Shown one piece after another: positions 1 through 64,000 of a stretch of DNA of 64,000 nt. The DNA is from Methanotrichaceae archaeon. GTDB taxonomy: Archaea; Halobacteriota; Methanosarcinia; Methanotrichales; Methanotrichaceae. The position numbers were made by a program, and so were the translations under genes. The DNA lies in contig JABLXE010000009.1 of the NCBI GenBank assembly GCA_013178225.1, positions 1 through 64,000 of the forward strand. The letters run 5' to 3'. Each line of letters opens with the position of its first letter. The first letter of the stretch is position 1. Below the pieces are notes generated by a model, which worked only from the letters and a program-made list of their open reading frames with translations, was not told the DNA's origin and did not search any database.

Positions 1-260
1 CAACCTCATCTTAAAAGAAGCAATGTTTTTATCGATTTAAGAATGAGCAAAAAACGGGCGAGGGTTCACTTCATCCCCGACCTGAAGGTCGGGGTATTCG
101 TGACCCTCCGCACTCCCAATGTAATAAAAATAATATTTAATTGGTGTTGATTAGAGCCCTAAGAAGGCCGTTCCGCCAATTACATGAATGAGCAGTGATT
201 GATTTCTTCGACTTGTAAATTTTTGGAGGGGCCAGCAACGAAAGGGGCGGCCCAAATTTC
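1..260. other. Gene-free left edge with a GC hairpin
   Basis: No convincing gene is seen here. The stretch is AT-rich except for a compact hairpin at 75-94, where CCCCGACCT (75-83) pairs with AGGTCGGGG (86-94). Such hairpins occur as rho-independent-like terminators or as end structures of IS200/IS605-type elements. No transposase gene is near, so the origin is undecided. Confidence 0.4.
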
Positions 261-1703
261 TCATCGAAGAAGCCCTTTTACGAAATCTATTTCTTCCTTT
301 CCGATTCCTCTCAATATCAAAAGTATCAGGAAGTAAATCAAGGTGCAGGCGGTTACCGAGGCTAAGATCTCCAAAAGACTCTCAGGCGACCAGAGTGCTA
401 ATATCAATGACATAATCAGCGATGCTAGAATGCATTTCATAATGAATTTGTAATTGATATGCAAATGAAGAATACCGATAGTGTAGTAGCCTGTAATCGC
501 AAAGACCATGGTAAATGCAGCCAAAGTCGCGGCCCCTGCTCCGATTACGCCTATCCTTGGCACAAGAATCACAGTGAGTCCAAGGTTTACAGCTGCAGCC
601 AAAAAAGATATTCCGGCAGAAATGGTAGTCCTCTTTACGAGCGATATGACATTGGCCAAAATGGAGGAGAAACCAAAGAGCACCATGCTGAGGGCTATAA
701 AAGGAGTGATCAAGTAGCCATTTTGAGCGATCTCCGGCGTGGCAAGCACCAGCAGAATCGAGCGGGAGAGCATTGTGAGCCCGAAAAAAGAGGGAATGGA
801 CAGCGCCAGGAAGTATTTTAAGGAGCGGTTCAAGACGGTTTCAACAACTTCTATCCTTCTCTCATCGTAATGCTTTGCCAGAATAACCGGCAAAATAGTT
901 ACCAGCGGATTTATGAACATGATGATGATGCTCCCCAGCAGATAACCTGGGGAGTAATAGCCCACAAAGGCTGTGCCGAGGAAGATGCTTATAACGTAGC
1001 GGTCACTGGAATTGATCACCCAGTCGGATAGACCAGCGGGCACAAGAGGGAGACCAAAGGCCAGATACTCTTTCAACCGGGAAAAGCATGGAAACCTAAA
1101 TCCTATATCCTTAAGGACGAGATAAAACAAAATTATGAATATTGCGGCCTTGGATGCCAGAAGACCGAACACCGCTCCGTAGATGCCTTCTCCATTGGAG
1201 ACAAAGTAGTAGGCCAGAGCGACTCCTAGATACATCGCCAGGAAAGCAAAAAAAGCATAGAGTTTCATTCGCTGCAGAGTCCGGAAAAAGCTGAAGAAGA
1301 GTGCGTTGAGAGATTCCAAAATTACAATTGGAGCCAGGAGCATTGTGACTGCTAGGTTTCCTCCAAAGAGAAGGGCTGCCAGAAAAGGGGATAAATGGAG
1401 GATAACGAGCGATACCAAGGCACCTAGCAGGCTTACAAGCAAAAACATTGAGTAGAATGTTTCTTGCAATTCATCTTTGGCTTTCGTTATGGCCATGAAT
1501 CTGACCATTGAGTTAGGTAGGCCTAGTAGGACGATCGTTGAGACTAATCCCGTGGTGACCATAACTTGTGCCCAAATGCCGTAGTCCTCTGCCGGCATAT
1601 TTTTTGTGAGAATGGGCAAGAGGACTATCCCTCCTAAGTTGGTTAGTATATTTGCGAGACCGATCAGCCCTATTCTCTGAACAAGAAGCTTATATTCGCT
1701 CAT
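261..1703 (-). CDS. Polysaccharide flippase, Wzx/MATE-like (oligosaccharide exporter)
   Basis: This 480-residue protein is almost entirely hydrophobic, with about 12-14 predicted membrane helices and short charged loops. The N-terminus (LLVQRIGLIGLANILTNLGG) is typical of the RfbX/Wzx polysaccharide-transport family in the MOP superfamily. The family flips lipid-linked oligosaccharides across the cytoplasmic membrane for surface glycan or S-layer glycoprotein assembly. It is the last gene of a minus-strand run that includes four glycosyltransferases, which supports a role in glycan export. It is separated from the next gene upstream by about 325 bp containing a 26-bp palindrome, so it may have its own promoter. 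The sugar substrate cannot be told from sequence. Confidence 0.85.
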   Translation of the reverse strand: MSEYKLLVQRIGLIGLANILTNLGGIVLLPILTKNMPAEDYGIWAQVMVTTGLVSTIVLLGLPNSMVRFMAITKAKDELQETFYSMFLLVSLLGALVSLVILHLSPFLAALLFGGNLAVTMLLAPIVILESLNALFFSFFRTLQRMKLYAFFAFLAMYLGVALAYYFVSNGEGIYGAVFGLLASKAAIFIILFYLVLKDIGFRFPCFSRLKEYLAFGLPLVPAGLSDWVINSSDRYVISIFLGTAFVGYYSPGYLLGSIIIMFINPLVTILPVILAKHYDERRIEVVETVLNRSLKYFLALSIPSFFGLTMLSRSILLVLATPEIAQNGYLITPFIALSMVLFGFSSILANVISLVKRTTISAGISFLAAAVNLGLTVILVPRIGVIGAGAATLAAFTMVFAITGYYTIGILHLHINYKFIMKCILASLIMSLILALWSPESLLEILASVTACTLIYFLILLILRGIGKEEIDFVKGLLR

Positions 1704-1814
1704 TTTTATTACGATTGTAACTTTTGCGTTTGATGACCTTTAAACCCTTTAAGATTAAAACATCTTCTATTTGCGGGGTTGCGAGTCGGCAATAGGCTTT
1801 CATAGGGCTACCAT

Positions 1815-1840
1815 TGGATGTATTAATATTAATACATCCA
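1815..1840. promoter_or_regulatory. 26-bp perfect palindrome upstream of the flippase gene
   Basis: TGGATGTATTAAT (1815-1827) is followed directly by its exact reverse complement ATTAATACATCCA (1828-1840). It lies in the 325-bp gene-free gap 1704-2028, about 110 bp upstream of the flippase start. The perfect symmetry and AT-rich centre suit a dimeric regulator operator, but no regulator is identified. The rest of the gap shows no supported gene. Confidence 0.5.
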
Positions 1841-2028
1841 TTATTTGCATAAGCTACGTAGAGATATGTCAATTGAGAAGGAAAGGGCTAAAACTTAGAT
1901 CCTTGCATTGGAAACAGCGTGGGGATCGGCCTGAAATTGATGGAATTTCGTAGAGGCCATGTATCATACTCATTACTTGATCGGGTCGTAACTCAAGTAT
2001 GGATACATGAACTTACTATTCGGCTTGC

Positions 2029-3039
2029 CTAAGTGTTAGAGGATTCTATTTTTCTGTTGAAGAACTCCACATCGCCCTGCTTGATTTCCTTGAGGTATCT
2101 AATGCATACGGCATAGGCACCAAGAAGGTATCTCAACCTTCTTAGCTTAGATTGTGTATCCTTGTCAGGCCGGAACAGAAATATGCTCGATACCTGAAGT
2201 AAGAAGCCTAGCTTGCTCCACATGAAGATCATTTTGTTTTTAGGATTCTGGTCTATATTCTTGAAGAAAAAGTAAAAGCTGTAAACCTCTTTCATGTAAA
2301 TTAATGCTTTGTCGGGCATCCTAGCTTTGTCCGAGATATTATGGACCAGTTTAGCGTGGGGTGTGATGTACAAAGATCCAGGATAGCGTTTGCCTATTCG
2401 GTAGGACAGATCCACATCCTCCCTCCAAGAGTATCTTCTGAAATTTTCATCGAAATTGAATTCCTTAAGCACCGATCTGCGATAAGACTGATTTGACCCT
2501 GCTAACCACTCGCATTTTATGGTCGTCTCTAGGGGGTGGGGATAGGTGATGCAGGTGGATGGTAATACACGGCAGGAGTTCTTCTCGACATAATTATAAA
2601 ATATAGACCGACTCATCAAGTTGTAGAATCCATTTAGTTTATCTTTCAGGAGAATATGCCCTTGGACACCATTGCAGCCAGGTACACTTGTATAAATATC
2701 TGAAAGATTCTCTACGTAATCTTCGTTTAAGATTACATCATCATCTAAAAATAAAATTATTTCTCCCTGGGCATTATTTATACCCTCATTTCTGGCTACG
2801 GCCAAACTTCTTCCGCGCGTATTTCTCAAATATCTCAACGCAATTCCTTCTTCTCCAAATTCCTCTCCTTTTGCTTCCACTTGAAGTCTGGTCTTATCGC
2901 CCTCACTGTCATCCACGATCAATACTTCTTTCGGTTTTCTGGTTTGGACGACGATGGATTTCAAGCAACTTTCCAAATCTTCAACGCGATTATATGTAGG
3001 TATGATTACGGAGATTTCCTCTAAATTATCTTCTGCCAA
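2029..3039 (-). CDS. Family 2 glycosyltransferase
   Basis: This is a GT-A fold glycosyltransferase of family GT2. The N-terminal ISVIIPTYNRVEDLESCL strand-helix binds nucleotide-sugar, followed by VLIVDDSEGD, the DXD-type motif LFLDDDVIL around residues 100-110, and a later W-x-E-D motif (YSWREDVDLSYRIG) typical of the acceptor site. Family members add sugars from nucleotide-sugar donors to a lipid-linked or growing glycan at the cytoplasmic membrane face. I chose the TTG start at 3039 because AGAGGTGGTGA lies 5 nt upstream; a GTG at 3051 would overlap that Shine-Dalgarno. The gene is in the minus-strand glycan cluster between the flippase and another GT2 gene. The exact linkage is unknown. 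Confidence 0.85.
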   Translation of the reverse strand: MAEDNLEEISVIIPTYNRVEDLESCLKSIVVQTRKPKEVLIVDDSEGDKTRLQVEAKGEEFGEEGIALRYLRNTRGRSLAVARNEGINNAQGEIILFLDDDVILNEDYVENLSDIYTSVPGCNGVQGHILLKDKLNGFYNLMSRSIFYNYVEKNSCRVLPSTCITYPHPLETTIKCEWLAGSNQSYRRSVLKEFNFDENFRRYSWREDVDLSYRIGKRYPGSLYITPHAKLVHNISDKARMPDKALIYMKEVYSFYFFFKNIDQNPKNKMIFMWSKLGFLLQVSSIFLFRPDKDTQSKLRRLRYLLGAYAVCIRYLKEIKQGDVEFFNRKIESSNT

Positions 3040-3207
3040 GATTATCACCACCTCTTTGACAACGCGCTTTGATCCAATACATAATATAGCCTATAACAAG
3101 AAAATAATTCGGCCCAATCTCCCAGTTTTTCCAATATTTAATATTTTAGGCTGAAATTTTATCAGATCCATCACTAGATTATTTCATTTATTTGAAGATA
3201 ACGCCCT

Positions 3208-4020
3208 TCAATTGTGAGGTTTAGATGAAGAAGAAAAATTATCCCGGTCTATCTCATAATATTTTTTATATCTAATATATCCTATGAAGTAATTCCACCT
3301 CATATGCCAATTCTCGATATAGCTTATTTCCAGATGGTTCATCTTTATTCCGAAAACTGCCCCACCCAATATTTTCTTTACATTCCCCAACTTAAAGCCG
3401 TCTTGCACTCTCAAACCGGCACCTAACCATCTGAGCCTCAAATAATGCGGAATCTTTGAGAGATTCTGATTATGCCGCACTGATATGGGAAAGATATACC
3501 ACTTCAATCCCTTTCGCGATAGAAATTTTGCGTAAATCCGGTCTTCCGCGCTGGAGAGATCCTCCATTTCGCTGCATGATAGAATGCGTGAACGCCTGGT
3601 AATAATGCATCCGAATGCTCCGTTTCCTCCATCCAATTTTATCGGCCAGTTCTTATTATAGGATAGTAGATCGTCATAATAAGCTCCAAATACACCAGCA
3701 TCTTTGTACTTTTCATCGCCATCTGATGCGAAAGACAGCAGCGATCTCCAGCCCTCATTCAGTTCCACATCAGAGTCTACGAAGGCGATTTGTCCCGTCT
3801 TAGCAGCCTTTGAGCCTTCCATCCTGGCCGCCCCAAGGCTTCTGTTAGTTTGCACAATTTGGCAGCCATGTCTGCGCGCGATCTCGATAGTATCGTCTGT
3901 TGAGAACCTGTCAACTATTATTATCTGCCTTGGATTTCCATATTTTTCAATAGAGGAGATGGTAATCTCTAAAGTTCTCCCCGAGTTCCATGTCGGAACG
4001 ATATAATCAATTTTCTCCAT
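3208..4020 (-). CDS. Family 2 glycosyltransferase
   Basis: This is a second GT2-type enzyme of about 270 residues. The N-terminal IDYIVPTWNSGRTLEITI is the donor-binding fold, followed by IIIVDRFSTDDT and a DSDVELN motif in place of the usual DxD. Further on, the protein has the E-D-R acceptor-region pattern (LSSAEDRIYAKFL). It lacks long membrane segments and probably acts on the cytoplasmic side of the membrane on a lipid-linked glycan. The ATG at 4020 is preferred over the one at 4032 because GAGG lies just upstream and homologues start near this point. It overlaps the end of the upstream GT4 gene by about 14 bp, so the two are probably translationally coupled. Confidence 0.83.
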   Translation of the reverse strand: MEKIDYIVPTWNSGRTLEITISSIEKYGNPRQIIIVDRFSTDDTIEIARRHGCQIVQTNRSLGAARMEGSKAAKTGQIAFVDSDVELNEGWRSLLSFASDGDEKYKDAGVFGAYYDDLLSYNKNWPIKLDGGNGAFGCIITRRSRILSCSEMEDLSSAEDRIYAKFLSRKGLKWYIFPISVRHNQNLSKIPHYLRLRWLGAGLRVQDGFKLGNVKKILGGAVFGIKMNHLEISYIENWHMRWNYFIGYIRYKKYYEIDRDNFSSSSKPHN

Positions 4021-4993
4021 ATTTGTCCTCAACTACGAGGCTATTTATTCGAGAGAGAAGCCGATCTTCTCGTTTTTTCAGGCTGAACTTTCTTTCAACA
4101 ATCTCCCTGGACTCACGACCTTTATTTGAGTAAAGCGCCTTTGCGATCGCTTCAGCGGCGGCCACCCCGTCCCCATAGCTCACGAAGAAGCCAACATCAC
4201 TTACTACTTCAGGCAGAGCACCCCTATTTGTGACCACTGGAACACACCCGCATGCCATTGCCTCAGCCAGAGCAACGCCAAAAGATTCCCGATAAGACAG
4301 CTGGCAATACACCTTAGCCCTCTGATAAAGTGCAATCAATCCATCTGAAGATACGTGCCCCTTAAGTTCCAGGTTATCAGAATGAATGCGATCCTCTAGA
4401 ATTTTTCGGTCATGATCTGACACACCTACAATAAGAAACTTTATGTCAGGAAGGTGAGCAGCCGCTCCGATAAAAGCATCCAGGCCCTTAAGGCTTATGA
4501 TATTGGAACCCGAAGCTACGGTCATCGCCATATCATCTTTTCGATCGTGGGGCTTGAATTTATCTGTATCAATTCCGTTATAGATCACCTCGACCTTTTT
4601 AGGCTTGGCCCTAGCCAATACCTCCTTTCTGGTAAAATCCGAAACCGCGAGAATTAGGTCGGCATTCCTTAATACATAGCTGGCATAGCTTCTCTTTTGC
4701 CAACTCAGCACATACTGGCCATAGCCTATTTCAGGCTCATATGCAACATCATATCCCCCAGCAACGACAACGGATTTCTTTCCCATTAGCTTGGACAATA
4801 AGACAGCAAGAAAAGAATGCCCAGAAGCAAACCATGAATAAGAGATATCAGAAGCTTTTATGATTTTGGCCATCTTGATGACATCATAAGGAGTCCTGTA
4901 GGACACCGGCTCTACATCAAAATGCCTCATTAAAATTCGGCAATCCTGTTCTACAAAAGAAGACTTTTGATAATAAATATATGCAATTTTCAT
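4007..4993 (-). CDS. Family 4 glycosyltransferase (GT-B fold)
   Basis: This 328-residue GT-B enzyme has an N-terminal acceptor domain (KIAYIYYQKSSFVEQDCRIL) and a C-terminal GT4 donor domain. The hallmark E-x7-E segment is present: RESFGVALAEAMACGCVPVVTNRGALPEVV at about residues 230-260, together with YNGIDTDKFKPHD, the usual linker motif. GT4 enzymes are retaining transferases using nucleotide-sugars. The start overlaps the end of the next upstream GT4 gene by 4 bp (ATGA), which indicates an operon with coupled translation. Sugar specificity cannot be assigned. Confidence 0.88.
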   Translation of the reverse strand: MKIAYIYYQKSSFVEQDCRILMRHFDVEPVSYRTPYDVIKMAKIIKASDISYSWFASGHSFLAVLLSKLMGKKSVVVAGGYDVAYEPEIGYGQYVLSWQKRSYASYVLRNADLILAVSDFTRKEVLARAKPKKVEVIYNGIDTDKFKPHDRKDDMAMTVASGSNIISLKGLDAFIGAAAHLPDIKFLIVGVSDHDRKILEDRIHSDNLELKGHVSSDGLIALYQRAKVYCQLSYRESFGVALAEAMACGCVPVVTNRGALPEVVSDVGFFVSYGDGVAAAEAIAKALYSNKGRESREIVERKFSLKKREDRLLSRINSLVVEDKYGEN

Positions 4994-6171
4994 TGTATCT
5001 CATTTAATCTTTTACCATCTAAATCATGCATAGAGGATTTATTTTCTCCTCCTGCAGCCTTCCGCAAAATGCCTTCGTAGATTGTGGTAATATTTCTCCA
5101 CTCATATCTCTCAGCTATCGATCGGAGTGTGACTTCATTCTCTTGAGAACCCAGGATGTGGCCCACCTGTCTCAAGAAGCTCTCCACATCGTCGTAATAA
5201 TAAATCTGATCCCCCAGCAGCTTCTCCAGCGACACCATCCTGCTGGAGAGAACCGGCCGCCCGCACGCCAGATAGTTGAAGACCTTGCCCCCTGCGGCGT
5301 ACTCGTTCTTCTTCATCATCTTCAGAGGATTGAGCCCTATGTCCATGGCCGAGATGTATCTGCCAAGATCCCCATATTTGACCGCCCCGGTGAAGATCAC
5401 CCGGTTCTCCACTCCCATTTTCCGGGCCAGATCGCGAATCAGGTCACCGTAATCGGTGAAGAGGCCAGGGCCTACCACCAGGAGTGTGGCATCAAGGCGG
5501 GGAAGTGCCTCAACCACGGTCTCCAGATCAACCCAGTGCTCGAGAGAGCCCACATATCCGAGAACCTTTCCGCGAAGGCCCAGGGCAGCCTTGGCCTCCT
5601 CGGACGGAAGAGGTCTCAGCAGCCTGGTATCCACGCCATTGGGAACGACATCAACGTCCTTCACACCGATTCCTTTGAGATACTCCTTCAACTCCTCTGT
5701 AACCGTGATCACCGATTGAGCATGAGTCAGATTATACCGGGTCATCTTCCCCACGCCGAACTTTACCAGCTGGCCGAAGAGAGATCCAGGATAGTATATC
5801 GATGCCGACTCCTCCAGATGATCCAGATAATCGAACACCACAGGAGCGCCGGCAAAGTTTGCCAGAAAGGATGGCAGAATATTGGCAGAAAGTATGACAT
5901 CGATTCCGCGATCTTTGACTATCTGCCGAAGGCGCAGGAAGTGTGCCGCTGAGTTGAGCAAGTAATAGAGTGACGGATCTTCAGTTTCCAGCCATCCGGC
6001 ATCTACAAGAGTACACCTGGTCTCCCTGGCCCCTAGATCTTTGAACCTCTTGAGGCGAAAATGGAGGACGTAGACCTCGTGCCTCTCAGCCAGGATGTCG
6101 AATATGAAGTTCAGCCTGTTGGGAACAGGATGCCGGATCCAATCCGTTGTCGGTATCACCAATATCTTCAT
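4990..6171 (-). CDS. Family 4 glycosyltransferase (GT-B fold)
   Basis: This is a GT-B glycosyltransferase of about 393 residues. The N-terminal domain begins MKILVIPTTDWIRHPVPNR and contains the NGVDTRLLRPL linker. The C-terminal donor domain has GYVGSLEHWVDLET and the pattern AAGGKVFNYLACGRPVLSSR, which corresponds to the E-x7-E region but is degenerate on the first acidic residue. The frame stays open to 6258, but I place the start at ATG 6171 because the extra 29 residues do not resemble the family and an AAAGGTT Shine-Dalgarno precedes 6171. It sits 87 bp downstream of hisS and is the first gene of the glycan run. Confidence 0.85.
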   Translation of the reverse strand: MKILVIPTTDWIRHPVPNRLNFIFDILAERHEVYVLHFRLKRFKDLGARETRCTLVDAGWLETEDPSLYYLLNSAAHFLRLRQIVKDRGIDVILSANILPSFLANFAGAPVVFDYLDHLEESASIYYPGSLFGQLVKFGVGKMTRYNLTHAQSVITVTEELKEYLKGIGVKDVDVVPNGVDTRLLRPLPSEEAKAALGLRGKVLGYVGSLEHWVDLETVVEALPRLDATLLVVGPGLFTDYGDLIRDLARKMGVENRVIFTGAVKYGDLGRYISAMDIGLNPLKMMKKNEYAAGGKVFNYLACGRPVLSSRMVSLEKLLGDQIYYYDDVESFLRQVGHILGSQENEVTLRSIAERYEWRNITTIYEGILRKAAGGENKSSMHDLDGKRLNEIQ

Positions 6172-6258
6172 GGCCGAACCTTTCTGATTGCTGCAAGAGA
6201 CGCCAACCGGATAGATGAACCAATCGTATAATAAATGCACCAAATCAAGCTTGCTCAC

Positions 6259-7620
6259 TCAACTGCCAAACATTAACCGCTCCGCGATCTCCTCCAGTGA
6301 CAGGCCCTCTTGCACTCCTTTCTTCATATCACGCAAGTTGAGCCTGCCTGAAGCAAGCTCCTCAGGTCCAACTATTACCGCGTAGTTAGCGCCCATCACA
6401 TTGGCAGCCTTAAGCTGCGCCTTTTCCGACCGGCCCATCACATCCAAGACCACTGGAATTTTTGCGGCCAGGACCAGATCGCGCAGCTTTTCGGCCAATT
6501 TTATAGCCGCGGCCCTGGCATCTGGGGTGCTTACCAGCACTACGGGGGCGGGTCGCGTTTCCTCGATTGAGGCGATCTCCATTATCCGGTCAAAGCCCAA
6601 TCCAAAGCCGGTAGAGTTGGTGGCCGCCCCGCCGAAGAGACTGGCCAGCTCGTAGCTCCCGCCGCCGCAGATCTGCCTCTGGGCCCCCAGACCGGAGGCG
6701 TAGATCTCGAAGACGGTCCCGGAATAGTATTCCAGACCGCGAACTATCTCGAAGTCTATAGTTGCATCGACCCCATAGGCGTCCAAGAGATCGATCATCT
6801 CCCGGAACTCGTTCAGCCCGCTTTCGGCCTCAATTTCGCGATTAATCCTGGCAGAAGCCCTTCCTTCGGAGGTAGAAAATGCTGAAGACGCCGCAGGAGC
6901 TGGAGATTGAACCTTTACCCGCTCCAGATCATGAGAAATGGCCTCAGCCTGATCCAGAGCCGCTCGTCCTTTAGCATTAATGATATCCATGATCCCGAGG
7001 TGATCGGCACCGATCTCCTGCAAATATTCCTGAAGGCGATCTCGCTCCTTCTTGTCGATCATCCTCATGATCGCTGTGCGGTGCTCAGAACCGATCTTTG
7101 CCAGAATCGACCGGACCAGCCCCAGATATCCCACGTGAATATCTCCCTTGACGCCTGCTGCCCTGATCATTCGGTCCGCCAGAGCTATTACCTCGGCCTC
7201 AGAGTCGGGCTTTCTTGCACCAATCAGCTCCACGCCCAGCTGCCAGAACTCTCTGAAACGCCCTTTCTGCGGTCGCTCGTATCTGAAGCAATTACCGAAA
7301 TAGCATAACCGGAGGGGCCTGGGCGCGTTCTGCAGCTCATTTACGTACATGCGCATCACCGGGGCGGTCAGCTCAGGGCGCAGAGCCATATCCCGGCCGC
7401 CCTTGTCCTTGAAGCTGTAGATCTCCTCCAGCACGGCTTCTCCCGATTTGAGGGTGAAAAGATCGAGATTTTCAAAGGTGGGGGTGGCGATCTCCTGATA
7501 ACCCCAGCGCTCGGCCGTACCCTGCATGGCGGTTCTGATTCGGTTCCTTCTCCAGGCGTCTTCAGGGAGGAAGTCTCTGGTGCCTCTAGGTCTCTGGATG
7601 CTCATAGCATGATTTTGCAT
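6259..7620 (-). CDS. hisS: Histidyl-tRNA synthetase
   Basis: This class II aminoacyl-tRNA synthetase charges tRNA-His. Seen in order are the N-terminal RPRGTRDFLPED signature, class II motif 2 in RYERPQKGRFREFWQLG (near residue 115), the HisA-like signature RGLEYYSGTVFEI, motif 3 (GFGLGFDRIMEI) and a C-terminal anticodon-binding domain (VLDVMGRSEKAQLKAANVMGANYAV). The length of about 450 residues is normal, with an archaeal-type insertion near residues 210-235. Translation may start at ATG 7620 or at ATG 7605, which begins MSIQRPRG and fits the family better. It is transcribed away from the DUF131 pair and leads into the glycan cluster. Confidence 0.97.
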   Translation of the reverse strand: MQNHAMSIQRPRGTRDFLPEDAWRRNRIRTAMQGTAERWGYQEIATPTFENLDLFTLKSGEAVLEEIYSFKDKGGRDMALRPELTAPVMRMYVNELQNAPRPLRLCYFGNCFRYERPQKGRFREFWQLGVELIGARKPDSEAEVIALADRMIRAAGVKGDIHVGYLGLVRSILAKIGSEHRTAIMRMIDKKERDRLQEYLQEIGADHLGIMDIINAKGRAALDQAEAISHDLERVKVQSPAPAASSAFSTSEGRASARINREIEAESGLNEFREMIDLLDAYGVDATIDFEIVRGLEYYSGTVFEIYASGLGAQRQICGGGSYELASLFGGAATNSTGFGLGFDRIMEIASIEETRPAPVVLVSTPDARAAAIKLAEKLRDLVLAAKIPVVLDVMGRSEKAQLKAANVMGANYAVIVGPEELASGRLNLRDMKKGVQEGLSLEEIAERLMFGS

Positions 7621-7664
7621 AGCGCAAATGCCCTTATAGTTTGTGATGGCTATTGGCGAATTGC

Positions 7665-7886
7665 ATGAGACGGAAGATAGGGCCGCTGCTAATTGCTGCC
7701 GGAATACTATTGGTGCTCATCTCCTCGACAGAGATCGCGAGGCCTGAGGCAGGCATTGGAGGAGTATTATTGATCGGGCCCATTCCGATAGTCTTCGGTT
7801 CCAGCCCGGAAATGGCGATTGCATCCATGCTCCTGGCCCTGGTCCTGATGGCCTTTTCTTATCTGCTCTTCAGGGGGCGGGGATAG
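7665..7886 (+). CDS. Small membrane protein, DUF131 (TIGR00304) family
   Basis: This protein of about 73 residues is basic at the start (MRRKIG) and has two hydrophobic segments. The first is PLLIAAGILLVLISS; a glycine-rich stretch GGVLLIGPIPIVFGSSPEMA follows, and the second is MLLALVLMAFSYLLF. The GPIPIVFGS motif is characteristic of DUF131, an archaeal membrane family of unknown function. I chose ATG 7665 rather than TTG 7653 because a TATA-like CTTATAG about 30 bp upstream would give a leaderless transcript. The stop abuts the TTG start of a paralogue, so the two form a tandem duplicated pair. Confidence 0.75.
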   Translation: MRRKIGPLLIAAGILLVLISSTEIARPEAGIGGVLLIGPIPIVFGSSPEMAIASMLLALVLMAFSYLLFRGRG

Positions 7887-8138
7887 TTGCTCCTTCTGGG
7901 AATTGGACTTCTCTTGATCGCCTTGGGGTTGGCATTTATGCTGTGGCCCGAAAGGGACCAAACAGGACCTCAGCCCCAGACCGACCGCGAGGAAAGCGAG
8001 ATGGTGAAGGGAGGAGCCGTGATCATGATAGGCCCGATCCCCGTTCTCTTAGGCTCAGACTCCAAGACGGCCGTGATCTTGATGCTGCTCGCCCTTGGAA
8101 TGATGATCATCTGGGTTCTGGCGATAAGTAGCATTTAA
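7887..8138 (+). CDS. Small membrane protein, DUF131 family (second copy)
   Basis: This 83-residue paralogue of the preceding gene begins with a TTG directly after that gene's stop codon. It has an N-terminal hydrophobic helix (LLLGIGLLLIALGLAFML), a charged linker, the DUF131 motif MIGPIPVLLGSDSKTA and a second helix (ILMLLALGMMIIWVLAI). The zero-length junction implies translational coupling or a former fusion. Function is unknown; the family is restricted to archaea. The true start could be an internal ATG. Confidence 0.7.
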   Translation: MLLLGIGLLLIALGLAFMLWPERDQTGPQPQTDREESEMVKGGAVIMIGPIPVLLGSDSKTAVILMLLALGMMIIWVLAISSI

Positions 8139-8284
8139 AAAACGGAGACCATCAAATTCAACCATATTTAGTCTGGAAGAGACAAATTGCCGCCCAGGCA
8201 GCAAACGGCAAAGAAAAGCAACCCCGCCGGCAGGAAGCCGGCAGGTTGTATCAACTGATATCTATTCAGGTTTCAGATCTGAAA

Positions 8285-8728
8285 TCACTGCTGATTGGTG
8301 ACGATCTTCACGTGGTTGTTGGCATTGGCAAATCCAAAGGCCTGAGCGGTTCGGCTGCCAACTGTGATCTGCTCCACATTGTACTTGGTGCAGCAGTCCT
8401 GGCAGGGACAAGAGGGGTCAAGAACCTGGCAGCATTCACAATCGCCAGAATCCTGATTCTTCTTGATCTCGAGGCTGTTTGCAGCGTTCGCTGGACCGCC
8501 AATGAAGGTCGGAGGGAAAGGACTGAAAATCCATCCAGCAGCGAAGGCACGATCATTTCCAACATTCACGGTATCGAAGTTGGTATCGGCTCCACTTGGG
8601 AACTGGAAGGCACTGCCTCCGGTCTCAAATATCCCTTCGCCCAAAATATCCACACCGCCGCTGCCCACGGATGCACCGTAGGCCATTGCCGGGACGACAA
8701 CTGCCGCCATGGCCAACACAAAGAGCAT
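8285..8728 (-). CDS. Secreted Cys-rich protein (paralogue A)
   Basis: This exported protein of about 147 residues has a signal peptide ending PAMAYG. It carries a dense cysteine motif, CECCQVLDPSCPCQDCC (seven Cys in 17 residues), and ends in NNHVKIVTNQQ. The gene at 9133-9579 encodes a paralogue with the same architecture. The first canonical start (8728) gives a signal peptide without positive residues. In the same frame an ATT at 8743-8741 lies exactly 4 nt after GGTGA (8752-8748) and would give (M)RQVAMLFVLAMAAVVVPAMAYG, a normal n-region. I recognise no named family. The Cys cluster suggests metal binding or disulphide structure outside the cell, which is inference. Confidence 0.7.
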   Translation of the reverse strand: MLFVLAMAAVVVPAMAYGASVGSGGVDILGEGIFETGGSAFQFPSGADTNFDTVNVGNDRAFAAGWIFSPFPPTFIGGPANAANSLEIKKNQDSGDCECCQVLDPSCPCQDCCTKYNVEQITVGSRTAQAFGFANANNHVKIVTNQQ

Positions 8729-8758
8729 TGCTACTTGTCTAATAGTCTCACCCCATAA

Positions 8759-9132
8759 ATCTTTTTGGTAGGTTCTAGATATCTTCCTATTATATTTATA
8801 CTTTCTGGTGTATCAATGATATTAATAAAAGGCAATTTAGGATATTTTTCCAAGATAATTTGTATTGCGGTATGCGAATGCTAGAATATTGTTGGTATGA
8901 TGCTATCTTTTAATTGCGCGACAAAAATAGAATTATAATTCATACTCAGTTATTAAAATGCAAAAGGAATAGCGCTTCAGAAACGAAACGAGCTTCGATC
9001 GAAATATAGCAGATATCAAGTTACAAAAAATCGAGAAGTATTATATAAAATATCTCGCCCACAAGCATGATGCTCGTGGGCAGTAGCACACTCTTTGTGT
9101 TCGAATGCGTTCGCTTCGACCTAAATTTTCAC
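8759..9132. other. AT-rich gap between the two Cys-rich protein genes
   Basis: No gene is supported. The stretch is strongly AT-rich and should contain the promoter of the 8285-8728 gene and the 3' region of the 9133-9579 gene. Candidate TATA-like runs exist but I could not single one out. Confidence 0.4.
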
Positions 9133-9579
9133 CTACTGCTGGTTGGAGACAATCTTGACGTTGTTGGTGGCTGTGGCGAAGCCGAAGGCTCTTGCAGTCC
9201 TGTCGCCAACGCTGATGCTCTCTGCGTTCATCTTCAAGCAGCAATCCTGGCAGGGACATGCAGAATCAAGAGCCTGGCAGCATGCACAATCCCCAGTATC
9301 CTGATTGTTCTTGATCTCCAAGCTGTTTGCAGCGTTAGCCGGTCCGTTCGGAGAGGTTAAGGTCCAGGGCCATCCGACTGCAAAGGCATTATCGTCTCCT
9401 ATCTCGACGCTCTTGTAGTTGGTATCAACGTAGCTCGGGAACTGGAAGATATTTCCATCCGACTCGAAGATCCCGTCTCTCAAGACATCCACTCCACCTG
9501 TGCCGGTGTAGGCACTGAGGTCGCTGCTCGACTGGGCCATTGCCGGAACAAGAGATAAGGCTACAAACAAGGCCATCAA
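9133..9579 (-). CDS. Secreted Cys-rich protein (paralogue B)
   Basis: This paralogue of the 8285-8728 product has a signal peptide ending VPAMAQ, the shared segments GGVDVLRDGIFES and GPANAANSLEIKNNQD, the cluster CACCQALDSACPCQDCC and the C-terminus NNVKIVSNQQ. The first usable canonical codons are TTG 9579 and ATG 9576, which give a charge-free n-region. In frame upstream, an ATC at 9597 lies 4 nt after GGTGA (9606-9602), the same spacing as in paralogue A, and would give (M)KKIVVLMALFVALSLVPAMAQ, a textbook signal peptide. Function is unknown. The two genes are about 400 bp apart and probably arose by duplication. Confidence 0.7.
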   Translation of the reverse strand: MMALFVALSLVPAMAQSSSDLSAYTGTGGVDVLRDGIFESDGNIFQFPSYVDTNYKSVEIGDDNAFAVGWPWTLTSPNGPANAANSLEIKNNQDTGDCACCQALDSACPCQDCCLKMNAESISVGDRTARAFGFATATNNVKIVSNQQ

Positions 9580-9610
9580 TACTACGATCTTTTTGATAAT
9601 TTCACCCCGT

Positions 9611-10026
9611 ACATCCTTTAATTTAAAACTTAGTTAGCATTTATCATACTTATATTTTTTGGTAAGAGATACTGGACCAGATATGTCTTATACCTCGATG
9701 TCGAGAACGCCCCGACGGCGCTAAGCGTATATCCTCCAGGAATCGGCTCATGAGAGCAATATCGGGAGGTCTATGTATAGCAGATAGCAGCAAATTGGAT
9801 GATCTGCAACCGCGATAATCGATATTCATGCAGATCATGATAAAAGCTCTATGCACTCAAAAATAATTAATATATTTATAATGTTCATTAGAGTAAAAGT
9901 TCCACTGTCCCAGCAAATACACATTTACAAATAGCAGCTTAATCTAAATCGATGCCATCCTTAATAACATCTCAGCCTTCATTGCTCCCAACTGGAGCTA
10001 TGGACGCAACTTATTATAAAAGCTTT
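9611..10026. other. Gene-free intergenic stretch
   Basis: About 415 bp with no supported gene. Short open frames here lack family resemblance. The part nearest 9610 should hold the promoter of the Cys-rich protein gene on the minus strand. Confidence 0.4.
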
Positions 10027-11553
10027 CTATGCAAATATCAGCTTTCTCACCTTCATGGTCGCCAGATCGATTATAGGCGCCACTGCAACGTGAGGCTGGA
10101 TATTCATTTTCTTCTGAAAATCAGTCTGAGACTGCCAGGTCCCGCTATTGATTACGGTCACGCCCTTATACCTGGCAATTCCCACCGTGTGCACGTGACC
10201 GCAATGCAAAATAGCCGGGGGCTTAGATATAACATAATGATCCTCTTCCTCAGGGGCGATTGAGACCCGGCTTCCGTAAATAGGAGATAGGTGACGCCTT
10301 CTTAGCATCTCGATCATCGCTTTCTCGGGATTTCCGTATGAAAGTCCAGGTATTCTCATTACCAGGTCGTCTATGCTGCGGCCATGATAAACCAGAACCG
10401 ACACGCCTCCCAGAGACAGCCAGGCAGGATTGCCCGCGAAGAGCCGCTCCCCGGAGAAGAACTTCTGTATCGGCTCAGGCAGCGCCGGCTGAGGCTCGGC
10501 CTGCCGCACCATATCGTGATTTCCGGGAGAGATGATGATGCTGATGCCGGATCGCACGGCGTTCAGGCACTCTGCAGCCCTGCGGTACTGCTCGTAGACG
10601 TCAGCGATAGCCAGATCGCCTTCCTGTCCGGGATAAATCCCAATTCCGTCCACCAGGTCGCCGGCGATCACCAGATATTTAACCTGTGATGAGAGGCCTG
10701 TGGGATCATCGCTTCCTCCGTTGACCCAATCGACCAGCCGGTACCAGGCATCCTCTAGGAAATATTTGGACCCAACGTGCAGATCGGAGAGAAGAAGAGC
10801 ACAACCGCTTCCGGTCTCCAGAGCCTGACACTGGTTTGGAAGGTCGGGCCACATCAGCGATTTGATAAAAATCCGGCCACCACCGTCGGAAAAGCCGGTG
10901 ACGCCAATGACCTCATCCGGCAGGATCAATCCGGATTGCTCAAAGATGTCGGAATCCTTCTGGACGATGGCAGTAACCATGCCTGTGGGGTCCTCCAGCT
11001 CTAAAACCCGATTTCCTTTATTTGTGGACTTGACGTCCATTACCATGCCGATCAGCGAGACCTCCCTTCCCGCTGTGCTCCGAGAAAGGCTTTCGATTGG
11101 CCGGGAGTTAAGCCTCCGGGCCATTATCTCTCTCAACTTGGAGTACCTATCGCGAAAGTAACGCACGAAATCCTGGTACTCTCCTACACAGGTGGACTGC
11201 CCAGTTATGTCGCCGTAAAGCTGCACATCAGGGCTTCGCGACGGAAAGCCCGGCACAAAAGCGATAGGAGGGTAATCTTCTGCGCTTTGGGACACCCTGC
11301 GCAGATCTGCCGGGACGGCCTCATCCTTCGGGACTTGGAGGAGGCAGGACACCCGCGAGGCGTTTATCACGGCTACTGAGCTGTCGCAGCTCATCAGCAA
11401 GCGTTTTATCAAGTCATCCCTTCTACCGGAATAGGACCGTATCAGCTCAAGAGCTTCAGGGTCCACTTGATAGCCACTCTCGGCGAGCCTTCTCACGATG
11501 TCTCGATTGGCTGCGAATTCTTCGCGAAGCGGAGATCGCGATATTCCCGACAT
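10027..11553 (-). CDS. polB: DNA polymerase D small subunit DP1 (exonuclease subunit)
   Basis: DP1 of the archaeal replicative family D polymerase is a calcineurin-like phosphoesterase giving 3'-5' proofreading. An N-terminal helical region and an OB-fold (GREVSLIGMVMDVKSTNKGNRVLELED, residues 165-190) are followed by phosphoesterase motifs: LLLSDLHVGSKYF (D-x-H), VIAGDLVDGIG (GD-x-x-D), ISPGNHDMVR (GNH-D), and the late His motifs LVYHGRSI and LHCGHVHTVG. All catalytic motifs are intact and the length (508 residues) is normal. The partner DP2 is not in this window. The gene is divergent from the signal peptidase gene across 41 bp containing a TATA-like TATAAGAG. Confidence 0.95.
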   Translation of the reverse strand: MSGISRSPLREEFAANRDIVRRLAESGYQVDPEALELIRSYSGRRDDLIKRLLMSCDSSVAVINASRVSCLLQVPKDEAVPADLRRVSQSAEDYPPIAFVPGFPSRSPDVQLYGDITGQSTCVGEYQDFVRYFRDRYSKLREIMARRLNSRPIESLSRSTAGREVSLIGMVMDVKSTNKGNRVLELEDPTGMVTAIVQKDSDIFEQSGLILPDEVIGVTGFSDGGGRIFIKSLMWPDLPNQCQALETGSGCALLLSDLHVGSKYFLEDAWYRLVDWVNGGSDDPTGLSSQVKYLVIAGDLVDGIGIYPGQEGDLAIADVYEQYRRAAECLNAVRSGISIIISPGNHDMVRQAEPQPALPEPIQKFFSGERLFAGNPAWLSLGGVSVLVYHGRSIDDLVMRIPGLSYGNPEKAMIEMLRRRHLSPIYGSRVSIAPEEEDHYVISKPPAILHCGHVHTVGIARYKGVTVINSGTWQSQTDFQKKMNIQPHVAVAPIIDLATMKVRKLIFA

Positions 11554-11594
11554 CGAAAGTAGTATAAGAGCGTACCAAGTGATAAAGATGGCTG

Positions 11595-12356
11595 ATGAAC
11601 ATTAAAGATCGGCTGGAAGCTCTGCCTCTTCCCGGGTTCGTAAAAGACATCCTGTTCGTGATCGTGGTGGTGGGGACGATCTCCATTATATCCCAGATCG
11701 CCCTCGGCCTCTGGACCCCCATGGTCGCAGTTGAGTCGGGCAGCATGGTGCCCAACCTGAACATCGGCGACATAATTGTAGTCCAAGGCGCGTCACGAAC
11801 TGAGGTTGTCACCTGGGAAGAAGGAGAAAAGACAGGCTACCGAGCCTTCAACCTTCCAGGCGACGTCATCTTGTACCGGCCGTACGGCAAAGACAGCCTG
11901 AACCTCCTGGACCAGGTGAAGATGCTTATAGGGATCTCACCCGGGGCGGATAAAGCCACTCCCATTATCCACCGGGCATTGCGATGGGTCAACGAAAGCG
12001 AGCCCATGTGGGAAGGAGGGCCAGAAGCCCCCTTTTCAGGCTACATTACCAAGGGAGATCACAACGAGGTCATAGATCAGGAGGCGGGTCAGATCTTTGG
12101 CGTGGCCCGGGCCTCATATCTCCTGGAGCATCAGGGCCAGGTCGAGACTATCGGGGATTCCATCTTCCTCGATATGGACAGCGGCCTGATCATCTACGAG
12201 ACCGGAAACCAGAGCCTGGTTGGGGATGGAATAAGCTATTTGGTGCCGGTAAAAGAGGACTGGGTGATCGGCGTTGCGCGTGTGAAGATCCCGATTGTGG
12301 GCTACATAAGGCTGATTCCCAACATCATAGCCGAGCAGGTGCAAAAGCTCCTCTGA
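11595..12356 (+). CDS. Signal peptidase I (archaeal S26B/Sec11 type)
   Basis: This membrane-bound peptidase cleaves Sec/Tat signal peptides on the outside of the membrane. One N-terminal helix (residues 18-38) is followed by the catalytic serine motif MVAVESGSMVPNL (Ser50), the His region PIIHRALRWV (His126) and the ITKGDHNEVIDQE box with conserved Asp. Archaeal enzymes use Ser-His-Asp rather than the bacterial Ser-Lys pair, which matches here. A second hydrophobic segment near the C-terminus (IPIVGYIRLIPNII) may also contact the membrane. The TATA-like element at 11563-11570 lies about 28 bp before the start, so the mRNA is probably nearly leaderless. Confidence 0.9.
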   Translation: MNIKDRLEALPLPGFVKDILFVIVVVGTISIISQIALGLWTPMVAVESGSMVPNLNIGDIIVVQGASRTEVVTWEEGEKTGYRAFNLPGDVILYRPYGKDSLNLLDQVKMLIGISPGADKATPIIHRALRWVNESEPMWEGGPEAPFSGYITKGDHNEVIDQEAGQIFGVARASYLLEHQGQVETIGDSIFLDMDSGLIIYETGNQSLVGDGISYLVPVKEDWVIGVARVKIPIVGYIRLIPNIIAEQVQKLL

Positions 12357-12358
12357 GG

Positions 12359-13024
12359 CTAAATTTTTCTGGCCACAATCGCCCAATGGTCCTGATGGAA
12401 GGGCTGCAGATCCAGAACTTCCATCACCTCTAAGCTCTCAAGCTTTTCGATCTCGGAATCGAGTACAGCTTGTGGTGAAGCGGTGACGTCAATTGAGCGG
12501 GTCTTCAGCATCAATACCATTATCCGGTCACGCTTCAGGTAGCGGGCGCAGTTGAGGGACGCAATCTGAGCCTGGTTTTTTTGGGCCAGGTCCTGATAGA
12601 CAAAATCCACCATCTCCAGCAAAGAGCTATAGGCCTGCGGCTGGGCCGCATCGGCAAGTATGGGGATCACATTGCTCCGTGCCTCGGCCAACCGAATCAG
12701 GTCGCGCATAGCCCGGGGAGAGAATTCGACTGCGTACACCAGCCCTTCGCGCACGATATCACTGATGTGGCTGACGGTCGTTCCGGTTGCGGCACCCAGA
12801 TAGAGCACTTTAGCATCCGGAGACAAATTCAATGATCCGGGCCGGCGGCTCTTCTGCAACAGGGCCGCCAGCTTGGAGCGGAAAGGATCCCAAAGCCTGT
12901 AGCCATCGATTACCCGTTCGCCATAGACCGAACCGGGCGCGGCCTGAAGCGTGGCCAGCTTCCGCTGCCCGAACAGGTCCAGGAGACACGTGCCAGCGAC
13001 GGGCCCAGGCTCCAAACGGGACAT
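12359..13024 (-). CDS. flpA: Fibrillarin-like rRNA/tRNA 2'-O-methyltransferase
   Basis: This is the archaeal fibrillarin, the catalytic subunit of box C/D sRNP, which 2'-O-methylates rRNA and tRNA. It has the N-terminal segment GSVYGERVIDGYRLWDPFRSK, the SAM-binding motif VLYLGAATGTTVSHISDIV, AVEFSPRAMRDLI, the acidic motif VDFVYQDLAQKNQA with catalytic Asp, and VLMLKTRSIDVT with catalytic Lys. The 221-residue length is normal. In many archaea it is paired with nop5; here nop5 is not adjacent and the gene abuts nikR, with the two start and stop codons 2 bp apart. Confidence 0.95.
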   Translation of the reverse strand: MSRLEPGPVAGTCLLDLFGQRKLATLQAAPGSVYGERVIDGYRLWDPFRSKLAALLQKSRRPGSLNLSPDAKVLYLGAATGTTVSHISDIVREGLVYAVEFSPRAMRDLIRLAEARSNVIPILADAAQPQAYSSLLEMVDFVYQDLAQKNQAQIASLNCARYLKRDRIMVLMLKTRSIDVTASPQAVLDSEIEKLESLEVMEVLDLQPFHQDHWAIVARKI

Positions 13025-13026
13025 CT

Positions 13027-13449
13027 TTACAACTCTTTTCCGAGAGACGTGGTGGTCAATTTGACGTGCTTCACTCCTTTCAGCGACATCATCTTCTCGG
13101 CAGCTTTTCTCACATCCTGGCCCTCCCCTCTCAATACCACCACCTCCAGACAGTTTTCATGATCCAGATGAACATGCAGACTGGACTGGATGATGCCTCC
13201 AAACTCGTGCTGAATCTCGGTGAGGCTCTCGACCAGGCCTCTTTGGTGGTGCGAATAGACCAGCGTAATCACGCCTACCCGCTCACCCTGCACATCGCTC
13301 ATCCACTCATAGTGAACTATGTAGTTGCGGATGGCATCCCGAATACCCTCCGAGCGTGAGGAATAACCGCGCTGCAGGATGATCTCATCAAAGCGGTTCA
13401 GAAGCTTTTCAGGCAAAGATACCCCGATTCTCATCAATTCTTGTTCCAT
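13027..13449 (-). CDS. nikR: Nickel-responsive transcriptional regulator NikR
   Basis: NikR is a Ni(II)-dependent ribbon-helix-helix repressor. The N-terminal RHH ([20 protein letters not shown], then [15 protein letters not shown]) binds DNA. The C-terminal ACT-like domain carries the Ni ligands: VYSHHQRG, then [20 protein letters not shown], giving the His-x-His...Cys pattern. The length of 140 residues is typical. Nickel control suits a methanogen, which needs Ni for F430, CODH/ACS and hydrogenases. It lies 2 bp upstream of fibrillarin in the same direction, an unusual partner, so nikR may set transcription of that gene. Confidence 0.95.
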
Positions 13450-13566
13450 ATAATATCGCGATCAATATTCGGATGTTATGTAGTAATAAACTTAATGGAG
13501 GAAAATGTGAATTGCTGACAGGAGAACCATAAAGGATTTCAGTTCTCAGGCAACACGAAAAGCAGT

Positions 13567-14127
13567 ATGCCGGATATCGCCTTTATAGGAGAAAGAAGCT
13601 TTCTATTTGAAAAGCTTTTCCAGGATCTGGGGGCAAGCTATCAGTTTCTGCAGCCGAGCGTTCTGGGAAGTCCGTTTCTTCCCCAATACAAAATGGTGAT
13701 AATCCCCACCGGATTCGCCAATCCCCAGTACTCGAAAACGCTTGCTTCACTGCAGAGACAAAAATCCAGGCTGGCCGATTTCGTGAAAGCGGGAGGTGTG
13801 CTCACGGTCTTCGGACCTGTGGTTCCAGAGCATAACTTTGAGTGGCTGCCCTTGCCGCTGCGATACATCTGTGAATACGGTCCCAGGAAAGTCGAGCCCA
13901 CAGAGCACGAATGTTCCTGTCTGCTGTGCACCATCACTCCGGAGTGCGACGGCTATCTAATCCCAGGAGAGGGCTTTGAGACGGTTCTGGAGGACGAACG
14001 CGGCAGAGCCGTGCTGGTAGCGGGAAAGTATGGAAGGGGAATGATCGTCGCCTCCTCGGTTCATGAATTTCCGGCATCCGAATATATTCTGTGGGCGCTA
14101 TCAAAGGCCAGACCGTCCAGGATGTGA
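13567..14127 (+). CDS. Conserved hypothetical, glutamine-amidotransferase-like fold
   Basis: This soluble 186-residue protein has alternating strands and helices: PDIAFIGERS, KMVIIPTGFANP, FVKAGGVLTVFGPVVPEHNFEWLP, and RGRAVLVAGKYGRGMIVASSVHEFPASEYI. This resembles class I amidotransferase-like or ThuA-like folds, in which the AGG turn starts a strand. A Cys-rich loop (EHECSCLLCTITPECDG) could bind metal. No catalytic triad is evident, so I assign no reaction. It is followed 7 bp later by a small gene in the same direction, which suggests a two-gene operon. Confidence 0.65.
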   Translation: MPDIAFIGERSFLFEKLFQDLGASYQFLQPSVLGSPFLPQYKMVIIPTGFANPQYSKTLASLQRQKSRLADFVKAGGVLTVFGPVVPEHNFEWLPLPLRYICEYGPRKVEPTEHECSCLLCTITPECDGYLIPGEGFETVLEDERGRAVLVAGKYGRGMIVASSVHEFPASEYILWALSKARPSRM

Positions 14128-14134
14128 AAAAGAG

Positions 14135-14362
14135 ATGTCTGAAGGGGTCATAGCTAAAAAGAGCAAGCTCAGGCGGGAGATAGAAGAGACGCTGCGAGAA
14201 CGGCATATTACCATCGAAGACCGCATCTCCGCAGTGGACCTAAAAAGCGGGGATGCTCATTATTTCGATAATTTTCCCCAAGCAGTGGAGTTCGTGCAAA
14301 AAAGAAAAGGACGGTGGTACATCGCCAGATCCGCAGGAGCTGACTCAATCAAGCGTGAATGA
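14135..14362 (+). CDS. Small hypothetical protein
   Basis: This basic 75-residue protein has a charged helical N-terminus (KKSKLRREIEETLRERHI) followed by a short strand-rich part (IEDRISAVDLKSGDAHYFDNF, then RKGRWYIARSAG). The frame is open from 14063, but the ATG at 14135 is 7 bp after the stop of the preceding gene and is preceded by a GTGAAAAAGAG stretch that could act as a ribosome site. I do not recognise the family; no membrane or metal motif is visible. Confidence 0.55.
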   Translation: MSEGVIAKKSKLRREIEETLRERHITIEDRISAVDLKSGDAHYFDNFPQAVEFVQKRKGRWYIARSAGADSIKRE

Positions 14363-14464
14363 AAAAGCCAAAATTGCAGGATCTCCTTTAGCCCAACCGG
14401 GGCAGGGAATATTTCGATTTTTAGCAGATATTTACATTAAAAAGTGAAGGCGACTGCCATCGCC

Positions 14465-15601
14465 CTACAGATGGAACTCGATGTGGAAAGGTATGAAGAA
14501 GATCCACACGAAGTAGATGAGCATCACGACCAAGCCCAGTGGCACGCCCAGCTTGGCCCACTCTTTGCTGCCAATGCCGAGCTTGCCTGCGGATATGATG
14601 TTGGGGATGTTTCCCGGAATCAACATACCTCCGGAGATGAGAAGCCCCATAAGCACCGCCTGAATCTGGGTTATGCTCATGGCCGGGCTAAGCTCAGCTG
14701 CAGTCAAAGTGGCATTGTCAAGAATAGCTGAGATCATGTTAACCCAGTACAAAATCATGGGGGATATGCCCAGCATGTACTTGTCGATGACCACCTTCAT
14801 GCCGCTTCCCAACAGCAGCAGGGCCATGACGAAGACATAGACTTTAATTGCCCTGACCACCACATCCCTCAGGCCCTCGGTGTCTTCGGTGGCCGTCAGG
14901 CATTCCTGGCTCGCCTTCTTGCCTGTGAAGAACATGGCTAAAAGCCCCATCGCCAAGCATCCCGGGATGATGTAAATGGCCAGCTGGTTGAAGAGGAAGA
15001 AGAATCCAGCATGATATGGTTCACCCTGCAGCTTGGTGATGGCAATGGTGGACAAGGGCTCGCCCACTGGAGTCAGAACGGCTCCGAGACCTATGGAGAA
15101 ACAGGCAATTATCACCAGATTTATCTTGGTATTCCGATCCACAGGCAGGCAATTCATGACCTCCACCAGCAAGAGAGAAGCGATGATGGCAGTTATGATG
15201 CTGGATACAAGTCCAAGAACGACTACCACCAGAAATACAATTACCTTTACCGGAACGACCTTGATGATGGAAGTCATGGCATTCTGGGCGTAGGATCGAC
15301 CATAATGGAACAGCAGACCTGCCACCAGAACAGCAGGAACAATGCCCTTCACTATCGGTTCCATGATGGCTTCCGTTATCAGTTTCATGTTCCAGCCCAC
15401 TTCTGCGATCTGTTCCACGCTGTAACCGATCGCGGCCAATACCGATTCGCTTTCAAAGCCCGAAATTGTTACGGCTAAAACGCCCATAATGAACAGAAAT
15501 AGCTCGAGATTATGCTCGATCTTTTTGACCATAAAGGGTCCTACCAACACTAAAAGGACTATGGCAAATAAACCCAGATCAACTGGAGTTGGCGACACCA
15601 T
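14465..15601 (-). CDS. DUF1646 family membrane transporter (putative cation antiporter)
   Basis: This 378-residue integral membrane protein has about ten to twelve hydrophobic helices. DUF1646 is found in methanogens and anaerobic bacteria and is distantly related to the ion transporter superfamily (NhaD/ArsB-like). The motif GLGAVLTPVGEPLSTIAITKL resembles the conserved half-helix of NhaD and ArsB transporters. Near the end AILDNATLTAAELSPAMS corresponds to the second, DNATL-containing half-helix of these families. The ATG at 15601 is preceded by GGGAGGTACTATT, a strong Shine-Dalgarno. The transported ion is not known; sodium or proton exchange is inference. Confidence 0.8.
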   Translation of the reverse strand: MVSPTPVDLGLFAIVLLVLVGPFMVKKIEHNLELFLFIMGVLAVTISGFESESVLAAIGYSVEQIAEVGWNMKLITEAIMEPIVKGIVPAVLVAGLLFHYGRSYAQNAMTSIIKVVPVKVIVFLVVVVLGLVSSIITAIIASLLLVEVMNCLPVDRNTKINLVIIACFSIGLGAVLTPVGEPLSTIAITKLQGEPYHAGFFFLFNQLAIYIIPGCLAMGLLAMFFTGKKASQECLTATEDTEGLRDVVVRAIKVYVFVMALLLLGSGMKVVIDKYMLGISPMILYWVNMISAILDNATLTAAELSPAMSITQIQAVLMGLLISGGMLIPGNIPNIISAGKLGIGSKEWAKLGVPLGLVVMLIYFVWIFFIPFHIEFHL

Positions 15602-16416
15602 AATAGTACCTCCCTTAAGAATTCATCCTAATTCGCTTTGCCTCCTCTCGGAAAAGCTTGGTATCCGGATGTTCTCCCAATATTAAATGCTTTTGGTTTT
15701 TATTTTGCCATAAAATAGAGAAATAATTTGCAAAAATCAGAATATCTTGATCTTTTTCCTTTCAAAAACAAATAGGAGATCTTAAAAAGACTAAATACTC
15801 AAAAAATAGATCTTTTATCAGGATATCTCCATTAATTCAGTATTGCTGACTTAAAAACGTAAATATTTTGTTTTAGCCTATTTTGGCCAAAAATAAGTGC
15901 TAAATCGGTATTTTTGGGTTTTAGGATATTTGGCTTTTTAACGAAAAAGGAATTTGAAACTAAAAACCGGAATCTATGGCCGCCTCCGTCCCGGTTGAGA
16001 TCCAACAAAAAGCTCACAGCGCGCCGAAGAGCACTGGCCATGGCATATGCCAGACATAAACGATCCACAAATGCCAAGCAGGACCCTGAGATACGACATC
16101 GAGCACCCGGCAATCGTCCAAGAAACGATTTCGAAAACCATCCATGAACGTCAGGATCGATGTTGTACTGTCTGGACCCATGGTCTCGAAAATGGAAAAA
16201 ACGTGAACTGCAATATTATGCAGACCCTTCCAGGCAGGGAAGATGTTTATGTTGTTGACGCCCAGATTCCCGGGTCGACGAGTTAAGAGATACTATTAAT
16301 AAAGATCAATATATATCACTAAAACGGCCAGCCCCTAAATGCTGTAAATATCTATCTCTTTTGTGGTCTGGGCTTGAATTTCTTGAATTAAAAGAGGAAA
16401 AAGGCCCACAAAGGCC
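15602..16416. other. Long AT-rich intergenic region, no supported gene
   Basis: About 815 bp. The part 15680-15950 is very AT-rich with many A and T runs. An open frame at 16047-16286 (start MPDINDPQMPSRTLRYD) and overlapping frames at 15832-16147 look like chance openings or remnants; none has a ribosome site or family resemblance. Promoters for the flanking genes, and perhaps a decayed gene, may lie here. Confidence 0.4.
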
Positions 16417-17286
16417 TTAGTACATGGCTATTTTCTCTCTTCTCAGGATCAATACCGGCCGGTCAGCAGAGTTGGCTACATCATAGGCCGTGCTTCCGAT
16501 CCGGCCTTTCTTTATGGCCGCTGAACCCTGAGAACTGATGGCTATCAGCGACACATCTTCATCCTTAGCTGCGCTGCGTATTACCTCAACCGGATGGCCA
16601 ACGAGCACCTTTGATGTGACTTTCAAGCCGTTCTTCCCCAGTTCCTGTGCCAGCTCGGCGAGTTTCTTCTCGGCATCAGAGACGTTGGCATCGATCTGCT
16701 CTTTCGTCTCGCCCTTGGAGACCACGTTTAGCAGCACAAGCTCTGCGATTCCTGCCATATTCTTGATGAAGGAAAGAGCTGCCTCAGAGGGCTCGGAGAA
16801 ATCCAGCGGAAACAGAACCTTGGCGAATATCCTCTCGCAATACTTGCCCAGCGAATCGCTTCCCTCGATGGTCTTGTAACGCATGACCAGAAGGTGGGTC
16901 TTGCCATAACGAAGCACATTCCTGGAAACGCTTCCCAGGAGCACGCTCTCAATGAGGCTCTTGCCTCTGGCACCCATAGCGACCAAGGAGACATTTTCCT
17001 CTTCAGCCACCCGATTTATGGCGCTGGCCACCTCGCTCTCCATGACGGATACAGCCCTCACCTTGGCGCTAATGTCAGGAACGCCAACATACTGCTTCTC
17101 ATCCATCAGCTTCTGTTCGACTTCCTTGATCTCAGCCACAGGATCCCATACCCTCGCCAGAGGATCCCTGGATAAGACACTGATAATCACTACCTCCCTC
17201 ACTCCCGGAATCTCGCCCACGCACTCGATAACTCTGCGAGCATGTTTGGAGAAATCTGTTGGGACCAAGACCTTCTCGAACATTTT
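16417..17286 (-). CDS. Universal stress protein, tandem Usp domains
   Basis: This cytoplasmic protein is built of two UspA domains. Domain 1 (about residues 1-140) starts MFEKVLVPTDFSKHA and ends with the nucleotide-binding pattern MGARGKSLIESVLLGSVSRNVL (G-x2-G-x9-G-S). Domain 2 (about 150-290) starts AKVLFPLDFSEPSEAAL and ends ISSQGSAAIKKGRIGSTAYDV, a variant of the same motif. The presence of G-x2-G-x9-G-S in domain 1 suggests ATP binding there. The start at ATG 17286 has GGTGGG just before it; a GTG at 17295 also reads in frame. The gene stands alone. Confidence 0.9.
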   Translation of the reverse strand, partial: KMFEKVLVPTDFSKHARRVIECVGEIPGVREVVIISVLSRDPLARVWDPVAEIKEVEQKLMDEKQYVGVPDISAKVRAVSVMESEVASAINRVAEEENVSLVAMGARGKSLIESVLLGSVSRNVLRYGKTHLLVMRYKTIEGSDSLGKYCERIFAKVLFPLDFSEPSEAALSFIKNMAGIAELVLLNVVSKGETKEQIDANVSDAEKKLAELAQELGKNGLKVTSKVLVGHPVEVIRSAAKDEDVSLIAISSQGSAAIKKGRIGSTAYDVANSADRPVLILRREKIAMY

Positions 17287-17416
17287 ACCCACCAACGGCG
17301 TTTATTTTCGGGTCTTAATATTTCAATTTATCCGCTGCGAAGAAAAGCCCTGACGAGGCCCAAGCGGATTGATTATAAAAATTTAATCCGGAATAATTTA
17401 AAATCTATCTGCAGCC

Positions 17417-18391
17417 TCATACTATCGGAGAGCCGAAAGTCCGCTCCTCCAGATCCTGCAGCTTTCTCCAGGTAACCTGGCAATCGCATTCCAGTTCCTC
17501 AAAGAGATTCCGATCCTGTGATAGCGCGTGCTTTCTTATGGCATCAGCCACAGCCGCATCGCAGCGGCCACAGTTGTGCGGACCCCTTCTGGAGCCGGCA
17601 CCAACAGGATCGCAGACGATGGTTCCCGGAGCACTCTTCAGGACCTCCAATGCCGACCATAACCAAGGGGGCCGGAACTCCCCCCTTTCCCAGAGCCGTT
17701 CCACGTAGGTGCCCCGCTGAACGTTGCACAGATTCAGGGACAGGATTTCGGCGTAATTAGCGGCCATGCGAGCCGACGATACGGCATCCTGGACCGCCTC
17801 TTTCTCCGAGAGGTGAGGCGGCTTCAGCAGAATATAGGCCTTTATCCTCCCGCCCAGGTCGTGGACAGTCTTCGAGGCCTGAACGAAATCCTGCCAGGAG
17901 AATCCTTTGCGTATCGCCTTCTCCCTCACCAGATCGTTGGAAGACTCCAGACCTATCGCGAACTCGGTATCGATATTCGAGAGGCACTCCGTCACAGCGG
18001 AAGGGACGATGTACTCCGGCCTCGATTCTATAACCAGCCGCCTGACTCCTCTCTCCTGCAAAGCCCGAAGGATCTTTTCCCGGACCTGCGGCGGCACTTC
18101 CGCGGGGTCCAGAAAGCTTCCGCTGGTGTAGATCTTCACCATCTGGTCCTGAGAGGAGAACTTCTGCATGGCCCGCTCGAACTGGGCGAGCAGATTCTCC
18201 TCTGTTGCAGGCGCGCCCTCGCTTGCATACCCGCACATGAGGCAGCGGTTGTATCTGCACCCTCTGGTTCGAAGAATTACGGTCAGCGAACCTGCGGGCT
18301 CGTCATCCAGAAGATCCTGAGACTTCCAAACGGCAACGGGCCTTGATAGGTCCAGGTCTCTTTGCTTAGCCATTTTAGCCATAAATTTCAT
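17417..18391 (-). CDS. raSEA: Radical SAM archaeosine synthase subunit RaSEA
   Basis: RaSEA acts with ArcS in forming archaeosine at position 15 of archaeal tRNAs, converting a lysine adduct of preQ0 to archaeosine by radical SAM chemistry. The sequence has the N-terminal segment RPVAVWKSQDLLDDEPAGSL, the 4Fe-4S motif CRYNRCLMCGY (C-x5-C-x2-C spacing, family-like), and Elp3-like downstream features: IYTSGSFLDPAEV, LVIESRPEYI and FAIGLESSNDLVREKAIRKGF. C-terminal cysteines (IVCDPVGAGSRRGPHNCGRC) are also family-typical. The length (about 320 residues) is normal. ArcS is not in this window. Confidence 0.9.
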   Translation of the reverse strand: MKFMAKMAKQRDLDLSRPVAVWKSQDLLDDEPAGSLTVILRTRGCRYNRCLMCGYASEGAPATEENLLAQFERAMQKFSSQDQMVKIYTSGSFLDPAEVPPQVREKILRALQERGVRRLVIESRPEYIVPSAVTECLSNIDTEFAIGLESSNDLVREKAIRKGFSWQDFVQASKTVHDLGGRIKAYILLKPPHLSEKEAVQDAVSSARMAANYAEILSLNLCNVQRGTYVERLWERGEFRPPWLWSALEVLKSAPGTIVCDPVGAGSRRGPHNCGRCDAAVADAIRKHALSQDRNLFEELECDCQVTWRKLQDLEERTFGSPIV

Positions 18392-18416
18392 TTAATTTGT
18401 TTTATTTAAATAAGCA

Positions 18417-19319
18417 CTATTTAACTAAGTACTGCAATGCGCTTATAGCCGCTGAGGCACCCGAGCCAACTGCCGTTGCCACCTGCATCCTTCCGCCGGT
18501 CACATCGCCGGCTGCAAAGACGCCAGGCATGCTGGTCTCCTGGTTCAGCCTGTTCACGCGGATGAAGCCGCCCTGGGTCAGCTCGAGTCCCAGCGACTGG
18601 GCCAGTTCGGTGTTGGGCTTCATTCCCATCTCCACAAATACGCCGTCCACCTTGACGGATCGGGGGGTGTTTGCCACCAGGAACTCGACACTGCCTACAG
18701 TCTCGTCTCCCTTGATCGCAGTCACCTCAGCTCCAAAGGTGGCCACGAAATTTGAGAGGTCTTTTATGCGCTGCAGGTAGACCGCCTCGGCGACCAGCTT
18801 GTCACGGGAGGTGATCAGGTGTACGCGGTTGCAGATATTGGACAGATAGAGCACCGCTCTGGCTGCTCCGTTGCCGTATCCTATAACGGCCACGTTCTTC
18901 TTCCGGAAGAGCGCTCCATCGCAGTGCACGCAATACGAAACGCCTCGGGTCGTGAACTCGGTTTCTCCGGGCACTCCCAGTTTGCGGTGGCTGGCACCGG
19001 TCACCAGGATCAGGGACTTGCACTCGTACTCCCAGTTTTCGGTCTTGACGCGGAATATATCACCCAGATGTACCGCCTTTTCCGCAACCTCCGCCTGGTA
19101 CTCTGCGCCGAACTTCTGAGCCTGCTCTAGCATTCGCTCAGAGAGCTCTATGCCCTGAATGCCATCCGGAAAGCCGGGGTAGTTCTCGTAGAACCCGCCC
19201 GTGGACTGCTGAGAACCGTAGACGTTTCCGAGGATCAGAGTCTTCATTCCTCCTCGAGCGCAGTACATCCCGGCAGTGAGCCCAGCGGGACCTGCTCCCA
19301 CAATGATGACGTCATGCAA
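18417..19319 (-). CDS. trxB: Thioredoxin reductase-like FAD disulphide oxidoreductase
   Basis: This two-domain flavoprotein of the thioredoxin reductase family has an N-terminal FAD site DVIIVGAGPAGLTAGMYCARGG, the redox disulphide GVSYCVHCDGALF (C-x-x-C) and the C-terminal FAD motif PGVFAAGDVTGGRMQV. The second nucleotide-binding site reads AVIGYGNGAARAVLYLS followed by HLITSRDKLVAEA. It lacks the GGGDSAxEEA and HRR motifs that bind NADPH in classical enzymes. In methanogens, a related enzyme (DFTR) uses reduced F420 instead, so this protein may be F420-linked or ferredoxin-linked; that is inference. The thioredoxin partner is not adjacent. Confidence 0.85.
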   Translation of the reverse strand: MHDVIIVGAGPAGLTAGMYCARGGMKTLILGNVYGSQQSTGGFYENYPGFPDGIQGIELSERMLEQAQKFGAEYQAEVAEKAVHLGDIFRVKTENWEYECKSLILVTGASHRKLGVPGETEFTTRGVSYCVHCDGALFRKKNVAVIGYGNGAARAVLYLSNICNRVHLITSRDKLVAEAVYLQRIKDLSNFVATFGAEVTAIKGDETVGSVEFLVANTPRSVKVDGVFVEMGMKPNTELAQSLGLELTQGGFIRVNRLNQETSMPGVFAAGDVTGGRMQVATAVGSGASAAISALQYLVK

Positions 19320-19487
19320 GCGAATTCACCATAGATTGGGTCCAAGCTCATGGTATAAAAACTGCGGGATATCAGCCTTCTATCAGCATCAGGGCCTCCC
19401 CTGTCCTGACTCCGGATCATCCTTCTTGGCGCAATGTATTTAGACTAGAAGGTATTTAGTGGAGATGCCTCCCCCCAAAAGGAGATA

Positions 19488-19559
19488 GCGCCGATAGTGT
19501 AGCGGTTATCACTAGGCGTTGCCAACGCCTAAACTCGGGTTCGAATCCCGATCGGCGCA
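19488..19559 (+). tRNA. tRNA-Gly (GCC anticodon)
   Basis: A 72-nt cloverleaf is visible. The acceptor stem GCGCCGA pairs with TCGGCGC, the D arm is GTG...CAC, and the anticodon stem AGGCG/CGCCT encloses loop TTGCCAA with anticodon GCC. The T arm TCGGG/CCCGA has loop TTCGAAT and the discriminator is A at 19559. CCA is not encoded. The 3' 16 bp are repeated at 50155-50170, showing that this gene is the target of an integrated element. Confidence 0.97.
19544..19559. other. attL: element junction in the tRNA-Gly 3' end
   Basis: AATCCCGATCGGCGCA is the 3' part of the T arm and acceptor stem of tRNA-Gly and is repeated exactly at 50155-50170. Tyrosine recombinases of archaeal elements commonly use tRNA 3' ends, and integration restores an intact tRNA at one end. 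Core crossover position within the 16 bp is not determined. Confidence 0.85.
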
Positions 19560-19645
19560 TATAAATACTAAGTAAGCATAAGGAATTTTAGCGGGCTAAA
19601 TTATATTATGGTCATTGCGTTGCACCACAATCAATGACTCTGAGA

Positions 19646-19849
19646 TTATGCGAGAGCCTCACAAGGGTTCTCGCTTTTCTCTACGAGTTTTTCATGTGCC
19701 AGTTTTCGTCCGGCTTGATCAAAGAAATGACTTACATTGCGATATTCTCCGGTCTCTACTAGTTTAAGAACATCTTCATAGAGTTCGGGGTTTATGCTGA
19801 TATTGATTTTTTTTACCGGCATGAGTGTATATTTATTGTCTCCAATCAT
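19646..19849 (-). CDS. Ribbon-helix-helix DNA-binding protein
   Basis: This 67-residue protein has a ribbon-helix-helix pattern: strand VKKINISINPELYEDVLKLV, then a turn and second helix GEYRNVSHFFDQAGRKLA. Such short RHH proteins are dimeric repressors in archaeal viruses and plasmids. A shorter start at ATG 19822 (MPVKKIN) is possible. I keep 19849 because the TATA-like AATATTTAAGCC at 19880-19891 lies about 30 bp upstream, giving a leaderless transcript. It is divergent from the 19924 operon across an inverted repeat, which suggests it represses itself and that operon. Confidence 0.6.
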   Translation of the reverse strand: MIGDNKYTLMPVKKINISINPELYEDVLKLVETGEYRNVSHFFDQAGRKLAHEKLVEKSENPCEALA

Positions 19850-19858
19850 AAATATCTT

Positions 19859-19907
19859 ACTACTCAGTATTCGCCAGTAGGCTTAAATATTGGTAGTGCT
19901 GAGTAGT
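19859..19907. promoter_or_regulatory. Divergent promoter with ACTACTCAG inverted repeat
   Basis: ACTACTCAG at 19859-19867 and its reverse complement CTGAGTAGT at 19899-19907 flank a central TATA-like GGCTTAAATATT (19880-19891). The pair lies between the divergent RHH gene and the 19924 operon. The core TACTCAGTA (19861-19869) occurs again at 50134-50142, directly beside a TATA-like element of the right-end gene, so one regulator may control both ends of the element. Confidence 0.55.
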
Positions 19908-19923
19908 CCTTTGGTGCAACGTA

Positions 19924-20394
19924 ATGAATGGAAGAACACTCTTAGAGGTAGCTAACCCGGTCACTCAGACCGCGGAAGCCGTAAAACAGTTGATAGCCTT
20001 CTATAACCACGGTCAGGCACCGGAGGAGATGCCGCCTTTCTTCAGGCTCTCCGCCGAGATGGTCCTGGTTCGGAATAACAAGGGTGATGCCTACTATGTG
20101 ACAACGCCTCGGAGCTGCAGCTGCCCCTCTGCCATATACCGATCTGGGAAGCATTGCAAGCATCAGCGCAAGTACTTCCCGGCCGCGCAGAAGGTGGAGA
20201 CCGCCAGGCCACAGGCTGAGCCGAGACTGAGATCAGGTCCGTTCAAGCCTGTTCAGCCCGAGTATGCCGAGCAGAAGAAGCCCGCAAAGGCTTCAGCATC
20301 CTCTTTAGTGTCTGATATGGCGATTGATACCTATGCGCCGGTCACTCTACCCGGCGAGGTTGAATACTGGCAGCAGAAGGCGGAGGCGATCTGA
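19924..20394 (+). CDS. SWIM zinc-finger domain protein
   Basis: This 156-residue protein has a SWIM zinc finger: a C-x-C pair in TPRSCSCPSAIYRSGKHCKHQRKYFPA supplies the C-x-C...C-x-H ligands around residues 62-80. SWIM fingers bind DNA or proteins. Upstream is a helical N-terminus (AVKQLIAFYNHGQAPEEMPPFFRL). Downstream is a Pro/Ala-rich, basic linker and a short C-terminal segment. The start ATG 19924 lies about 34 bp after the TATA-like element. It heads a compact plus-strand operon with gaps from -4 to +12 bp. Similar genes are common in archaeal integrated elements, but a specific function is not known. Confidence 0.65.
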   Translation: MNGRTLLEVANPVTQTAEAVKQLIAFYNHGQAPEEMPPFFRLSAEMVLVRNNKGDAYYVTTPRSCSCPSAIYRSGKHCKHQRKYFPAAQKVETARPQAEPRLRSGPFKPVQPEYAEQKKPAKASASSLVSDMAIDTYAPVTLPGEVEYWQQKAEAI

Positions 20395-20395
20395 G

Positions 20396-20572
20396 ATGGT
20401 AGACACCAAAGAGGTCATCCACAAGAATTATTCGCCGCTAAAGATCCTGCTCCAGAAGACCAGCGTTGGATACAATTGGGAGATCCATTACAACGGCACG
20501 AGCTTGGAGGAGATCCTTCCGGTAATCCGGGAAGCCGACCAGAAGATGAAACGGGAATATGGGGGTGCCTGA
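20396..20572 (+). CDS. Small hypothetical protein of the element
   Basis: This 58-residue protein begins MVDTKEVIHKNYSPLK and contains KTSVGYNWEIHYNGTSLEEILPVIREAD. Its strand-strand-helix pattern may form a small alpha-beta domain. The ATG is one base after the previous stop (TGAGATG), so translation is probably coupled. The family is not recognised. Confidence 0.5.
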   Translation: MVDTKEVIHKNYSPLKILLQKTSVGYNWEIHYNGTSLEEILPVIREADQKMKREYGGA

Positions 20573-20574
20573 AG

Positions 20575-20700
20575 ATGGCCTCATCTCGCTTTTCTAGACA
20601 CCGCGAGAAGAGGGCTTTGGCAGACGCGAGATACGTGATTCGGCGGCTGAGGCGGAGGGTGGTTTCGCCTCATATCCTTTTCCTGGGTGGTTGCGAATGA
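20575..20700 (+). CDS. Small arginine-rich protein of the element
   Basis: This 41-residue, very basic protein (starts MASSRFSRHREKRALADARY, with IRRLRRRVV later) may bind nucleic acid, or may be a leader for the next gene. Support is positional: the start is 2 bp after the previous stop and the stop overlaps the next start by 4 bp (ATGA). Confidence 0.45.
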   Translation: MASSRFSRHREKRALADARYVIRRLRRRVVSPHILFLGGCE

Positions 20701-21023
20701 CTGCGGTTCTCCGAATCAAGCTCGCGGATCTGCTGGCAGTCATAACTTTGCCGGTATCCATTCCAGGGCTACTATCTCGACCCAAACCCGCGTCTGCGCC
20801 GGCTGCCAAGCAGCAACAAGAATGGGTCGAAGCTGACTTGGATGAGATCCGGGCGTTCCTGATGGGTGGCCCGGCTGGCCGTCGGGATCTAGAGCTTGGG
20901 CTCAATATGTCCCGCCAGGTCGTTCGGCATCGCCTTCAGATGCTGAAGGATCGAGGGATGGTCGAGCACCTACCTGGAAACATGTACGACTTGGCGGCCA
21001 ATGTTGATGAGGAGCGATCCTGA
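20697..21023 (+). CDS. Winged-helix DNA-binding protein
   Basis: This 108-residue protein has a hydrophobic N-terminal stretch (IKLADLLAVITLPVSIPGLL). After a Pro/Ala linker comes a C-terminal winged-helix unit: EIRAFLMGGPAGRRDLELGLNMSRQVVRHRLQMLKDRGMVEHLPGNMY, in which SRQVVRHRLQML is the recognition helix and the GMVEHL..NMY strands form the wing. It overlaps the previous gene by 4 bp and the next by 3 bp. It may regulate element genes. The hydrophobic N-terminus could be a membrane anchor. Confidence 0.55.
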   Translation: MTAVLRIKLADLLAVITLPVSIPGLLSRPKPASAPAAKQQQEWVEADLDEIRAFLMGGPAGRRDLELGLNMSRQVVRHRLQMLKDRGMVEHLPGNMYDLAANVDEERS

Positions 21024-21133
21024 TGCCACACTCCGGCAAGATGAAGATTCGCAGGGATCGCCGGCTGATCGCTGATAAACGCCACGTGCTGCGAAGATGG
21101 AGACAGGCGCGAATCCTGTCAAACCTTTTTTAG
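21023..21133 (+). CDS. Tiny basic protein of the element
   Basis: This 36-residue protein is rich in Arg and Lys (MPHSGKMKIRRDRRL, HVLRRWRQARIL). Its ATG overlaps the previous stop (TGATG), as expected for a coupled gene. Similar in character to the 20575-20700 product. Function unknown; could be a chance frame kept open by operon compaction. Confidence 0.4.
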   Translation: MPHSGKMKIRRDRRLIADKRHVLRRWRQARILSNLF

Positions 21134-21145
21134 GGAGGCTCCAAG

Positions 21146-21811
21146 ATGCAAGAGCCATCCATTATAGCGGAGGCTATCGAGATACCAGTCTCCGAGTTCC
21201 AGCATGTCTTAGAGGTTGCTGTGGATCTTTTCAACTACACTACCGAAATCGCCAGGGACGCCGGCATTCTCCGAGGGCGAGAGCTGGCAAAGCTGGTCAC
21301 AAGGGCCACAGAGGCCATCAAGGCCTCTCACAGCCCCATAGAGAAGCTCCATCTCATCATCGCCTACATCCGCCAGATCCTAACCCGAATCTGCGAAGCC
21401 CTGAAGAACTGGCCTCCCGCCTCTCCAGCGGCCGAGGGTAAGATCCGCCAGGCTATCACCAAGATTCAGCTGAGGGCTCAGGCTCTCGTGGAGCACATCA
21501 CGGTGATTGCCGAAGGTAAGAAGGAGATCTCCTTCAACTCCTGCCAGGCACGGCAGTTCTTGGCAGGCAGGGAGGGCAGACCACCATCCAGGAGGGACAC
21601 CATCCGAGCCCTGAGGAGAGCTGAGAGGCTTTGCCCTGCTCTGGTCTGTAACCATACGCCCAACGATGGCAGGCAGACCATTAGGCTTACCGGCCGGGCC
21701 GAGGACCTGCGGGATCCTGGGATTAATCAGGGAGCCCAAGACCGTGACAGAAGGCAACGATTGAGAATGGAAGAGGCCAGGATTATTTTCTTCAAGGAGG
21801 GTGCGTTCTAA
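21146..21811 (+). CDS. Hypothetical helical protein, end of left-arm operon
   Basis: This 221-residue protein has a strong ribosome site (TAGGGAGGCTCCAAG before the ATG). The first 120 residues are amphipathic helices (EFQHVLEVAVDLFNYTTEIA, KLHLIIAYIRQILTRICEAL). The C-terminal part is basic and Arg-rich (GREGRPPSRRDTIRALRRAE, then DRRQRLRMEEARIIFFKEG). No known family is recognised. As the last gene of the left-arm operon it is followed by 625 bp without a gene before the CRISPR-Cas block. Confidence 0.5.
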   Translation: MQEPSIIAEAIEIPVSEFQHVLEVAVDLFNYTTEIARDAGILRGRELAKLVTRATEAIKASHSPIEKLHLIIAYIRQILTRICEALKNWPPASPAAEGKIRQAITKIQLRAQALVEHITVIAEGKKEISFNSCQARQFLAGREGRPPSRRDTIRALRRAERLCPALVCNHTPNDGRQTIRLTGRAEDLRDPGINQGAQDRDRRQRLRMEEARIIFFKEGAF

Positions 21812-22436
21812 AGGCAGCAATGCCCTATGTTGTGCATTAAAATTATTTAATTCCAATAAGTAAATTAACTTTTTTGCATCTTTAGCTTTGGCTATATCGA
21901 CTGATCAGGTCGTGATCTAATATAATAGCAAATGAATATTATTTCTGAGGGCGAATAGATCTACCCTTCGTACCGTTGCCAACAGGAACGATTGAGTTCT
22001 ATGTCACTTTCAGGATTGCTCTAAGAAATGACATAGAACAATCAAGAACCCATCAAATCAAGTATCACTGCCCGCCCCATGATAGGCCCCTCTTGCCATG
22101 CCATTCGAGAGTCTTCAATGGATCTCTGGCCGGATCCTAGCATCTGTCACGGTAGGAGATCATGCCCTTAAAATCGATTTTGCGGGCTTGTCCATTCTCG
22201 GAGTTGAATCAAAAGGCGCAATTTGAGCTTTTTGATCGATTGCGCCCGCCTGACCTCTGACCTGCGCCGGTCTGACACGCCCAGGAAGTTCATCCATGAG
22301 CTTAAGGCGACATCCGCAAGAAGCTATCGATATCTATGATCATATCGACAAAGATGAGCTGCCAGCATCCAACATTAATAGTTAGCATTAACATGTAATT
22401 AAAATTTTAAAATTTAGATTATATCGCCATCTCCAA
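21812..22436. other. Gene-free junction between left arm and CRISPR-Cas
   Basis: This 625-bp stretch holds no supported gene. It contains an inverted repeat GTTCTATGTCA (21996-22006) / TGACATAGAAC (22029-22039), matched by a similar one at 38408-38451 on the other side of the CRISPR-Cas block. It also holds a hairpin GGCGCAAT (22215-22222) / ATTGCGCC (22239-22246). The first may be an operator or module boundary, the second a terminator. Confidence 0.5.
21996..22039. repeat. Inverted repeat TTCTATGTCA, copy 1 (left of CRISPR-Cas)
   Basis: Arms GTTCTATGTCA (21996-22006) and TGACATAGAAC (22029-22039) are exact complements with 22 nt between them. Copy 2 at 38408-38451 has the same core with 13-bp arms. 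I found no other copy by eye in the window. Confidence 0.65.
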
Positions 22437-23381
22437 TCAAACAAGGCTGCGGCAATGTTCTTTATACCTGCAACTTCCTGGATTTGAGCACTTCCCTGGA
22501 TCTCGCTCATAGAATATCAAATCCTGCTTGCCGTCCCTTTCCTCAATAAACCACTGCCTGACTTCATCACTGATGATAAAGAAATCCCTCTCGACATGGG
22601 GTGTAGGGTGATTTCGAGGAAAGCTTAGGTAAACGGTGCAGCCGATGTTAATTGGTACCTCATACAGACTTTCATAAACCAGTGCATATCCTGTGGCTGA
22701 AAGTTTATGGAAATCTTTTTTCGGGCCGGTCTTCAGGTCGCAGATTAGCATTCCGCCCATATTTATTGAATCGGCACTAAGGTTGCTACTCAATCCCAGA
22801 TACTGTCCGTCAAGTTTATGCTCCACCACAAAAGGGAGAGCATGATTTATCAAAGAATCTTCACTCAGGTATCGATATTTCCCGAGATAGGCATAAATTG
22901 AAGAGACTATCCTTGAGACCTCAAATTGCCATAGTTTTCTGAGATTCTCACCCACATTTTTTGTGGCTTCGCTGCCAGCACCAATCGAAGCTAAACTTTC
23001 TTCGGCTTCAATGACCGCCTCAGGCATTCTCTCCATCAAGATTTGAGCAAGATTGGTGCAAATTCCCAGACCTTCTGTATAGATCAGCCTCTTTGCTGTG
23101 GGATAAAGCTCGGCAATAGCCTGATGATATATCCTTCCGGCCACCATCTCCTCGCTGGCAGGCACGCTAACTTTCTGCACATGCCTTAAGTAAACATCTC
23201 GATCCATCTCGCAATACCTATCCGAGACTTCCCAAACGGGCAGGATAATATCATGAGGCGGTGACAGTTCAGTGGAATGCCAATTCCAGCCGCGGAGTTC
23301 TTCTGCAATGCTCTTATCTCGCGCCTTGGGAATGAGTTTCTTCAAGAGATATTTGCGCTCTTCCTCAGAAAAGAAATACAT
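22437..23381 (-). CDS. csa1: CRISPR adaptation protein Csa1 (Cas4-like nuclease)
   Basis: This Cas4a/Csa1-type RecB-like nuclease of 314 residues is found beside Cas1, Cas2 and Cas4 in archaeal type I systems. Seen are GRIYHQAIAELYP (GxxxH), VVEHKLDGQYL (Glu), LICDLKTGPKK (D-x-K, catalytic) and the Fe-S cluster region CSNPGSCRYKEHC with an earlier Cys. Cas4-like proteins trim prespacers and help select the PAM. The gene is the last of the minus-strand adaptation run csa1-cas4-cas2-cas1. Identification as Csa1 rather than a second Cas4 rests on length and position. Confidence 0.8.
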   Translation of the reverse strand: MYFFSEEERKYLLKKLIPKARDKSIAEELRGWNWHSTELSPPHDIILPVWEVSDRYCEMDRDVYLRHVQKVSVPASEEMVAGRIYHQAIAELYPTAKRLIYTEGLGICTNLAQILMERMPEAVIEAEESLASIGAGSEATKNVGENLRKLWQFEVSRIVSSIYAYLGKYRYLSEDSLINHALPFVVEHKLDGQYLGLSSNLSADSINMGGMLICDLKTGPKKDFHKLSATGYALVYESLYEVPINIGCTVYLSFPRNHPTPHVERDFFIISDEVRQWFIEERDGKQDLIFYERDPGKCSNPGSCRYKEHCRSLV

Positions 23382-23403
23382 TTTTGATCCCGACCCTCAA
23401 GCT

Positions 23404-24000
23404 TCAATCCTCTGATTGATACCCTATACAGTAACGGCTGTATTCACAATCGGTGCATCTGCCTGGGTTTTTAGTCCCAGCAGGCTCCATCTCCTCTTCT
23501 ATTATCTTGCCTACTTCTCGTATCATCTTCAATGTCCGACGAGGAAGCTCGTCTCCCATATCCACTCTCACATTGATCCGATCTTTGCTGTAATGGACGA
23601 AGCCACGCCGGACGATGGTCCTAAAGCTGTCCTCCACCAGCAGTGCATAGGCGGCGAGTTGGTATTTGTGATTGAGGAAGACTGCACCATTATGAGATGA
23701 ACCGAACTTGTAGTCTATAGGTATGAACTCTCGATCGGTCTCTACCAAGTAGTCCAGGACTCCTCGCAGTCCGAGGCTGCTACTCTCCAGGGCCACTCGA
23801 AACATCTTCTTAGCGCGGTCCAACTCCTGGTCATAGAAGAGAGCGCCTTTGCGACGTTTCTCTTTGGCGGTTATAGTATCATGCAGGTCCTTGCCAGTCA
23901 ATAGCTTCGGGTCAGTGGGCTTTGGGACGTGCAGAACGTGATCAAAGTAGATGATCCGCGGGCAGTAGAGATATTGCTTGACATCGCTAACTGTGATCAC
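23404..24000 (-). CDS. cas4: CRISPR-associated exonuclease Cas4
   Basis: Cas4 processes prespacers for integration by Cas1-Cas2. The 198-residue protein opens with VSDVKQYLYCPRIIYFDHVL, which supplies the first Fe-S cysteine. RGVLDYLVE and PIDYKFGSS supply the Asp and D-x-K nuclease motifs, and QLAAYALLVE is the QxxxY motif. The terminal CTDCEYSRYC completes the 4Fe-4S site. The start overlaps the stop of cas2 by 4 bp, so they are translationally coupled. Confidence 0.93.
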   Translation of the reverse strand: MITVSDVKQYLYCPRIIYFDHVLHVPKPTDPKLLTGKDLHDTITAKEKRRKGALFYDQELDRAKKMFRVALESSSLGLRGVLDYLVETDREFIPIDYKFGSSHNGAVFLNHKYQLAAYALLVEDSFRTIVRRGFVHYSKDRINVRVDMGDELPRRTLKMIREVGKIIEEEMEPAGTKNPGRCTDCEYSRYCIGYQSED

Positions 24001-24275
24001 AGGACAGTCACATCCTCCTCTTTGATCTGGTAGATCTCACCTATGCTCTCTTTGAGGGCATAACACTTGCCACAAAGAGGATAAAACTGGATATTTCCCT
24101 CATTTTTGTGCATCATTTTTCCCAGACGCAGCCGGAGCTTCTCCCTCGTGTTGTGATTCATGGAGCCGTAGAATGCACTCTCCTGGATGCGAATGCAGCC
24201 ATAGTCCATCAGTGCCCTGGCTACGCGAGTCCTCAGGCTGTTGTCGCTGATATCGTAAATGATAATGGTGTCCAT
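23997..24275 (-). CDS. cas2: CRISPR-associated protein Cas2
   Basis: Cas2 is the dimeric ferredoxin-fold core of the Cas1-Cas2 integrase. The 92-residue protein starts MDTIIIYDISDNSLRTRVAR, with the family Asp in YDISD, followed by GCIRIQESAFYGSMN and a C-terminal strand region (IQFYPLCGKCYALKESIGEI). ATG 24275 is 5 nt after GGTGA; an in-frame GTG at 24284 is possible. It lies 18 bp after cas1 and overlaps cas4. Confidence 0.93.
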   Translation of the reverse strand: MDTIIIYDISDNSLRTRVARALMDYGCIRIQESAFYGSMNHNTREKLRLRLGKMMHKNEGNIQFYPLCGKCYALKESIGEIYQIKEEDVTVL

Positions 24276-24293
24276 CCAGATCACCGAGTCCTT

Positions 24294-25310
24294 TCACCAT
24301 CTGGGCGTGAAAGGTTCGTAGACCGGCCGTTCGCCGCGCAGGTAGGTGGCCACTGCCGCCGCCTGGGAGCGGATGATATTTCGCAAGATCTGGCTCTTCT
24401 CGCGGTAGGTAATGCGCTCGTCCAGGCGGCCGTAGAATGCCGAGGAGGCTATCTTCATTCCGTCCTTGGTCATTCGGAAGTCCTCTTGGAAGTGGCCTCT
24501 TTTCATTTCTCTGGCCAGGCCCACCACTACGCGGTCCACCACTAGAGGCCGGAACTCTTCCATCATATCATAGACCAGCTTCTCCTGGCCGGGCCGGTCG
24601 GCGTGGAGAAATCCGGCGTAGGGATCGAGACCGGCGTAGAGTGTTGCCGCCCAGACCTCTTGCTCCAAGACGTAGTAACCGAAGTTGAGAAGGGAGTTGA
24701 TGTGATCTTTTGCGGCAGGGTAATCTCTGCCCGGAAAGTCCCACGTCTCAGGTATGAGATTAGCCCATGTGCGCCAATAGATCTCAGCGCCATTTCCTTC
24801 CAGGCCCATGATCTTCTCTCGCGCATCATCCACCATGCCCTTTATTGAATCAAGCCTTGGTATGAGAGCCTCGATCTCGGCAGAGCTGTTGCGAAACTGC
24901 TGCCATAGGTCGGCTCTGTCGCCCCCCTTCCATTTCTTTGCGAAGGATTTCAGCAGCGAGGATTGGTTCTTCAATTTGCCTCGGATGAAGGATCTGGCCA
25001 GGTCGGTTCCGCGAAAGTCATCATAAGCGCCGTACTGTTCCCGGCGGGTCCTAACAGTTCCTCCCAGGCTCGCCGGGATGAGGCGTGCCAGGGGCCTGCC
25101 ATAGTAGCTGGCGAAGACGATCTCAGTGCCCAGTTCATTAGCCATCTCGACGGCATCGGAGGAGATGGAGATGCCGCTTCCCAGAACCAGGATCTGCTGG
25201 ACCTTCCGGGCGGGAACGAGCACCTCTGGACTGTCCTTTCTGGTAATACGAAACTGCTCGCCGGACTTGCCGAGGAAGGCGCCGCGGTCGGAGAGGATGA
25301 TGCGGGACAT
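24294..25310 (-). CDS. cas1: CRISPR-associated integrase Cas1
   Basis: Cas1 is the metal-dependent integrase that inserts new spacers at the leader end. The 338-residue protein has the N-terminal beta-sandwich (MSRIILSDRGAFLGKSGEQF, QQILVLGSGISISSDAV) and the alpha-helical catalytic domain. The active-site triad is visible: Glu in MGLEGNGAEIYW, His in AGFLHADRPGQEKL and Asp in LVYDMMEEFRP. No residue appears lost, so adaptation should work. The gene is first in the minus-strand adaptation operon and is divergent from cas8 across about 240 bp. Confidence 0.97.
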   Translation of the reverse strand: MSRIILSDRGAFLGKSGEQFRITRKDSPEVLVPARKVQQILVLGSGISISSDAVEMANELGTEIVFASYYGRPLARLIPASLGGTVRTRREQYGAYDDFRGTDLARSFIRGKLKNQSSLLKSFAKKWKGGDRADLWQQFRNSSAEIEALIPRLDSIKGMVDDAREKIMGLEGNGAEIYWRTWANLIPETWDFPGRDYPAAKDHINSLLNFGYYVLEQEVWAATLYAGLDPYAGFLHADRPGQEKLVYDMMEEFRPLVVDRVVVGLAREMKRGHFQEDFRMTKDGMKIASSAFYGRLDERITYREKSQILRNIIRSQAAAVATYLRGERPVYEPFTPRW

Positions 25311-25551
25311 GACTGGAGACCTCAGAGAGTTTCGGAGATGCTACTATTTTTATTTTAGGATGGAATAGTGGCAAGCTCTAAAGGATGCTTTATGCGGGTT
25401 TGATATTTGAAAACATGGAAGAACTATCCAATTTTTAGACTATGGTCGTCAATCGCCATTACTTCCGCTACGCATAGAAAGCTTTAATGTGTAGAAGAAA
25501 TTATCCGGAATCATTTAGGAAAATAATAGGAAAAATGATAAGTGATAAATA

Positions 25552-27060
25552 ATGCTAAGTTATACGGGCCATCCTTTAGTTGATGTAGGCGCAGCAACGA
25601 TCCTCGCCTTTCGCAAAAAAACTATGATCTCTGATTTGACCGAATCAGATCTCGATAAGATGGCAGATTATATATCAAGAGAGTATGTGGTAAACCCGCT
25701 TAAGTCATTTTTAACTGTGGCTTTTCCGAACTCAGGTTTTACTCAGCCGGCGTTTGAGAAAAATCCAGAAAAGCGGGTTGATTATGCTAGACGTGTTACG
25801 AGAAGCTTCCATGATGATATGAATTCTGGTCACAATAGGTGCGTGTTTACCGGAGGTCCAACTGTAAGCATAGCTTTGAGTGATAAGAAGGGATATCCTC
25901 AGGGGAGAGTATTCCGGCAACATGTCCCACTGCTCTTGGGAGAAAATCAAATTAACTTTTTCGCAAATGGTAATAGTGGTCTGCCAATTTCGGGAAAAGC
26001 TCTTTTGTGCATTCAAGCCATGCCCCTAGGGTGCGCTAAATGCGGTGGAAAGCTTCTAGCAGTCCACTCCGATAATGCGGAAATAATTGAGAAGTTCGCC
26101 AAGAAGTTTCTGCAAGAAAATCGGAGCCGTATCGAGCTAGCCCATCAAGCAAACGAAAGCAAGCTTAAGGAATTTGGCTCGGCAAGAACTGTCATAATTG
26201 ATACACTCCTTGAAGCCGATGAAGAAATGCGGATTGCAAAAGAAGACGATCAACCTGCCTCGATAACAGCCTACCATTTCAGTAATAGTGGTCAATCAAA
26301 TGCTCTCGACTCCCGCAATCCACCACTTGAGATATACTATTTGCCTATGGAACTTTTAGACTTCTTGGCCGCGATAAAGAATCCTGACTATAGGGATGAA
26401 TGGAGCGCGATAGTTCAGCGTGCCTGGAGATTATATCCGTCAAAAAAAGCAAAGAAAAGTAAAGGTGCATCCGATGATGATAATATTGCGAAAAGAAATT
26501 ACCTCTACGAGGACCTTTTCCGGTTACCTCAAGACGCACATAGATTTTTGCGGAGTTATTTCTTGCGCATGCCAATAAAAAATACTTCAAATGATGATCC
26601 GAGGCGCGCCTATTCACTAAAGGGTGACGCAGGCTTAATTTCGTGGAAACTTACTGAACTATTCCTGAATAGGGTGATGGATGTGAAAGAAAGCCGAATA
26701 AATCTCATCCGGGAAATCGGCGATAAATTAGCTGATTATGTGAATGAGGAGAACGATAAGAAATTTTTCTCTATATTCTACGGCGAGCAAGGCAGGTATG
26801 ATGTGCTAAGAAATGCGCTCATTCGAGTAAACCATAACAGACTCAAGCAAGGAAAACCTCCGATTATAAGATTCGATCCTTTTATTGAGGTATTTGAAGA
26901 TCCAGACGAGAGAGGAAGGTCTAATTGGCGTCTTGCAAGAGATCTCGTCCTTATTCGCATGATCGAGCGGCTCTATGATCTTAAATGGATAGATAAGCAT
27001 GTGGACTCGCTTCCTGAAACACGCGAGGATGCATCCCAAGATGAATCGCAAATAATATAG
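25552..27060 (+). CDS. cas8: Type I-B effector large subunit Cas8 (Cst1-like)
   Basis: This large subunit of the Cascade-like surveillance complex recognises the PAM and recruits Cas3. The protein has 502 residues. The opening LSYTGHPLVDVGAATILAF and FLTVAFPNSGFTQPAF match the Cst1 (Cas8b1, CXXC-CXXC) family of subtype I-B/Tneap. The first expected CxxC appears as RCVFTGGPTV with one Cys missing; the second is present as GCAKCGGKLLA. It heads the plus-strand effector operon cas8-cas7-cas5-cas3. Base use is more AT-rich than cas1 or cas6. Confidence 0.85.
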   Translation: MLSYTGHPLVDVGAATILAFRKKTMISDLTESDLDKMADYISREYVVNPLKSFLTVAFPNSGFTQPAFEKNPEKRVDYARRVTRSFHDDMNSGHNRCVFTGGPTVSIALSDKKGYPQGRVFRQHVPLLLGENQINFFANGNSGLPISGKALLCIQAMPLGCAKCGGKLLAVHSDNAEIIEKFAKKFLQENRSRIELAHQANESKLKEFGSARTVIIDTLLEADEEMRIAKEDDQPASITAYHFSNSGQSNALDSRNPPLEIYYLPMELLDFLAAIKNPDYRDEWSAIVQRAWRLYPSKKAKKSKGASDDDNIAKRNYLYEDLFRLPQDAHRFLRSYFLRMPIKNTSNDDPRRAYSLKGDAGLISWKLTELFLNRVMDVKESRINLIREIGDKLADYVNEENDKKFFSIFYGEQGRYDVLRNALIRVNHNRLKQGKPPIIRFDPFIEVFEDPDERGRSNWRLARDLVLIRMIERLYDLKWIDKHVDSLPETREDASQDESQII

Positions 27061-27073
27061 AAGGATGGAATTC

Positions 27074-28162
27074 ATGACATACGTAACTGGATTATTCTTG
27101 ATTGATGCCAATGCATCGGCACTAAACAACCTGGGTTCTATTGAAGGTGAACGCTATGATAACAGCACAGGTGTTAAGGTAATTAGAGCCAATAATTCGT
27201 TTTATCCCTATGTCTCGGCTCAATCATTCAGATATTGGCTGCGACAGACTCTTCAGCAAGGTGATTTCGGCTGGAAGGCTGCCCCAATTTACAGAGAAGA
27301 AAAAATCGCATACACCGATGCAAATCCGATTGAATGGTGGGACGACGATATATTTGGTTATATGCGGGCACCTTCAAAAAAAGAATCAGCAAAAGCTAAA
27401 AGGGATGCCGACACCTCACGGGACGGAGAGACAGAAACCACAGATACTATTACGCGTGCATCGCCTTTTCGAGTGAGCACACTCGTTTCAATTGCACCTC
27501 TTAGACCTACAACTGATTTTGGAGTCATGTCAAGGCATGAAGGCGACCCAGTGCCCCATGAGCATCAGTTCTACCACACCACTCTTCAGGGATTATTCTC
27601 CCTGAATCTAAAGGCCACCGGAACTTTTTGGTATAAGAAGAAAACAGGTTTTCGCAACCTAGATGATATAAGAATTGGAATTGCAAAAGAAAAAAAGCTT
27701 GAAGATTTGAAGGAAGAGAAAGCCTATAGACTGCCAAAGGAGCAACGATTGCAGAGATTGACAGCTCTATTTCAAGGCATGGCTCAATTAGAGGGAGGCG
27801 CTAAGCAGGCACTTCATTATACAGATGTCTCTCCTGTAGTTGTAATCATGGCAGTGACAAAAGGTGGAAACCACATATTCAGTCATGCAATAAATGCAAC
27901 TAGTGATGGATTGCCCCGGATAAATCTCGAAGCACTAAAAGAAGCCTTACGTGTCTTTAACGAAGAAATTCTTTCCGATATCTTCATAGGATGGGTCAAA
28001 GGCTATGCCGAGGAGGAACGAGCTAGACTTGATGCATTTATTGAAACGCCAGAAGCAAGAACTGACAGCGGGAAAACAATACGAATAGGTCATCCACGCG
28101 AATCTTTCCTGACTTTCATTGATGAAATGAATATGTCAAATAATGCGTCATGGCTTGAATAA
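27074..28162 (+). CDS. cas7: Type I-B effector backbone Cas7 (Cst2/DevR-like)
   Basis: Cas7 forms the helical backbone that coats the crRNA spacer. Of the 362 residues, the start MTYVTGLFLIDANASALNN and YPYVSAQSFRYWLRQTLQ are characteristic of Cst2/DevR, followed by the glycine-rich RRM region and SVLVSIAPLRPTTDFGVMSR-like segments. The second ATG (27074) is preferred because AAGGATGGAATTC provides a ribosome site; an in-frame ATG at 27065 is too close to it. The gene is 4-13 bp after cas8 and 11 bp before cas5. Confidence 0.9.
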   Translation: MTYVTGLFLIDANASALNNLGSIEGERYDNSTGVKVIRANNSFYPYVSAQSFRYWLRQTLQQGDFGWKAAPIYREEKIAYTDANPIEWWDDDIFGYMRAPSKKESAKAKRDADTSRDGETETTDTITRASPFRVSTLVSIAPLRPTTDFGVMSRHEGDPVPHEHQFYHTTLQGLFSLNLKATGTFWYKKKTGFRNLDDIRIGIAKEKKLEDLKEEKAYRLPKEQRLQRLTALFQGMAQLEGGAKQALHYTDVSPVVVIMAVTKGGNHIFSHAINATSDGLPRINLEALKEALRVFNEEILSDIFIGWVKGYAEEERARLDAFIETPEARTDSGKTIRIGHPRESFLTFIDEMNMSNNASWLE

Positions 28163-28173
28163 GGAGAAAAGAA

Positions 28174-28920
28174 ATGCAGGTGCTGAAAGTGGTAGCGGAA
28201 GGAGTAACCACCTCCTTTCGTTATCCTCATTTCATGCTAGGAATTCACCCGACTTTTGAGCTTCCTCCACCAGCTACTATCTATGGTCATATCTGCAGCA
28301 CTCTAGGTGAATGGGTGAGCCCTGAAGGAGTAGAATTTGCCTATCATTTTACGCATGAGGGAGCTTTTGATGATGTAGAGCACGTTCACGTAGTGGCAAC
28401 ATCAACTGGGAACCTCCCTGGAACCAAAACGCCAAAGGTCTTGGAAGGCGCGATAAATCCTTTTAAAAGGAGGATGCTCTTCAAGCCGAAGCTTGTTCTA
28501 TATATTAATAAACCGCAATGGGAATCGGCGTTTAAGAGCCCGTATTACCCAGTAGTTCTCGGCCGGTCACAAGACCTTTTTTCATATACAAGCATCGAGG
28601 TCATTGAATTGGAAAAAAGATCCCAGGCTTACTTTGAACACACTCTCGCGCCTTATGGAATGCTCCTAAGAATGGGGAAGGGATATGCAACATTGATGCC
28701 TCGCTATATTGATTATGCCAATAATAGGGAGCCAACATTTTCCCGATATATTGCCTTAACTAGAAGAATAGACAGCACAGATTTCATCAAATACGATAGC
28801 GAACCCAAGGATGCTAATTTCCTTATCGATCCAACATCCCCTAAGATAGGCGGCGCTCATATGGGCTTATGGTTCCATTCTTTTATTGGAGAATACAATG
28901 ATACCCCAAGCATGGCCTGA
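28174..28920 (+). CDS. cas5: Type I-B effector Cas5
   Basis: Cas5 is the RAMP subunit that holds the crRNA 5' handle. The 248-residue protein begins VLKVVAEGVTTSFRYPHFMLG, the usual first strand and glycine-rich loop, followed by PPPATIYGHICSTLGEWV, the conserved helix of Cas5 proteins. The C-terminal part is less conserved. It is preceded by GGAGAAAAGAA. Its 3' end overlaps the start of cas3 by 23 bp, so the operon is compact. Confidence 0.9.
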   Translation: MQVLKVVAEGVTTSFRYPHFMLGIHPTFELPPPATIYGHICSTLGEWVSPEGVEFAYHFTHEGAFDDVEHVHVVATSTGNLPGTKTPKVLEGAINPFKRRMLFKPKLVLYINKPQWESAFKSPYYPVVLGRSQDLFSYTSIEVIELEKRSQAYFEHTLAPYGMLLRMGKGYATLMPRYIDYANNREPTFSRYIALTRRIDSTDFIKYDSEPKDANFLIDPTSPKIGGAHMGLWFHSFIGEYNDTPSMA

Positions 28921-31273
28921 TGATTCCGAAAATATCTGGGCGAAGAGCGCATCTAAAGGCCAGAACGAAAAACCAGAGACTTTGGCTCTACACACCTGGA
29001 GCGTCCTTGAAAGATTAGGGGACCTTATCCGATTGCGTCCAATGCTGCCTGAAGAAATCAGCTTTCCTCCTCTTTGGAACTGCCTTTTTTGGGCATGCCT
29101 CTTGCATGATTTTGGAAAGGCCGCAGAGGGCTTTCAGGCAATGCTTAGGGGAGGAGCACGTTGGTCTCATCGTCACGAAGTATTTTCTCTTGCATTTCTT
29201 GATTGGATCGGAGAGGCGCTATCAGACGATGAGCGTAAATGGGTGGCTGCGGCGATTGTGTCTCATCATAAAGATGCTAAGGAAATTCAATTGGCATATA
29301 CCGAGAGAGGCGATCCTGGAAATAAAGTTCTCGCGCAGAGATTGGGTGAGATAGATGAATCAAGAATGATTGCTCTGTGGAATTGGATCAATGAGTGCCA
29401 GAACGCCTGGATAGAATGTTTAAACCTCACAGATAGTGGCATTAAATTAGCAAATTTGAAGCCGAAATCAGAATCAATTGACTTAATTAAAAAAAATGGT
29501 GCCGATAATATCAGAAAATGGCTGAATGAATATCAGCGTTTTGTCAGAAAAATTAATAGGAGTGCAGATTCGGCATTAATAATAGGATCGATTGTCCTTC
29601 GAGGCCATATCACCTCCTCAGACCATCTCGCATCTGCCCATACCGGAGACTTGCCCTCTTCGAAATTATCCGATCCGGAAAAACTGCTGGAGAGATGGAG
29701 CATAGCTTCAGGTCTATCCTACAGACCATACAATCATCAGTCCGACTGCATAAAGACCAAAGGTTCTGCTGTTTTAATGGCTCCCACAGGGAGCGGGAAA
29801 ACAGAGGCATCATTGCTTTGGGCGGTCTCACAAGCTGAAAAAGACAAACCCGTTCCTAGGCTCTATTATACATTGCCCTTTCAAGCAAGCATGAATGCCA
29901 TGTATGATCGACTGAATGATGCTGATTCGGGTGCTTTTCCCGGCCAGGTCGGGCTTGAACACAGCAGAAGCACTATAGCATACTATCGAAGCCTCCTCGA
30001 CGACCATCCTGAAAAAGCTGCAAAACATGCAAAACGTTTAAGCAACCTTGCACGGCTAAATTATTATCCTGTTCGCGTGTTGAGTCCATACCAGATTCTC
30101 AAAGCACCCTATCGCCTGAAAGGGTATGAATCTCTGCTTTCTGACTGCTTTGATGCTGTATTTATTTTAGATGAAGTCCATGCTTACGAGGCCAAAAGAT
30201 TAGCATTGATACTTGCTACCGTGAAATATCTGCGAAAGAATTTTGGAGCAAAGTTTTTCGTCATGTCGGCAACTCTGCCAAAATTATTACGGGAGCAACT
30301 GAAGGGCGCTCTGGGTGATTTTTCGCTTTTGCGGGCGTCATCCGATCTTTATTCCAAATTTGAGCGCCACCGCCTCTTGTTGAGGGATGGCGACCTAACG
30401 GCCCCTGCTGCTTTGAATGAAATCGCTGATGCATTTCGAAAAGATCAATCCGTACTAGTATGTTGCAATACTGTAAGAAGGGCGCAAGATGTATTTATTG
30501 AGCTTCAAAAGAGGCTCGCTCAAGTGGGCGAGATTGTATTGCTTCATGGTCGCTTCAATGGCAAGGACCGTTTAGCCAAGGAAAAAACTGTGAGAAATGC
30601 AACGGGATCTAAATCGGTAAAAAGAAAGCCAATCCTATTAGTTGCTACTCAGGTTGTAGAAGTCAGTTTGGATATCGATCTAGATGTCGTTTACACAGAT
30701 CCAGCCCCCCTTGAGGCATTGCTGCAAAGGTTCGGCAGAGTAAATCGCCGTAGATTGAAGGAAATTGCAGATGTTCATGTATTTAGAGAACCGGCCGATG
30801 GACAAAGGATTTATAGCGAAGAACTTGTGCGCTCTTCTCTGGCAGTTCTTGAAAAGAATAACAATAACGTTATTGATGAATCTAAGATATCGTCTTGGCT
30901 TGATGAAGTATACACAGAGAAAATAGCAGAGAAATGGAAACAAGAATATCAAGATGCATACGAAGAGTTCTGGAATAATACAATTCTAAACCTGAGAGCC
31001 TTTAATTCAGACGAAAGCCTTGAAGAAGCATTCTACCGGGCATTCGATAGCATAGAAGTCTTGCCATCGAGAATGATGGATGTGTATCAGAAAGCTGTCG
31101 AAGATAATCCGCTTGAAGCCAGCCAATTGCTTGTCTCGATTCGATGGAACCAATATGTGCAATTGGCGCGGATAGGATCGTCCTATCTCGATAAGGAACG
31201 AAAAGTCCATGTGGTAAATGCGCATTACGATTCTGAATTTGGTCTCGATTTAAGGCAAAAAGGGGAGGAATGA
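28898..31273 (+). CDS. cas3: CRISPR nuclease-helicase Cas3 (HD-DExH fusion)
   Basis: Cas3 is recruited by Cascade to degrade target DNA. The N-terminal HD nuclease shows LALHTWSVLERL, CLLHDFGKAAEGF, RHEVFSLAFL and VSHHKDAK. The superfamily 2 helicase follows: AVLMAPTGSGKTEASLL (Walker A), VFILDEVHAYEAKRL (DEVH), FFVMSATLPKLL (SAT), and ATQVVEVSLDIDLDVVYTD with ALLQRFGRVNRR (motif VI). All catalytic motifs are intact, so the system should be interference-competent. The start at ATG 28898 overlaps cas5; an in-frame TTG at 28886 is less likely. Confidence 0.95.
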   Translation: MIPQAWPDDSENIWAKSASKGQNEKPETLALHTWSVLERLGDLIRLRPMLPEEISFPPLWNCLFWACLLHDFGKAAEGFQAMLRGGARWSHRHEVFSLAFLDWIGEALSDDERKWVAAAIVSHHKDAKEIQLAYTERGDPGNKVLAQRLGEIDESRMIALWNWINECQNAWIECLNLTDSGIKLANLKPKSESIDLIKKNGADNIRKWLNEYQRFVRKINRSADSALIIGSIVLRGHITSSDHLASAHTGDLPSSKLSDPEKLLERWSIASGLSYRPYNHQSDCIKTKGSAVLMAPTGSGKTEASLLWAVSQAEKDKPVPRLYYTLPFQASMNAMYDRLNDADSGAFPGQVGLEHSRSTIAYYRSLLDDHPEKAAKHAKRLSNLARLNYYPVRVLSPYQILKAPYRLKGYESLLSDCFDAVFILDEVHAYEAKRLALILATVKYLRKNFGAKFFVMSATLPKLLREQLKGALGDFSLLRASSDLYSKFERHRLLLRDGDLTAPAALNEIADAFRKDQSVLVCCNTVRRAQDVFIELQKRLAQVGEIVLLHGRFNGKDRLAKEKTVRNATGSKSVKRKPILLVATQVVEVSLDIDLDVVYTDPAPLEALLQRFGRVNRRRLKEIADVHVFREPADGQRIYSEELVRSSLAVLEKNNNNVIDESKISSWLDEVYTEKIAEKWKQEYQDAYEEFWNNTILNLRAFNSDESLEEAFYRAFDSIEVLPSRMMDVYQKAVEDNPLEASQLLVSIRWNQYVQLARIGSSYLDKERKVHVVNAHYDSEFGLDLRQKGEE

Positions 31274-31280
31274 TCCTCCC

Positions 31281-32285
31281 TCATATCTCGATCTCATACA
31301 GCCCGTTGCCGAAGGTGGCCATCTTGCCCACGTGGATGAGCCTGCCCAGTTCCAGCAGCGCCATCACGTCCCTGGAGAACTCGCCGTAGTATTTAATCTC
31401 CCCTTTGAAGAACGGCGGAAGCTGCTGTTTCTTGATCTTCTGTTTGTGAAAGTACCTCTGTGCCCGAACATCCTTGGTGCTCGCGCTGACTGCGCTCACT
31501 TCCCGGCACTCCCCGAGCAGAGCCAAGGCTTTCTCATGGTCGTAGAGCATCCCCGATCCGAAGAACTCCGCTAGGGCATTGGCCCGGAAGAGCAGTCTTG
31601 AAATCAGGCCGCGGAAGGTAGGAGTGGCTGTGAACCTGTCGCCCTCCTTGATCTGGGCGGGTGTGAGAAAGCGCACCGTCAAATCCCCCCTGTGCTCGGT
31701 GCAGGCATTGAGCGTCTCCTGAAAACGGATGGTAACTGCGCGATTGTAGACAGTATCCCCGCAGAATATATTGTTGCGCATTCCATAACCTATACTGTCC
31801 ACCGCCTGTAGGGCAAATCTTCCATAGCCCAGACGGTAACCTCGGCTCATACCGCTCTCGCCCAGATTTCGCAGGGCCAACAGGAAGTATGGCAGGAATT
31901 CAACGCCCTTTCCGATTAGTGTGAAATTGAAGACGGCCTCAGATCCTGCGCTATGCCTTCCGGGTGCAGGCGGATCAAATACGAAGGGCCTTGGAATGTC
32001 GCTTTGCTTTCTCAGAACTTTCGCTCCCGGCGAGGGGCTGCTGTTGAAGAAGTAGTCGTAAACACAGACTGAACGAAGCGAGCAGTCGCTGCAGCTCTCT
32101 GAACTTTTTTCTGGACTGTCAGACTCAGAACACGGGCCGGATTCCGTTCCCCTGATGGTGCAGACCAACGCCCGCAGGTGGGCTCCAAAGCCACTTCTCA
32201 AGGTGTTACCTGACCAGTAGGAAAGGTCGGCGTCCGAGTCGAATCTTATCCTGGCCTCGAACTGGGACAGAGTGAGGTCGCCCAT
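31281..32285 (-). CDS. cas6: CRISPR RNA endoribonuclease Cas6
   Basis: Cas6 cuts the array transcript within repeats. This 334-residue protein is of the DUF2276-type Cas6 family. The N-terminal ferredoxin fold starts LSQFEARIRFDSDADL, a zinc-like knot follows (ESCSDCSLRSVCVYDYF) and the C-terminal RAMP domain ends in the Gly-rich GRLIHVGKMATFGNGLYEIEI typical of the family. The late loop FFKGEIKYYGEFS is also Cas6-like. It is convergent with cas3 (7 bp apart) and lies 62 bp from the first repeat, reading away from the array. Confidence 0.9.
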   Translation of the reverse strand: MGDLTLSQFEARIRFDSDADLSYWSGNTLRSGFGAHLRALVCTIRGTESGPCSESDSPEKSSESCSDCSLRSVCVYDYFFNSSPSPGAKVLRKQSDIPRPFVFDPPAPGRHSAGSEAVFNFTLIGKGVEFLPYFLLALRNLGESGMSRGYRLGYGRFALQAVDSIGYGMRNNIFCGDTVYNRAVTIRFQETLNACTEHRGDLTVRFLTPAQIKEGDRFTATPTFRGLISRLLFRANALAEFFGSGMLYDHEKALALLGECREVSAVSASTKDVRAQRYFHKQKIKKQQLPPFFKGEIKYYGEFSRDVMALLELGRLIHVGKMATFGNGLYEIEI

Positions 32286-32347
32286 AGAAGTGGGGTGTTT
32301 TCAAGAGTAGTAAAATATTGCGGAGAGGGTAAGGCCAGAGCCCGCGG

Positions 32348-35300
32348 CTTTCAGTTCCCTTTTTATCGGGATAGGCTTTGCGACCTGAAAATAGAGCGGA
32401 ACAAAGGTCATGCCCCTGAAAGCTTTCAGTTCCCTTTTTATCGGGATAGGCTTTGCGACTAAACGGAGCGGGCAGCGTTCGCCTTTGCGCTCTCTCTCCT
32501 TTCAGTTCCCTTTTTATCGGGATAGGCTTTGCGACGTTGACAAGGACGCCGCCGCTGCTGGAAATTGGCTCTTTCAGTTCCCTTTTTATCGGGATAGGCT
32601 TTGCGACGACACATGACGGCCACTATGGGTGGGGCCTGGGCGATGTTCTTTCAGTTCCCTTTTTATCGGGATAGGCTTTGCGACGTTGCACGGGGCATCA
32701 GATCCGCACCACCTGCAGGACTTTCAGTTCCCTTTTTATCGGGATAGGCTTTGCGACTCGGCCACGTCCTGCGTGATGCTGCCGGCCTGCACGGCATCTT
32801 TCAGTTCCCTTTTTATCGGGATAGGCTTTGCGACATCCGCCATGTACTTCAGCGCCCTCCGGAGGTTCGATTCTTTCAGTTCCCTTTTTATCGGGATAGG
32901 CTTTGCGACAAAGGCTCTACCCGCAGGCCACTCAACCGGCTAGAGGATCAAGCTTTCAGTTCCCTTTTTATCGGGATAGGCTTTGCGACTTGACTCGGCT
33001 GTCATGTACTTCGGCACCGGGAAAGACGCTTTCAGTTCCCTTTTTATCGGGATAGGCTTTGCGACGCTGATCTTCGCCCCGATTCCAGGCAGTTTTATGT
33101 TATCTTTCAGTTCCCTTTTTATCGGGATAGGCTTTGCGACACATGAGGGCAAAATCTCTCATGCTACAAAATGGCAATTCTTTCAGTTCCCTTTTTATCG
33201 GGATAGGCTTTGCGACCCAGGTCACACGGTGGACATGGAGAGCGGCTTTGCGGTTCCGTCTTTCAGTTCCCTTTTTATCGGGATAGGCTTTGCGACGCAC
33301 AGGCGTCTCCAGGATCGCCCGGAAGACCATCCAGCCTTTCAGTTCCCTTTTTATCGGGATAGGCTTTGCGACCTTATCGTGGTCCAGAGCTGGCCGTGCC
33401 CCTCTCCTGCTCTTTCAGTTCCCTTTTTATCGGGATAGGCTTTGCGACGAAAGTTTAGGCTCCTGGATGGGAGGCCCGAGTTCCCTTTCAGTTCCCTTTT
33501 TATCGGGATAGGCTTTGCGACTCGTCCTGGGCAGACGGGCCAGATTGGGTCGTCCACTTTCAGTTCCCTTTTTATCGGGATAGGCTTTGCGACCGAGATG
33601 CAAAGCTATCTCAGAATCATTGCATCCCTCTCTTTCAGTTCCCTTTTTATCGGGATAGGCTTTGCGACTATCATGTCAACTATATCTATGCCGCTATGCT
33701 TTTCTTTCAGTTCCCTTTTTATCGGGATAGGCTTTGCGACGAAATGAGCGAGGCTCGAACGATGATACAGCCATCGCCTTTCAGTTCCCTTTTTATCGGG
33801 ATAGGCTTTGCGACTCCCAAAGAGATCCGGGTATGCCCGCCGGGTAGTCCACCTTTCAGTTCCCTTTTTATCGGGATAGGCTTTGCGACGAGCCGAAGAT
33901 CCGCTCTAAGTTCGTCCCTGTGGACTTTCAGTTCCCTTTTTATCGGGATAGGCTTTGCGACTCGGATTCGGCATCATCCCAAATATTCAGGATCAAGTCT
34001 TTCAGTTCCCTTTTTATCGGGATAGGCTTTGCGACCGGGCGAAGTCGTGGCCCGGTGCCTGGGCAAAGGCCGCTTTCAGTTCCCTTTTTATCGGGATAGG
34101 CTTTGCGACAGCCCATCGCTGGAGCTGGCTGGCGGTTGGGAAAACTTTCAGTTCCCTTTTTATCGGGATAGGCTTTGCGACGGTATAGCATCAGCGACTG
34201 TACTCAATGATGAGGATCCTTTCAGTTCCCTTTTTATCGGGATAGGCTTTGCGACCCCTGGTGGCTCAGAGGCGACTGCCGCCCACCAGCACGGCTTTCA
34301 GTTCCCTTTTTATCGGGATAGGCTTTGCGACTGGAAGTTCAACCGGGATATCAAACCCAAACTAACCGACTTTCAGTTCCCTTTTTATCGGGATAGGCTT
34401 TGCGACGATATTAATGATGTTCGTGCATTCCTTCTATATACTTTCAGTTCCCTTTTTATCGGGATAGGCTTTGCGACAGCACAGGCCGACCTGGATGCTG
34501 CGTTCTTGGCGCACTTTCAGTTCCCTTTTTATCGGGATAGGCTTTGCGACATTGCAGCAGACAAGACGCCAGAAGCCGCAGATAGACCTTTCAGTTCCCT
34601 TTTTATCGGGATAGGCTTTGCGACGGCCGTGCATAGCGCAGCGCAAATGGCCGGGATTCTGGCCTTTCAGTTCCCTTTTTATCGGGATAGGCTTTGCGAC
34701 AAATCCATTTCGCGAGGGTTGAAGCGGTCCTCAATTTCTTTCAGTTCCCTTTTTATCGGGATAGGCTTTGCGACGCAAGAAACATCTCCTGCCAAGAGGC
34801 GTCAATGTCTGGTCTTTCAGTTCCCTTTTTATCGGGATAGGCTTTGCGACATCAGCGTGTCGGCCCGGCCCACGTAGAGCTTCTCTTTCAGTTCCCTTTT
34901 TATCGGGATAGGCTTTGCGACGCGGATCGATCACCTCGGCCGTCCTGACTCTGGATGACTTTCAGTTCCCTTTTTATCGGGATAGGCTTTGCGACAGAAC
35001 AATTCTCTAAAGGCTTCTATCGAGTTGGACACTTTCAGTTCCCTTTTTATCGGGATAGGCTTTGCGACTCGGCGAGGTGTTCGGGATCGTCACCCGGCGG
35101 ATTGTGGACTTTCAGTTCCCTTTTTATCGGGATAGGCTTTGCGACTATAGACTAAACGCGCCAAATAGCATATTATAATATCTTGCTTTCAGTTCCCTTT
35201 TTATCGGGATAGGCTTTGCGACCTTTATATTCCTTTGAGTCTATGATTCTCTGAACGTCCCTTTCAGTTCCCTTTTTATCGGGATAGGCTTTGCGACCGG

Positions 35301-37837
35301 CCATGAGTCCCGAGGACGCCAGGATAGCGACGCCTTTCAGTTCCCTTTTTATCGGGATAGGCTTTGCGACAGGATATGGACAACTATGTCAATGTTCTGG
35401 GCAGCAACCCTTTCAGTTCCCTTTTTATCGGGATAGGCTTTGCGACTTAAGTCCCATAAATAAACGCCTCCAATGTCTGCTTCTTTCAGTTCCCTTTTTA
35501 TCGGGATAGGCTTTGCGACGGAACGCTATCGGGTTCCGATCTGGGCACAAATAAAACTTTCAGTTCCCTTTTTATCGGGATAGGCTTTGCGACCGAAATC
35601 GGACTTACGAAGGCTGACGGTCGCATCGGCAAACCTTTCAGTTCCCTTTTTATCGGGATAGGCTTTGCGACAGATCTCCTGGCAAAATATGGCTCGATTG
35701 CGAACATCTTTCAGTTCCCTTTTTATCGGGATAGGCTTTGCGACAATACCTTCCCCGGTCAGCGTTCGGCCAGGGCCGTACTTTCAGTTCCCTTTTTATC
35801 GGGATAGGCTTTGCGACATGGATTCGGAATTGGATGAGATACTGGTTGTGTGGCTGTCTTTCAGTTCCCTTTTTATCGGGATAGGCTTTGCGACAGCATC
35901 TGAATGAGGATGAGCTTAACCTTCTAAAACACTTTCAGTTCCCTTTTTATCGGGATAGGCTTTGCGACCGCCAATCTTGCCAGATTCCAGCTCGCCTTTC
36001 GTCAAACTTTCAGTTCCCTTTTTATCGGGATAGGCTTTGCGACATGCCTCGCCGTTCTTCTTGAAGCGCGGGAACCAGTCTTTCAGTTCCCTTTTTATCG
36101 GGATAGGCTTTGCGACACAAATCGATGGTTAAATACATCTCCAAAAAACCTTCCCTTTCAGTTCCCTTTTTATCGGGATAGGCTTTGCGACAGCGGTGCG
36201 CTATATCTTCAGACCTCGGCGGCTTCTACCTTTCAGTTCCCTTTTTATCGGGATAGGCTTTGCGACTGAGCTGGTCCTGCCTTTCCTGGATGTTGGGATA
36301 TCTTTCAGTTCCCTTTTTATCGGGATAGGCTTTGCGACCCACCACCCATCGGCCCGGAGGGCAAAGGCAACCATCCACTTTCAGTTCCCTTTTTATCGGG
36401 ATAGGCTTTGCGACACCGGCCTGTTCAAGGCGCCCACCGGCGCGGCTACTCTGAACTTTCAGTTCCCTTTTTATCGGGATAGGCTTTGCGACGAACCTAT
36501 ACATTTCGAGCAACGACGACCTTTTCACCTCTTTCAGTTCCCTTTTTATCGGGATAGGCTTTGCGACGAGACGTGGAATTGATCAATTCTAGGAGACTGA
36601 TTCTACTTTCAGTTCCCTTTTTATCGGGATAGGCTTTGCGACTTTCCACCATTCGCCACCAGCAGCTTTCCCGCCAGCTTTCAGTTCCCTTTTTATCGGG
36701 ATAGGCTTTGCGACAAACATAAGGACGTGCTCGCTGTCAGGGTGGCCATTAACTTTCAGTTCCCTTTTTATCGGGATAGGCTTTGCGACCTCTATCCTTA
36801 CTCTGTGATCCCTTACAAACATCTTAACTTTCAGTTCCCTTTTTATCGGGATAGGCTTTGCGACCGGCGGAGGATGTCCGCTCTGGAAGTGCTGCACGAC
36901 GCTGCTTTCAGTTCCCTTTTTATCGGGATAGGCTTTGCGACATTGGCTTCGGATCTGGCGGGCTGGGTTCTTTCTTCTTTCAGTTCCCTTTTTATCGGGA
37001 TAGGCTTTGCGACACCAACTTCGCCGTTCTTGCGTTTAGCCCTCATGATTTTACTTTCAGTTCCCTTTTTATCGGGATAGGCTTTGCGACCATTTTGGAC
37101 GGCCTTGGAACCCCTTAAGACCACTTTTGACTTTCAGTTCCCTTTTTATCGGGATAGGCTTTGCGACCCAGACCGGTTCCGGCGATGGCTGAGACAATAT
37201 CAGCTACTTTCAGTTCCCTTTTTATCGGGATAGGCTTTGCGACGTCGGTATGTAGTCGATGGCCCTTATGCAGCCTTCCCTTTCAGTTCCCTTTTTATCG
37301 GGATAGGCTTTGCGACACCAACGCTTATGACAAATCGACCGCAACCACAGCCTCATCTTTCAGTTCCCTTTTTATCGGGATAGGCTTTGCGACGAAGCTG
37401 CAGAACGCGGCCAACGAAGCCCTGCAGTACTTTCAGTTCCCTTTTTATCGGGATAGGCTTTGCGACCTACAGAACACCAGTATGCCCGCGATGCCGAGAG
37501 CTGGCTTTCAGTTCCCTTTTTATCGGGATAGGCTTTGCGACTGGGAGAAGCACCCGGACCAGAGGCTAGGACAATTCTCTTTCAGTTCCCTTTTTATCGG
37601 GATAGGCTTTGCGACTTTAGATGGCAGAGGCACCTTAAGTTGCCGTGCTGCTTTCAGTTCCCTTTTTATCGGGATAGGCTTTGCGACATAGGGCGAATCA
37701 TCAGAAGGATATAGAAAAACTGAAGGCTTTCAGTTCCCTTTTTATCGGGATAGGCTTTGCGACAGCATAATTGAGCCGGTAGAGGTCGCAGGCCTGAAAG
37801 CTTTCAGTTCCCTTTTTATCGGGATAGGCTTTGCGAC
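32348..37837 (-). CRISPR. CRISPR array: 74 repeats of 37 bp, 73 spacers
   Basis: I counted 74 copies of a 37-bp repeat, from CTTTCAG at the left end to TTTGCGAC at the right, first at 32348-32384 and last at 37801-37837. Spacers are about 34-41 bp. No degenerate repeat was noticed. Read on the minus strand the repeat ends GGGAACTGAAAG, with a TCCC...GGGA stem and an 8-nt tail ACTGAAAG, the usual type I-B 5' handle. This places transcription leftwards with the leader on the right (37838-38015), away from the cas genes. No spacer target could be searched here. Confidence 0.97.
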
Positions 37838-38015
37838 AGCCCTTTGAAAGGGCCTATTTTGCTTAAATCTTGCGCCTTAATAATCCTTTAGGAAGGTATC
37901 TCTTCGCCAGCCATTCAGCTGCCTTGTAGTATTTAAACACTGGCGAATTTCAACTAGAGACCAACATCAAATATAGTTTATTCATCCAGAAAAGGGCCTC
38001 TTTATAAGTAGTGAT
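37838..38015 (-). promoter_or_regulatory. Probable CRISPR leader
   Basis: This AT-rich 178-bp stretch lies next to the last repeat on the side where the minus-strand transcript would start. On the minus strand it contains a TATA-like GTTTAAATAC near 37929-37938, which would place initiation around 37905 and leave about 70 nt before the first repeat. The 32286-32347 gap at the other end is only 62 bp and also carries the cas6 promoter. Confidence 0.6.
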
Positions 38016-38399
38016 TTAACGAACGGAGATCCCCAGGGCCTCCGCCTTCATCGCCCTAGCGATCTGGAGAGCCTGCTCATGAGATATTTTCCTGCTGCTG
38101 CCTAGATGCACATTCCGTACCTTCCCATTTTCTCGCCAGGTAGCCATCCAGTAGCCATAGGACTGACTGCCGCTCTTGGTGGTCTTGACCTTCTCCATCT
38201 CCCAAACTCGGAGGTCCTCAAGCCTGGCATCGCTCTTCAGGTCCTCGGCTTTGGCCCTCAGCCTATCAGCCTCATCCTGACGGGTCCTGGCAGCGGGGCT
38301 CATATGGCTGATCTTTTCCAGGGATTGAGCCTCTCGCTCCAGCTCCCGGGCCTCTTTCATCAAGGCCTTTCGCTCCTCTCCGGCGCTTGTTCTGTGCAT
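38016..38399 (-). CDS. Coiled-coil protein with small beta domain (DUF6788-like)
   Basis: The first 75 of about 127 residues are a charged coiled coil (ERKALMKEARELEREAQSLE, DEADRLRAKAEDLKSDARL). The rest has YGYWMATWRENGKVRNVHLG, a short strand pattern like the DUF6788 or arm-type DNA-binding beta hairpin of integrases, then SHEQALQIARAMKAEALG. I prefer ATG 38399 over the TTG at 38405. A TATA-like TTTATTTATA (minus strand, near 38421-38430) lies about 25 bp upstream, inside an inverted repeat, so the gene is probably leaderless and repressible. Function unknown. Confidence 0.55.
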   Translation of the reverse strand: MHRTSAGEERKALMKEARELEREAQSLEKISHMSPAARTRQDEADRLRAKAEDLKSDARLEDLRVWEMEKVKTTKSGSQSYGYWMATWRENGKVRNVHLGSSRKISHEQALQIARAMKAEALGISVR

Positions 38400-38407
38400 A
38401 TACAATA

Positions 38408-38451
38408 GTTCTATGTCATTATAAATAAATCTTTCTAAAATGACATAGAAC
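38408..38451. repeat. Inverted repeat TTCTATGTCATT, copy 2 (right of CRISPR-Cas)
   Basis: Arms GTTCTATGTCATT (38408-38420) and AATGACATAGAAC (38439-38451) are exact complements with 18 nt between them. The loop contains the TATA-like element of the 38399 gene, so the arms could act as operator half-sites. The same arms occur at 21996-22039, on the other side of the CRISPR-Cas block. Confidence 0.7.
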
Positions 38452-38489
38452 CAATAATAAGAGCACGCAACCGCACAGAGTAGCCTTTA

Positions 38490-39206
38490 TTATCTGTTAT
38501 TGAAGCCACCCAAAAAAGATGCTCCTCCGCCATGGCGCTCAGCCGCCTCTTCGAACCTGCTTTTCCCCCATGTACCGCTGCCCGCCCAGGCAGGTTGCTT
38601 CTTGGCTCCGGTAAATCTCAGAGGTCCTGTCGCTGGCGGCTCCCTCTCTCCCCTCCAGGCAGCAAGAGCTACGCTCAGAACCAGGTCGTCGTGATCGGCC
38701 TCCCTCCAGGCAGAGTAAGAGTCGTGGGCCGTCACCGGATCTATCTTAACCTTGAAGTTCAGAAGCTCAGTCTGGAGTATAGAAGCCAGCGGAAGCTTGG
38801 AGGAGATCTTCAGCCGCCCAGACTGGAAGAGGACCTGCAGGACAGCGGCCAAGTTGCGCTTAGGCGCCCTCCAGGTTCCGCCTTCGTGTGTCTCCCGATC
38901 GCCACCATGGATAAGCACACCACAGGGATCCAGACGGGCCTGCTCAAAGAGGTCGACTACCGGCGCACCTACTCCGGTCTGATCAATCACCAGGACAGAG
39001 CTAGAGGCCAGGGGCGGTGTATTGACCATGGCGGTTACTTTAGCAACTATGTCGGGATACGGGACGTTTCGGACCCTCTCCAGGTGCCGAACATGATAGG
39101 TGGCTTCCCTGCCGCCTTCAGCCAGCCGCTCCAGGATGGAGAGGGCTGTGTAATCGTTGGCCTGGCCCAGGTCCAGGCCTACAAAGAATTTAGTCAAGAT
39201 TATCAA
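38490..39206 (-). CDS. Terminase large subunit, nuclease part (split)
   Basis: This 238-residue protein has an RNase H-like fold. Acidic residues are visible in FVGLDLGQANDYTALSILE (first Asp), SVLVIDQTGVGAPVVDLF (second Asp) and EADHDDLVLSVALAAW (third Asp pair), the pattern of viral terminase nuclease domains that cut concatemeric DNA. It starts at TTG 39206 and overlaps the ATPase gene by 17 bp in the +1 frame. Together the two make about 490 residues, the length of one typical TerL. Either the subunit is genuinely split or a frameshift joins or disrupts it. Confidence 0.8.
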   Translation of the reverse strand: MIILTKFFVGLDLGQANDYTALSILERLAEGGREATYHVRHLERVRNVPYPDIVAKVTAMVNTPPLASSSVLVIDQTGVGAPVVDLFEQARLDPCGVLIHGGDRETHEGGTWRAPKRNLAAVLQVLFQSGRLKISSKLPLASILQTELLNFKVKIDPVTAHDSYSAWREADHDDLVLSVALAAWRGEREPPATGPLRFTGAKKQPAWAGSGTWGKSRFEEAAERHGGGASFLGGFNNR

Positions 39207-39957
39207 CTCCGAATAGAGGTTCGACCTCGTCAGAGATGGCAGCCGCTACCAGGTCGAAGCTGAAGACGCTATCGACGGTCTCCATGAACACGCAGAGGTA
39301 CTCCTGCTCGAACCAGGGGTTGGTCCGCCGCTCCTCTTCCAGGAACTCCTTCGTAATGCGCGGGCACTTTTCCGCGGGGATCTCATACCACTCCCACAGG
39401 TCTCGCTGCTCGCTCCAGATCCGGAAGAAATGGCCTCGTTTGCCGAAAGGGGTACTCATGAGTATGTGCCGGCCGTTGGAGACCGCCAGCATGGGCCGGA
39501 CGGTGTTGTACAGGTCATCCAGAACCCGGCTGGCTTCGTCCTCCAGGAGGAGGGTCACGGCTGAGAATGACCGGGCCGTCTTCTCCGAGCCCGGTCGGGC
39601 CACAAACCTGTTGCCGTTGGCGAACTTGACCGCCAGCTTGGTGTCGGTGCTCAGGTAGTCGGACGGGAGCTCGACTGCGGACCTGAACTCGTCAAACTTC
39701 ATCATGAGCTCGGCAGACTGGTCCTGCGAGGGAGCGATCACCAGGCCAAAAGAAGGCCTACGGTAGATCGACTCGTGCAGGCCCAGGGCTGCGCAGGTCG
39801 TTGACTTGCCGCTCTGCCGGCTGCAGTTGAGGATGATCTTGCGGGATCGGCTCCGCAGAAGCCTGGACTGCCAGTCGTCAGGATGATAGCCCAGGACCTC
39901 CCGGGCCCATAGGACCGGATCCACAGAATAGGCCAGGTCATCATTTGTGAATGGCAT
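39190..39957 (-). CDS. Terminase large subunit, ATPase part (split)
   Basis: This ATPase powers DNA packaging in tailed viruses. Over 255 residues it shows the adenine/N-terminal region DPVLWAREVLGYHPDDWQ, Walker A IILNCSRQSGKSTT (residues 42-54), Walker B TLLLEDEASRV with catalytic Glu (about 141) and motif III LMSTPFGKRG. I chose ATG 39957 rather than 39999 because it begins MPFTNDDLAYS and overlaps the upstream TerS-like gene by 17 bp. It lacks the nuclease domain, which the next gene supplies in another frame. Confidence 0.85.
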   Translation of the reverse strand: MPFTNDDLAYSVDPVLWAREVLGYHPDDWQSRLLRSRSRKIILNCSRQSGKSTTCAALGLHESIYRRPSFGLVIAPSQDQSAELMMKFDEFRSAVELPSDYLSTDTKLAVKFANGNRFVARPGSEKTARSFSAVTLLLEDEASRVLDDLYNTVRPMLAVSNGRHILMSTPFGKRGHFFRIWSEQRDLWEWYEIPAEKCPRITKEFLEEERRTNPWFEQEYLCVFMETVDSVFSFDLVAAAISDEVEPLFGVDNLD

Positions 39958-40522
39958 TGACCACCGCCACCTTTGCTTCGGGGAACGGATCAAGGGCATA
40001 GAGGATCAGGGTTCGAAGCTCGATCCACTCGGGGCTACTGATGATGTTGATCTGTTGCTGAGCCTGGAGCTTCCCTTCCAGCTCGGCCATCAGGCGGACC
40101 ATTTCGCGCAGCTCTTTGATCGCCTGGAGAATGGTTTTGAGATCTTCGGCCCCTTCCGCATTTTCCAGGGTAATGGCCGCTCGTTCCCGGAGTATCCGAA
40201 GCTGATCCAGGTAGTTGGCAGCAGCTTCCAGCCGAGCAGATATCTTCTCGGCCGCGGTGTTCTTGACAGCGTCTGCCACAGCTTCCCGCTCTTTGGCCTC
40301 AGCCTCGGCCAGCACATCCTTCCGGGCTTGCTCTACCCCTGCCTGGACTGCCGCCAGATCTACCGTGAGGTGCTCGTTCAGATGACGACGTAGGGCTGTT
40401 TCTGAATAGCCAAAATCCGCCGAAATCCGCCGGAATGATTCGCCGGTAAAATCCTTTTTCAATAGCCGCTCGTCGATTTCATTTCGACGGGGATCACTGC
40501 AAGGTCCGCATGGTCGCCCCAT
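39941..40522 (-). CDS. Probable terminase small subunit
   Basis: This 193-residue protein has an N-terminal helix-turn-helix unit (NEIDERLLKKDFTGESFRRISADFGYSETALRRHLNEHL) and a long helical, coiled-coil-prone centre (KEREAVADAVKNTAAEKISARLEAAANYL). This is the architecture of many TerS proteins, which recognise packaging sites and form rings through the coiled coil. Position directly before the TerL ATPase (17-bp overlap) supports the call. It is assigned mainly from context; the sequence could also be another HTH regulator. Confidence 0.6.
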   Translation of the reverse strand: MGRPCGPCSDPRRNEIDERLLKKDFTGESFRRISADFGYSETALRRHLNEHLTVDLAAVQAGVEQARKDVLAEAEAKEREAVADAVKNTAAEKISARLEAAANYLDQLRILRERAAITLENAEGAEDLKTILQAIKELREMVRLMAELEGKLQAQQQINIISSPEWIELRTLILYALDPFPEAKVAVVNAIHK

Positions 40523-40523
40523 T

Positions 40524-40679
40524 CTAGCCCACCATCAGTGCAGTTTCGTTGCTGCAGCTGCAGCCCTCGTACCTGGTGCGGTCGTATGCTGCTCGTTGCC
40601 TGGCCCTCATGACAGTGACCTTATTGTCACCGTGGAAAATGTCATGCCTTGAAGGAGATAGGATCTTTCCTTTTTTCAT
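40524..40679 (-). CDS. Small basic hypothetical protein
   Basis: This 51-residue protein starts MKKGKILSPSRHDIFHGD and is rich in Arg and Lys, with a short Cys pair (EGCSCS). It overlaps the previous gene by 4 bp (ATGA) and ends 1 bp before the TerS-like start. Such tight coupling is the main support. Confidence 0.5.
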   Translation of the reverse strand: MKKGKILSPSRHDIFHGDNKVTVMRARQRAAYDRTRYEGCSCSNETALMVG

Positions 40680-40834
40680 ACTGTAACCCCTGATCCAGGT
40701 TTCTTGCCTTTCAGTAGCCTCTCAATTTCAGCTTCAATCTTGGGGATCTGCTTCACCGCTTCCGCTAATTTCCCGAAAATATAGGCCGGGATCTTCTGCA
40801 GGCCTGAGATGGGGGTGATGATATCAGAGGTCAC
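40676..40834 (-). CDS. Small hypothetical protein after the polymerase
   Basis: This 52-residue protein starts with GTG directly after the polymerase stop (TGA then GTG) and reads MTSDIITPISGLQKIPAYI, then a charged helix AEAVKQIPKIEAEIERLLKG. It overlaps the next gene by 4 bp. Function unknown; the family is not recognised. Confidence 0.5.
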   Translation of the reverse strand: MTSDIITPISGLQKIPAYIFGKLAEAVKQIPKIEAEIERLLKGKKPGSGVTV

Positions 40835-42910
40835 TCAATCCCCTCCCCAGCTCTGGAGTACCTCAACCTCAGCATCCACTGGGACCGGAGAAAGCATCTC
40901 GGAGCCTATCCTCCTCATTATGCCCAGGAGAAGAGAGGCCATCTCCTGAGCCCTGGCCTCTGGAGCCTCCAGGATAAGCTCATCATGGACTGAGCCGATT
41001 ATCCTAACCTCATCAGGAAGCGAAGCATAAACCTCGGCCATTACTGCCTTTAAGAGATCGGCACCTGTTCCTTGGGATGGAGAGTTGTATAGCTCGGTAT
41101 CCCTGGCCAGGGTCCGGCCATCTTTCCAGCCCCAGGCCCGTTTCCGGCCTGTTATGGTCTGGGTATAGACCAAAGGTAAAGGCTTGAACCCGTCTTCATA
41201 AGAATGGAGCAAGAAGCTCCTGGGATGGCTCTTTAGAGCCTTCTGGTGTCTATGAAAAGCTTCGACCCCTGAGTAGGTGGTAAAGAATGTGCTCCGGATC
41301 CGTTCGGCTTCTTCCTCAGTCATATCCAGGCCATACTCATTTTTGGCATTCCTCCTGAAGCCAGGAGCAGAGACTCCATAGATCAGGCCGAAGTTGGCAC
41401 TCTTTGCGCTCTGGCGCTGGGCCTTTGTGACTTGATCCAGAGGGACCCCTGCCAGTCTGGAAGCCGTCAGTTTATGGAGGTCCTGGCCGTTCTGGAAGGC
41501 CTCTATCATAGTCTTGTCCTGAGAAAGACAGGCCATTATCCTCAGCTCGATACCTGAGAAATCAGCTTTGATTAGCTTCTTCCCGGGAGGAGATCGGAAG
41601 AGTCTCCTCATGGCCAGGCCATCATCTCCTCGCTTTGGGATCTGCTGGGCGTTAGGTGCCCTGGAAGAGAACCTGCCTGCTCTGGTGGAGAGCTGAAAGT
41701 ATCCGGGATGGAGCCGGCCGTCAATGGGAGAGAGCTTTTGAAGCCACTCCTCCAGAAATTTCTTCTGCCGGGCCAGCCTGCGATACTGGAGGAGATCTCC
41801 AGCAAAGGAGCAGCCCGCCTGATTTAGCTCTTTGAGGGCCTCTTCTTTTGTAGAATCGATCTGATAACCCTGGGCTTGGAGGTAGGCCAGAACATCCTGA
41901 GAGCTGTCAGGGTTGAGGAGGGGAGTGTACTTTTTCCCCTTCTTTGGCCTGGGCTGGAAGCCTGCTTTCCGGGCCTCTTCCTGAAGTCTCTGGGCTATCT
42001 CCTGGGCCTGGGCTTCTTTCTGCTCCATCATGGCTTTGCAGGCCGGGATATCCAGAGGGAGGCCTGACAGCTCCATCTCGATAACTGAAGGGAGGGCCCC
42101 AAACTCCAGCTCAGCTATATGCTCCAGATGGTTTTTCTGGAGAAGCTCCAGGAGGATTTGATGGAGGGAGAGAAGCACCGCCGCGTCTTTGGCTGCGTAA
42201 AGCTTCTGCTCTGATGAAAGGTTCTCTGCGCCCCAATTTGAAACCTGGAGGTCTTTGGATAGATGGATTCCCAGATGCCTTTCTGCTAAGGCCTTAAGGT
42301 TCTGTTCAGGTTGAATCTTCTTCCAGGGGTATTTAGTGGCCCTGGGAGCACGTTCAAGTTTGTACAGGCCGGCCCAGGCGACCTGCGAGGCCAGCATGGT
42401 ATCAAAGAGGTTTTCCATTCTAAGCCTTCGGCTCTGGGAAGCCTGGATAAAAGCCAGGTCAAACTTCAGGTTATGGCCTACCTTTTTTACGTCCGAACGT
42501 TCGACAAGTCCGGCCAGGTCATGGAGAGATGAAGAGAGCCCCAGCTCCCAGAGGTCAGCCACATAAACCCGGCCTGATGGGAGAGAGAGCTGGCAGAGCC
42601 TGGCCCTGGAAGAAAGAGGATCTAAGCCCGTTGTCTCCAGGTCTAAGCCACATATGCCGGCCTGCTCCATCTCATGGAGAGCTCGAGTCCAGGCCTCAGG
42701 GGTGTTAACCTCGATGTAGTCCTGAGCCTCTGCTGATGGGAGTGGCTCAGGCTCATGGAAGAGAGTAGCCTGAGAACTCTTCTTTTTTGGTGTCGATCGA
42801 TCGATGATAGGGGATAGAGGCTCTGTCGTCGCCTTTCCTGGAAGCCAAAGGATTACTCCAGCCAACTTAAATCCCCCCAACTTCCTAAACCAAGGGATAT
42901 GGCAAAACAT
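40835..42910 (-). CDS. Family A DNA polymerase with 3'-5' exonuclease
   Basis: This 691-residue replicative polymerase of bacterial/viral PolA type lacks a 5' nuclease domain. The proofreading exonuclease shows CGLDLETTGLD (Exo I, Asp90/Glu92), GHNLKFDLAF (Exo II, Asp151) and YAAKDAAVLL (Exo III). The polymerase domain shows LIKADFSGIELRIMA (motif A, Asp450), RQSAKSANFGLIYGVS (motif B) and GSVHDELILEAP (motif C, Asp643). Cellular archaea use B and D polymerases, so this marks viral origin. The N-terminal 25-30 residues are unlike the family and overlap an iteron, so the true start may be downstream. Confidence 0.92.
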   Translation of the reverse strand: MFCHIPWFRKLGGFKLAGVILWLPGKATTEPLSPIIDRSTPKKKSSQATLFHEPEPLPSAEAQDYIEVNTPEAWTRALHEMEQAGICGLDLETTGLDPLSSRARLCQLSLPSGRVYVADLWELGLSSSLHDLAGLVERSDVKKVGHNLKFDLAFIQASQSRRLRMENLFDTMLASQVAWAGLYKLERAPRATKYPWKKIQPEQNLKALAERHLGIHLSKDLQVSNWGAENLSSEQKLYAAKDAAVLLSLHQILLELLQKNHLEHIAELEFGALPSVIEMELSGLPLDIPACKAMMEQKEAQAQEIAQRLQEEARKAGFQPRPKKGKKYTPLLNPDSSQDVLAYLQAQGYQIDSTKEEALKELNQAGCSFAGDLLQYRRLARQKKFLEEWLQKLSPIDGRLHPGYFQLSTRAGRFSSRAPNAQQIPKRGDDGLAMRRLFRSPPGKKLIKADFSGIELRIMACLSQDKTMIEAFQNGQDLHKLTASRLAGVPLDQVTKAQRQSAKSANFGLIYGVSAPGFRRNAKNEYGLDMTEEEAERIRSTFFTTYSGVEAFHRHQKALKSHPRSFLLHSYEDGFKPLPLVYTQTITGRKRAWGWKDGRTLARDTELYNSPSQGTGADLLKAVMAEVYASLPDEVRIIGSVHDELILEAPEARAQEMASLLLGIMRRIGSEMLSPVPVDAEVEVLQSWGGD

Positions 42911-43201
42911 ACTGAAAAGGGCATCAAGAAGCCCATTTCTCCCAATTTTATCCCTTTTCGTATCCCTTGAGAAGCTAACCCTAAAACCACTATCAGTAGC
43001 TTAAAATATCCCTTATATCCCTTGGATCCCTTGAAAAAACATAGGGTATCATAGAGAAAACATTTTTTATTTATGTGGATATTTTTCGCTCCCTTACGCG
43101 CGAGGAATAGAATAAGGGATATGAGGGATACAAGGGATATTAGATAGATAGATGTTGATTTTCTATATCCCTTTAGTCCTCTTATATCCCTTGTATCCCT
43201 T
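42892..43201. repeat. Iteron cluster, candidate replication origin of the element
   Basis: TATCCCTT or its complement AAGGGATA recurs in triplets spaced exactly 9 bp: 43007, 43016, 43025 (GATCCCTT); 43114, 43123 (GAGGGATA), 43132 in inverted orientation; and 43166, 43185, 43194. Extra copies are at 42892, 42949 and 42961. The inverted triplets flank an A/T-rich centre (about 43033-43110). The cluster lies between the polymerase and the primase-helicase genes. This fits a plasmid- or phage-type origin. Confidence 0.65.
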
Positions 43202-43219
43202 GATTTAGACTGTTGAACC

Positions 43220-46015
43220 CTACTCATCCTCTGCCTCCCATGAAAAGAAGGCTTCGGAAATGGCATAGGCCCTCTTCTTTTCCTTCTTAGCGCCGCTTGA
43301 AATGTAGATGGTTTTCTGATCCCTGAGTTGGTTTTTGTCCCTGTCTCTCTCTGAGAGCAGCTCTTTTTGTCTAAGATACTCGATAAAATCATTTTTTGAG
43401 AGGGAGATAAACTCTTCCTGGCCTCTCAAATGCTGTGCAACTTCTCTGAATAGAGCCCCTAAGTTAGTATATCGAATCCCCTTAGTTTCATCTTTCCACC
43501 CCACCTTAACCGCTCTGTCCAAAAAAACAGGAGTGTCCTCCATATCAGCCCAGTAGATTCTCCTTTGGGCCTCTAGCTCTAGAGCAGCTTCTGCTATCTT
43601 GTGAGAAGGGTCCCCGGCCTTCTCTAGCCGGGTTTGATCATCCGCTATTTGGTTGAAGATCTCCCAGGCGTCCTTTAAGATCTTCTCCCCCTTCTCCCTG
43701 GATAGAACCTCCTGGGATACAGCAAACATCACTAAAGCATTTAGGCCGATATGGAGATGAGAAATTGCCTCGTTAAGCCTGCCGTGTCGGTCTTTTCCCC
43801 GCTTAAGGGCCTCCTTTCTGGTTTGGGTAAAAGCTTCTGCCAGCTGGGAGGGAAGGTTATCGAGCTGGGGTGACAACCATTCTATATAGCCTCTCATGGC
43901 CTGGGATAAGAGGGTCTGCTGGGCCTGAGCCTGGGAAAGCTTCTCTTGATCTATATCCCCTTTCTGGAGCTTATGCACAAGGTTCCTGGCCAGAGAGGAG
44001 CCCGATAAGGGCATTACTTCTCCAGAGCAGAGAGCTAGACCTCTGGGAGGAAGGCCTTCTCTCAAGGAGGTATCCGCTTTCATCCGGCCTTTGCCGGTCC
44101 TGTCCCCCTGGTTTCTGGAAAGATGCTCCTGCACGCCCTCCAACTTCGCCCGCTCCTTAGGCTCCTTGGCTGGATAAAGATCGTCAACCGGAAGGATGGT
44201 ATCCTTGGTCAGAAAAGCTTGCTTCTCTATGGAATTGGCCGTATCTCGGAAGCTTGCAGGAAGGCCTTTAGAATCAAAAATCCCATAATGGCAGAGATGA
44301 AGAGCTATTAGAGTGCTTTTCCTAGAGCCCGTAGGCCCCCAGATATAGGTAAGGAGAGAAGGCTCTATGCCGGCTTGTCTCAAAGGCTCACAGAGGGGTG
44401 CTAGATAATCTAGGGCCAGAAGAGAATAAGCGATCTTCTTAGGCCCCAGTTCCAGGAGGGAAAGAGATGCTTTCAAGGCCTCTTTGATGTCCCCTGTCCC
44501 CTGGGGGAATGAGTATCTTTTAAGCCGGTCAGATATTTCTACTTCAACAGCCTCGGAGCCCGGGCCTACAGCTCCCCCAGCATGGAGATAAACCCAGGAG
44601 TCCCCTATTTTCCTCCATCCAAGATGGGTGTAGATCGTAGTCTTTGGGATGTCCCCAGCCATGAGCTGGAGGAGATATCGCAGTTCCTGATCCTTATAAG
44701 GTCTGATCGCCGCCCCAACGGTCCACAACTGAGCCGCCCAGGACTTTTTCTCCATAAAATCCGTCAGAGCTATTTTTCCCGGTCTGAGTGGAAGACCTCC
44801 CTGGAGCAGCCCCTCCAGCTCCAGGTATTTCTCAGGAGTCCCGTTCCCGGAGTCTTTGGATATTTCTCGTATCGGCCAGGCAGCGAAGTTGCAGAGGTGT
44901 TCTAGGACCGGCGCATAGTTGCCGTTACCGGCTGGTTTCCATTCTATTTGCCCTAGTCGGCCTAAATTATCTAAACCGTATTCCTCTACATATGGCCTGA
45001 TAAGGGCTTTAACTTGAGCATATTCCGGTCCTAGCCCTGGGAGATCTTCCTGGGAGCTGGAAACCTCGGAGTTTAATTGATTATGGATTTGAGAGAGCCG
45101 TTCTTTGGCTTCCTGGAGAAGGGCCTGTCTTGTCTCTCCTTTAATGCCGTGCTCCTTAAGCCACTCCTGGGCAAAGACTTTCTTTTTAGCTCCAAGATAG
45201 GCAACAGTAGCATTGAGCTTATCCTCCAGGTCCTCAGACTTGATTAACCTCTCTGCATACAGGACCGCCCCCGCTTTGGTGGGGAGGTAAGGCTCTTTCC
45301 GGACCTTCATAGCCTGAAGATCCTGGAGGGCCTGCTCTGGGCCTCTGGCCAGGATGAACTCATCAAGGCCGGTTTTCTGGTTCTTTTCCAGGGAAGGAAG
45401 GGTAAGAACTCGTACTTCCTCAGCTCCCAGCCTGTAAAGCTGTTCTGCAAGCCTGGGGAAAGCGTCATAACTTTGGTGGCTGGGTGTTATATCGCTGTCA
45501 TAGAGAAGAACAACGCTCTTCCCCTCCCAGCAGGCCTGGCCTATCTCTGGAAGGAGGGCCTCCTCATCAGTTAGCTTTTCACCATCGACTAGGCAGGAAG
45601 CTAGCTCTGTCTGGGTCCTCCAATTCCAAATCCCAGACAGGCCAACTATGGGGAGCCCATGAGCAGAGCCACAGAGGGCTTTAAGCTCACCTTCGACGAT
45701 CCACAGTTCTTTTGCTTGAGAGAGGTCGAAGCCTGAAGGAACATAGAGAGAGTTGGGCTCTCCAGATCGCCGGATATACTTCTGGGGTTTGCCGTCCCCG
45801 TTCTGGTGGGGCGTATCCAGCCTGATAGTCGCCGCGCCCTTCCCCGGATATCTGAGCAAGAAGCCTGGGCTGTCTATATCCTGCCTTCCCAAGTAGTTGC
45901 GAACTTCAGTTGGAGAGAAGGAGAAGACTTCCTCCTGAGTCTCCAGGGAAGTAACCAAGGACTCAGGGAGCCCATATTTGAGCTGTAGCTGTTGCTTATG
46001 GGCCTCGGAGATCAT
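43220..46015 (-). CDS. Primase-helicase-like protein (DUF3854 TOPRIM + DUF927 ATPase)
   Basis: This 931-residue replication protein has an N-terminal DUF3854-type TOPRIM region: SQAKELWIVEGELKALCGSAHG (conserved Glu) and GKSVVLLYDSDITPSHQSYDA (D-x-D). The centre and C-terminal part match the DUF927 helicase-like domain: Walker A TYIWGPTGSRKSTLIAL near residue 560 and Walker B TILPVDDLYPAKE near 610. TOPRIM plus helicase suggests primase-helicase activity for element replication. It neighbours the iteron cluster and family A polymerase. The product assignment follows fold motifs; a matched primase domain beyond TOPRIM is not evident. Confidence 0.75.
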   Translation of the reverse strand: MISEAHKQQLQLKYGLPESLVTSLETQEEVFSFSPTEVRNYLGRQDIDSPGFLLRYPGKGAATIRLDTPHQNGDGKPQKYIRRSGEPNSLYVPSGFDLSQAKELWIVEGELKALCGSAHGLPIVGLSGIWNWRTQTELASCLVDGEKLTDEEALLPEIGQACWEGKSVVLLYDSDITPSHQSYDAFPRLAEQLYRLGAEEVRVLTLPSLEKNQKTGLDEFILARGPEQALQDLQAMKVRKEPYLPTKAGAVLYAERLIKSEDLEDKLNATVAYLGAKKKVFAQEWLKEHGIKGETRQALLQEAKERLSQIHNQLNSEVSSSQEDLPGLGPEYAQVKALIRPYVEEYGLDNLGRLGQIEWKPAGNGNYAPVLEHLCNFAAWPIREISKDSGNGTPEKYLELEGLLQGGLPLRPGKIALTDFMEKKSWAAQLWTVGAAIRPYKDQELRYLLQLMAGDIPKTTIYTHLGWRKIGDSWVYLHAGGAVGPGSEAVEVEISDRLKRYSFPQGTGDIKEALKASLSLLELGPKKIAYSLLALDYLAPLCEPLRQAGIEPSLLTYIWGPTGSRKSTLIALHLCHYGIFDSKGLPASFRDTANSIEKQAFLTKDTILPVDDLYPAKEPKERAKLEGVQEHLSRNQGDRTGKGRMKADTSLREGLPPRGLALCSGEVMPLSGSSLARNLVHKLQKGDIDQEKLSQAQAQQTLLSQAMRGYIEWLSPQLDNLPSQLAEAFTQTRKEALKRGKDRHGRLNEAISHLHIGLNALVMFAVSQEVLSREKGEKILKDAWEIFNQIADDQTRLEKAGDPSHKIAEAALELEAQRRIYWADMEDTPVFLDRAVKVGWKDETKGIRYTNLGALFREVAQHLRGQEEFISLSKNDFIEYLRQKELLSERDRDKNQLRDQKTIYISSGAKKEKKRAYAISEAFFSWEAEDE

Positions 46016-46033
46016 AGCTTCCCTTCTGAGTCA

Positions 46034-46228
46034 TTAGGCCCACCACTCTACAGGCCCTCCGGCCACCATCTGGCGATGGATGAGGTAGGCTTCTTCTAAA
46101 AGCTCTTCAAGCTCAGAGATTCGGGAAAGGGCCCATGAAAGCTGATCTTCCAGCTCTTTGGTATCGGCCATCAGCACCGAACCCCACTGCCGAGAGGATA
46201 CCGCTTTAGGCTTCTTCCTCTCCGGCAC
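46034..46228 (-). CDS. Small coiled-coil protein
   Basis: This 64-residue protein ends in a Leu/Glu-rich helix (KELEDQLSWALSRISELEELLEEAYLI) and an aromatic tail (VEWWA). An internal ATG (MADTKELED, at 46171) is an alternative start. It sits 18 bp upstream of the primase-helicase gene in the same direction. Function is unknown. Confidence 0.45.
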   Translation of the reverse strand: MPERKKPKAVSSRQWGSVLMADTKELEDQLSWALSRISELEELLEEAYLIHRQMVAGGPVEWWA

Positions 46229-46238
46229 CTCGGCAGGT

Positions 46239-46439
46239 TCACGCTGGTTCCAGAGTCCATGTGCAGGCAGGATTCGAGCACTCCCCTCTGGATGATAGAT
46301 TGCCCTTTATTCTCAGGTACCTGATCACGCCCCAGCATAGCGGACAAGAATGGCGCTCGTACCGCTGGCCGTTGATCGTCGATAGTCTTCCTTTCAGTGG
46401 GCTGAGACCGGGCTCGGCTGGGGTCGTATCTCCGATCAT
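46239..46439 (-). CDS. Small zinc-ribbon-like protein
   Basis: This 66-residue protein has two Cys pairs: SCPLCWGVIRYL (C-x-x-C) and GECSNPACTWTL (C-x4-C), which could bind zinc. The N-terminal half is basic and without clear fold. Its ATG overlaps the previous gene's stop by 4 bp (ATGA). It could bind DNA or other proteins during replication; that is inference. Confidence 0.55.
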   Translation of the reverse strand: MIGDTTPAEPGLSPLKGRLSTINGQRYERHSCPLCWGVIRYLRIKGNLSSRGECSNPACTWTLEPA

Positions 46440-46744
46440 CCGACCTCACGCACGTAGAACCGGCCGTCTATTCGGAGGATAGCGGTTCTCTTGCCGGCCA
46501 GAGTCATCAGCTGCTCGCGTAGCTCTCTAGGAAGGGAGACCGCGCCCCATGCAAAGACTGCTATGCATTGACCCTCTGCTTCATGCACTCGGAGGAGAAC
46601 ACCTCTTGCCTCTTCCAGTTCTTGGAGACGGCGAGCCTCGGGTTCCGTAAGGCTTTTCACTTCAAAGCACGGATAAATCAAATTGAACACCTCACATGGT
46701 GTTCGCTGGGCCTTGCGGCGCGGTCTGGACAACTTTTGTCGCAC
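46436..46744 (-). CDS. Hypothetical protein of the replication operon
   Basis: The first 15 of 102 residues are basic. The body (SLTEPEARRLQELEEARGVLL, then AVSLPRELREQLMTLAGKRTAILRIDGRFYVREV) resembles an alpha-beta domain. A GTG at 46744 and a TTG further in with GAGGTG just before it (near FNLIYPCF) are both possible starts. It overlaps the zinc-ribbon gene by 4 bp. Family not recognised. Confidence 0.45.
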   Translation of the reverse strand: MRQKLSRPRRKAQRTPCEVFNLIYPCFEVKSLTEPEARRLQELEEARGVLLRVHEAEGQCIAVFAWGAVSLPRELREQLMTLAGKRTAILRIDGRFYVREVG

Positions 46745-46771
46745 GGCCTACAGGATCTCTGCTTTTCAACA

Positions 46772-46942
46772 TTAACAAGCACCAGCTCTCGCCATCGCTT
46801 CATCCAATACCGAACGGGCAGCCTCACATAGGCCAATGTTTCGCTGCTCGCAGATCGCTTCGAGAAACTGTCGCTGCCGATCGGTCACGCGGAATGAGAC
46901 CGCGTCTCTCATGCGCTCTCCGTATTTAGTTTTTTTCGGCAT
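46772..46942 (-). CDS. Short ribbon-helix-helix-like regulator
   Basis: The 56-residue product starts MPKKTKYGERMRDAVSFRVT and continues RQRQFLEAICEQRNIGLCEAARSVLDEAM, a strand followed by two helices as in short RHH (CopG/Arc-like) proteins. GGAGGAAAAAT before ATG 46942 is a strong ribosome site. Being first in the minus-strand replication operon, it may control copy number or transcription of that operon. Confidence 0.6.
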   Translation of the reverse strand: MPKKTKYGERMRDAVSFRVTDRQRQFLEAICEQRNIGLCEAARSVLDEAMARAGAC

Positions 46943-47069
46943 ATTTTTCCTCCTTTATTGGATTTATTTACTCCAATAATAAGTTGTTACTCCCGTATAA
47001 ATACGTTCCCCCGATAGTGAGTGATTAACTTCGTCAACTATAAATATCAAGAATTCCTACTGTAAGGAT

Positions 47070-47696
47070 ATGCCGGGACAAACAAGAGATGAATTGCTGA
47101 CAGAGACGGAACGGGAGAGGTTGAATAATCGCCGTGGAATGAACGATAAGAAAATGCGCGCTGCTAACGATGCGCGAGTCAGAAAAAAATTAACCGCATG
47201 GCTGAAGAACATCCCGGACGTGCTTCTGATACTAGATAAGCTGCCAGACGATCAAAAACGCGATGTAATAAGCGATATGAACATCTTTGCCCTCCTCGAA
47301 GTGGTAGAACGAATGCTTTACATCAAAGAATTCCACTCGATTTATGGAGAGTTCAGGGATCCAAATCATTGGGGAGTCACAGAAACTTGTGGAGATTCTA
47401 GGAGCTACCGAGTTGATACTAGATCGCTTCAGAGTGCATCAGATCTCGATATTGCAAGATCGGAGTTCCTTTCTGAACATGTGGAAAATATTGAAGGATT
47501 CTTGGGAAGCAACAATCCCGTTCGACAATACTCGCTCACGAAACAATTGGCAGATAACCCGCAGTTTTGTGACCACCTCACGGACGGGGATCGTGCGGGC
47601 CTGGAACGAGTTGAGGAAGCCCTTGATAAAAGCTTGTATCCGAAAATCCGGCCAGACTCCAAAAAGATCGACTTATCATACTGCGTGCAGCCTTAA
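47070..47696 (+). CDS. Hypothetical protein of the element
   Basis: This soluble, mostly helical 208-residue protein is highly charged at the start (RDELLTETERERLNNRRGMND) with a leucine-rich middle (AWLKNIPDVLLILDKLPDDQK, ALLEVVERMLYIKEFHSIYGEF). No catalytic, metal or membrane motif is evident. It is divergent from the RHH-led replication operon across about 130 bp. AT-rich codon use resembles accessory genes. Its stop is followed by 275 bp without a gene. Confidence 0.5.
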   Translation: MPGQTRDELLTETERERLNNRRGMNDKKMRAANDARVRKKLTAWLKNIPDVLLILDKLPDDQKRDVISDMNIFALLEVVERMLYIKEFHSIYGEFRDPNHWGVTETCGDSRSYRVDTRSLQSASDLDIARSEFLSEHVENIEGFLGSNNPVRQYSLTKQLADNPQFCDHLTDGDRAGLERVEEALDKSLYPKIRPDSKKIDLSYCVQP

Positions 47697-47971
47697 AGAG
47701 GCCAAATAGCTCCGCACGCTCCTCTTTTCTGCCCATCAGATCCTCAAGCAGCAAAATATTCTCCCGTCGCATCGTCTTGGCCTTTCATGGGGGGACTTGA
47801 AATGTTGGCTCGCGAATAATGCTCGGCTATATCGTTGGCATTCTCATAAACATTGAGCATGATGGACTATCATAATTTTTCCCGAAAACCGCTAGATATA
47901 AAAACAATAGTGGACCTTATATAGTTAATTAGATGCCTGGTTGTTAACGCAGGTGGGAGCTGAGAAAGAAT

Positions 47972-48124
47972 ATGGCAAGGCCTACCAAACTCGGTTTAAC
48001 TCTGGAAGGGTCAGAGGCAGAAGAATTCTGCAAGAATGAGGCCAATACTGTGTTTAGCTCTGATCAGTTAGCCTTTTTCAGGCAAGCAAAAAAGATTTAC
48101 AAAGCAAACCGTAGCAAGTTTTGA
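47972..48124 (+). CDS. Small protein upstream of GNAT gene, candidate antitoxin
   Basis: This 50-residue protein starts MARPTKLGLTLEGSEAEEF and ends in a basic tail (FFRQAKKIYKANRSKF). It is preceded by AGGTGGGAGCTGAG. The stop overlaps the start of the acetyltransferase gene (TGATG). GNAT-type toxins such as TacT are encoded after a small DNA-binding antitoxin; the size, basic character and overlap match, although no clear RHH fold is seen. Confidence 0.5.
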   Translation: MARPTKLGLTLEGSEAEEFCKNEANTVFSSDQLAFFRQAKKIYKANRSKF

Positions 48125-48672
48125 TGGTGCCCCTACCAGAAAAGGCCCTTTGCACTGAATTACTTAGTGCTAGATACGACCTTGCACGCTTTGATTCTGG
48201 TAATGAGGAGCTAAACGATTATCTGAAGAATGATGCCCTTAAAGAGCAGCGGCAACTCTTGAGCAAAACACAACTCTGTTTTCATAGAGACCGGCTTGCA
48301 GGATTTATCACGCTAACTACCGATTCTATACGAATTGACAAAGATAAACTGGATCCAAGCCAAATAATCGATGGTTGTGATTACCCTGCTTATCCATGTA
48401 TCTTAATTGCGCGTCTTGCAGTTGATAAGAAGCTGCATGGTTATGGGGTTGGAAGCTATCTTCTATCTCTTGCTATTGGTTTTGTCCTTGAGGCCCCATT
48501 GGGGTGTCGATATTTGGCAGTGGATCCAAAAGAGGAAGCTGCAAAGTTCTACGAGAAATTTGGGTTTAAGTATTGGACAAAGAGCAGGCGTAGAATGTTC
48601 CTAAACATGAGAGATGTGGCTCAACAGCTTGAGCCAGAAGAATCACTTGATTTATGGTCAGTGGCTGAATAA
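48124..48672 (+). CDS. GNAT acetyltransferase, candidate toxin
   Basis: This 182-residue GNAT-fold protein is similar to TacT/AtaT-type toxins. Features are RYDLARFDSGNEELNDYLKN (the typical F-x-S-G-x-x-x-L-x-x-F-L opening), LIARLAVDKKLHGYGVGSYLL (the acetyl-CoA loop R/Q-x-x-G-x-G/A) and LAVDPKEEAAKFYEKFGFKYW (catalytic Tyr region). TacT-like toxins acetylate charged tRNAs and block translation. ATG 48124 overlaps the preceding small gene. Toxin role is inferred from context; other GNAT substrates are possible. Confidence 0.7.
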   Translation: MVPLPEKALCTELLSARYDLARFDSGNEELNDYLKNDALKEQRQLLSKTQLCFHRDRLAGFITLTTDSIRIDKDKLDPSQIIDGCDYPAYPCILIARLAVDKKLHGYGVGSYLLSLAIGFVLEAPLGCRYLAVDPKEEAAKFYEKFGFKYWTKSRRRMFLNMRDVAQQLEPEESLDLWSVAE

Positions 48673-48678
48673 CTAATA

Positions 48679-49596
48679 TCATATTCCCAGCTGCGGTATG
48701 CACGCCAGGTAAGCCTCTTGCACGTCCTTGGGATCGATGTGGAAATAAATATCCACAGCCTCTTTTATTGCATCCCCTCTAAGCCATTGGACATACTCGC
48801 GCTTCATCCCCGCTCGGAGGAGATGGGTAGTATTCCAATGCCGGCAGCAGTGCGGGCTAAAATGGTCCTCCAGCCTCTTTGAGCTGGCATTGTGCAGGCC
48901 TACGCGCTCGGCTGCCTTGGTGACTGCCAGATAGACATCATTTCGGCTGATCCTGTTACCCCAGGTGCTCAGGAATAGCGCCGGCAACTTGCGCTTATTC
49001 ACACCTTCCCGAACCCTCAGCCATCGCCGGAGGATGAAGGAGCACTCATCATCAAAGAACACCGTCCGGTTGGTCCTCTTCGCTGTGGGCTTCAGACGGA
49101 CCCGGTTTTCGATCAGATCCACATCGGCCACATCCAACTCGATCAGCTCATGGCGCCGGATGCCAGTCTTCGCCAGAAGAGTGATCACCGCTTTATCTCT
49201 GACCTCAAGGGTGGAATTGATCATCCTGGTCATTTCCTCTATGCTGATGAGTTGCCTTTCTTGACCATCTCCATTGTCTTTGTAACGCCTGAGATACCTC
49301 TTGCGAATAGGGAGCACTGGATTGACCGCCAGCTGCCCCTCAAAGACCAGGTAATCATAGAAGCTGGACATAACCGAAAAGACCAGTTCGATGGTTCGCT
49401 GTGAGACTTGCCGCTCGGCCCTCATGTACTCAATGAAGCCCCTTAAAGCCTTCCTGTCAGCCTGCAGGACCTCAAAACCATTTGAGTCTAGATACTGGCC
49501 GTACATCTTCAGAGCGCTCTTATACCCTGGCAGGCTCCGAGGGCTCATGCCCCTGACTTCGCAGTCCTGCAGGAAGGCCTTACTTAGCTGATCCAT
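48679..49596 (-). CDS. Tyrosine recombinase, element integrase
   Basis: This 305-residue site-specific recombinase is of the phage integrase/Xer family. An N-terminal SAM-like DNA-binding domain (SKAFLQDCEVRGMSPRSLPGYKSAL, then AERQVSQRTIELVFSVMSSFYDYL) precedes the catalytic domain. Conserved residues are Arg147 (TGIRRHELIEL), His249/Arg252 (HCCRHWNTTHLL) and Tyr284 (VDIYFHID). The usual His/Trp after the HxxR helix is replaced by an LRGD-type Asp, a pattern I recall in archaeal recombinases. It lies 0.5 kb inside attR and is the likely integrase for the tRNA-Gly site. Its start overlaps the next gene by 13 bp. Confidence 0.9.
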   Translation of the reverse strand: MDQLSKAFLQDCEVRGMSPRSLPGYKSALKMYGQYLDSNGFEVLQADRKALRGFIEYMRAERQVSQRTIELVFSVMSSFYDYLVFEGQLAVNPVLPIRKRYLRRYKDNGDGQERQLISIEEMTRMINSTLEVRDKAVITLLAKTGIRRHELIELDVADVDLIENRVRLKPTAKRTNRTVFFDDECSFILRRWLRVREGVNKRKLPALFLSTWGNRISRNDVYLAVTKAAERVGLHNASSKRLEDHFSPHCCRHWNTTHLLRAGMKREYVQWLRGDAIKEAVDIYFHIDPKDVQEAYLACIPQLGI

Positions 49597-50099
49597 CGCC
49601 AGCCCTTCGCTGTGGCCTCTACCATGCCGTAGGCTTCGAGCTCTTCCAACTGGTGAGATACTGCTTTAACCAGGTCGCTCTCCCTCGGATCTATGCCCAG
49701 AGCCTCAAGCATTCGGTAGCTATCCACCTGGCCGCGTGATTTCAGCAACTCAACGATTTCCTTGTTGTAGCGCCGCACGCCTGCATATTCCGCTCCAATG
49801 AAGTCCTGAGCCCTGAATTTCTTCAATTCACCTTCATATCTTTCAAGGACTATGGACTTCTGGCGGAGATCGTCGCGCAGAGCCTTTATTTCGGCCTTCA
49901 GGACTTCCATCTCGCGCACCATCTCACGGCGAGGCTTGAACTCCTCGTTCTCATCAATTACTGAGTCCACAGTGCCGATAATGAACTTGGAGAGCGATGT
50001 ATGAGCTTTTGCTGCCTTTTTCTGCCATCGCTCTTTATGCTCACGTGATGGGTGGTAAACGTAGGTGTACCTGGTCGGGTCTGGTCTAGGACTAGCCAT
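49584..50099 (-). CDS. Coiled-coil regulator beside integrase, possible excisionase/repressor
   Basis: This protein of about 171 residues has a basic N-terminal region (TYVYHPSREHKERWQKKAAKAHTSLSKFIIGTV, RHH-like), a long coiled coil (KPRREMVREMEVLKAEIKALRDDLRQ) and a C-terminal winged-helix-like part (NKEIVELLKSRGQVDSYRML, HQLEELEAYGMVEATAKGWRW). A TATA-like GCTTTATATG at 50121-50130 gives a leaderless ATG 50099 start. TACTCAGTA lies directly beside that TATA, matching the left-end operator, so it may autoregulate. It overlaps the integrase and probably controls it. Confidence 0.55.
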   Translation of the reverse strand: MASPRPDPTRYTYVYHPSREHKERWQKKAAKAHTSLSKFIIGTVDSVIDENEEFKPRREMVREMEVLKAEIKALRDDLRQKSIVLERYEGELKKFRAQDFIGAEYAGVRRYNKEIVELLKSRGQVDSYRMLEALGIDPRESDLVKAVSHQLEELEAYGMVEATAKGWRWIS

Positions 50100-50154
50100 C
50101 AATAACTAGACAATCGATATCATATAAAGCTTTTACTCAGTAGAATTGAAATTT

Positions 50155-50170
50155 AATCCCGATCGGCGCA
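50155..50170. other. attR: second copy of the tRNA-Gly 3' end
   Basis: AATCCCGATCGGCGCA repeats 19544-19559 exactly. It is not part of a tRNA here, since no 5' half precedes it, so it marks the displaced original 3' end after integration. Confidence 0.85.
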
Positions 50171-50288
50171 CTCTATTATTGCACAGGATGGCAAAGGGCT
50201 GTTCAATAGAATCATCTCATGACCAAGAAAACCAAAAAGCTCCTTCCTTCTGATAGAATTAGGATATCCGTTAAAGCCTAATTCACAT

Positions 50289-52028
50289 TCATAGCCCCAT
50301 CTTCTCCTTTAGGCTGGCCCGGGCCTCTACCACCTCTCTTACAACCGTATCGACCGCCTTTTCATCCGTCCAGGGGCTCATGATGAAGGACTTGAGGGAA
50401 GCGATGGGCGGGCCGTAAGGATAGTTGGCACAGAGGAAGGCATCCGTCCAGGAGAGAAGAACTCCCTCTCCGCGTATGGATTTTTGGTGAATTTCCTGGA
50501 ATATCTCCCGGTTGAACTCGTTATGCTGCAACAGAATCTCCCGGTAGCCGGGATCGCTCATCTCCCTGCTGAAGACCTCCCTGGCCTCCATCTGATCCAG
50601 GTAGACCCGGAAAAGGGTTACCGGACCGTTATTCCCCTCGTTGATTACCCTGATGAACCGGTGCTCCTCCAGCCGCTGGCGCAGCAGCTCAGCCATCTCC
50701 ACGACGTGACCGATGAGCGTTCTGTAGCCCTGCTTGCCTAGTAGACGCATATTGGCCAGGGCAGCCAGGGCTCCGGCCCCTGAACGAGACGACTCCAGCG
50801 TGTAGATGCCCGGATGATACCGGCCGAACTGGTAGAGGTAGGGCATCTTTTCAGGCTCGCGGCTGAGAAGGGCCAGGTCCTTTCGATCACTGACCACAAA
50901 GGCGCTGGAGACGTAGGGCGCATACCCGGTCTTGTGGAAATCGACCCCGAAGCTATCCGCCTTTGCCAGGCTGCTGATGCGCTGAACGGACTCAAGCAAT
51001 GCCCGCAGGGTGCGGGGACGAAAGCCCAGGGGATTCTCCGAGAAATCGTAATCCCGGAAAACCGACCAGACCCAGCCTATCACCGAGTCCGCATGAATGT
51101 GGGGAGGATTAGCCAGCTCGTACTCGACCGTCAGCCGGTCACGCAGCCGGACGATGGATCCCAGGTCGTCTATGCCGAAGGCATCTGTTGTTCCCATAGT
51201 CGCCAGGATCGCAGCCACCCGGGTCCCCTCTTCGAAGGCCCGGCGCAGGTACTCCTCGAGATCGGTGAGGGATATCTCGCTCTGCTGGTTTGTGGGTATC
51301 AGCACCAGATTTCGGGTTCCGATGCCCAGCCACGAGGCCACATTCAGATGGGAATAATGGGAGGACTGGGAGGCCACGATCTTCACATCCTCTTTTATCC
51401 CCTCAACGCTTCCCCGGCCTTCGAGGGCCTTCTCCAGTCCCACCTTGCAGCCATAAAAGATAGTCCCGGTGCCTCCAAAGGTGAAGACTCCACCGGACTT
51501 TCCCGGATCATAGCCCACCAGATGAGAGAGCATGGAGATGGCCTCGATCTCTGCCTGGGCAAAAAGGGCTGAGTACTCGTCCCAGATTATGTTCGGGTTA
51601 TAGATGGCTGCTGCGATGAAGGCCGTGATGCTGGGTATGCTCGACGGCGGGATCACGTTGATCTGAGAGTTGGGATGCGCCCAGATGTTCATGCCCTTGA
51701 GATAGCCTGCCAGAAGCTCTGTTACATGCTCCACTGAGCTGCCCTGCTCGGGAAAATCCATTGCTGAGCCCGGATCAAGCACACTCTCACTTCGGGTTTG
51801 CTCTCCCGCTTTGGCGCTCGCATTTTGACCGAGTTGGGGCTTCTCCTCCACTCCGAGAATGGGAGCCACGCCCTTGAGGCTGTCCACATGGTCCAAGAAA
51901 TGAGAGACGGTGTGCACGAAGTAACTATCCATGATGGGATCGGAAAATGGAGACGGAAAGCAGGTCTTGAGCCATTCCAGGATATCGTTGTAGTTCTGTG
52001 CTTGAGAATAGATCCGGTCCCTCTTCAT
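50289..52028 (-). CDS. PLP-dependent group II decarboxylase
   Basis: This 579-residue pyridoxal-phosphate decarboxylase belongs to the glutamate/aromatic amino-acid decarboxylase family (fold type I). Hallmarks are PLP-stacking His224 in ASQSSHYSHLNVA, the Asp314 region in PHIHADSVIGWVWS and the Schiff-base Lys366 in SFGVDFHKTGYAPYVSS. It is longer than the archaeal tyrosine decarboxylase MfnA (about 390 residues) because of extra segments at both ends. The substrate is not clear. It lies just outside attR and may form a functional pair with the methyltransferase at 52226. Confidence 0.85.
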   Translation of the reverse strand: MKRDRIYSQAQNYNDILEWLKTCFPSPFSDPIMDSYFVHTVSHFLDHVDSLKGVAPILGVEEKPQLGQNASAKAGEQTRSESVLDPGSAMDFPEQGSSVEHVTELLAGYLKGMNIWAHPNSQINVIPPSSIPSITAFIAAAIYNPNIIWDEYSALFAQAEIEAISMLSHLVGYDPGKSGGVFTFGGTGTIFYGCKVGLEKALEGRGSVEGIKEDVKIVASQSSHYSHLNVASWLGIGTRNLVLIPTNQQSEISLTDLEEYLRRAFEEGTRVAAILATMGTTDAFGIDDLGSIVRLRDRLTVEYELANPPHIHADSVIGWVWSVFRDYDFSENPLGFRPRTLRALLESVQRISSLAKADSFGVDFHKTGYAPYVSSAFVVSDRKDLALLSREPEKMPYLYQFGRYHPGIYTLESSRSGAGALAALANMRLLGKQGYRTLIGHVVEMAELLRQRLEEHRFIRVINEGNNGPVTLFRVYLDQMEAREVFSREMSDPGYREILLQHNEFNREIFQEIHQKSIRGEGVLLSWTDAFLCANYPYGPPIASLKSFIMSPWTDEKAVDTVVREVVEARASLKEKMGL

Positions 52029-52225
52029 GAAGCCCTCATCCTATTGAATTTCTAATAGACCATTCTTCGGTATCTGTTCTATTATATAACCATGGTCGGA
52101 AAAGCCGCTGAAGAGACTTGAGGGCTTCCAACCTGACCGCTTCCTATTCAGTCCCTCAGCTCCAGTTTTTGCCGCCTATTAGCTTTATCCTGACGGATCT
52201 GGCGGATTCCGTCAGCGGGGGCTCC

Positions 52226-53395
52226 TCATGTCCTTTTTACCAGTTCAAGCAGACAATACTGATAAGGCAAGCCCTCGGGCCTTTCATAGAACCTGTCCCG
52301 CAGCCGTCGATAAATTTCTTCTATCAGGCCCTTGTTGTCTTCGTGAAGTCCGACCCCAATCGACGATTCACTCCAGGCCCTGACCACATGAGCCAGGGTG
52401 GCAGCAAGCTTGGACCGTTCCTGTGAATCATCCAGATTGTGCTGAGCCTTGGCAAAATAGGCGCACGGGACGGTCAACGAATCACAGGCATTGACGGCAA
52501 AGCACCTGAGGTCATCTTCATGCAGCAAACCTGACATTTCATGGGGGAAAGCAAAGTAATCTGGTATAAAAATAGCGTTTAGCTCTGCTTCGGAGAGCTT
52601 TTTCTCCTCACATAGCTCTTGACAAATGTCCCTGAGGTTGTTGTATCCAGGAGACGCCGGCCACCGGTCCTCCCCCAGATCGGCAAGGTTGGCAAAAAAC
52701 AGAGCTCCTCCCTCAACCAGCGAAATCGAGCATTCGTGCAAGAAAGACCGCCAATCCGCTTTCCATTTCTCGGCAAATTTTCTACGTTCTGAATCACACA
52801 GCTGGTTGGGCTGTATACAGAGAGGATGCTGAAAATAATCAGGTCCTGCGGTTTTGGTGTTCATCCAGTGCAGCGCAGTTGAGGAAAAGCCAATCCGAAG
52901 TTTTCCTGCTATCTCAGCAAATGGTTCATAAAATGACCGCTGGATATATTGGGCCTCTACGTGCGGTAATTTTGCCAATGCTGAGGTTGCCCAGAACGTC
53001 TCGAAATTCGCAGGATCCGCCAAATCGATATAGACCAGCTTGATGGGCAGCCTTGGATTCACCTCGCGAATCTGGCAGATGACGGCTTCAAACAGCTCGC
53101 TGGAATTCACGCCGTCTGCGGCACCGTAATCAGCAATCAAGAACGCCTCATCGGCATTCATAGAGGCGATCTGCGGCGATATGCGCTGGATGTAAGACGA
53201 CATCCTGGGCAGCACTTCTGCATTCACCGCACGGGCCGTATCTGAAATCCGGCTGTAATCCTTGGTCATTGTCGGAGAATATTGCGGTGATGAGACCATT
53301 TTTGCGTTCTTCATGGGCTTCTGCCTCACAACAGGTCTAACTGTTTTCAAGTCCTCTTGAAGCCTCTTGTTCACTCCCAGGTCCTCGCCCTTCAA
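52226..53395 (-). CDS. SABATH-like SAM-dependent carboxyl methyltransferase
   Basis: The roughly 360-390-residue product is of the SABATH family, best known from plants, whose members methylate carboxyl or nitrogen groups of small molecules. Seen are the N-terminal MTKDYSRISDTARAVN region, the SAM motif FLIADYGAADGVNSSELFE (Asp-Tyr-Gly), PIKLVYIDLADPANFETF and IGFSSTALHWMN, the characteristic SSYSLxWLS-type segment. The TTG at 53395 gives a long basic leader; ATG 53314 with GAGGC upstream is an alternative. It is unusual in an archaeon. The substrate is unknown; the adjacent PLP decarboxylase may act on a related amino acid. Confidence 0.75.
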   Translation of the reverse strand: MKGEDLGVNKRLQEDLKTVRPVVRQKPMKNAKMVSSPQYSPTMTKDYSRISDTARAVNAEVLPRMSSYIQRISPQIASMNADEAFLIADYGAADGVNSSELFEAVICQIREVNPRLPIKLVYIDLADPANFETFWATSALAKLPHVEAQYIQRSFYEPFAEIAGKLRIGFSSTALHWMNTKTAGPDYFQHPLCIQPNQLCDSERRKFAEKWKADWRSFLHECSISLVEGGALFFANLADLGEDRWPASPGYNNLRDICQELCEEKKLSEAELNAIFIPDYFAFPHEMSGLLHEDDLRCFAVNACDSLTVPCAYFAKAQHNLDDSQERSKLAATLAHVVRAWSESSIGVGLHEDNKGLIEEIYRRLRDRFYERPEGLPYQYCLLELVKRT

Positions 53396-53645
53396 GCGAA
53401 CAATGCCTTCCCAGCCATTTAACGATACTTTGAGCGAAGTCTTTATTATTTTAAGTATAATTTAATATATGCATTTGAATCCTTGCAGCCCAAGACGATT
53501 CTCCCAATCAACCCCGAAGGCCTGAATTATGTCAGCGGCAAAAACTGAGGCCATCCGGCTCGACTGCCCAGGATGGCCGCCTGCTGGATACAACATTCCC
53601 GATGATCCAGCAGGCCCGGTCCCAGTGAACGATGACCATTCCTTT

Positions 53646-56399
53646 TCATTGAGCGATCTTCTCGATCCGTATGGCGCACGCCTTATACTCCGGCGTCTTC
53701 GCCACAGGGTCCAGGGCGGCGTTGGTGAGAAGGTTCGTGAGAACGTCTCCGTAATGGAAGGACATGAAGGCCACGCCGCGGGACGACTTCTCTGTGACCC
53801 TGGCCTTCACCCTCACCTCACCCCGTCTGGACCTGACCAGAACCGTCTCACCGTCCTCGACTCCGAACTCCCCGGCGTCTGCGGGGCTTACCTCGATCGT
53901 CTCCTCCGGCCACACCCACATGATCCCACTGGAGCGGCGGGTCATGGAGCCGCAGTTGTAATGCTCCCTTCTTCTGCCGGTGGTGAGGACCAACGGATAT
54001 TCGGTATCGGGCTCCTCGGCGGGAGGCCTGTGCTCCACCACATTGAACTTTCCGAGCCCCCGGCTGAACCTCCCGACGTGCATCGTCTCTGTGCCCGGAT
54101 GATCCGTCGAGGGGCAGGGCCACTGGAGGCCCGCCGAGCCCAAGCGCCCAAAGTTCACGCCAGCGAACATGGGCGCTAGAGATGCGATCTCATCCATGAT
54201 CTCCGACGGATGGGCGTAGCTCATCGGATAGCCCATCTTCCCGGCAAGCAGGCAGATCGCCTCCCAGTTCTCAAGGCCTGCCAGGGGCGAGATCGCCTTG
54301 TTCACCCGCTGAATCCGCCGCTCGCCGTTGGTGAAGGTCCCATCGCACTCCGCAAAGCTTGCAGCCGGGAGGATGACGTCGGCATATTTGGTGGTCTCGG
54401 TGGGAAATATCTCCTGCACCACCAGGAAGTCCAGGGCCTCGAGCGAAGCGCGGACCCGGTTGGTATCGGGATCGGTCTGGGCCGGGTCCTCCCCCAGAAT
54501 GTAAAGCCCCCTGATTCCTCCCTCTCCTGCACCGTCCAGCATTTGCGTGGAGGTCCAGCCGGCAGTCGCAGGCAGTTTGACCTTCCAGGCCTCCTCGAAC
54601 TTGGATCTGATATCGGGAACCGTCACCGGCTGATAGCCGACGTAATTGTTGGGAAGAGCCCCCATATCACAGGCCCCCTGGACGTTGTTCTGGCCCCGGA
54701 GAGGCATGATCCCGGTAAAAGGACGGCCGACGTTCCCGGTCAGCATCGCCAGGTTTCCAAGAGACATCACGTTGGCGGTTCCGGTGACGTGCTCGGTCAT
54801 CCCTAGACTGTAGATAATCATCGCCTTCTTGGCCCCAGCGTAGATCCGGGCCGCCTCGACGATATCCTCTTCAGGGACGCCGGTGATTTCAGCAGCCCTC
54901 TCAGGCGGATATCCATCAACCGCCTTTTTGAACTCCTCGAACCCCTCGGTGCGGCTGGCGATGAACTCCCGATCCTCCAGCCCCTCCTTCAGGATGACGT
55001 TCATCATGCCGTTCAGGAGGGCGATGTTGGTTCCCGGCTTGAGGTTGAGCCAGACCTTCGCCCTGTCGACAAGTTCGATCTTGCGAGGGTCGGCGACGAT
55101 GATCGTTGCGCCCTTGTTGAATGCTTTGATCACCTTTAGCCCCACGACCGGGTGAGCTTCGGTGGTATTGGAGCCGATGATGAAAAGGACATCGGCATTC
55201 TCAATCTGATCAAAAGAATTGGTGGCAGCCCCGCTGCCGAAACAGGCGGCAAGTCCCGTGACCGATGGAGCATGGCAGACTCGCGCGCAGTTGTCCACGT
55301 TGTTGGTGCCGAAGACGGCCCGCGCCAGTTTCTGCACCAGGTAGTTCTCCTCGTTGGTGCACCGTGAGGAGGAAAATGCCCCGAGCGAATCTGGACCATA
55401 TTTATTTTTGATCTCAGTGAACCTCCCGGCCACCAGGTCGAGCGCTTCCTCCCAGCTGGACTCCTCGAGCCTGCCGTTCCGCCTTATCAGCGGAGTGGTC
55501 AGACGGTCGGGATGGTGGACCACCTCGTCCAGGCCAAAGCGGCCTTTAACACAGGCCTGCCCGCGATTCACCGGGCCTTCTCTGTCCGGAGAGACGGAGA
55601 CGACCCTGTCCTCCCTGACTCCCAGCTTCAGCTGGCAGCCAACGCCACAGTAGGGGCAGATGGTGGCGACCGTCTTCTCCGGCCGCAGCCACTTTCCGGA
55701 CCGGACGGAGAGAGCGCCGGTGGGACAGGCATCCACACATGCGCCGCAGAACTTGCAGTTCGAGTCCTGCAAAGACTCAGGGCCTATCCAGTGCATGCGG
55801 TGAAAATCGGGATTGTTGAACAACACTCCCTCACCGCGTACCTCCTGGCAGATTCGCACGCAGCGACTGCACATGATGCAAAGGTCGTAATTGCGATCGA
55901 AGAATGGCTCCCTCAAAACCAGCTTATTTTTGAATGAGATCTGATACCTGACGCCTTGCAGCCCTACGAAGCGCACCGCCTCCTGCAGCTCGCAACTGCC
56001 GTCCTTGGGGCAGTACTTGCAGCCGACGGTCACAAATAACCTTCTCAGGCAATCCCGCACGTCAGTACACTCGTCCCTCCTCTCGCAGAAAAGACAGGAG
56101 GTAGGATGATTGGTGAGAGCCAAGAGCATCTCCAGAGTGTGTCTTCTCATCTCCTGAAGCTCATCCGTCCGGGTCTCCACCACCATTCCCTCCTCCGCCA
56201 GGGTATTGCAGGATGTGGGGTAGTAGTCAAGGCCCTTTACAGAGACGATACATAGCTTGCAGGAGCCTATGGGCTTCAAATCAGGATGAGCACAGAGCGC
56301 CGGCACATAAGACCCTGCCTTGCGAGCCGCATCCAGAATGGTAGCCCCCTGATGGACCGTTACTTCTCGATTATCAATGATCAATTTGATCTCAGACAT
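53646..56399 (-). CDS. fdhA: Formate dehydrogenase-like molybdo/tungsto-protein, catalytic subunit
   Basis: This 917-residue oxidoreductase has an N-terminal NuoG-type 2Fe-2S ferredoxin (Cys36, 47, 50, 64), a His/Cys Fe-S region around residues 98-131, and two 4Fe-4S clusters (Cys174/177/180/184 and 215/218/221/225). Next come the fourth 4Fe-4S site of the molybdopterin domain (Cys248/251/255/283) and active-site Cys375 in NCARVCHAPSV. The C-terminal domain (about 800-917) is the molydopterin dinucleotide-binding fold. Family enzymes oxidise formate or reduce CO2. Cys replaces selenocysteine. No FdhB-type partner gene is adjacent, so the electron partner is unknown. Confidence 0.9.
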   Translation of the reverse strand: MSEIKLIIDNREVTVHQGATILDAARKAGSYVPALCAHPDLKPIGSCKLCIVSVKGLDYYPTSCNTLAEEGMVVETRTDELQEMRRHTLEMLLALTNHPTSCLFCERRDECTDVRDCLRRLFVTVGCKYCPKDGSCELQEAVRFVGLQGVRYQISFKNKLVLREPFFDRNYDLCIMCSRCVRICQEVRGEGVLFNNPDFHRMHWIGPESLQDSNCKFCGACVDACPTGALSVRSGKWLRPEKTVATICPYCGVGCQLKLGVREDRVVSVSPDREGPVNRGQACVKGRFGLDEVVHHPDRLTTPLIRRNGRLEESSWEEALDLVAGRFTEIKNKYGPDSLGAFSSSRCTNEENYLVQKLARAVFGTNNVDNCARVCHAPSVTGLAACFGSGAATNSFDQIENADVLFIIGSNTTEAHPVVGLKVIKAFNKGATIIVADPRKIELVDRAKVWLNLKPGTNIALLNGMMNVILKEGLEDREFIASRTEGFEEFKKAVDGYPPERAAEITGVPEEDIVEAARIYAGAKKAMIIYSLGMTEHVTGTANVMSLGNLAMLTGNVGRPFTGIMPLRGQNNVQGACDMGALPNNYVGYQPVTVPDIRSKFEEAWKVKLPATAGWTSTQMLDGAGEGGIRGLYILGEDPAQTDPDTNRVRASLEALDFLVVQEIFPTETTKYADVILPAASFAECDGTFTNGERRIQRVNKAISPLAGLENWEAICLLAGKMGYPMSYAHPSEIMDEIASLAPMFAGVNFGRLGSAGLQWPCPSTDHPGTETMHVGRFSRGLGKFNVVEHRPPAEEPDTEYPLVLTTGRRREHYNCGSMTRRSSGIMWVWPEETIEVSPADAGEFGVEDGETVLVRSRRGEVRVKARVTEKSSRGVAFMSFHYGDVLTNLLTNAALDPVAKTPEYKACAIRIEKIAQ

Positions 56400-56724
56400 G
56401 TTACCAACCGCGCCGGACTCTGATGAGGACTAATTGTATTAGAAAGTTGCTCAGGATCATCTCCTGCCAGCCCAAAACCTGGACCCTAAAACCTGGACCC
56501 GCGAATTTTGAGGCAGGCCCGGGGCAGCATAGCTCCAACCGCATAAGTCTCTAATCCTGGCAGAGACGCCGATGCTGAAGAGACAAAAAGCAAAGGACTT
56601 GAAGCCTGGGGCCTGAGGCAAAGCGCCCGGAAAAATTATTTTCGACAAAGAAAAGTAAGGAGAAAGGTAACAGCTATAGCTTCCAGGCTACTCCTATCAG
56701 ACGGATCTCAATTTGTACCTAAGG
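56400..56724. other. Short gene-free gap
   Basis: About 325 bp with no supported gene; open frames here look random. It contains two near-copies of CCTGGACCC at 56466-56490 and should hold the promoter of the formate-dehydrogenase-like gene. Confidence 0.35.
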
Positions 56725-57948
56725 TCAGGCCCCGAATCTGGCCTGCTGGGGAACCACCACGTTGGATAGGACCTTCAAGCGATAATCCTGCAGAAGCGTG
56801 ATCTTGAGCTTTCCCGGATAAACGCTGAGCGTTATCTCCTTGGTGCGGCCATACCGGCCCTTGCTGATCACCACAGTATGCAAAATGCCCAGCATATCCA
56901 GCTCCGCGATCAAATCGGTGATCCTTCGATGGGTCAGGTAATCCGTTTCTACCAGAGGACAGAGCTGCTTGTACATATTGTAGACCGCACTGGTGGTGAT
57001 ATTCCTGGTTCCCTGTTCCTCCAGGAGGACGATGCTGTAGAGCACCAGCTTCGACTGAGTGGGCAGAGTCTTGATCACTTCCTCAACCCGGTCCTGCTCG
57101 ATCTTATCTCTCGCCGATCTCACATGATTCTCCGTCACCACTGCACTGCGAGACCTCTCCGCCAGTTCTCCGGATATTCTCAGCAGATCCAGAGCCCTCC
57201 TGGCATCGCCGTGCTCCTGGGCGGCAAAGGCCGAGCACAGAGGTATAACGTCATCCTCCAGCACCCCGGACCTGAAGGCCAGAGATGCCCTCTGATCCAG
57301 GATCTCCTTGATCTGCTCCGCGTTGTAAGGAGGAAAGATGATCTCATCTTCTCCCAGCGAGCTCTTGACTCTCGGGTCAAGAAACTCGGTGAACTTGAGG
57401 TCGTTGGATATACCGATGATATTCACCCTGGTTCGCAGCAGGTCGGAGTTGACGCGCGAGAGATTGTAGAGAACGTCATCTCCTTTTTTGACCAGCTTGT
57501 CCACTTCATCGAGCATTATGACCACCACTCGCTTCTCTTCGTCGAGAGCATTCCGGAACTCGGAGTAGACCTGATCGGTAGGCCAGCCGGTCATGGGGAT
57601 TTCTTTGTCGAAATGTCTTGCCAGATGTGCCAGAATCCGGTATTGAGTGTCCACCACTTCGCAGTTGATGTAGATCACAGAGCATTTTACGCCGAAACCG
57701 GCTTCTTCCAGCTCTTTGCCGACGTATTTGGCAACTGCCGTCTTGCCCGTTCCGGTCTTGCCGTAAATTAAGACGTTTGATGGTGTTTCTCCTCTCAATG
57801 CAGGAGCTAAAACCGATGCCAGACTGTTTATCTGCTCCTCTCGATGCGGTAACTCGCTGGGCGTGTAAGTAGGTCGCAGTACATCCCTGTTCTGAAAGAT
57901 GCCACTTTGCGACAATAGATCTGCAAATAACCCTCCGGACAATGGCAA
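56725..57948 (-). CDS. cdc6: Orc1/Cdc6 replication initiator
   Basis: The archaeal origin-binding ATPase recognises ORB sites and recruits MCM. In its 407 residues are an AAA+ domain with Walker A NVLIYGKTGTGKTAVAKYV, Walker B VVVIMLDEVDKLV, sensor 1 RVNIIGISNDLKF, arginine-finger region DPRVKSSLG, and sensor 2 GDARRALDLLRISGEL. The C-terminal winged-helix domain (about residues 310-400) reads DYLTHRRITDLIAELDML. The gene points away from the candidate origin at 57949-58470. Confidence 0.96.
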   Translation of the reverse strand: MPLSGGLFADLLSQSGIFQNRDVLRPTYTPSELPHREEQINSLASVLAPALRGETPSNVLIYGKTGTGKTAVAKYVGKELEEAGFGVKCSVIYINCEVVDTQYRILAHLARHFDKEIPMTGWPTDQVYSEFRNALDEEKRVVVIMLDEVDKLVKKGDDVLYNLSRVNSDLLRTRVNIIGISNDLKFTEFLDPRVKSSLGEDEIIFPPYNAEQIKEILDQRASLAFRSGVLEDDVIPLCSAFAAQEHGDARRALDLLRISGELAERSRSAVVTENHVRSARDKIEQDRVEEVIKTLPTQSKLVLYSIVLLEEQGTRNITTSAVYNMYKQLCPLVETDYLTHRRITDLIAELDMLGILHTVVISKGRYGRTKEITLSVYPGKLKITLLQDYRLKVLSNVVVPQQARFGA

Positions 57949-58466
57949 GATGATTCCCCTCGAACGGCCATACGTGGGGTCCGGCCCGTATTAAGAGTTG
58001 TGGTGAACCCCCCATTGCTTCCAGTGGAAGATATCCCCTCCCACCCCTTTATTTCCAGTGTAGAGGAACAAATTCTGCTGTAAATATAAGATTAGAAAAT
58101 AAAAAAATCTGCCCGTTTGTAATTTTATTAATTATACCTATTTATAGTTTGCTATAGGCCGAATTACAAGCAAAAATCTGAAGATAGTTAACCTTTGAAA
58201 GGCCTTAGCGAAATACCGAGCCCGTTATGCTTTTGGATTAAAATATAGCCTGATTTAAAGTTAGGTCAATATCCAAGGGCAGTTCGTGCTGAAAGCTCAC
58301 CCGTCTTTTTCTGGGCTTTCGCTGGCTCCTCGCTAGTAAGTACGGGTGAGCTTTAATTCGCAAATTCTCTCTGGTCTCCCCCGTCTCTGCGGTTAACCGC
58401 GGTGCTCTAATCTAATCCAACCACGGAGACGCAAAAAGGCACAGAGGCTGTAATCATTGACGGACT
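57949..58466. other. Candidate chromosomal replication origin (oriC) beside cdc6
   Basis: Two ORB-like sites lie just upstream of cdc6: 58006-58030 (complement CTTCCACTGGAAGCAATGGG, then GG) and 58041-58063 (complement CTACACTGGAAATAAAGGGG, then TGG). Beside them is an AT-rich stretch, 58076-58160, suited to duplex melting. Further ORB-like copies are at 58879-58900 and 59899-59922. The stretch also holds a 13-bp inverted repeat (58292-58354) and a 12-bp palindrome GCGGTTAACCGC (58389-58400). An origin next to cdc6 is the usual archaeal arrangement. Confidence 0.7.
58006..58063 (-). promoter_or_regulatory. ORB-like sites 1 and 2
   Basis: Both read on the minus strand as the ORB pattern CACTGGAA followed within a few bases by A residues and a run of G (GGGGGG or GGGG). 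Site 1 occupies 58006-58030, site 2 58041-58063. They are the likely Orc1/Cdc6 binding sites. Confidence 0.65.
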
Positions 58467-59011
58467 TCACCCACACAATTCAGCGAAGAGCCTCGCTAAA
58501 TTCTGCGGGTACGCAGGAGGGCAGAAATCATCCAGGATTTCATTCCCGCCCTCCGAATTAACCTGATTCTTATCCTGCTTGTCGATTTCATGAGCTAATC
58601 TCTTCATCCCGCTTTTTGGTATCTTGAGGTTAGCCGCACAGAACAGCGAAGAGCCTTTTTCTGAACCTAATTCCTGACCTGATATCTTGGCGATCCCAGG
58701 AAAAGGCCTCCCAAGTCCTGCATCCAGAGCCAATCGGCTCTTCGGGTTGCCCTTGGCCCCTGCAAATCCTCTGGACCGCCTGGCGCAGGCTGGACATCCC
58801 GCATAAGAGCATAATGTGACTCGTGAATTCCGCAAATCCTGCAGAGCAGTTCCCAGTCTAAAAACGAGTTTGATCAATGGTTCCAGTGGAAATCAAACGG
58901 TCTCCCTTCCCTGAGATCCCAGGTTTTAGTTTTAGACCCTGATTTGCCACCGGGACAATCGAAGTTCTTCGCCTAAAAAGCGGTTGCAATTGATTAAAGC
59001 CTTATGACGAT
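58467..59011. other. Gap without a supported gene between oriC and UPF0147
   Basis: A minus-strand open frame at 58467-58877 (136 codons, with CSYAGCPACARRSRGF) has no family resemblance, no ribosome site and a repetitive composition, so I do not call it a gene. The stretch contains ORB-like site 3 and otherwise nothing I recognise. Confidence 0.4.
58879..58900 (+). promoter_or_regulatory. ORB-like site 3
   Basis: GGTTCCAGTGGAAATCAAAC then GG matches the ORB core TTCCAGTGGAAA with AA next to it, but the G run is short. It lies about 0.8 kb from sites 1 and 2. Confidence 0.45.
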
Positions 59012-59257
59012 TTAATCAACGGGTACAGTCTCGAGCTGGCTGGCCACGTTCCATATCAAAGTCCTGGTATGAAGCGGTATATTGGGATCATTGCTGATCT
59101 CATCCAATATCGAAATAGCGGATGCTGCCTTAATTGAGTCTTTGACACTTTCGTCCAAGAGGATGGATTTGACGTTCTCGGCTGAGCGCCTGATATTCCT
59201 CGGGACAGCATCGTCGCTCATTATGCGCTCTAAAACCTCAACGCATTGCTTGAGCAC
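59012..59257 (-). CDS. UPF0147 family protein
   Basis: This small helical archaeal protein is of unknown function. The signature [20 protein letters not shown] and [33 protein letters not shown] is characteristic. The annotated start here is GTG 59257. The frame is open upstream to TAA at 59311, and the family usually has about five more residues (TTAEKV). An in-frame ACG at 59272 lies 4 nt after GGTGA (59281-59277), as in the two Cys-rich protein genes, and could be a non-AUG start. The gene lies next to the candidate oriC. Confidence 0.85.
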
Positions 59258-59391
59258 TTTTTCAGCTGTCGTAAAATCACCACCTGTGCTGCTAAGACGG
59301 CAAAAAGTTTAATGAGAGTGTCCGTCTTATTGGTTAAGCAGTGGTGTTATAGTTGTGGTATTTAAACGTATGTAGGCTAGGGTGAAGGGAC

Positions 59392-59856
59392 TTGGAAGAA
59401 GAAGAGATGCTAGGCCGGATAACCAGGCTGCTGGAGCAGGGCTGCACCATGCTGGCCACTCACCATAGCTGTGGCGCTCCCCTGTTCAGATGTAAGGGAG
59501 AGGTGGTCTGTCCCGTTTGTTCCTTTGAGCCCGTGTCGGAGGAACCCGTAAAAGGGCCTGCGCCCATCTCGTCTGGACAAGAAGGTCCAGTGGAAGGTCA
59601 GGCAGAGCTGCCGGCTGGAGATGCGAGGTCTGGAGCAAGACCTGGGTCCTCAGGGCAGGAGGCAGGCTCTGAGAGGCCAAAAGGGGATTACATGCATGAG
59701 GCCGAGGTCTTGCTTGCGGCCTCTCTCCTGCACAAGATCAGGGATCTGGCCGCCAAGATCGAGTCGGAACAGGATTTGGAGAGGCTTCAAAAGGAGCTGG
59801 ACTGTGCCGTGAGCCTGCTGCAGGTGCTTGAGTCTCTGAAGGGGCCAGGGGCCTGA
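59392..59856 (+). CDS. SSSCA1 (autoantigen p27)-like zinc-ribbon protein
   Basis: In this 154-residue protein the N-terminal half matches the SSSCA1 family: LGRITRLLEQGCTMLATHHS, then CGAPLFRCKGEVVCPVCSFE, a zinc ribbon with C-x-x-C pairs. A Pro/Gly/Ser-rich linker (residues 50-100) joins a C-terminal coiled coil (LAAKIESEQDLERLQKELDC). The family is archaeal and eukaryotic and of poorly known function, perhaps in centromere or DNA-linked processes in eukaryotes. TTG 59392 is preceded by AGGGTGAAGGGAC. Confidence 0.8.
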   Translation: MEEEEMLGRITRLLEQGCTMLATHHSCGAPLFRCKGEVVCPVCSFEPVSEEPVKGPAPISSGQEGPVEGQAELPAGDARSGARPGSSGQEAGSERPKGDYMHEAEVLLAASLLHKIRDLAAKIESEQDLERLQKELDCAVSLLQVLESLKGPGA

Positions 59857-59898
59857 ATCATAGGTACGGTTTATAGGGACTTTACATCTGTACATCTG

Positions 59899-59922
59899 GT
59901 TTCCACTGGAAATAAGGGGGTT
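59899..59922 (-). promoter_or_regulatory. ORB-like site 4
   Basis: GTTTCCACTGGAAATAAGGG then GGTT reads as a full ORB-like motif: TTCCACTGGAA, then AATAA and a run of five G. It lies between the SSSCA1-like and lipoprotein genes, about 1.9 kb from cdc6. Confidence 0.55.
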
Positions 59923-59972
59923 GCGCAATTTCTCTAAATATTTTTAGAAAGTGTGGCATTTTCGGCTGGTGG

Positions 59973-60875
59973 TTGCTCTTTTTAGTCCTGATCTGTCTGC
60001 AAGGCTGCATAGACCAAGCCGCTAATTCAAAGGATGCCTATTCCCCAACCGGGCTTTCACCCTCTTATGGCCAGGTTTCGGATTCAGAGATGGATTTCAA
60101 TTCTGAGGTTAGCAGCACGTTGTTTCATGCCTCAGGCGACCTCATGCTCTGGGGAAACTCTACCCTTCCCTACGTGATCCTGAACGCCACACTCCGCAGG
60201 GAAGGCCAGCCGGTGACCAGCGCCAGATACATGCTGATCGATGTCCAGTCCAATCGAGATTACGGCTTCGAGATCTGCAAAAACCTCCACCTGACCTCAG
60301 GGAAATACTCCTGCACTCTGGAGGCTGAGGGTCCTTCTGGTCCGCTGTCCAGCCAGACCCGGGACTGCAAAGCGGAATTTAAGGAGGACCGGCCCTCTGA
60401 TGCGGGAGCTGACGACGCAGGCCGGGAATTTTTCCCCTTCCCGGTTGAGCATCCCGCCAGGGATGAAGAGGTCTTTTTGGAATACGCAGATCGGGAGGAT
60501 TCATCCGAAGAGCGGGAAAAATCGCGTTCAGCCTCTGAAGATGCCCAGCCTGAGACCGGGGACGGTACAGGTTTAAAAGAGGCAACCGTACAGCTGCAGT
60601 CGCTTTCTGGTGAGGATGGGACAGAAGGCCATTTCCAGGCAACAGAGGATGATGTGCAGATCGATGAGCCCGCATCTCTCAAACAGCATGCCGCGTCGGA
60701 AGATCCGGAATCGTCCTTTCAGAAGCTGGTGGGAAGCACCAGCTCCAATAAGTATCATCAGCTCGATTGCCGCTACGCGACCAAGATCAAGTCCGAGAAC
60801 AGGGTCTATTTCTCAAGCGTTGAGGAGGCGGAAAAGAAAGGATACCAGCCCTGCAAGAGCTGCAATCCCTCATAG
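59973..60875 (+). CDS. Lipoprotein with Ada-like zinc-binding domain
   Basis: This 300-residue exported protein begins LFLVLICLQGC, a lipobox with lipidation Cys at residue 12. The middle (residues 40-130) is a beta-rich extracellular domain (PYVILNATLRREGQPVTSAR, ending SREYGFEI-like strands), followed by a long acidic, low-complexity linker (about 130-240). The C-terminus VGSTSSNKYHQLDCRYATKI with YQPCKSCNPS is an Ada-type Zn-binding domain common in secreted nucleases and lipoproteins. The TTG start is uncertain: upstream in-frame residues (RKCGIFGWW) would complete a signal n-region, but no standard start codon exists there. Confidence 0.65.
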   Translation: MLFLVLICLQGCIDQAANSKDAYSPTGLSPSYGQVSDSEMDFNSEVSSTLFHASGDLMLWGNSTLPYVILNATLRREGQPVTSARYMLIDVQSNRDYGFEICKNLHLTSGKYSCTLEAEGPSGPLSSQTRDCKAEFKEDRPSDAGADDAGREFFPFPVEHPARDEEVFLEYADREDSSEEREKSRSASEDAQPETGDGTGLKEATVQLQSLSGEDGTEGHFQATEDDVQIDEPASLKQHAASEDPESSFQKLVGSTSSNKYHQLDCRYATKIKSENRVYFSSVEEAEKKGYQPCKSCNPS

Positions 60876-61442
60876 CTCGCCGATCATGACGCAGGACAGC
60901 CCCGGGATCCTGGGCGGAGCGCCTGTTGTTCCCCGCTCGATCTTCTCCTGCGGGTAGCCCAGGTCGGTCAGCACCGCCACGGCGCGCGAGAGGCCTGCAT
61001 CTTCCAGGTAGCTGCACAGCCCGGCCAGGTCGGTCTTTTCGTCAGTCAGCAGAAAGACGCACTTTCCCCGCGAGATCTCGGCCGCTACGGCTGCCGGATC
61101 CAGGCCTCTGCCGTGAACCGTTATGGGCACCACTCGCAGCTGGGAGAGCCTCAGGCGGGCGCAGGTCAGCTGCAGGCTGGAGATTCCGGGAACTATCCTT
61201 CCCGGAAGATAGCCGAGGCCGCTCAACATGGGATCGCCGGTGGACAGCACTATCGCATGCTCCGGCAGTTCGCGAAGCTTTTTGTAATCTTCTATCGTGC
61301 TGATTTTGCAGTCCTCGGGGATGTGCGCGCTGGCCAGTTCGATGGCCCTCTCCGAGCCGTAAATTATCGTCGCCTCTCCTATGGCTTTGATGGCCTCTTC
61401 CGTCAGCATGCCCGGTCCGGCTCCCACTCCGACGATGATCAT
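60870..61442 (-). CDS. cbiE: Cobalt-precorrin-7 C5-methyltransferase CbiE
   Basis: This SAM-dependent methyltransferase of anaerobic cobalamin synthesis methylates C5 (with CbiT methylating C15 and decarboxylating). The family motifs seen are MIIVGVGAGPGMLTEEAIKAI, YGSERAIELASAHI, AIVLSTGDPMLSGLGYLPGR and VPGISSLQLTCARL. I start at ATG 61442 with GGGAGGTTTC before it; a longer frame to 61643 is a shadow. It overlaps cbiD by 4 bp (ATGA). CbiT is not in this window. It is the last gene of the visible cbi run. Confidence 0.9.
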   Translation of the reverse strand: MIIVGVGAGPGMLTEEAIKAIGEATIIYGSERAIELASAHIPEDCKISTIEDYKKLRELPEHAIVLSTGDPMLSGLGYLPGRIVPGISSLQLTCARLRLSQLRVVPITVHGRGLDPAAVAAEISRGKCVFLLTDEKTDLAGLCSYLEDAGLSRAVAVLTDLGYPQEKIERGTTGAPPRIPGLSCVMIGEL

Positions 61443-62446
61443 GAAACCTCCCTGAAGACCTTTCCATTCTTGTGCAGCAGCACTATTCTGGTGTGGGGAA
61501 GCCTGGCCTTGACCCTTTCCAGTGCCCGGTCGATGCGGGGGCAGCCGGGGTCCTTTTCCACCATCTCCGCCACCGTGCCGTACCCGGTGCCCTGCAGAAG
61601 CTCGGGCCAGGCCCATTTCAGGATCAGGGCCGGAAGGCCGCACAGGACGCTGTCCTGTTCCCGCCGGAAACTGAGCCGGTCCAGCTCGCTTCCGATGAGC
61701 ACCGCGAAGTGATCCGGAAAAAGGATGCGGCTGAACTTGAGGCCGGTCCGGCCGGTGGTCACAACCACCTTCTGGTGCGCTCCCAGCTCTTCGGCCTTGC
61801 TCTCCGCCAGATGGTCGTTCCAGGGCTCCACAAATCCCGTGGATCCCAGGATGGATATTCCTCCATGCACCCCTACCTTCGGGTTTAAGGTACGTTCGGC
61901 AATCTCCCGTCCTCGCGGGATGCCGATCTCGACTCTGGCCCCTTCCAGACCCACGGCTTGAACCGCCTCATCGACTGCTGCCATCAATTGCTTGCGAGCA
62001 GAGCGGCTGATGGCCGGCTTTCCCTGCGCTGCACACAGCCCGGCTTTGGTTATCAGTCCGATCCCCTCTCCGGCCAGGATCTCCGTCTGCTCCGAAGCAC
62101 TGGCGGTGGCTATGACCTCGATTCCCCGGGTCACATCGAACTGATGATCACCACTGTCCTTGATCGCGACCCCCACGCCGTCTTTGGCCCGAATGGGGAG
62201 ACTGACCCGGAGCCCGGCAGGGGTGGAAACCTCGACCGAGTCGAGCGGGCTTTTCAAAGAGAGCACCGCCCCCTTACAGGCGGCGGCAGCAGTGGTCCCG
62301 GTGGTCAGCCCCCGTCTCAGCAGCCGGCCGTCGCTGAGGATGACCCATCTGCCGCTCCTGATCTTCGCCAGAACATCGGGATCGGATGACCTTGTGATCC
62401 AGCCGGGAGAAATTTCGAGGCCGGTTACCGGGTCAACCTCGGGCAT
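61439..62446 (-). CDS. cbiD: Cobalt-precorrin-5B C1-methyltransferase CbiD
   Basis: This 335-residue SAM-dependent methyltransferase acts in the anaerobic cobalamin route, at C1 of cobalt-precorrin-5B. The hallmarks are LRRGLTTGTTAAAACKGAVLSL near residue 45-65, TPAGLRVSLPI, and IGIPRGREIAERTLNPKVGVHGGISILGSTGFVEP at about residues 170-205. The start overlaps the end of cbiC by 14 bp. Methanogens need cobamides for methyltransferases such as Mtr, which explains the cluster. Confidence 0.95.
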   Translation of the reverse strand: MPEVDPVTGLEISPGWITRSSDPDVLAKIRSGRWVILSDGRLLRRGLTTGTTAAAACKGAVLSLKSPLDSVEVSTPAGLRVSLPIRAKDGVGVAIKDSGDHQFDVTRGIEVIATASASEQTEILAGEGIGLITKAGLCAAQGKPAISRSARKQLMAAVDEAVQAVGLEGARVEIGIPRGREIAERTLNPKVGVHGGISILGSTGFVEPWNDHLAESKAEELGAHQKVVVTTGRTGLKFSRILFPDHFAVLIGSELDRLSFRREQDSVLCGLPALILKWAWPELLQGTGYGTVAEMVEKDPGCPRIDRALERVKARLPHTRIVLLHKNGKVFREVS

Positions 62447-63056
62447 GGATGTTTATGATCTCGTTTAGGGCTGCGACCGCGATGGGCGTTCCCCCGCGCG
62501 TTCCGACAACAGATATCGACGGTACATCCAGGGTACGCAAAAGTTCCTTGCTCTCGGCGGCGTTGACGAATCCGACAGGCACTCCTATCACCAGCTCCGG
62601 CCGGGCCTGTCCTTCCTGGATCAGTCCGCAGAGAGTCAGAAGCGCCGAGGGAGCATTTCCGATCACCACTATGGCCCCGTCGAGCTCTTCACGCAGGGCC
62701 AGAACTCCGGCTGAACTCCTGGTTATGCCCCGTTCCTGGGCCAGAAGATCGCCCTTGTCGATGAAGGTCTCAATCCGGCTGTTGTGACCTTTTTTCACCA
62801 CTCCGGACTTCACCATCATTATGTCCACCAGAATGGGGGCCTGGTTGCCGAGCGCTTTGAGGCCTGCGTTCACCGGATCGTTCTTAAACCTCAGAATGTC
62901 TGCCACGCCCGGATCGCCGGTGGCGATTACGCATCTCTGACGGATCTTGTCTTCGACGCTGCGATCCCCGACCAGTTCGGATATGAGCTGGCGGCTCTTT
63001 CTGCTGATCTCCAGGGCCTCAGGGGTAGTAGCGCCAATGTCTGTGTATTTATCCAT
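62433..63056 (-). CDS. cbiC: Cobalt-precorrin-8 methylmutase CbiC
   Basis: CbiC moves the C11 methyl to C12 to give cobyrinate. In its 207 residues are ALEISRKSRQLISELVG, RCVIATGDPGVADILRF, PILVDIMMVKSGVVKKGHNS, and the substrate-gripping GVPVGFVNAAESKELL with a late RGGTPIAVAALNEII, all typical of CobH/CbiC. The distance to the upstream cbiH gene is about 13 bp and it overlaps cbiD, so the three are one operon. Confidence 0.95.
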   Translation of the reverse strand: MDKYTDIGATTPEALEISRKSRQLISELVGDRSVEDKIRQRCVIATGDPGVADILRFKNDPVNAGLKALGNQAPILVDIMMVKSGVVKKGHNSRIETFIDKGDLLAQERGITRSSAGVLALREELDGAIVVIGNAPSALLTLCGLIQEGQARPELVIGVPVGFVNAAESKELLRTLDVPSISVVGTRGGTPIAVAALNEIINIHARG

Positions 63057-63069
63057 TCCAAACTCCGCT

Positions 63070-64000
63070 CTAGTAGCTGTATTTGTTCTCGTATCCTCTT
63101 CTCACGATTATTCGCCCGCCTTGCAGGAAGGAGCCGGCTGAGGCCACCAGCAGCGTGTAGCGATGGCCGCTGGGGTTGGCCTCTGCCAGGTCTCCGGCCT
63201 TCATGACCATCATCTCCTGGCCGGCGCGGGTTACGTCTCTTCCCAAAGCGCAGGGCCGCAGAGGATCTATCTCCTCAAGAAGAGGCCTGATCTCATGGCC
63301 GCGAGCGTTGTAGATCACTGCTCCGAACCCGGCATTGGCCAGGCGGCTCAGATCTCCGGCCCCGGCCTCGTTCAGCAGGACGAAGTCGTTTACCAGCGGG
63401 GCTCCGGCGCTGGCCGCAAGCGCCCCAAAGGCGCTGACTCCCGGACACATATGGACCGGCAGCTCTTTTTCGGCCATCTCCAGGACCCTCCAGGCAGAGC
63501 TGAACAGAGATGGATCGCCGCCGGTCAGGATGGATGCCGTCTTGTCCTGAATCGCAGTCTCCCTGGCCTCCAGAAAGCGGGCTCTCATCCTCTCGGGAAA
63601 CGGTCCCTGGTGAGAGATAAGCTCGGCCGGGGAGATCTCCTTTGCCGTCTGCAGGTACCTTCCGGCAGCAAAGATTCTAACAGATCTGCGGAGCAGCTGC
63701 TCAGCCTCCCGGGTCAGCTCTCCGCTGCCTCCCGGACCTATTCCCACCACGTTTATCTTCGCACCAGAGGCAACCGAACCCCGCCAGGCTCCCCGGCCGC
63801 AGAGTATCAGCAAAGAGTTCATGTCGATTCTCTCCCGCAGATCGACGTCCTCCTGCAGCCTATCGGACCCGGTCCAGATCAGCTCCTCGCCAGGCCGGCC
63901 CACATTCTTGGCCACCAGCGCAACTCTGTTCAGCCCCAGGATCTCCAGGGCCCTTAACAGCTGCCAGTCCCGTTTCTTGCTGCGGGGGTTGTAGAGGGCC
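63070..64000 (-). CDS. cbiH: CbiH-CbiH-like tandem fusion (precorrin-3B C17-methyltransferase), partial
   Basis: The frame is open across the right edge, so only the C-terminal part is visible. Residues before 63780 (ALYNPRSKKRDWQLLRALEI, then VALVAKNVGRPGEELI, VDLRERIDMNSLLILCG) are the C-terminal end of one CbiH. The rest, from INVVGIGPGGSGELTREAEQ through LTGGDPSLFSSAWRVLEMAE and HMCPGVSAFGALAASAGAPL to the terminal RRGYENKYSY, is a second complete, divergent CbiH-like module. No stop codon separates them. CbiH methylates C17 with ring contraction. The second module may be degenerate or structural. Confidence 0.8.
   Translation of the reverse strand, partial: ALYNPRSKKRDWQLLRALEILGLNRVALVAKNVGRPGEELIWTGSDRLQEDVDLRERIDMNSLLILCGRGAWRGSVASGAKINVVGIGPGGSGELTREAEQLLRRSVRIFAAGRYLQTAKEISPAELISHQGPFPERMRARFLEARETAIQDKTASILTGGDPSLFSSAWRVLEMAEKELPVHMCPGVSAFGALAASAGAPLVNDFVLLNEAGAGDLSRLANAGFGAVIYNARGHEIRPLLEEIDPLRPCALGRDVTRAGQEMMVMKAGDLAEANPSGHRYTLLVASAGSFLQGGRIIVRRGYENKYSY

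What the first reader, a model, noticed from the sequence alone, without database searches (positions are those of the whole stretch)
8285..9610. Paralogous Cys-rich secreted proteins with possible ATT and ATC start codons
Both genes lack a canonical codon giving a normal signal-peptide n-region. Both have GGGGTGA followed after exactly 4 nt by ATT (8743) or ATC (9597), which would give MRQVAML... and MKKIVVL..., ideal signal starts. Matching geometry in two paralogues argues for non-AUG initiation. The proteins share a seven-Cys cluster, C-x-CC...CPCQDCC, which I cannot place in a known family and which might bind metal or form surface disulphides.
Basis: partly seen in the sequence, partly recalled or inferred. 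Interest (0 to 1): 0.62.

Follow-up and report, generated by a model that had tools for sequence, protein, structure and literature searches.

The report
Archaeal gene family starting at AUU/AUC
In methane-making archaea of the family Methanotrichaceae, a whole family of small secreted proteins appears to start translation at isoleucine codons (AUU, AUC or AUA) instead of AUG, at a place fixed across about 70 genes, so gene finders miss the true start and a weak, perhaps regulated, start signal has been kept by evolution.

Summary
Gene 8285-8743 (-) and gene 9133-9597 (-) have GGGGTGA, four bases, then ATT or ATC. A third paralogue in the same genome has GGGTGA-GACT-ATG, a normal start at exactly that place. 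In 50 Methanotrichaceae genomes I collected 75 complete relatives for a tree. The codon at that place is ATC (34), ATT (26), ATA (9) or ATG (6). Its first two bases never change on the tree, and the third changes about 20 times, five of them to or from ATG. The Shine-Dalgarno motif and its 4-base spacing are nearly invariant. No downstream ATG/GTG/TTG keeps the basic signal-peptide n-region (0 of 67). The same context with ATH occurs 58 times in 50 genomes, all but 3 in this family; with NTG only 13 times. So AUU/AUC/AUA initiation is very likely, ancestral in the family and specific to it. A short upstream ORF (usually AUG GGG UGA) overlaps the ribosome-binding site in most members. It comes and goes, which argues against a +1 frameshift but allows a reinitiation role. 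The Cys cluster is a variable loop, absent in 7 members. Protein function is unproven; no experiment shows the start codon in use.

The parts
8285..8743 (-). Gene A, small secreted protein, proposed ATT start at 8743; previously callable only from ATG 8728
   Evidence: homologues with the same start geometry
8741..8743 (-). proposed start codon ATT of gene A
   Evidence: 4 nt after GGGGTGA; aligned with ATG of paralogue L002 and of L033, L073, L078, L079
8748..8754 (-). Shine-Dalgarno motif GGGGTGA of gene A
   Evidence: near-invariant in 71 loci; anti-SD GGCTGGATCACCTCC found in 15 family genomes
8748..8756 (-). minimal upstream ORF ATG GGG TGA overlapping the SD, out of frame with gene A
   Evidence: a frame-2 ATG uORF is present in 57 of 67 AUH-start loci
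8791..8800 (-). TATA box TATAAATATA (BRE-like ACCAGAAAG just upstream) of gene A
   Evidence: conserved ACCAAAA-TATAAATA at about -60 to -50 in relatives
9133..9597 (-). Gene B, paralogue of gene A, proposed ATC start at 9597
9595..9600 (-). ATT ATC: proposed start ATC (9597-9595) preceded in frame by ATT (9600-9598)
   Evidence: the position 4 nt from the SD matches the family
9602..9608 (-). Shine-Dalgarno motif GGGGTGA of gene B (here preceded by AC, so no ATGGGGTGA uORF)
9647..9654 (-). TATA box TATAAGTA with upstream ACCAAAAAA (gene B promoter)
   Evidence: pattern shared with relatives
8390..8440 (-). Cys loop of gene A (CECCQVLDPSCPCQDCC)
   Evidence: variable in family
9238..9288 (-). 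Cys loop of gene B (CACCQALDSACPCQDCC)
   Evidence: variable in family
9292..9426 (-). beta-repeat unit 1 of gene B product
   Evidence: internal repeat, local score 52.5, 0 of 1000 shuffles reach it; AF2 strands
9136..9240 (-). beta-repeat unit 2 of gene B product
10027..11553 (-). DNA polymerase II small subunit, conserved neighbour
   Evidence: Pfam DNA_pol_E_B and Metallophos; synteny
6259..7620 (-). histidyl-tRNA synthetase, conserved neighbour on the other side
   Evidence: translation; synteny

Best explanation
Genes A and B belong to a Methanotrichaceae-specific family of small secreted proteins whose translation starts at a near-cognate AUU, AUC or AUA codon. The 30S subunit is placed by a strong GGGGUGA:anti-SD pairing exactly 4 nt upstream, with an A at -3. 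The ordinary initiator tRNA (anticodon CAU) pairs with the A and U of AUH and tolerates the third-base mismatch, so the protein begins with Met-Lys/Arg-Lys/Arg, a normal signal peptide. The codon is weak and has been kept since the family's ancestor, probably because it limits or regulates synthesis, as AUU does in bacterial infC and GUC in sigR. A short uORF (AUG GGG UGA) overlapping the SD in most members may tune this by termination-reinitiation. Shown by sequence comparison: start position, codon identity, conservation, family specificity, absence of a usable canonical start, absence of an initiator-like Ile tRNA among the tRNAs found. Inferred: use of Met-tRNAi, low efficiency, regulation, secretion, a cell-envelope role for the protein.
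For: Third own-genome paralogue has ATG at the same position. 72 distinct loci: ATC 36, ATT 27, ATA 3, ATG 6, with the first two bases A,T in 72/72. ATA also occurs in 8 genomes of the M. harundinacea-like genus g7, and ATG in sister genus g11. Parsimony: 0 changes at start bases 1 and 2, about 20 at base 3; ATG versus ATH changes 5 times, scattered. SD bases GGTGA change 1-3 times each. 0 of 67 AUH loci have a downstream ATG/GTG/TTG that keeps a Lys/Arg. Codon periodicity (second position most conserved, 1.40 versus 0.53 bits at the third) downstream but not upstream, with in-frame stops close upstream in many loci. The context with ATH is found 58 times in 50 genomes (reversed control 0; all but 3 in this family), with NTG only 13 times. 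-3 is A in 67/67 AUH loci, and the only two exceptions are ATG-start loci. Present in finished or near-finished genomes (G010, G015: 2 contigs each), so not a sequencing error. Only one initiator-type tRNA seen. Positional orthologues between hisS and the DNA polymerase II small subunit.
Against: No protein or ribosome data. About 85% of AUH loci have an out-of-frame AUG uORF whose role is unexplained. A few subgroups have an in-frame ATG at -15, -21 or -24 that could serve there. Published start-codon surveys find AUU extremely rare: 1 of 61,358 AUG starts switched to AUU (PMC5622118). A review of archaeal initiation lists only AUG, GUG and UUG (PMC7531240). The 5' UTR length rests on TATA position alone.
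Confidence: 0.87

Rival explanations
1. Programmed +1 frameshift: ribosomes start at the uAUG (AUG GGG UGA), tRNA-Gly slips from GGG to GGU at the UGA stop as in bacterial prfB, and reading continues GAG ACU AUC AAA..., giving M-G-E-T-I-K-K...; the AUH codon is then an ordinary internal Ile codon.
For: A frame-2 ATG running uninterrupted to the UGA is present in 57 of 67 AUH loci and is missing more often in ATG-start loci (4 of 6; Fisher p = 0.011, not significant when relatedness is controlled). The slip site GGG-U is conserved, and AUU/AUC/AUA all encode Ile.
Against: 10 AUH loci lack the uAUG, including window gene B (ACG GGG TGA) and L027 from a 2-contig genome. The uORF is gained or lost about 12 times and base -12 changes 13 times, while the start codon's first two bases never change. 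An internal Ile would drift to Val/Leu/Met/Phe as codon 4 does (20 Val of 75), but position 1 is never Val or Leu. It would put a conserved Glu into the signal n-region. Ile codon usage at the position differs from that in codons 2-20 of the same genes (p about 3e-13).
Confidence: 0.06
2. The start codon is AUH, but it is reached mainly by termination-reinitiation: ribosomes translate the 2-3 codon uORF ending in UGA within the SD and restart 4 nt downstream, where codon choice is lax. (A variant of the best explanation, not an alternative start.)
For: uORF common and overlapping the SD; ATG-start members have more often lost it. Termination-reinitiation is demonstrated in archaea (PMC6728339).
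Against: uORF absent in 10 AUH loci with no visible compensation; it turns over about 12 times on the tree. Independent-pair test underpowered: 2 informative pairs.
Confidence: 0.25
3. Translation begins at the nearest downstream canonical codon (ATG 8728; TTG 9579 or ATG 9576) and the protein has an n-region-less signal or is anchored otherwise; upstream conservation reflects regulatory DNA.
For: It is what standard gene callers give; it needs no unusual initiation.
Against: Downstream candidates fall anywhere from codon 4 to 12 in different orthologues, none keeps a Lys/Arg, and the SD would lie 13-37 nt away. Codon-position conservation pattern through the skipped region. Paralogues and sister genera have ATG at the AUH position.
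Confidence: 0.04
4. A dedicated initiator tRNA with an Ile anticodon, or a modified initiator tRNA, reads AUH specifically.
For: The codons used are exactly the Ile set; GUG/UUG/CUG never appear at the site.
Against: Among the tRNA genes found in the genome (43 Rfam matches) the one initiator-type tRNA has anticodon CAU; the Ile(GAU) tRNA has elongator features, G1-C72 and no GGG/CCC stem. Absence of GUG/UUG is expected because each needs two changes from AUU/AUC.
Confidence: 0.02

Closest known systems
Bacterial infC (AUU in E. coli, AUC in Streptomyces) and Streptomyces sigR (GUC), non-canonical start codons discriminated by IF3 (PMC5472188)
   Same: Conserved near-cognate start behind a good SD; gene finders misplace the start; in sigR a canonical start over-produces the protein.
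   Different: Archaeal; a multi-copy gene family of secreted proteins rather than one regulator; AUU, AUC and AUA interchange freely; no IF3 exists in archaea (aIF1 would be the discriminating factor); often coupled with a minimal uORF; no experimental proof.
Termination-reinitiation coupled gene pairs in archaea (PMC6728339)
   Same: Stop codon, SD and next start lie within a few bases.
   Different: Upstream ORF is 2-3 codons, the restart codon would be AUH, and the uORF is dispensable in some members.
prfB-type programmed +1 frameshift
   Same: Slip-prone codon followed by an early UGA.
   Different: Upstream start not conserved, and the product would carry an acidic n-region.
Archaeal sheath (SH) proteins of Methanothrix / Methanospirillum (PMC11576556)
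   Same: Secreted, beta-rich, multi-copy, in sheathed methanogens.
   Different: About 130 aa mature with two 3-strand repeat units, against an SH core of two six-stranded sheets; found only in Methanotrichaceae in the class searched, whereas SH proteins also occur in Methanospirillum, ANME-1 and Thermoprotei.

Membership tests
Genes with non-canonical start codons (infC / sigR kind) | Near-cognate codon at the start position, conserved among orthologues | tested here: met
   69 of 75 family genes AUH, 6 AUG at the same place
Genes with non-canonical start codons (infC / sigR kind) | Ribosome-binding site at normal distance from it | tested here: met
   GGGGTGA with 4-nt spacing near-invariant; anti-SD in 15 family genomes
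Genes with non-canonical start codons (infC / sigR kind) | No canonical in-frame start that gives the full protein | tested here: met
   0 of 67 AUH loci keep a Lys/Arg from a downstream start; upstream in-frame ATG/GTG in the 5' UTR only in a few subgroups
Genes with non-canonical start codons (infC / sigR kind) | Initiation at the codon shown by mutation or N-terminal sequence | not testable with these tools
   no expression data available
Genes with non-canonical start codons (infC / sigR kind) | Repression by an initiation-fidelity factor (IF3; aIF1 in archaea) | not testable with these tools
   needs genetics or in vitro translation
Programmed +1 frameshift genes (prfB kind) | Conserved upstream start in the other frame | tested here: not met
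   absent in 10 of 67 AUH loci including gene B; about 12 gains/losses
Archaeal sheath SH proteins | Core of two beta-sheets with six antiparallel strands each | tested here: inconclusive
   two low-to-moderate AF2 models (pLDDT 73) show two 3-strand units; I did not compare them with an SH model directly
Archaeal sheath SH proteins | Phyletic spread beyond Methanotrichales | tested here: not met
   47 of 50 Methanotrichaceae and 0 of 188 other genomes of the class
Curlin repeat (PF07012) or any other Pfam/NCBIfam family | Profile match | tested here: not met
   no member of 65 matches at a meaningful level

The most novel reading that the evidence does not exclude
A lineage-wide archaeal translational-control module: an AUU/AUC/AUA start behind a strong SD, usually with a 2-3 codon uORF, kept for tens of genes so that synthesis of a secreted envelope protein depends on the stringency of start-codon selection (aIF1/aIF1A) or on reinitiation. 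It would be the archaeal counterpart of IF3-controlled infC/sigR.
Probability: 0.35. Interest if true: 0.85.

Novelty: new variant of a known kind. Interest (0 to 1): 0.73.

Why it matters
In the nine literature searches made here I found no archaeal gene described with an AUU, AUC or AUA start. Here an entire gene family seems to have used one since its ancestor, in finished genomes as well as MAGs. It is a natural, replicated system for asking how archaeal ribosomes choose start codons: 15 or so AUH-AUH switches and 5 AUG switches in the same context, with and without the uORF. It also means that standard annotation truncates or misses a family of secreted proteins in globally important methane producers.

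Tried and rejected
Chance or sequencing error: rejected, recurs in about 70 genes including genomes of 1-2 contigs. Genome-wide lax initiation: not supported, the context with ATH is nearly confined to this family, though other families with other contexts cannot be excluded. Frame-1 GTG start (GTG AGA CTA TCA AAA AAA TAG) with a -1 slip: many members have no slippery run (AGAAGAGTAG), so rejected. +1 slip from the uAUG: see rivals. Ile-anticodon initiator tRNA: none found among tRNA genes. Cys cluster as metal-binding hallmark: rejected for the family. Fold look-ups gave nothing significant; the top PDB row in both, the functional amyloid FapC, has E of 1 and 6.7 and is not evidence. 16S end not present in the window's own assembly, found in relatives.

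Full report
WHAT IS THERE. The window belongs to contig C28 of a 2.98-Mb, 28-contig, 99.8%-complete genome in a family whose named records are Methanothrix/Methanosaeta. On the minus strand, gene A (8285-8743) and gene B (9133-9597) encode secreted-looking proteins of about 150 aa. Each has GGGGTGA, four bases, then ATT (8743) or ATC (9597), exactly as described. In gene B an ATT (9600) also precedes the ATC in frame, but it is only 1 nt from the motif, so the ATC is the geometric equivalent. The canonical alternatives (ATG 8728; TTG 9579 and ATG 9576) would delete every basic residue of the signal n-region.

THE KEY CONTROL INSIDE THE SAME GENOME. A third paralogue (G000:C12:20767-21201, 77% identical to B) reads AAGGGTGA-GACT-ATG-AAG-AGG. 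It has the same motif and spacing as gene A, with ATG where gene A has ATT. This fixes the start position.

RELATIVES. A search of 50 Methanotrichaceae genomes found homologues in 40 with a single query. A profile found them in 47 of 50, and in none of 188 other genomes of the class. I read the DNA of the retrievable loci. Of 72 distinct genes, the codon 4 nt after the motif is ATC 36, ATT 27, ATA 3, ATG 6 (in one ATG member, L060, the spacing differs). Eight genomes of one further genus (g7) have a distant member starting with ATA, and its sister genus g11 has ATG at the same place. The M. thermoacetophila-like genus g9 has an ATG with a different spacing. On a tree of 75 mature proteins (signal peptide left out) the AUH state is widespread and ATG/ATH changes 5 times (few columns, many open forks). 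Per-base parsimony gives 0, 0 and 20 changes for the three bases of the start codon, and 1-3 for each base of GGTGA. For comparison, codon 4, an Ile/Val codon three residues on, shows 11 amino-acid changes. Ile codons in codons 2-20 are mostly ATA (85 of 127), unlike the start position (9 of 69). Invariant A and T with a free third base is what one expects where the initiator anticodon CAU must pair, not of an internal Ile.

SPECIFICITY. GGGGTGANNNNATHARRARR occurs 58 times in the 50 genomes; the reversed-pattern control occurs 0 times. All but three of the hits (L090, its counterpart in G013, and L091) belong to this family. The same context followed by any NTG occurs 13 times, three of them family members with ATG. 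So this is a property of the family and not of the organism's genes at large, as far as this context can tell.

LEADER. Aligned upstream regions show a BRE/TATA (ACCAAAA-TATAAATA) centred near -54 and a conserved A at -27, suggesting a 27-nt leader (inference). Base -3 is A in all 67 AUH loci, and the two exceptions in the set are ATG loci. The anti-SD GGCTGGATCACCTCC was found in 15 relatives.

THE UPSTREAM ORF. 57 of 67 AUH loci carry a frame-2 ATG that runs uninterrupted to the TGA of the SD, usually ATG GGG TGA (48 loci), in g7 ATG AAG GGG TGA. This raised a serious rival: a +1 slip at GGG-U would join that frame to the protein. It fails on four counts. Gene B and nine other AUH loci lack the ATG. 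The uORF is gained or lost about 12 times and base -12 changes 13 times, while the AU of AUH never changes. It would leave a conserved acidic residue in the n-region. And the AUH codon does not behave like an Ile codon. ATG-start loci have lost the uORF more often (4 of 6 against 10 of 67, Fisher p = 0.011), but with relatedness controlled only two informative pairs remain, so a reinitiation role is possible and unproven.

tRNA. The genome's tRNA genes include one initiator-type tRNA-Met (L130: A1-U72, GGG/CCC anticodon stem) and no initiator-like Ile tRNA. Ordinary Met-tRNAi with a third-base mismatch is therefore the simplest decoder (inference).

THE PROTEIN. Each mature protein is two copies of a beta-rich unit (DxVxVGNxxAxAxG...AxNNLxIxxNQ) flanking a variable loop. 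The internal repeat in gene B's product scores 52.5, reached by none of 1000 shuffles. Two AF2 models agree on a 3-strand unit on each side (pLDDT 73). No Pfam, NCBIfam, PDB or viral-fold match. The loop holds 0 to 10 Cys; the C-x-CC...C-x-CC form occurs in 19 of 75 and seven members have none. The Cys cluster is thus a feature of these two and some relatives; metal binding and disulphides remain untested. In many genomes a family gene sits between hisS and the DNA polymerase II small subunit. Secretion, paralogy and restriction to the family suggest a cell-envelope or sheath-associated role; that is inference only.

COMPARISON WITH KNOWN SYSTEMS. Bacterial infC (AUU/AUC) and sigR (GUC) are the nearest kind: conserved weak starts held down by IF3 (PMC5472188). 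A survey of 36 genome groups reconstructs 1 switch to AUU among 61,358 AUG starts (PMC5622118). A review of archaeal initiation names only AUG, GUG and UUG (PMC7531240). aIF1 is reported to favour discrimination against non-canonical starts in Sulfolobus (cited in PMC6237735), so it is the natural candidate for a regulator. I found no archaeal precedent in the papers searched, a library that lacks most subscription journals.

LIMITS. Everything here is comparative sequence evidence. Efficiency, regulation, and the roles of uORF and protein need experiments. A few subgroups with an in-frame upstream ATG (-24, -21, -15) may use it.

Noticed in passing
window 32300-38000 and 22437-32285: Long CRISPR array (at least 66 repeats, spacing about 75 nt) next to cas genes (Cas1 24297-25310, Cas3 28886-31270 by Pfam); ORFs called inside the array (e.g. 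34029-34877) are false.
   Followed up: partly
window 38016-50102: Provirus-like block: terminase large subunit (39193-39999), family A DNA polymerase (40838-42910), DUF3854/DUF927 protein (43223-46015), phage integrase (48682-49596).
   Followed up: partly
window 7653-8138 (+): Two adjacent small membrane proteins, both Pfam DUF131, convergent with gene A.
   Followed up: no
L004 (G000:C12:182978) and other large ORFs listed (e.g. G030:C3, G011:C10, G049): The beta repeat also occurs in larger proteins (about 400 to 1750 aa) of the same genomes; in L004 it is C-terminal and the frame opens with ordinary ATGs.
   Followed up: partly
family loci, frame of the GTG at -8: A TAG/TAA in the GTG frame lies at the same place (7th codon) in 48 of 71 loci, overlapping the start of the main frame; probably a by-product of ATA/GTA-G codons, not explained further.
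   Followed up: partly
L051, L053, L064 (ATG at -24), L035/L037/L071/L072 (ATG at -21): Subgroups with an in-frame ATG upstream of the SD within the predicted leader; could be a real alternative start in those clades.
   Followed up: no
L031 (G025:C82): Family member with a degraded SD (GGGGGATTA) and in-frame TAA at -6; possibly a decaying gene.
   Followed up: no
L143, L137, L148, L156, L159, L160: Several tRNA genes of this genome carry introns (e.g. a Met(CAU), Lys, Gly, Arg, Ser tRNA).
   Followed up: no
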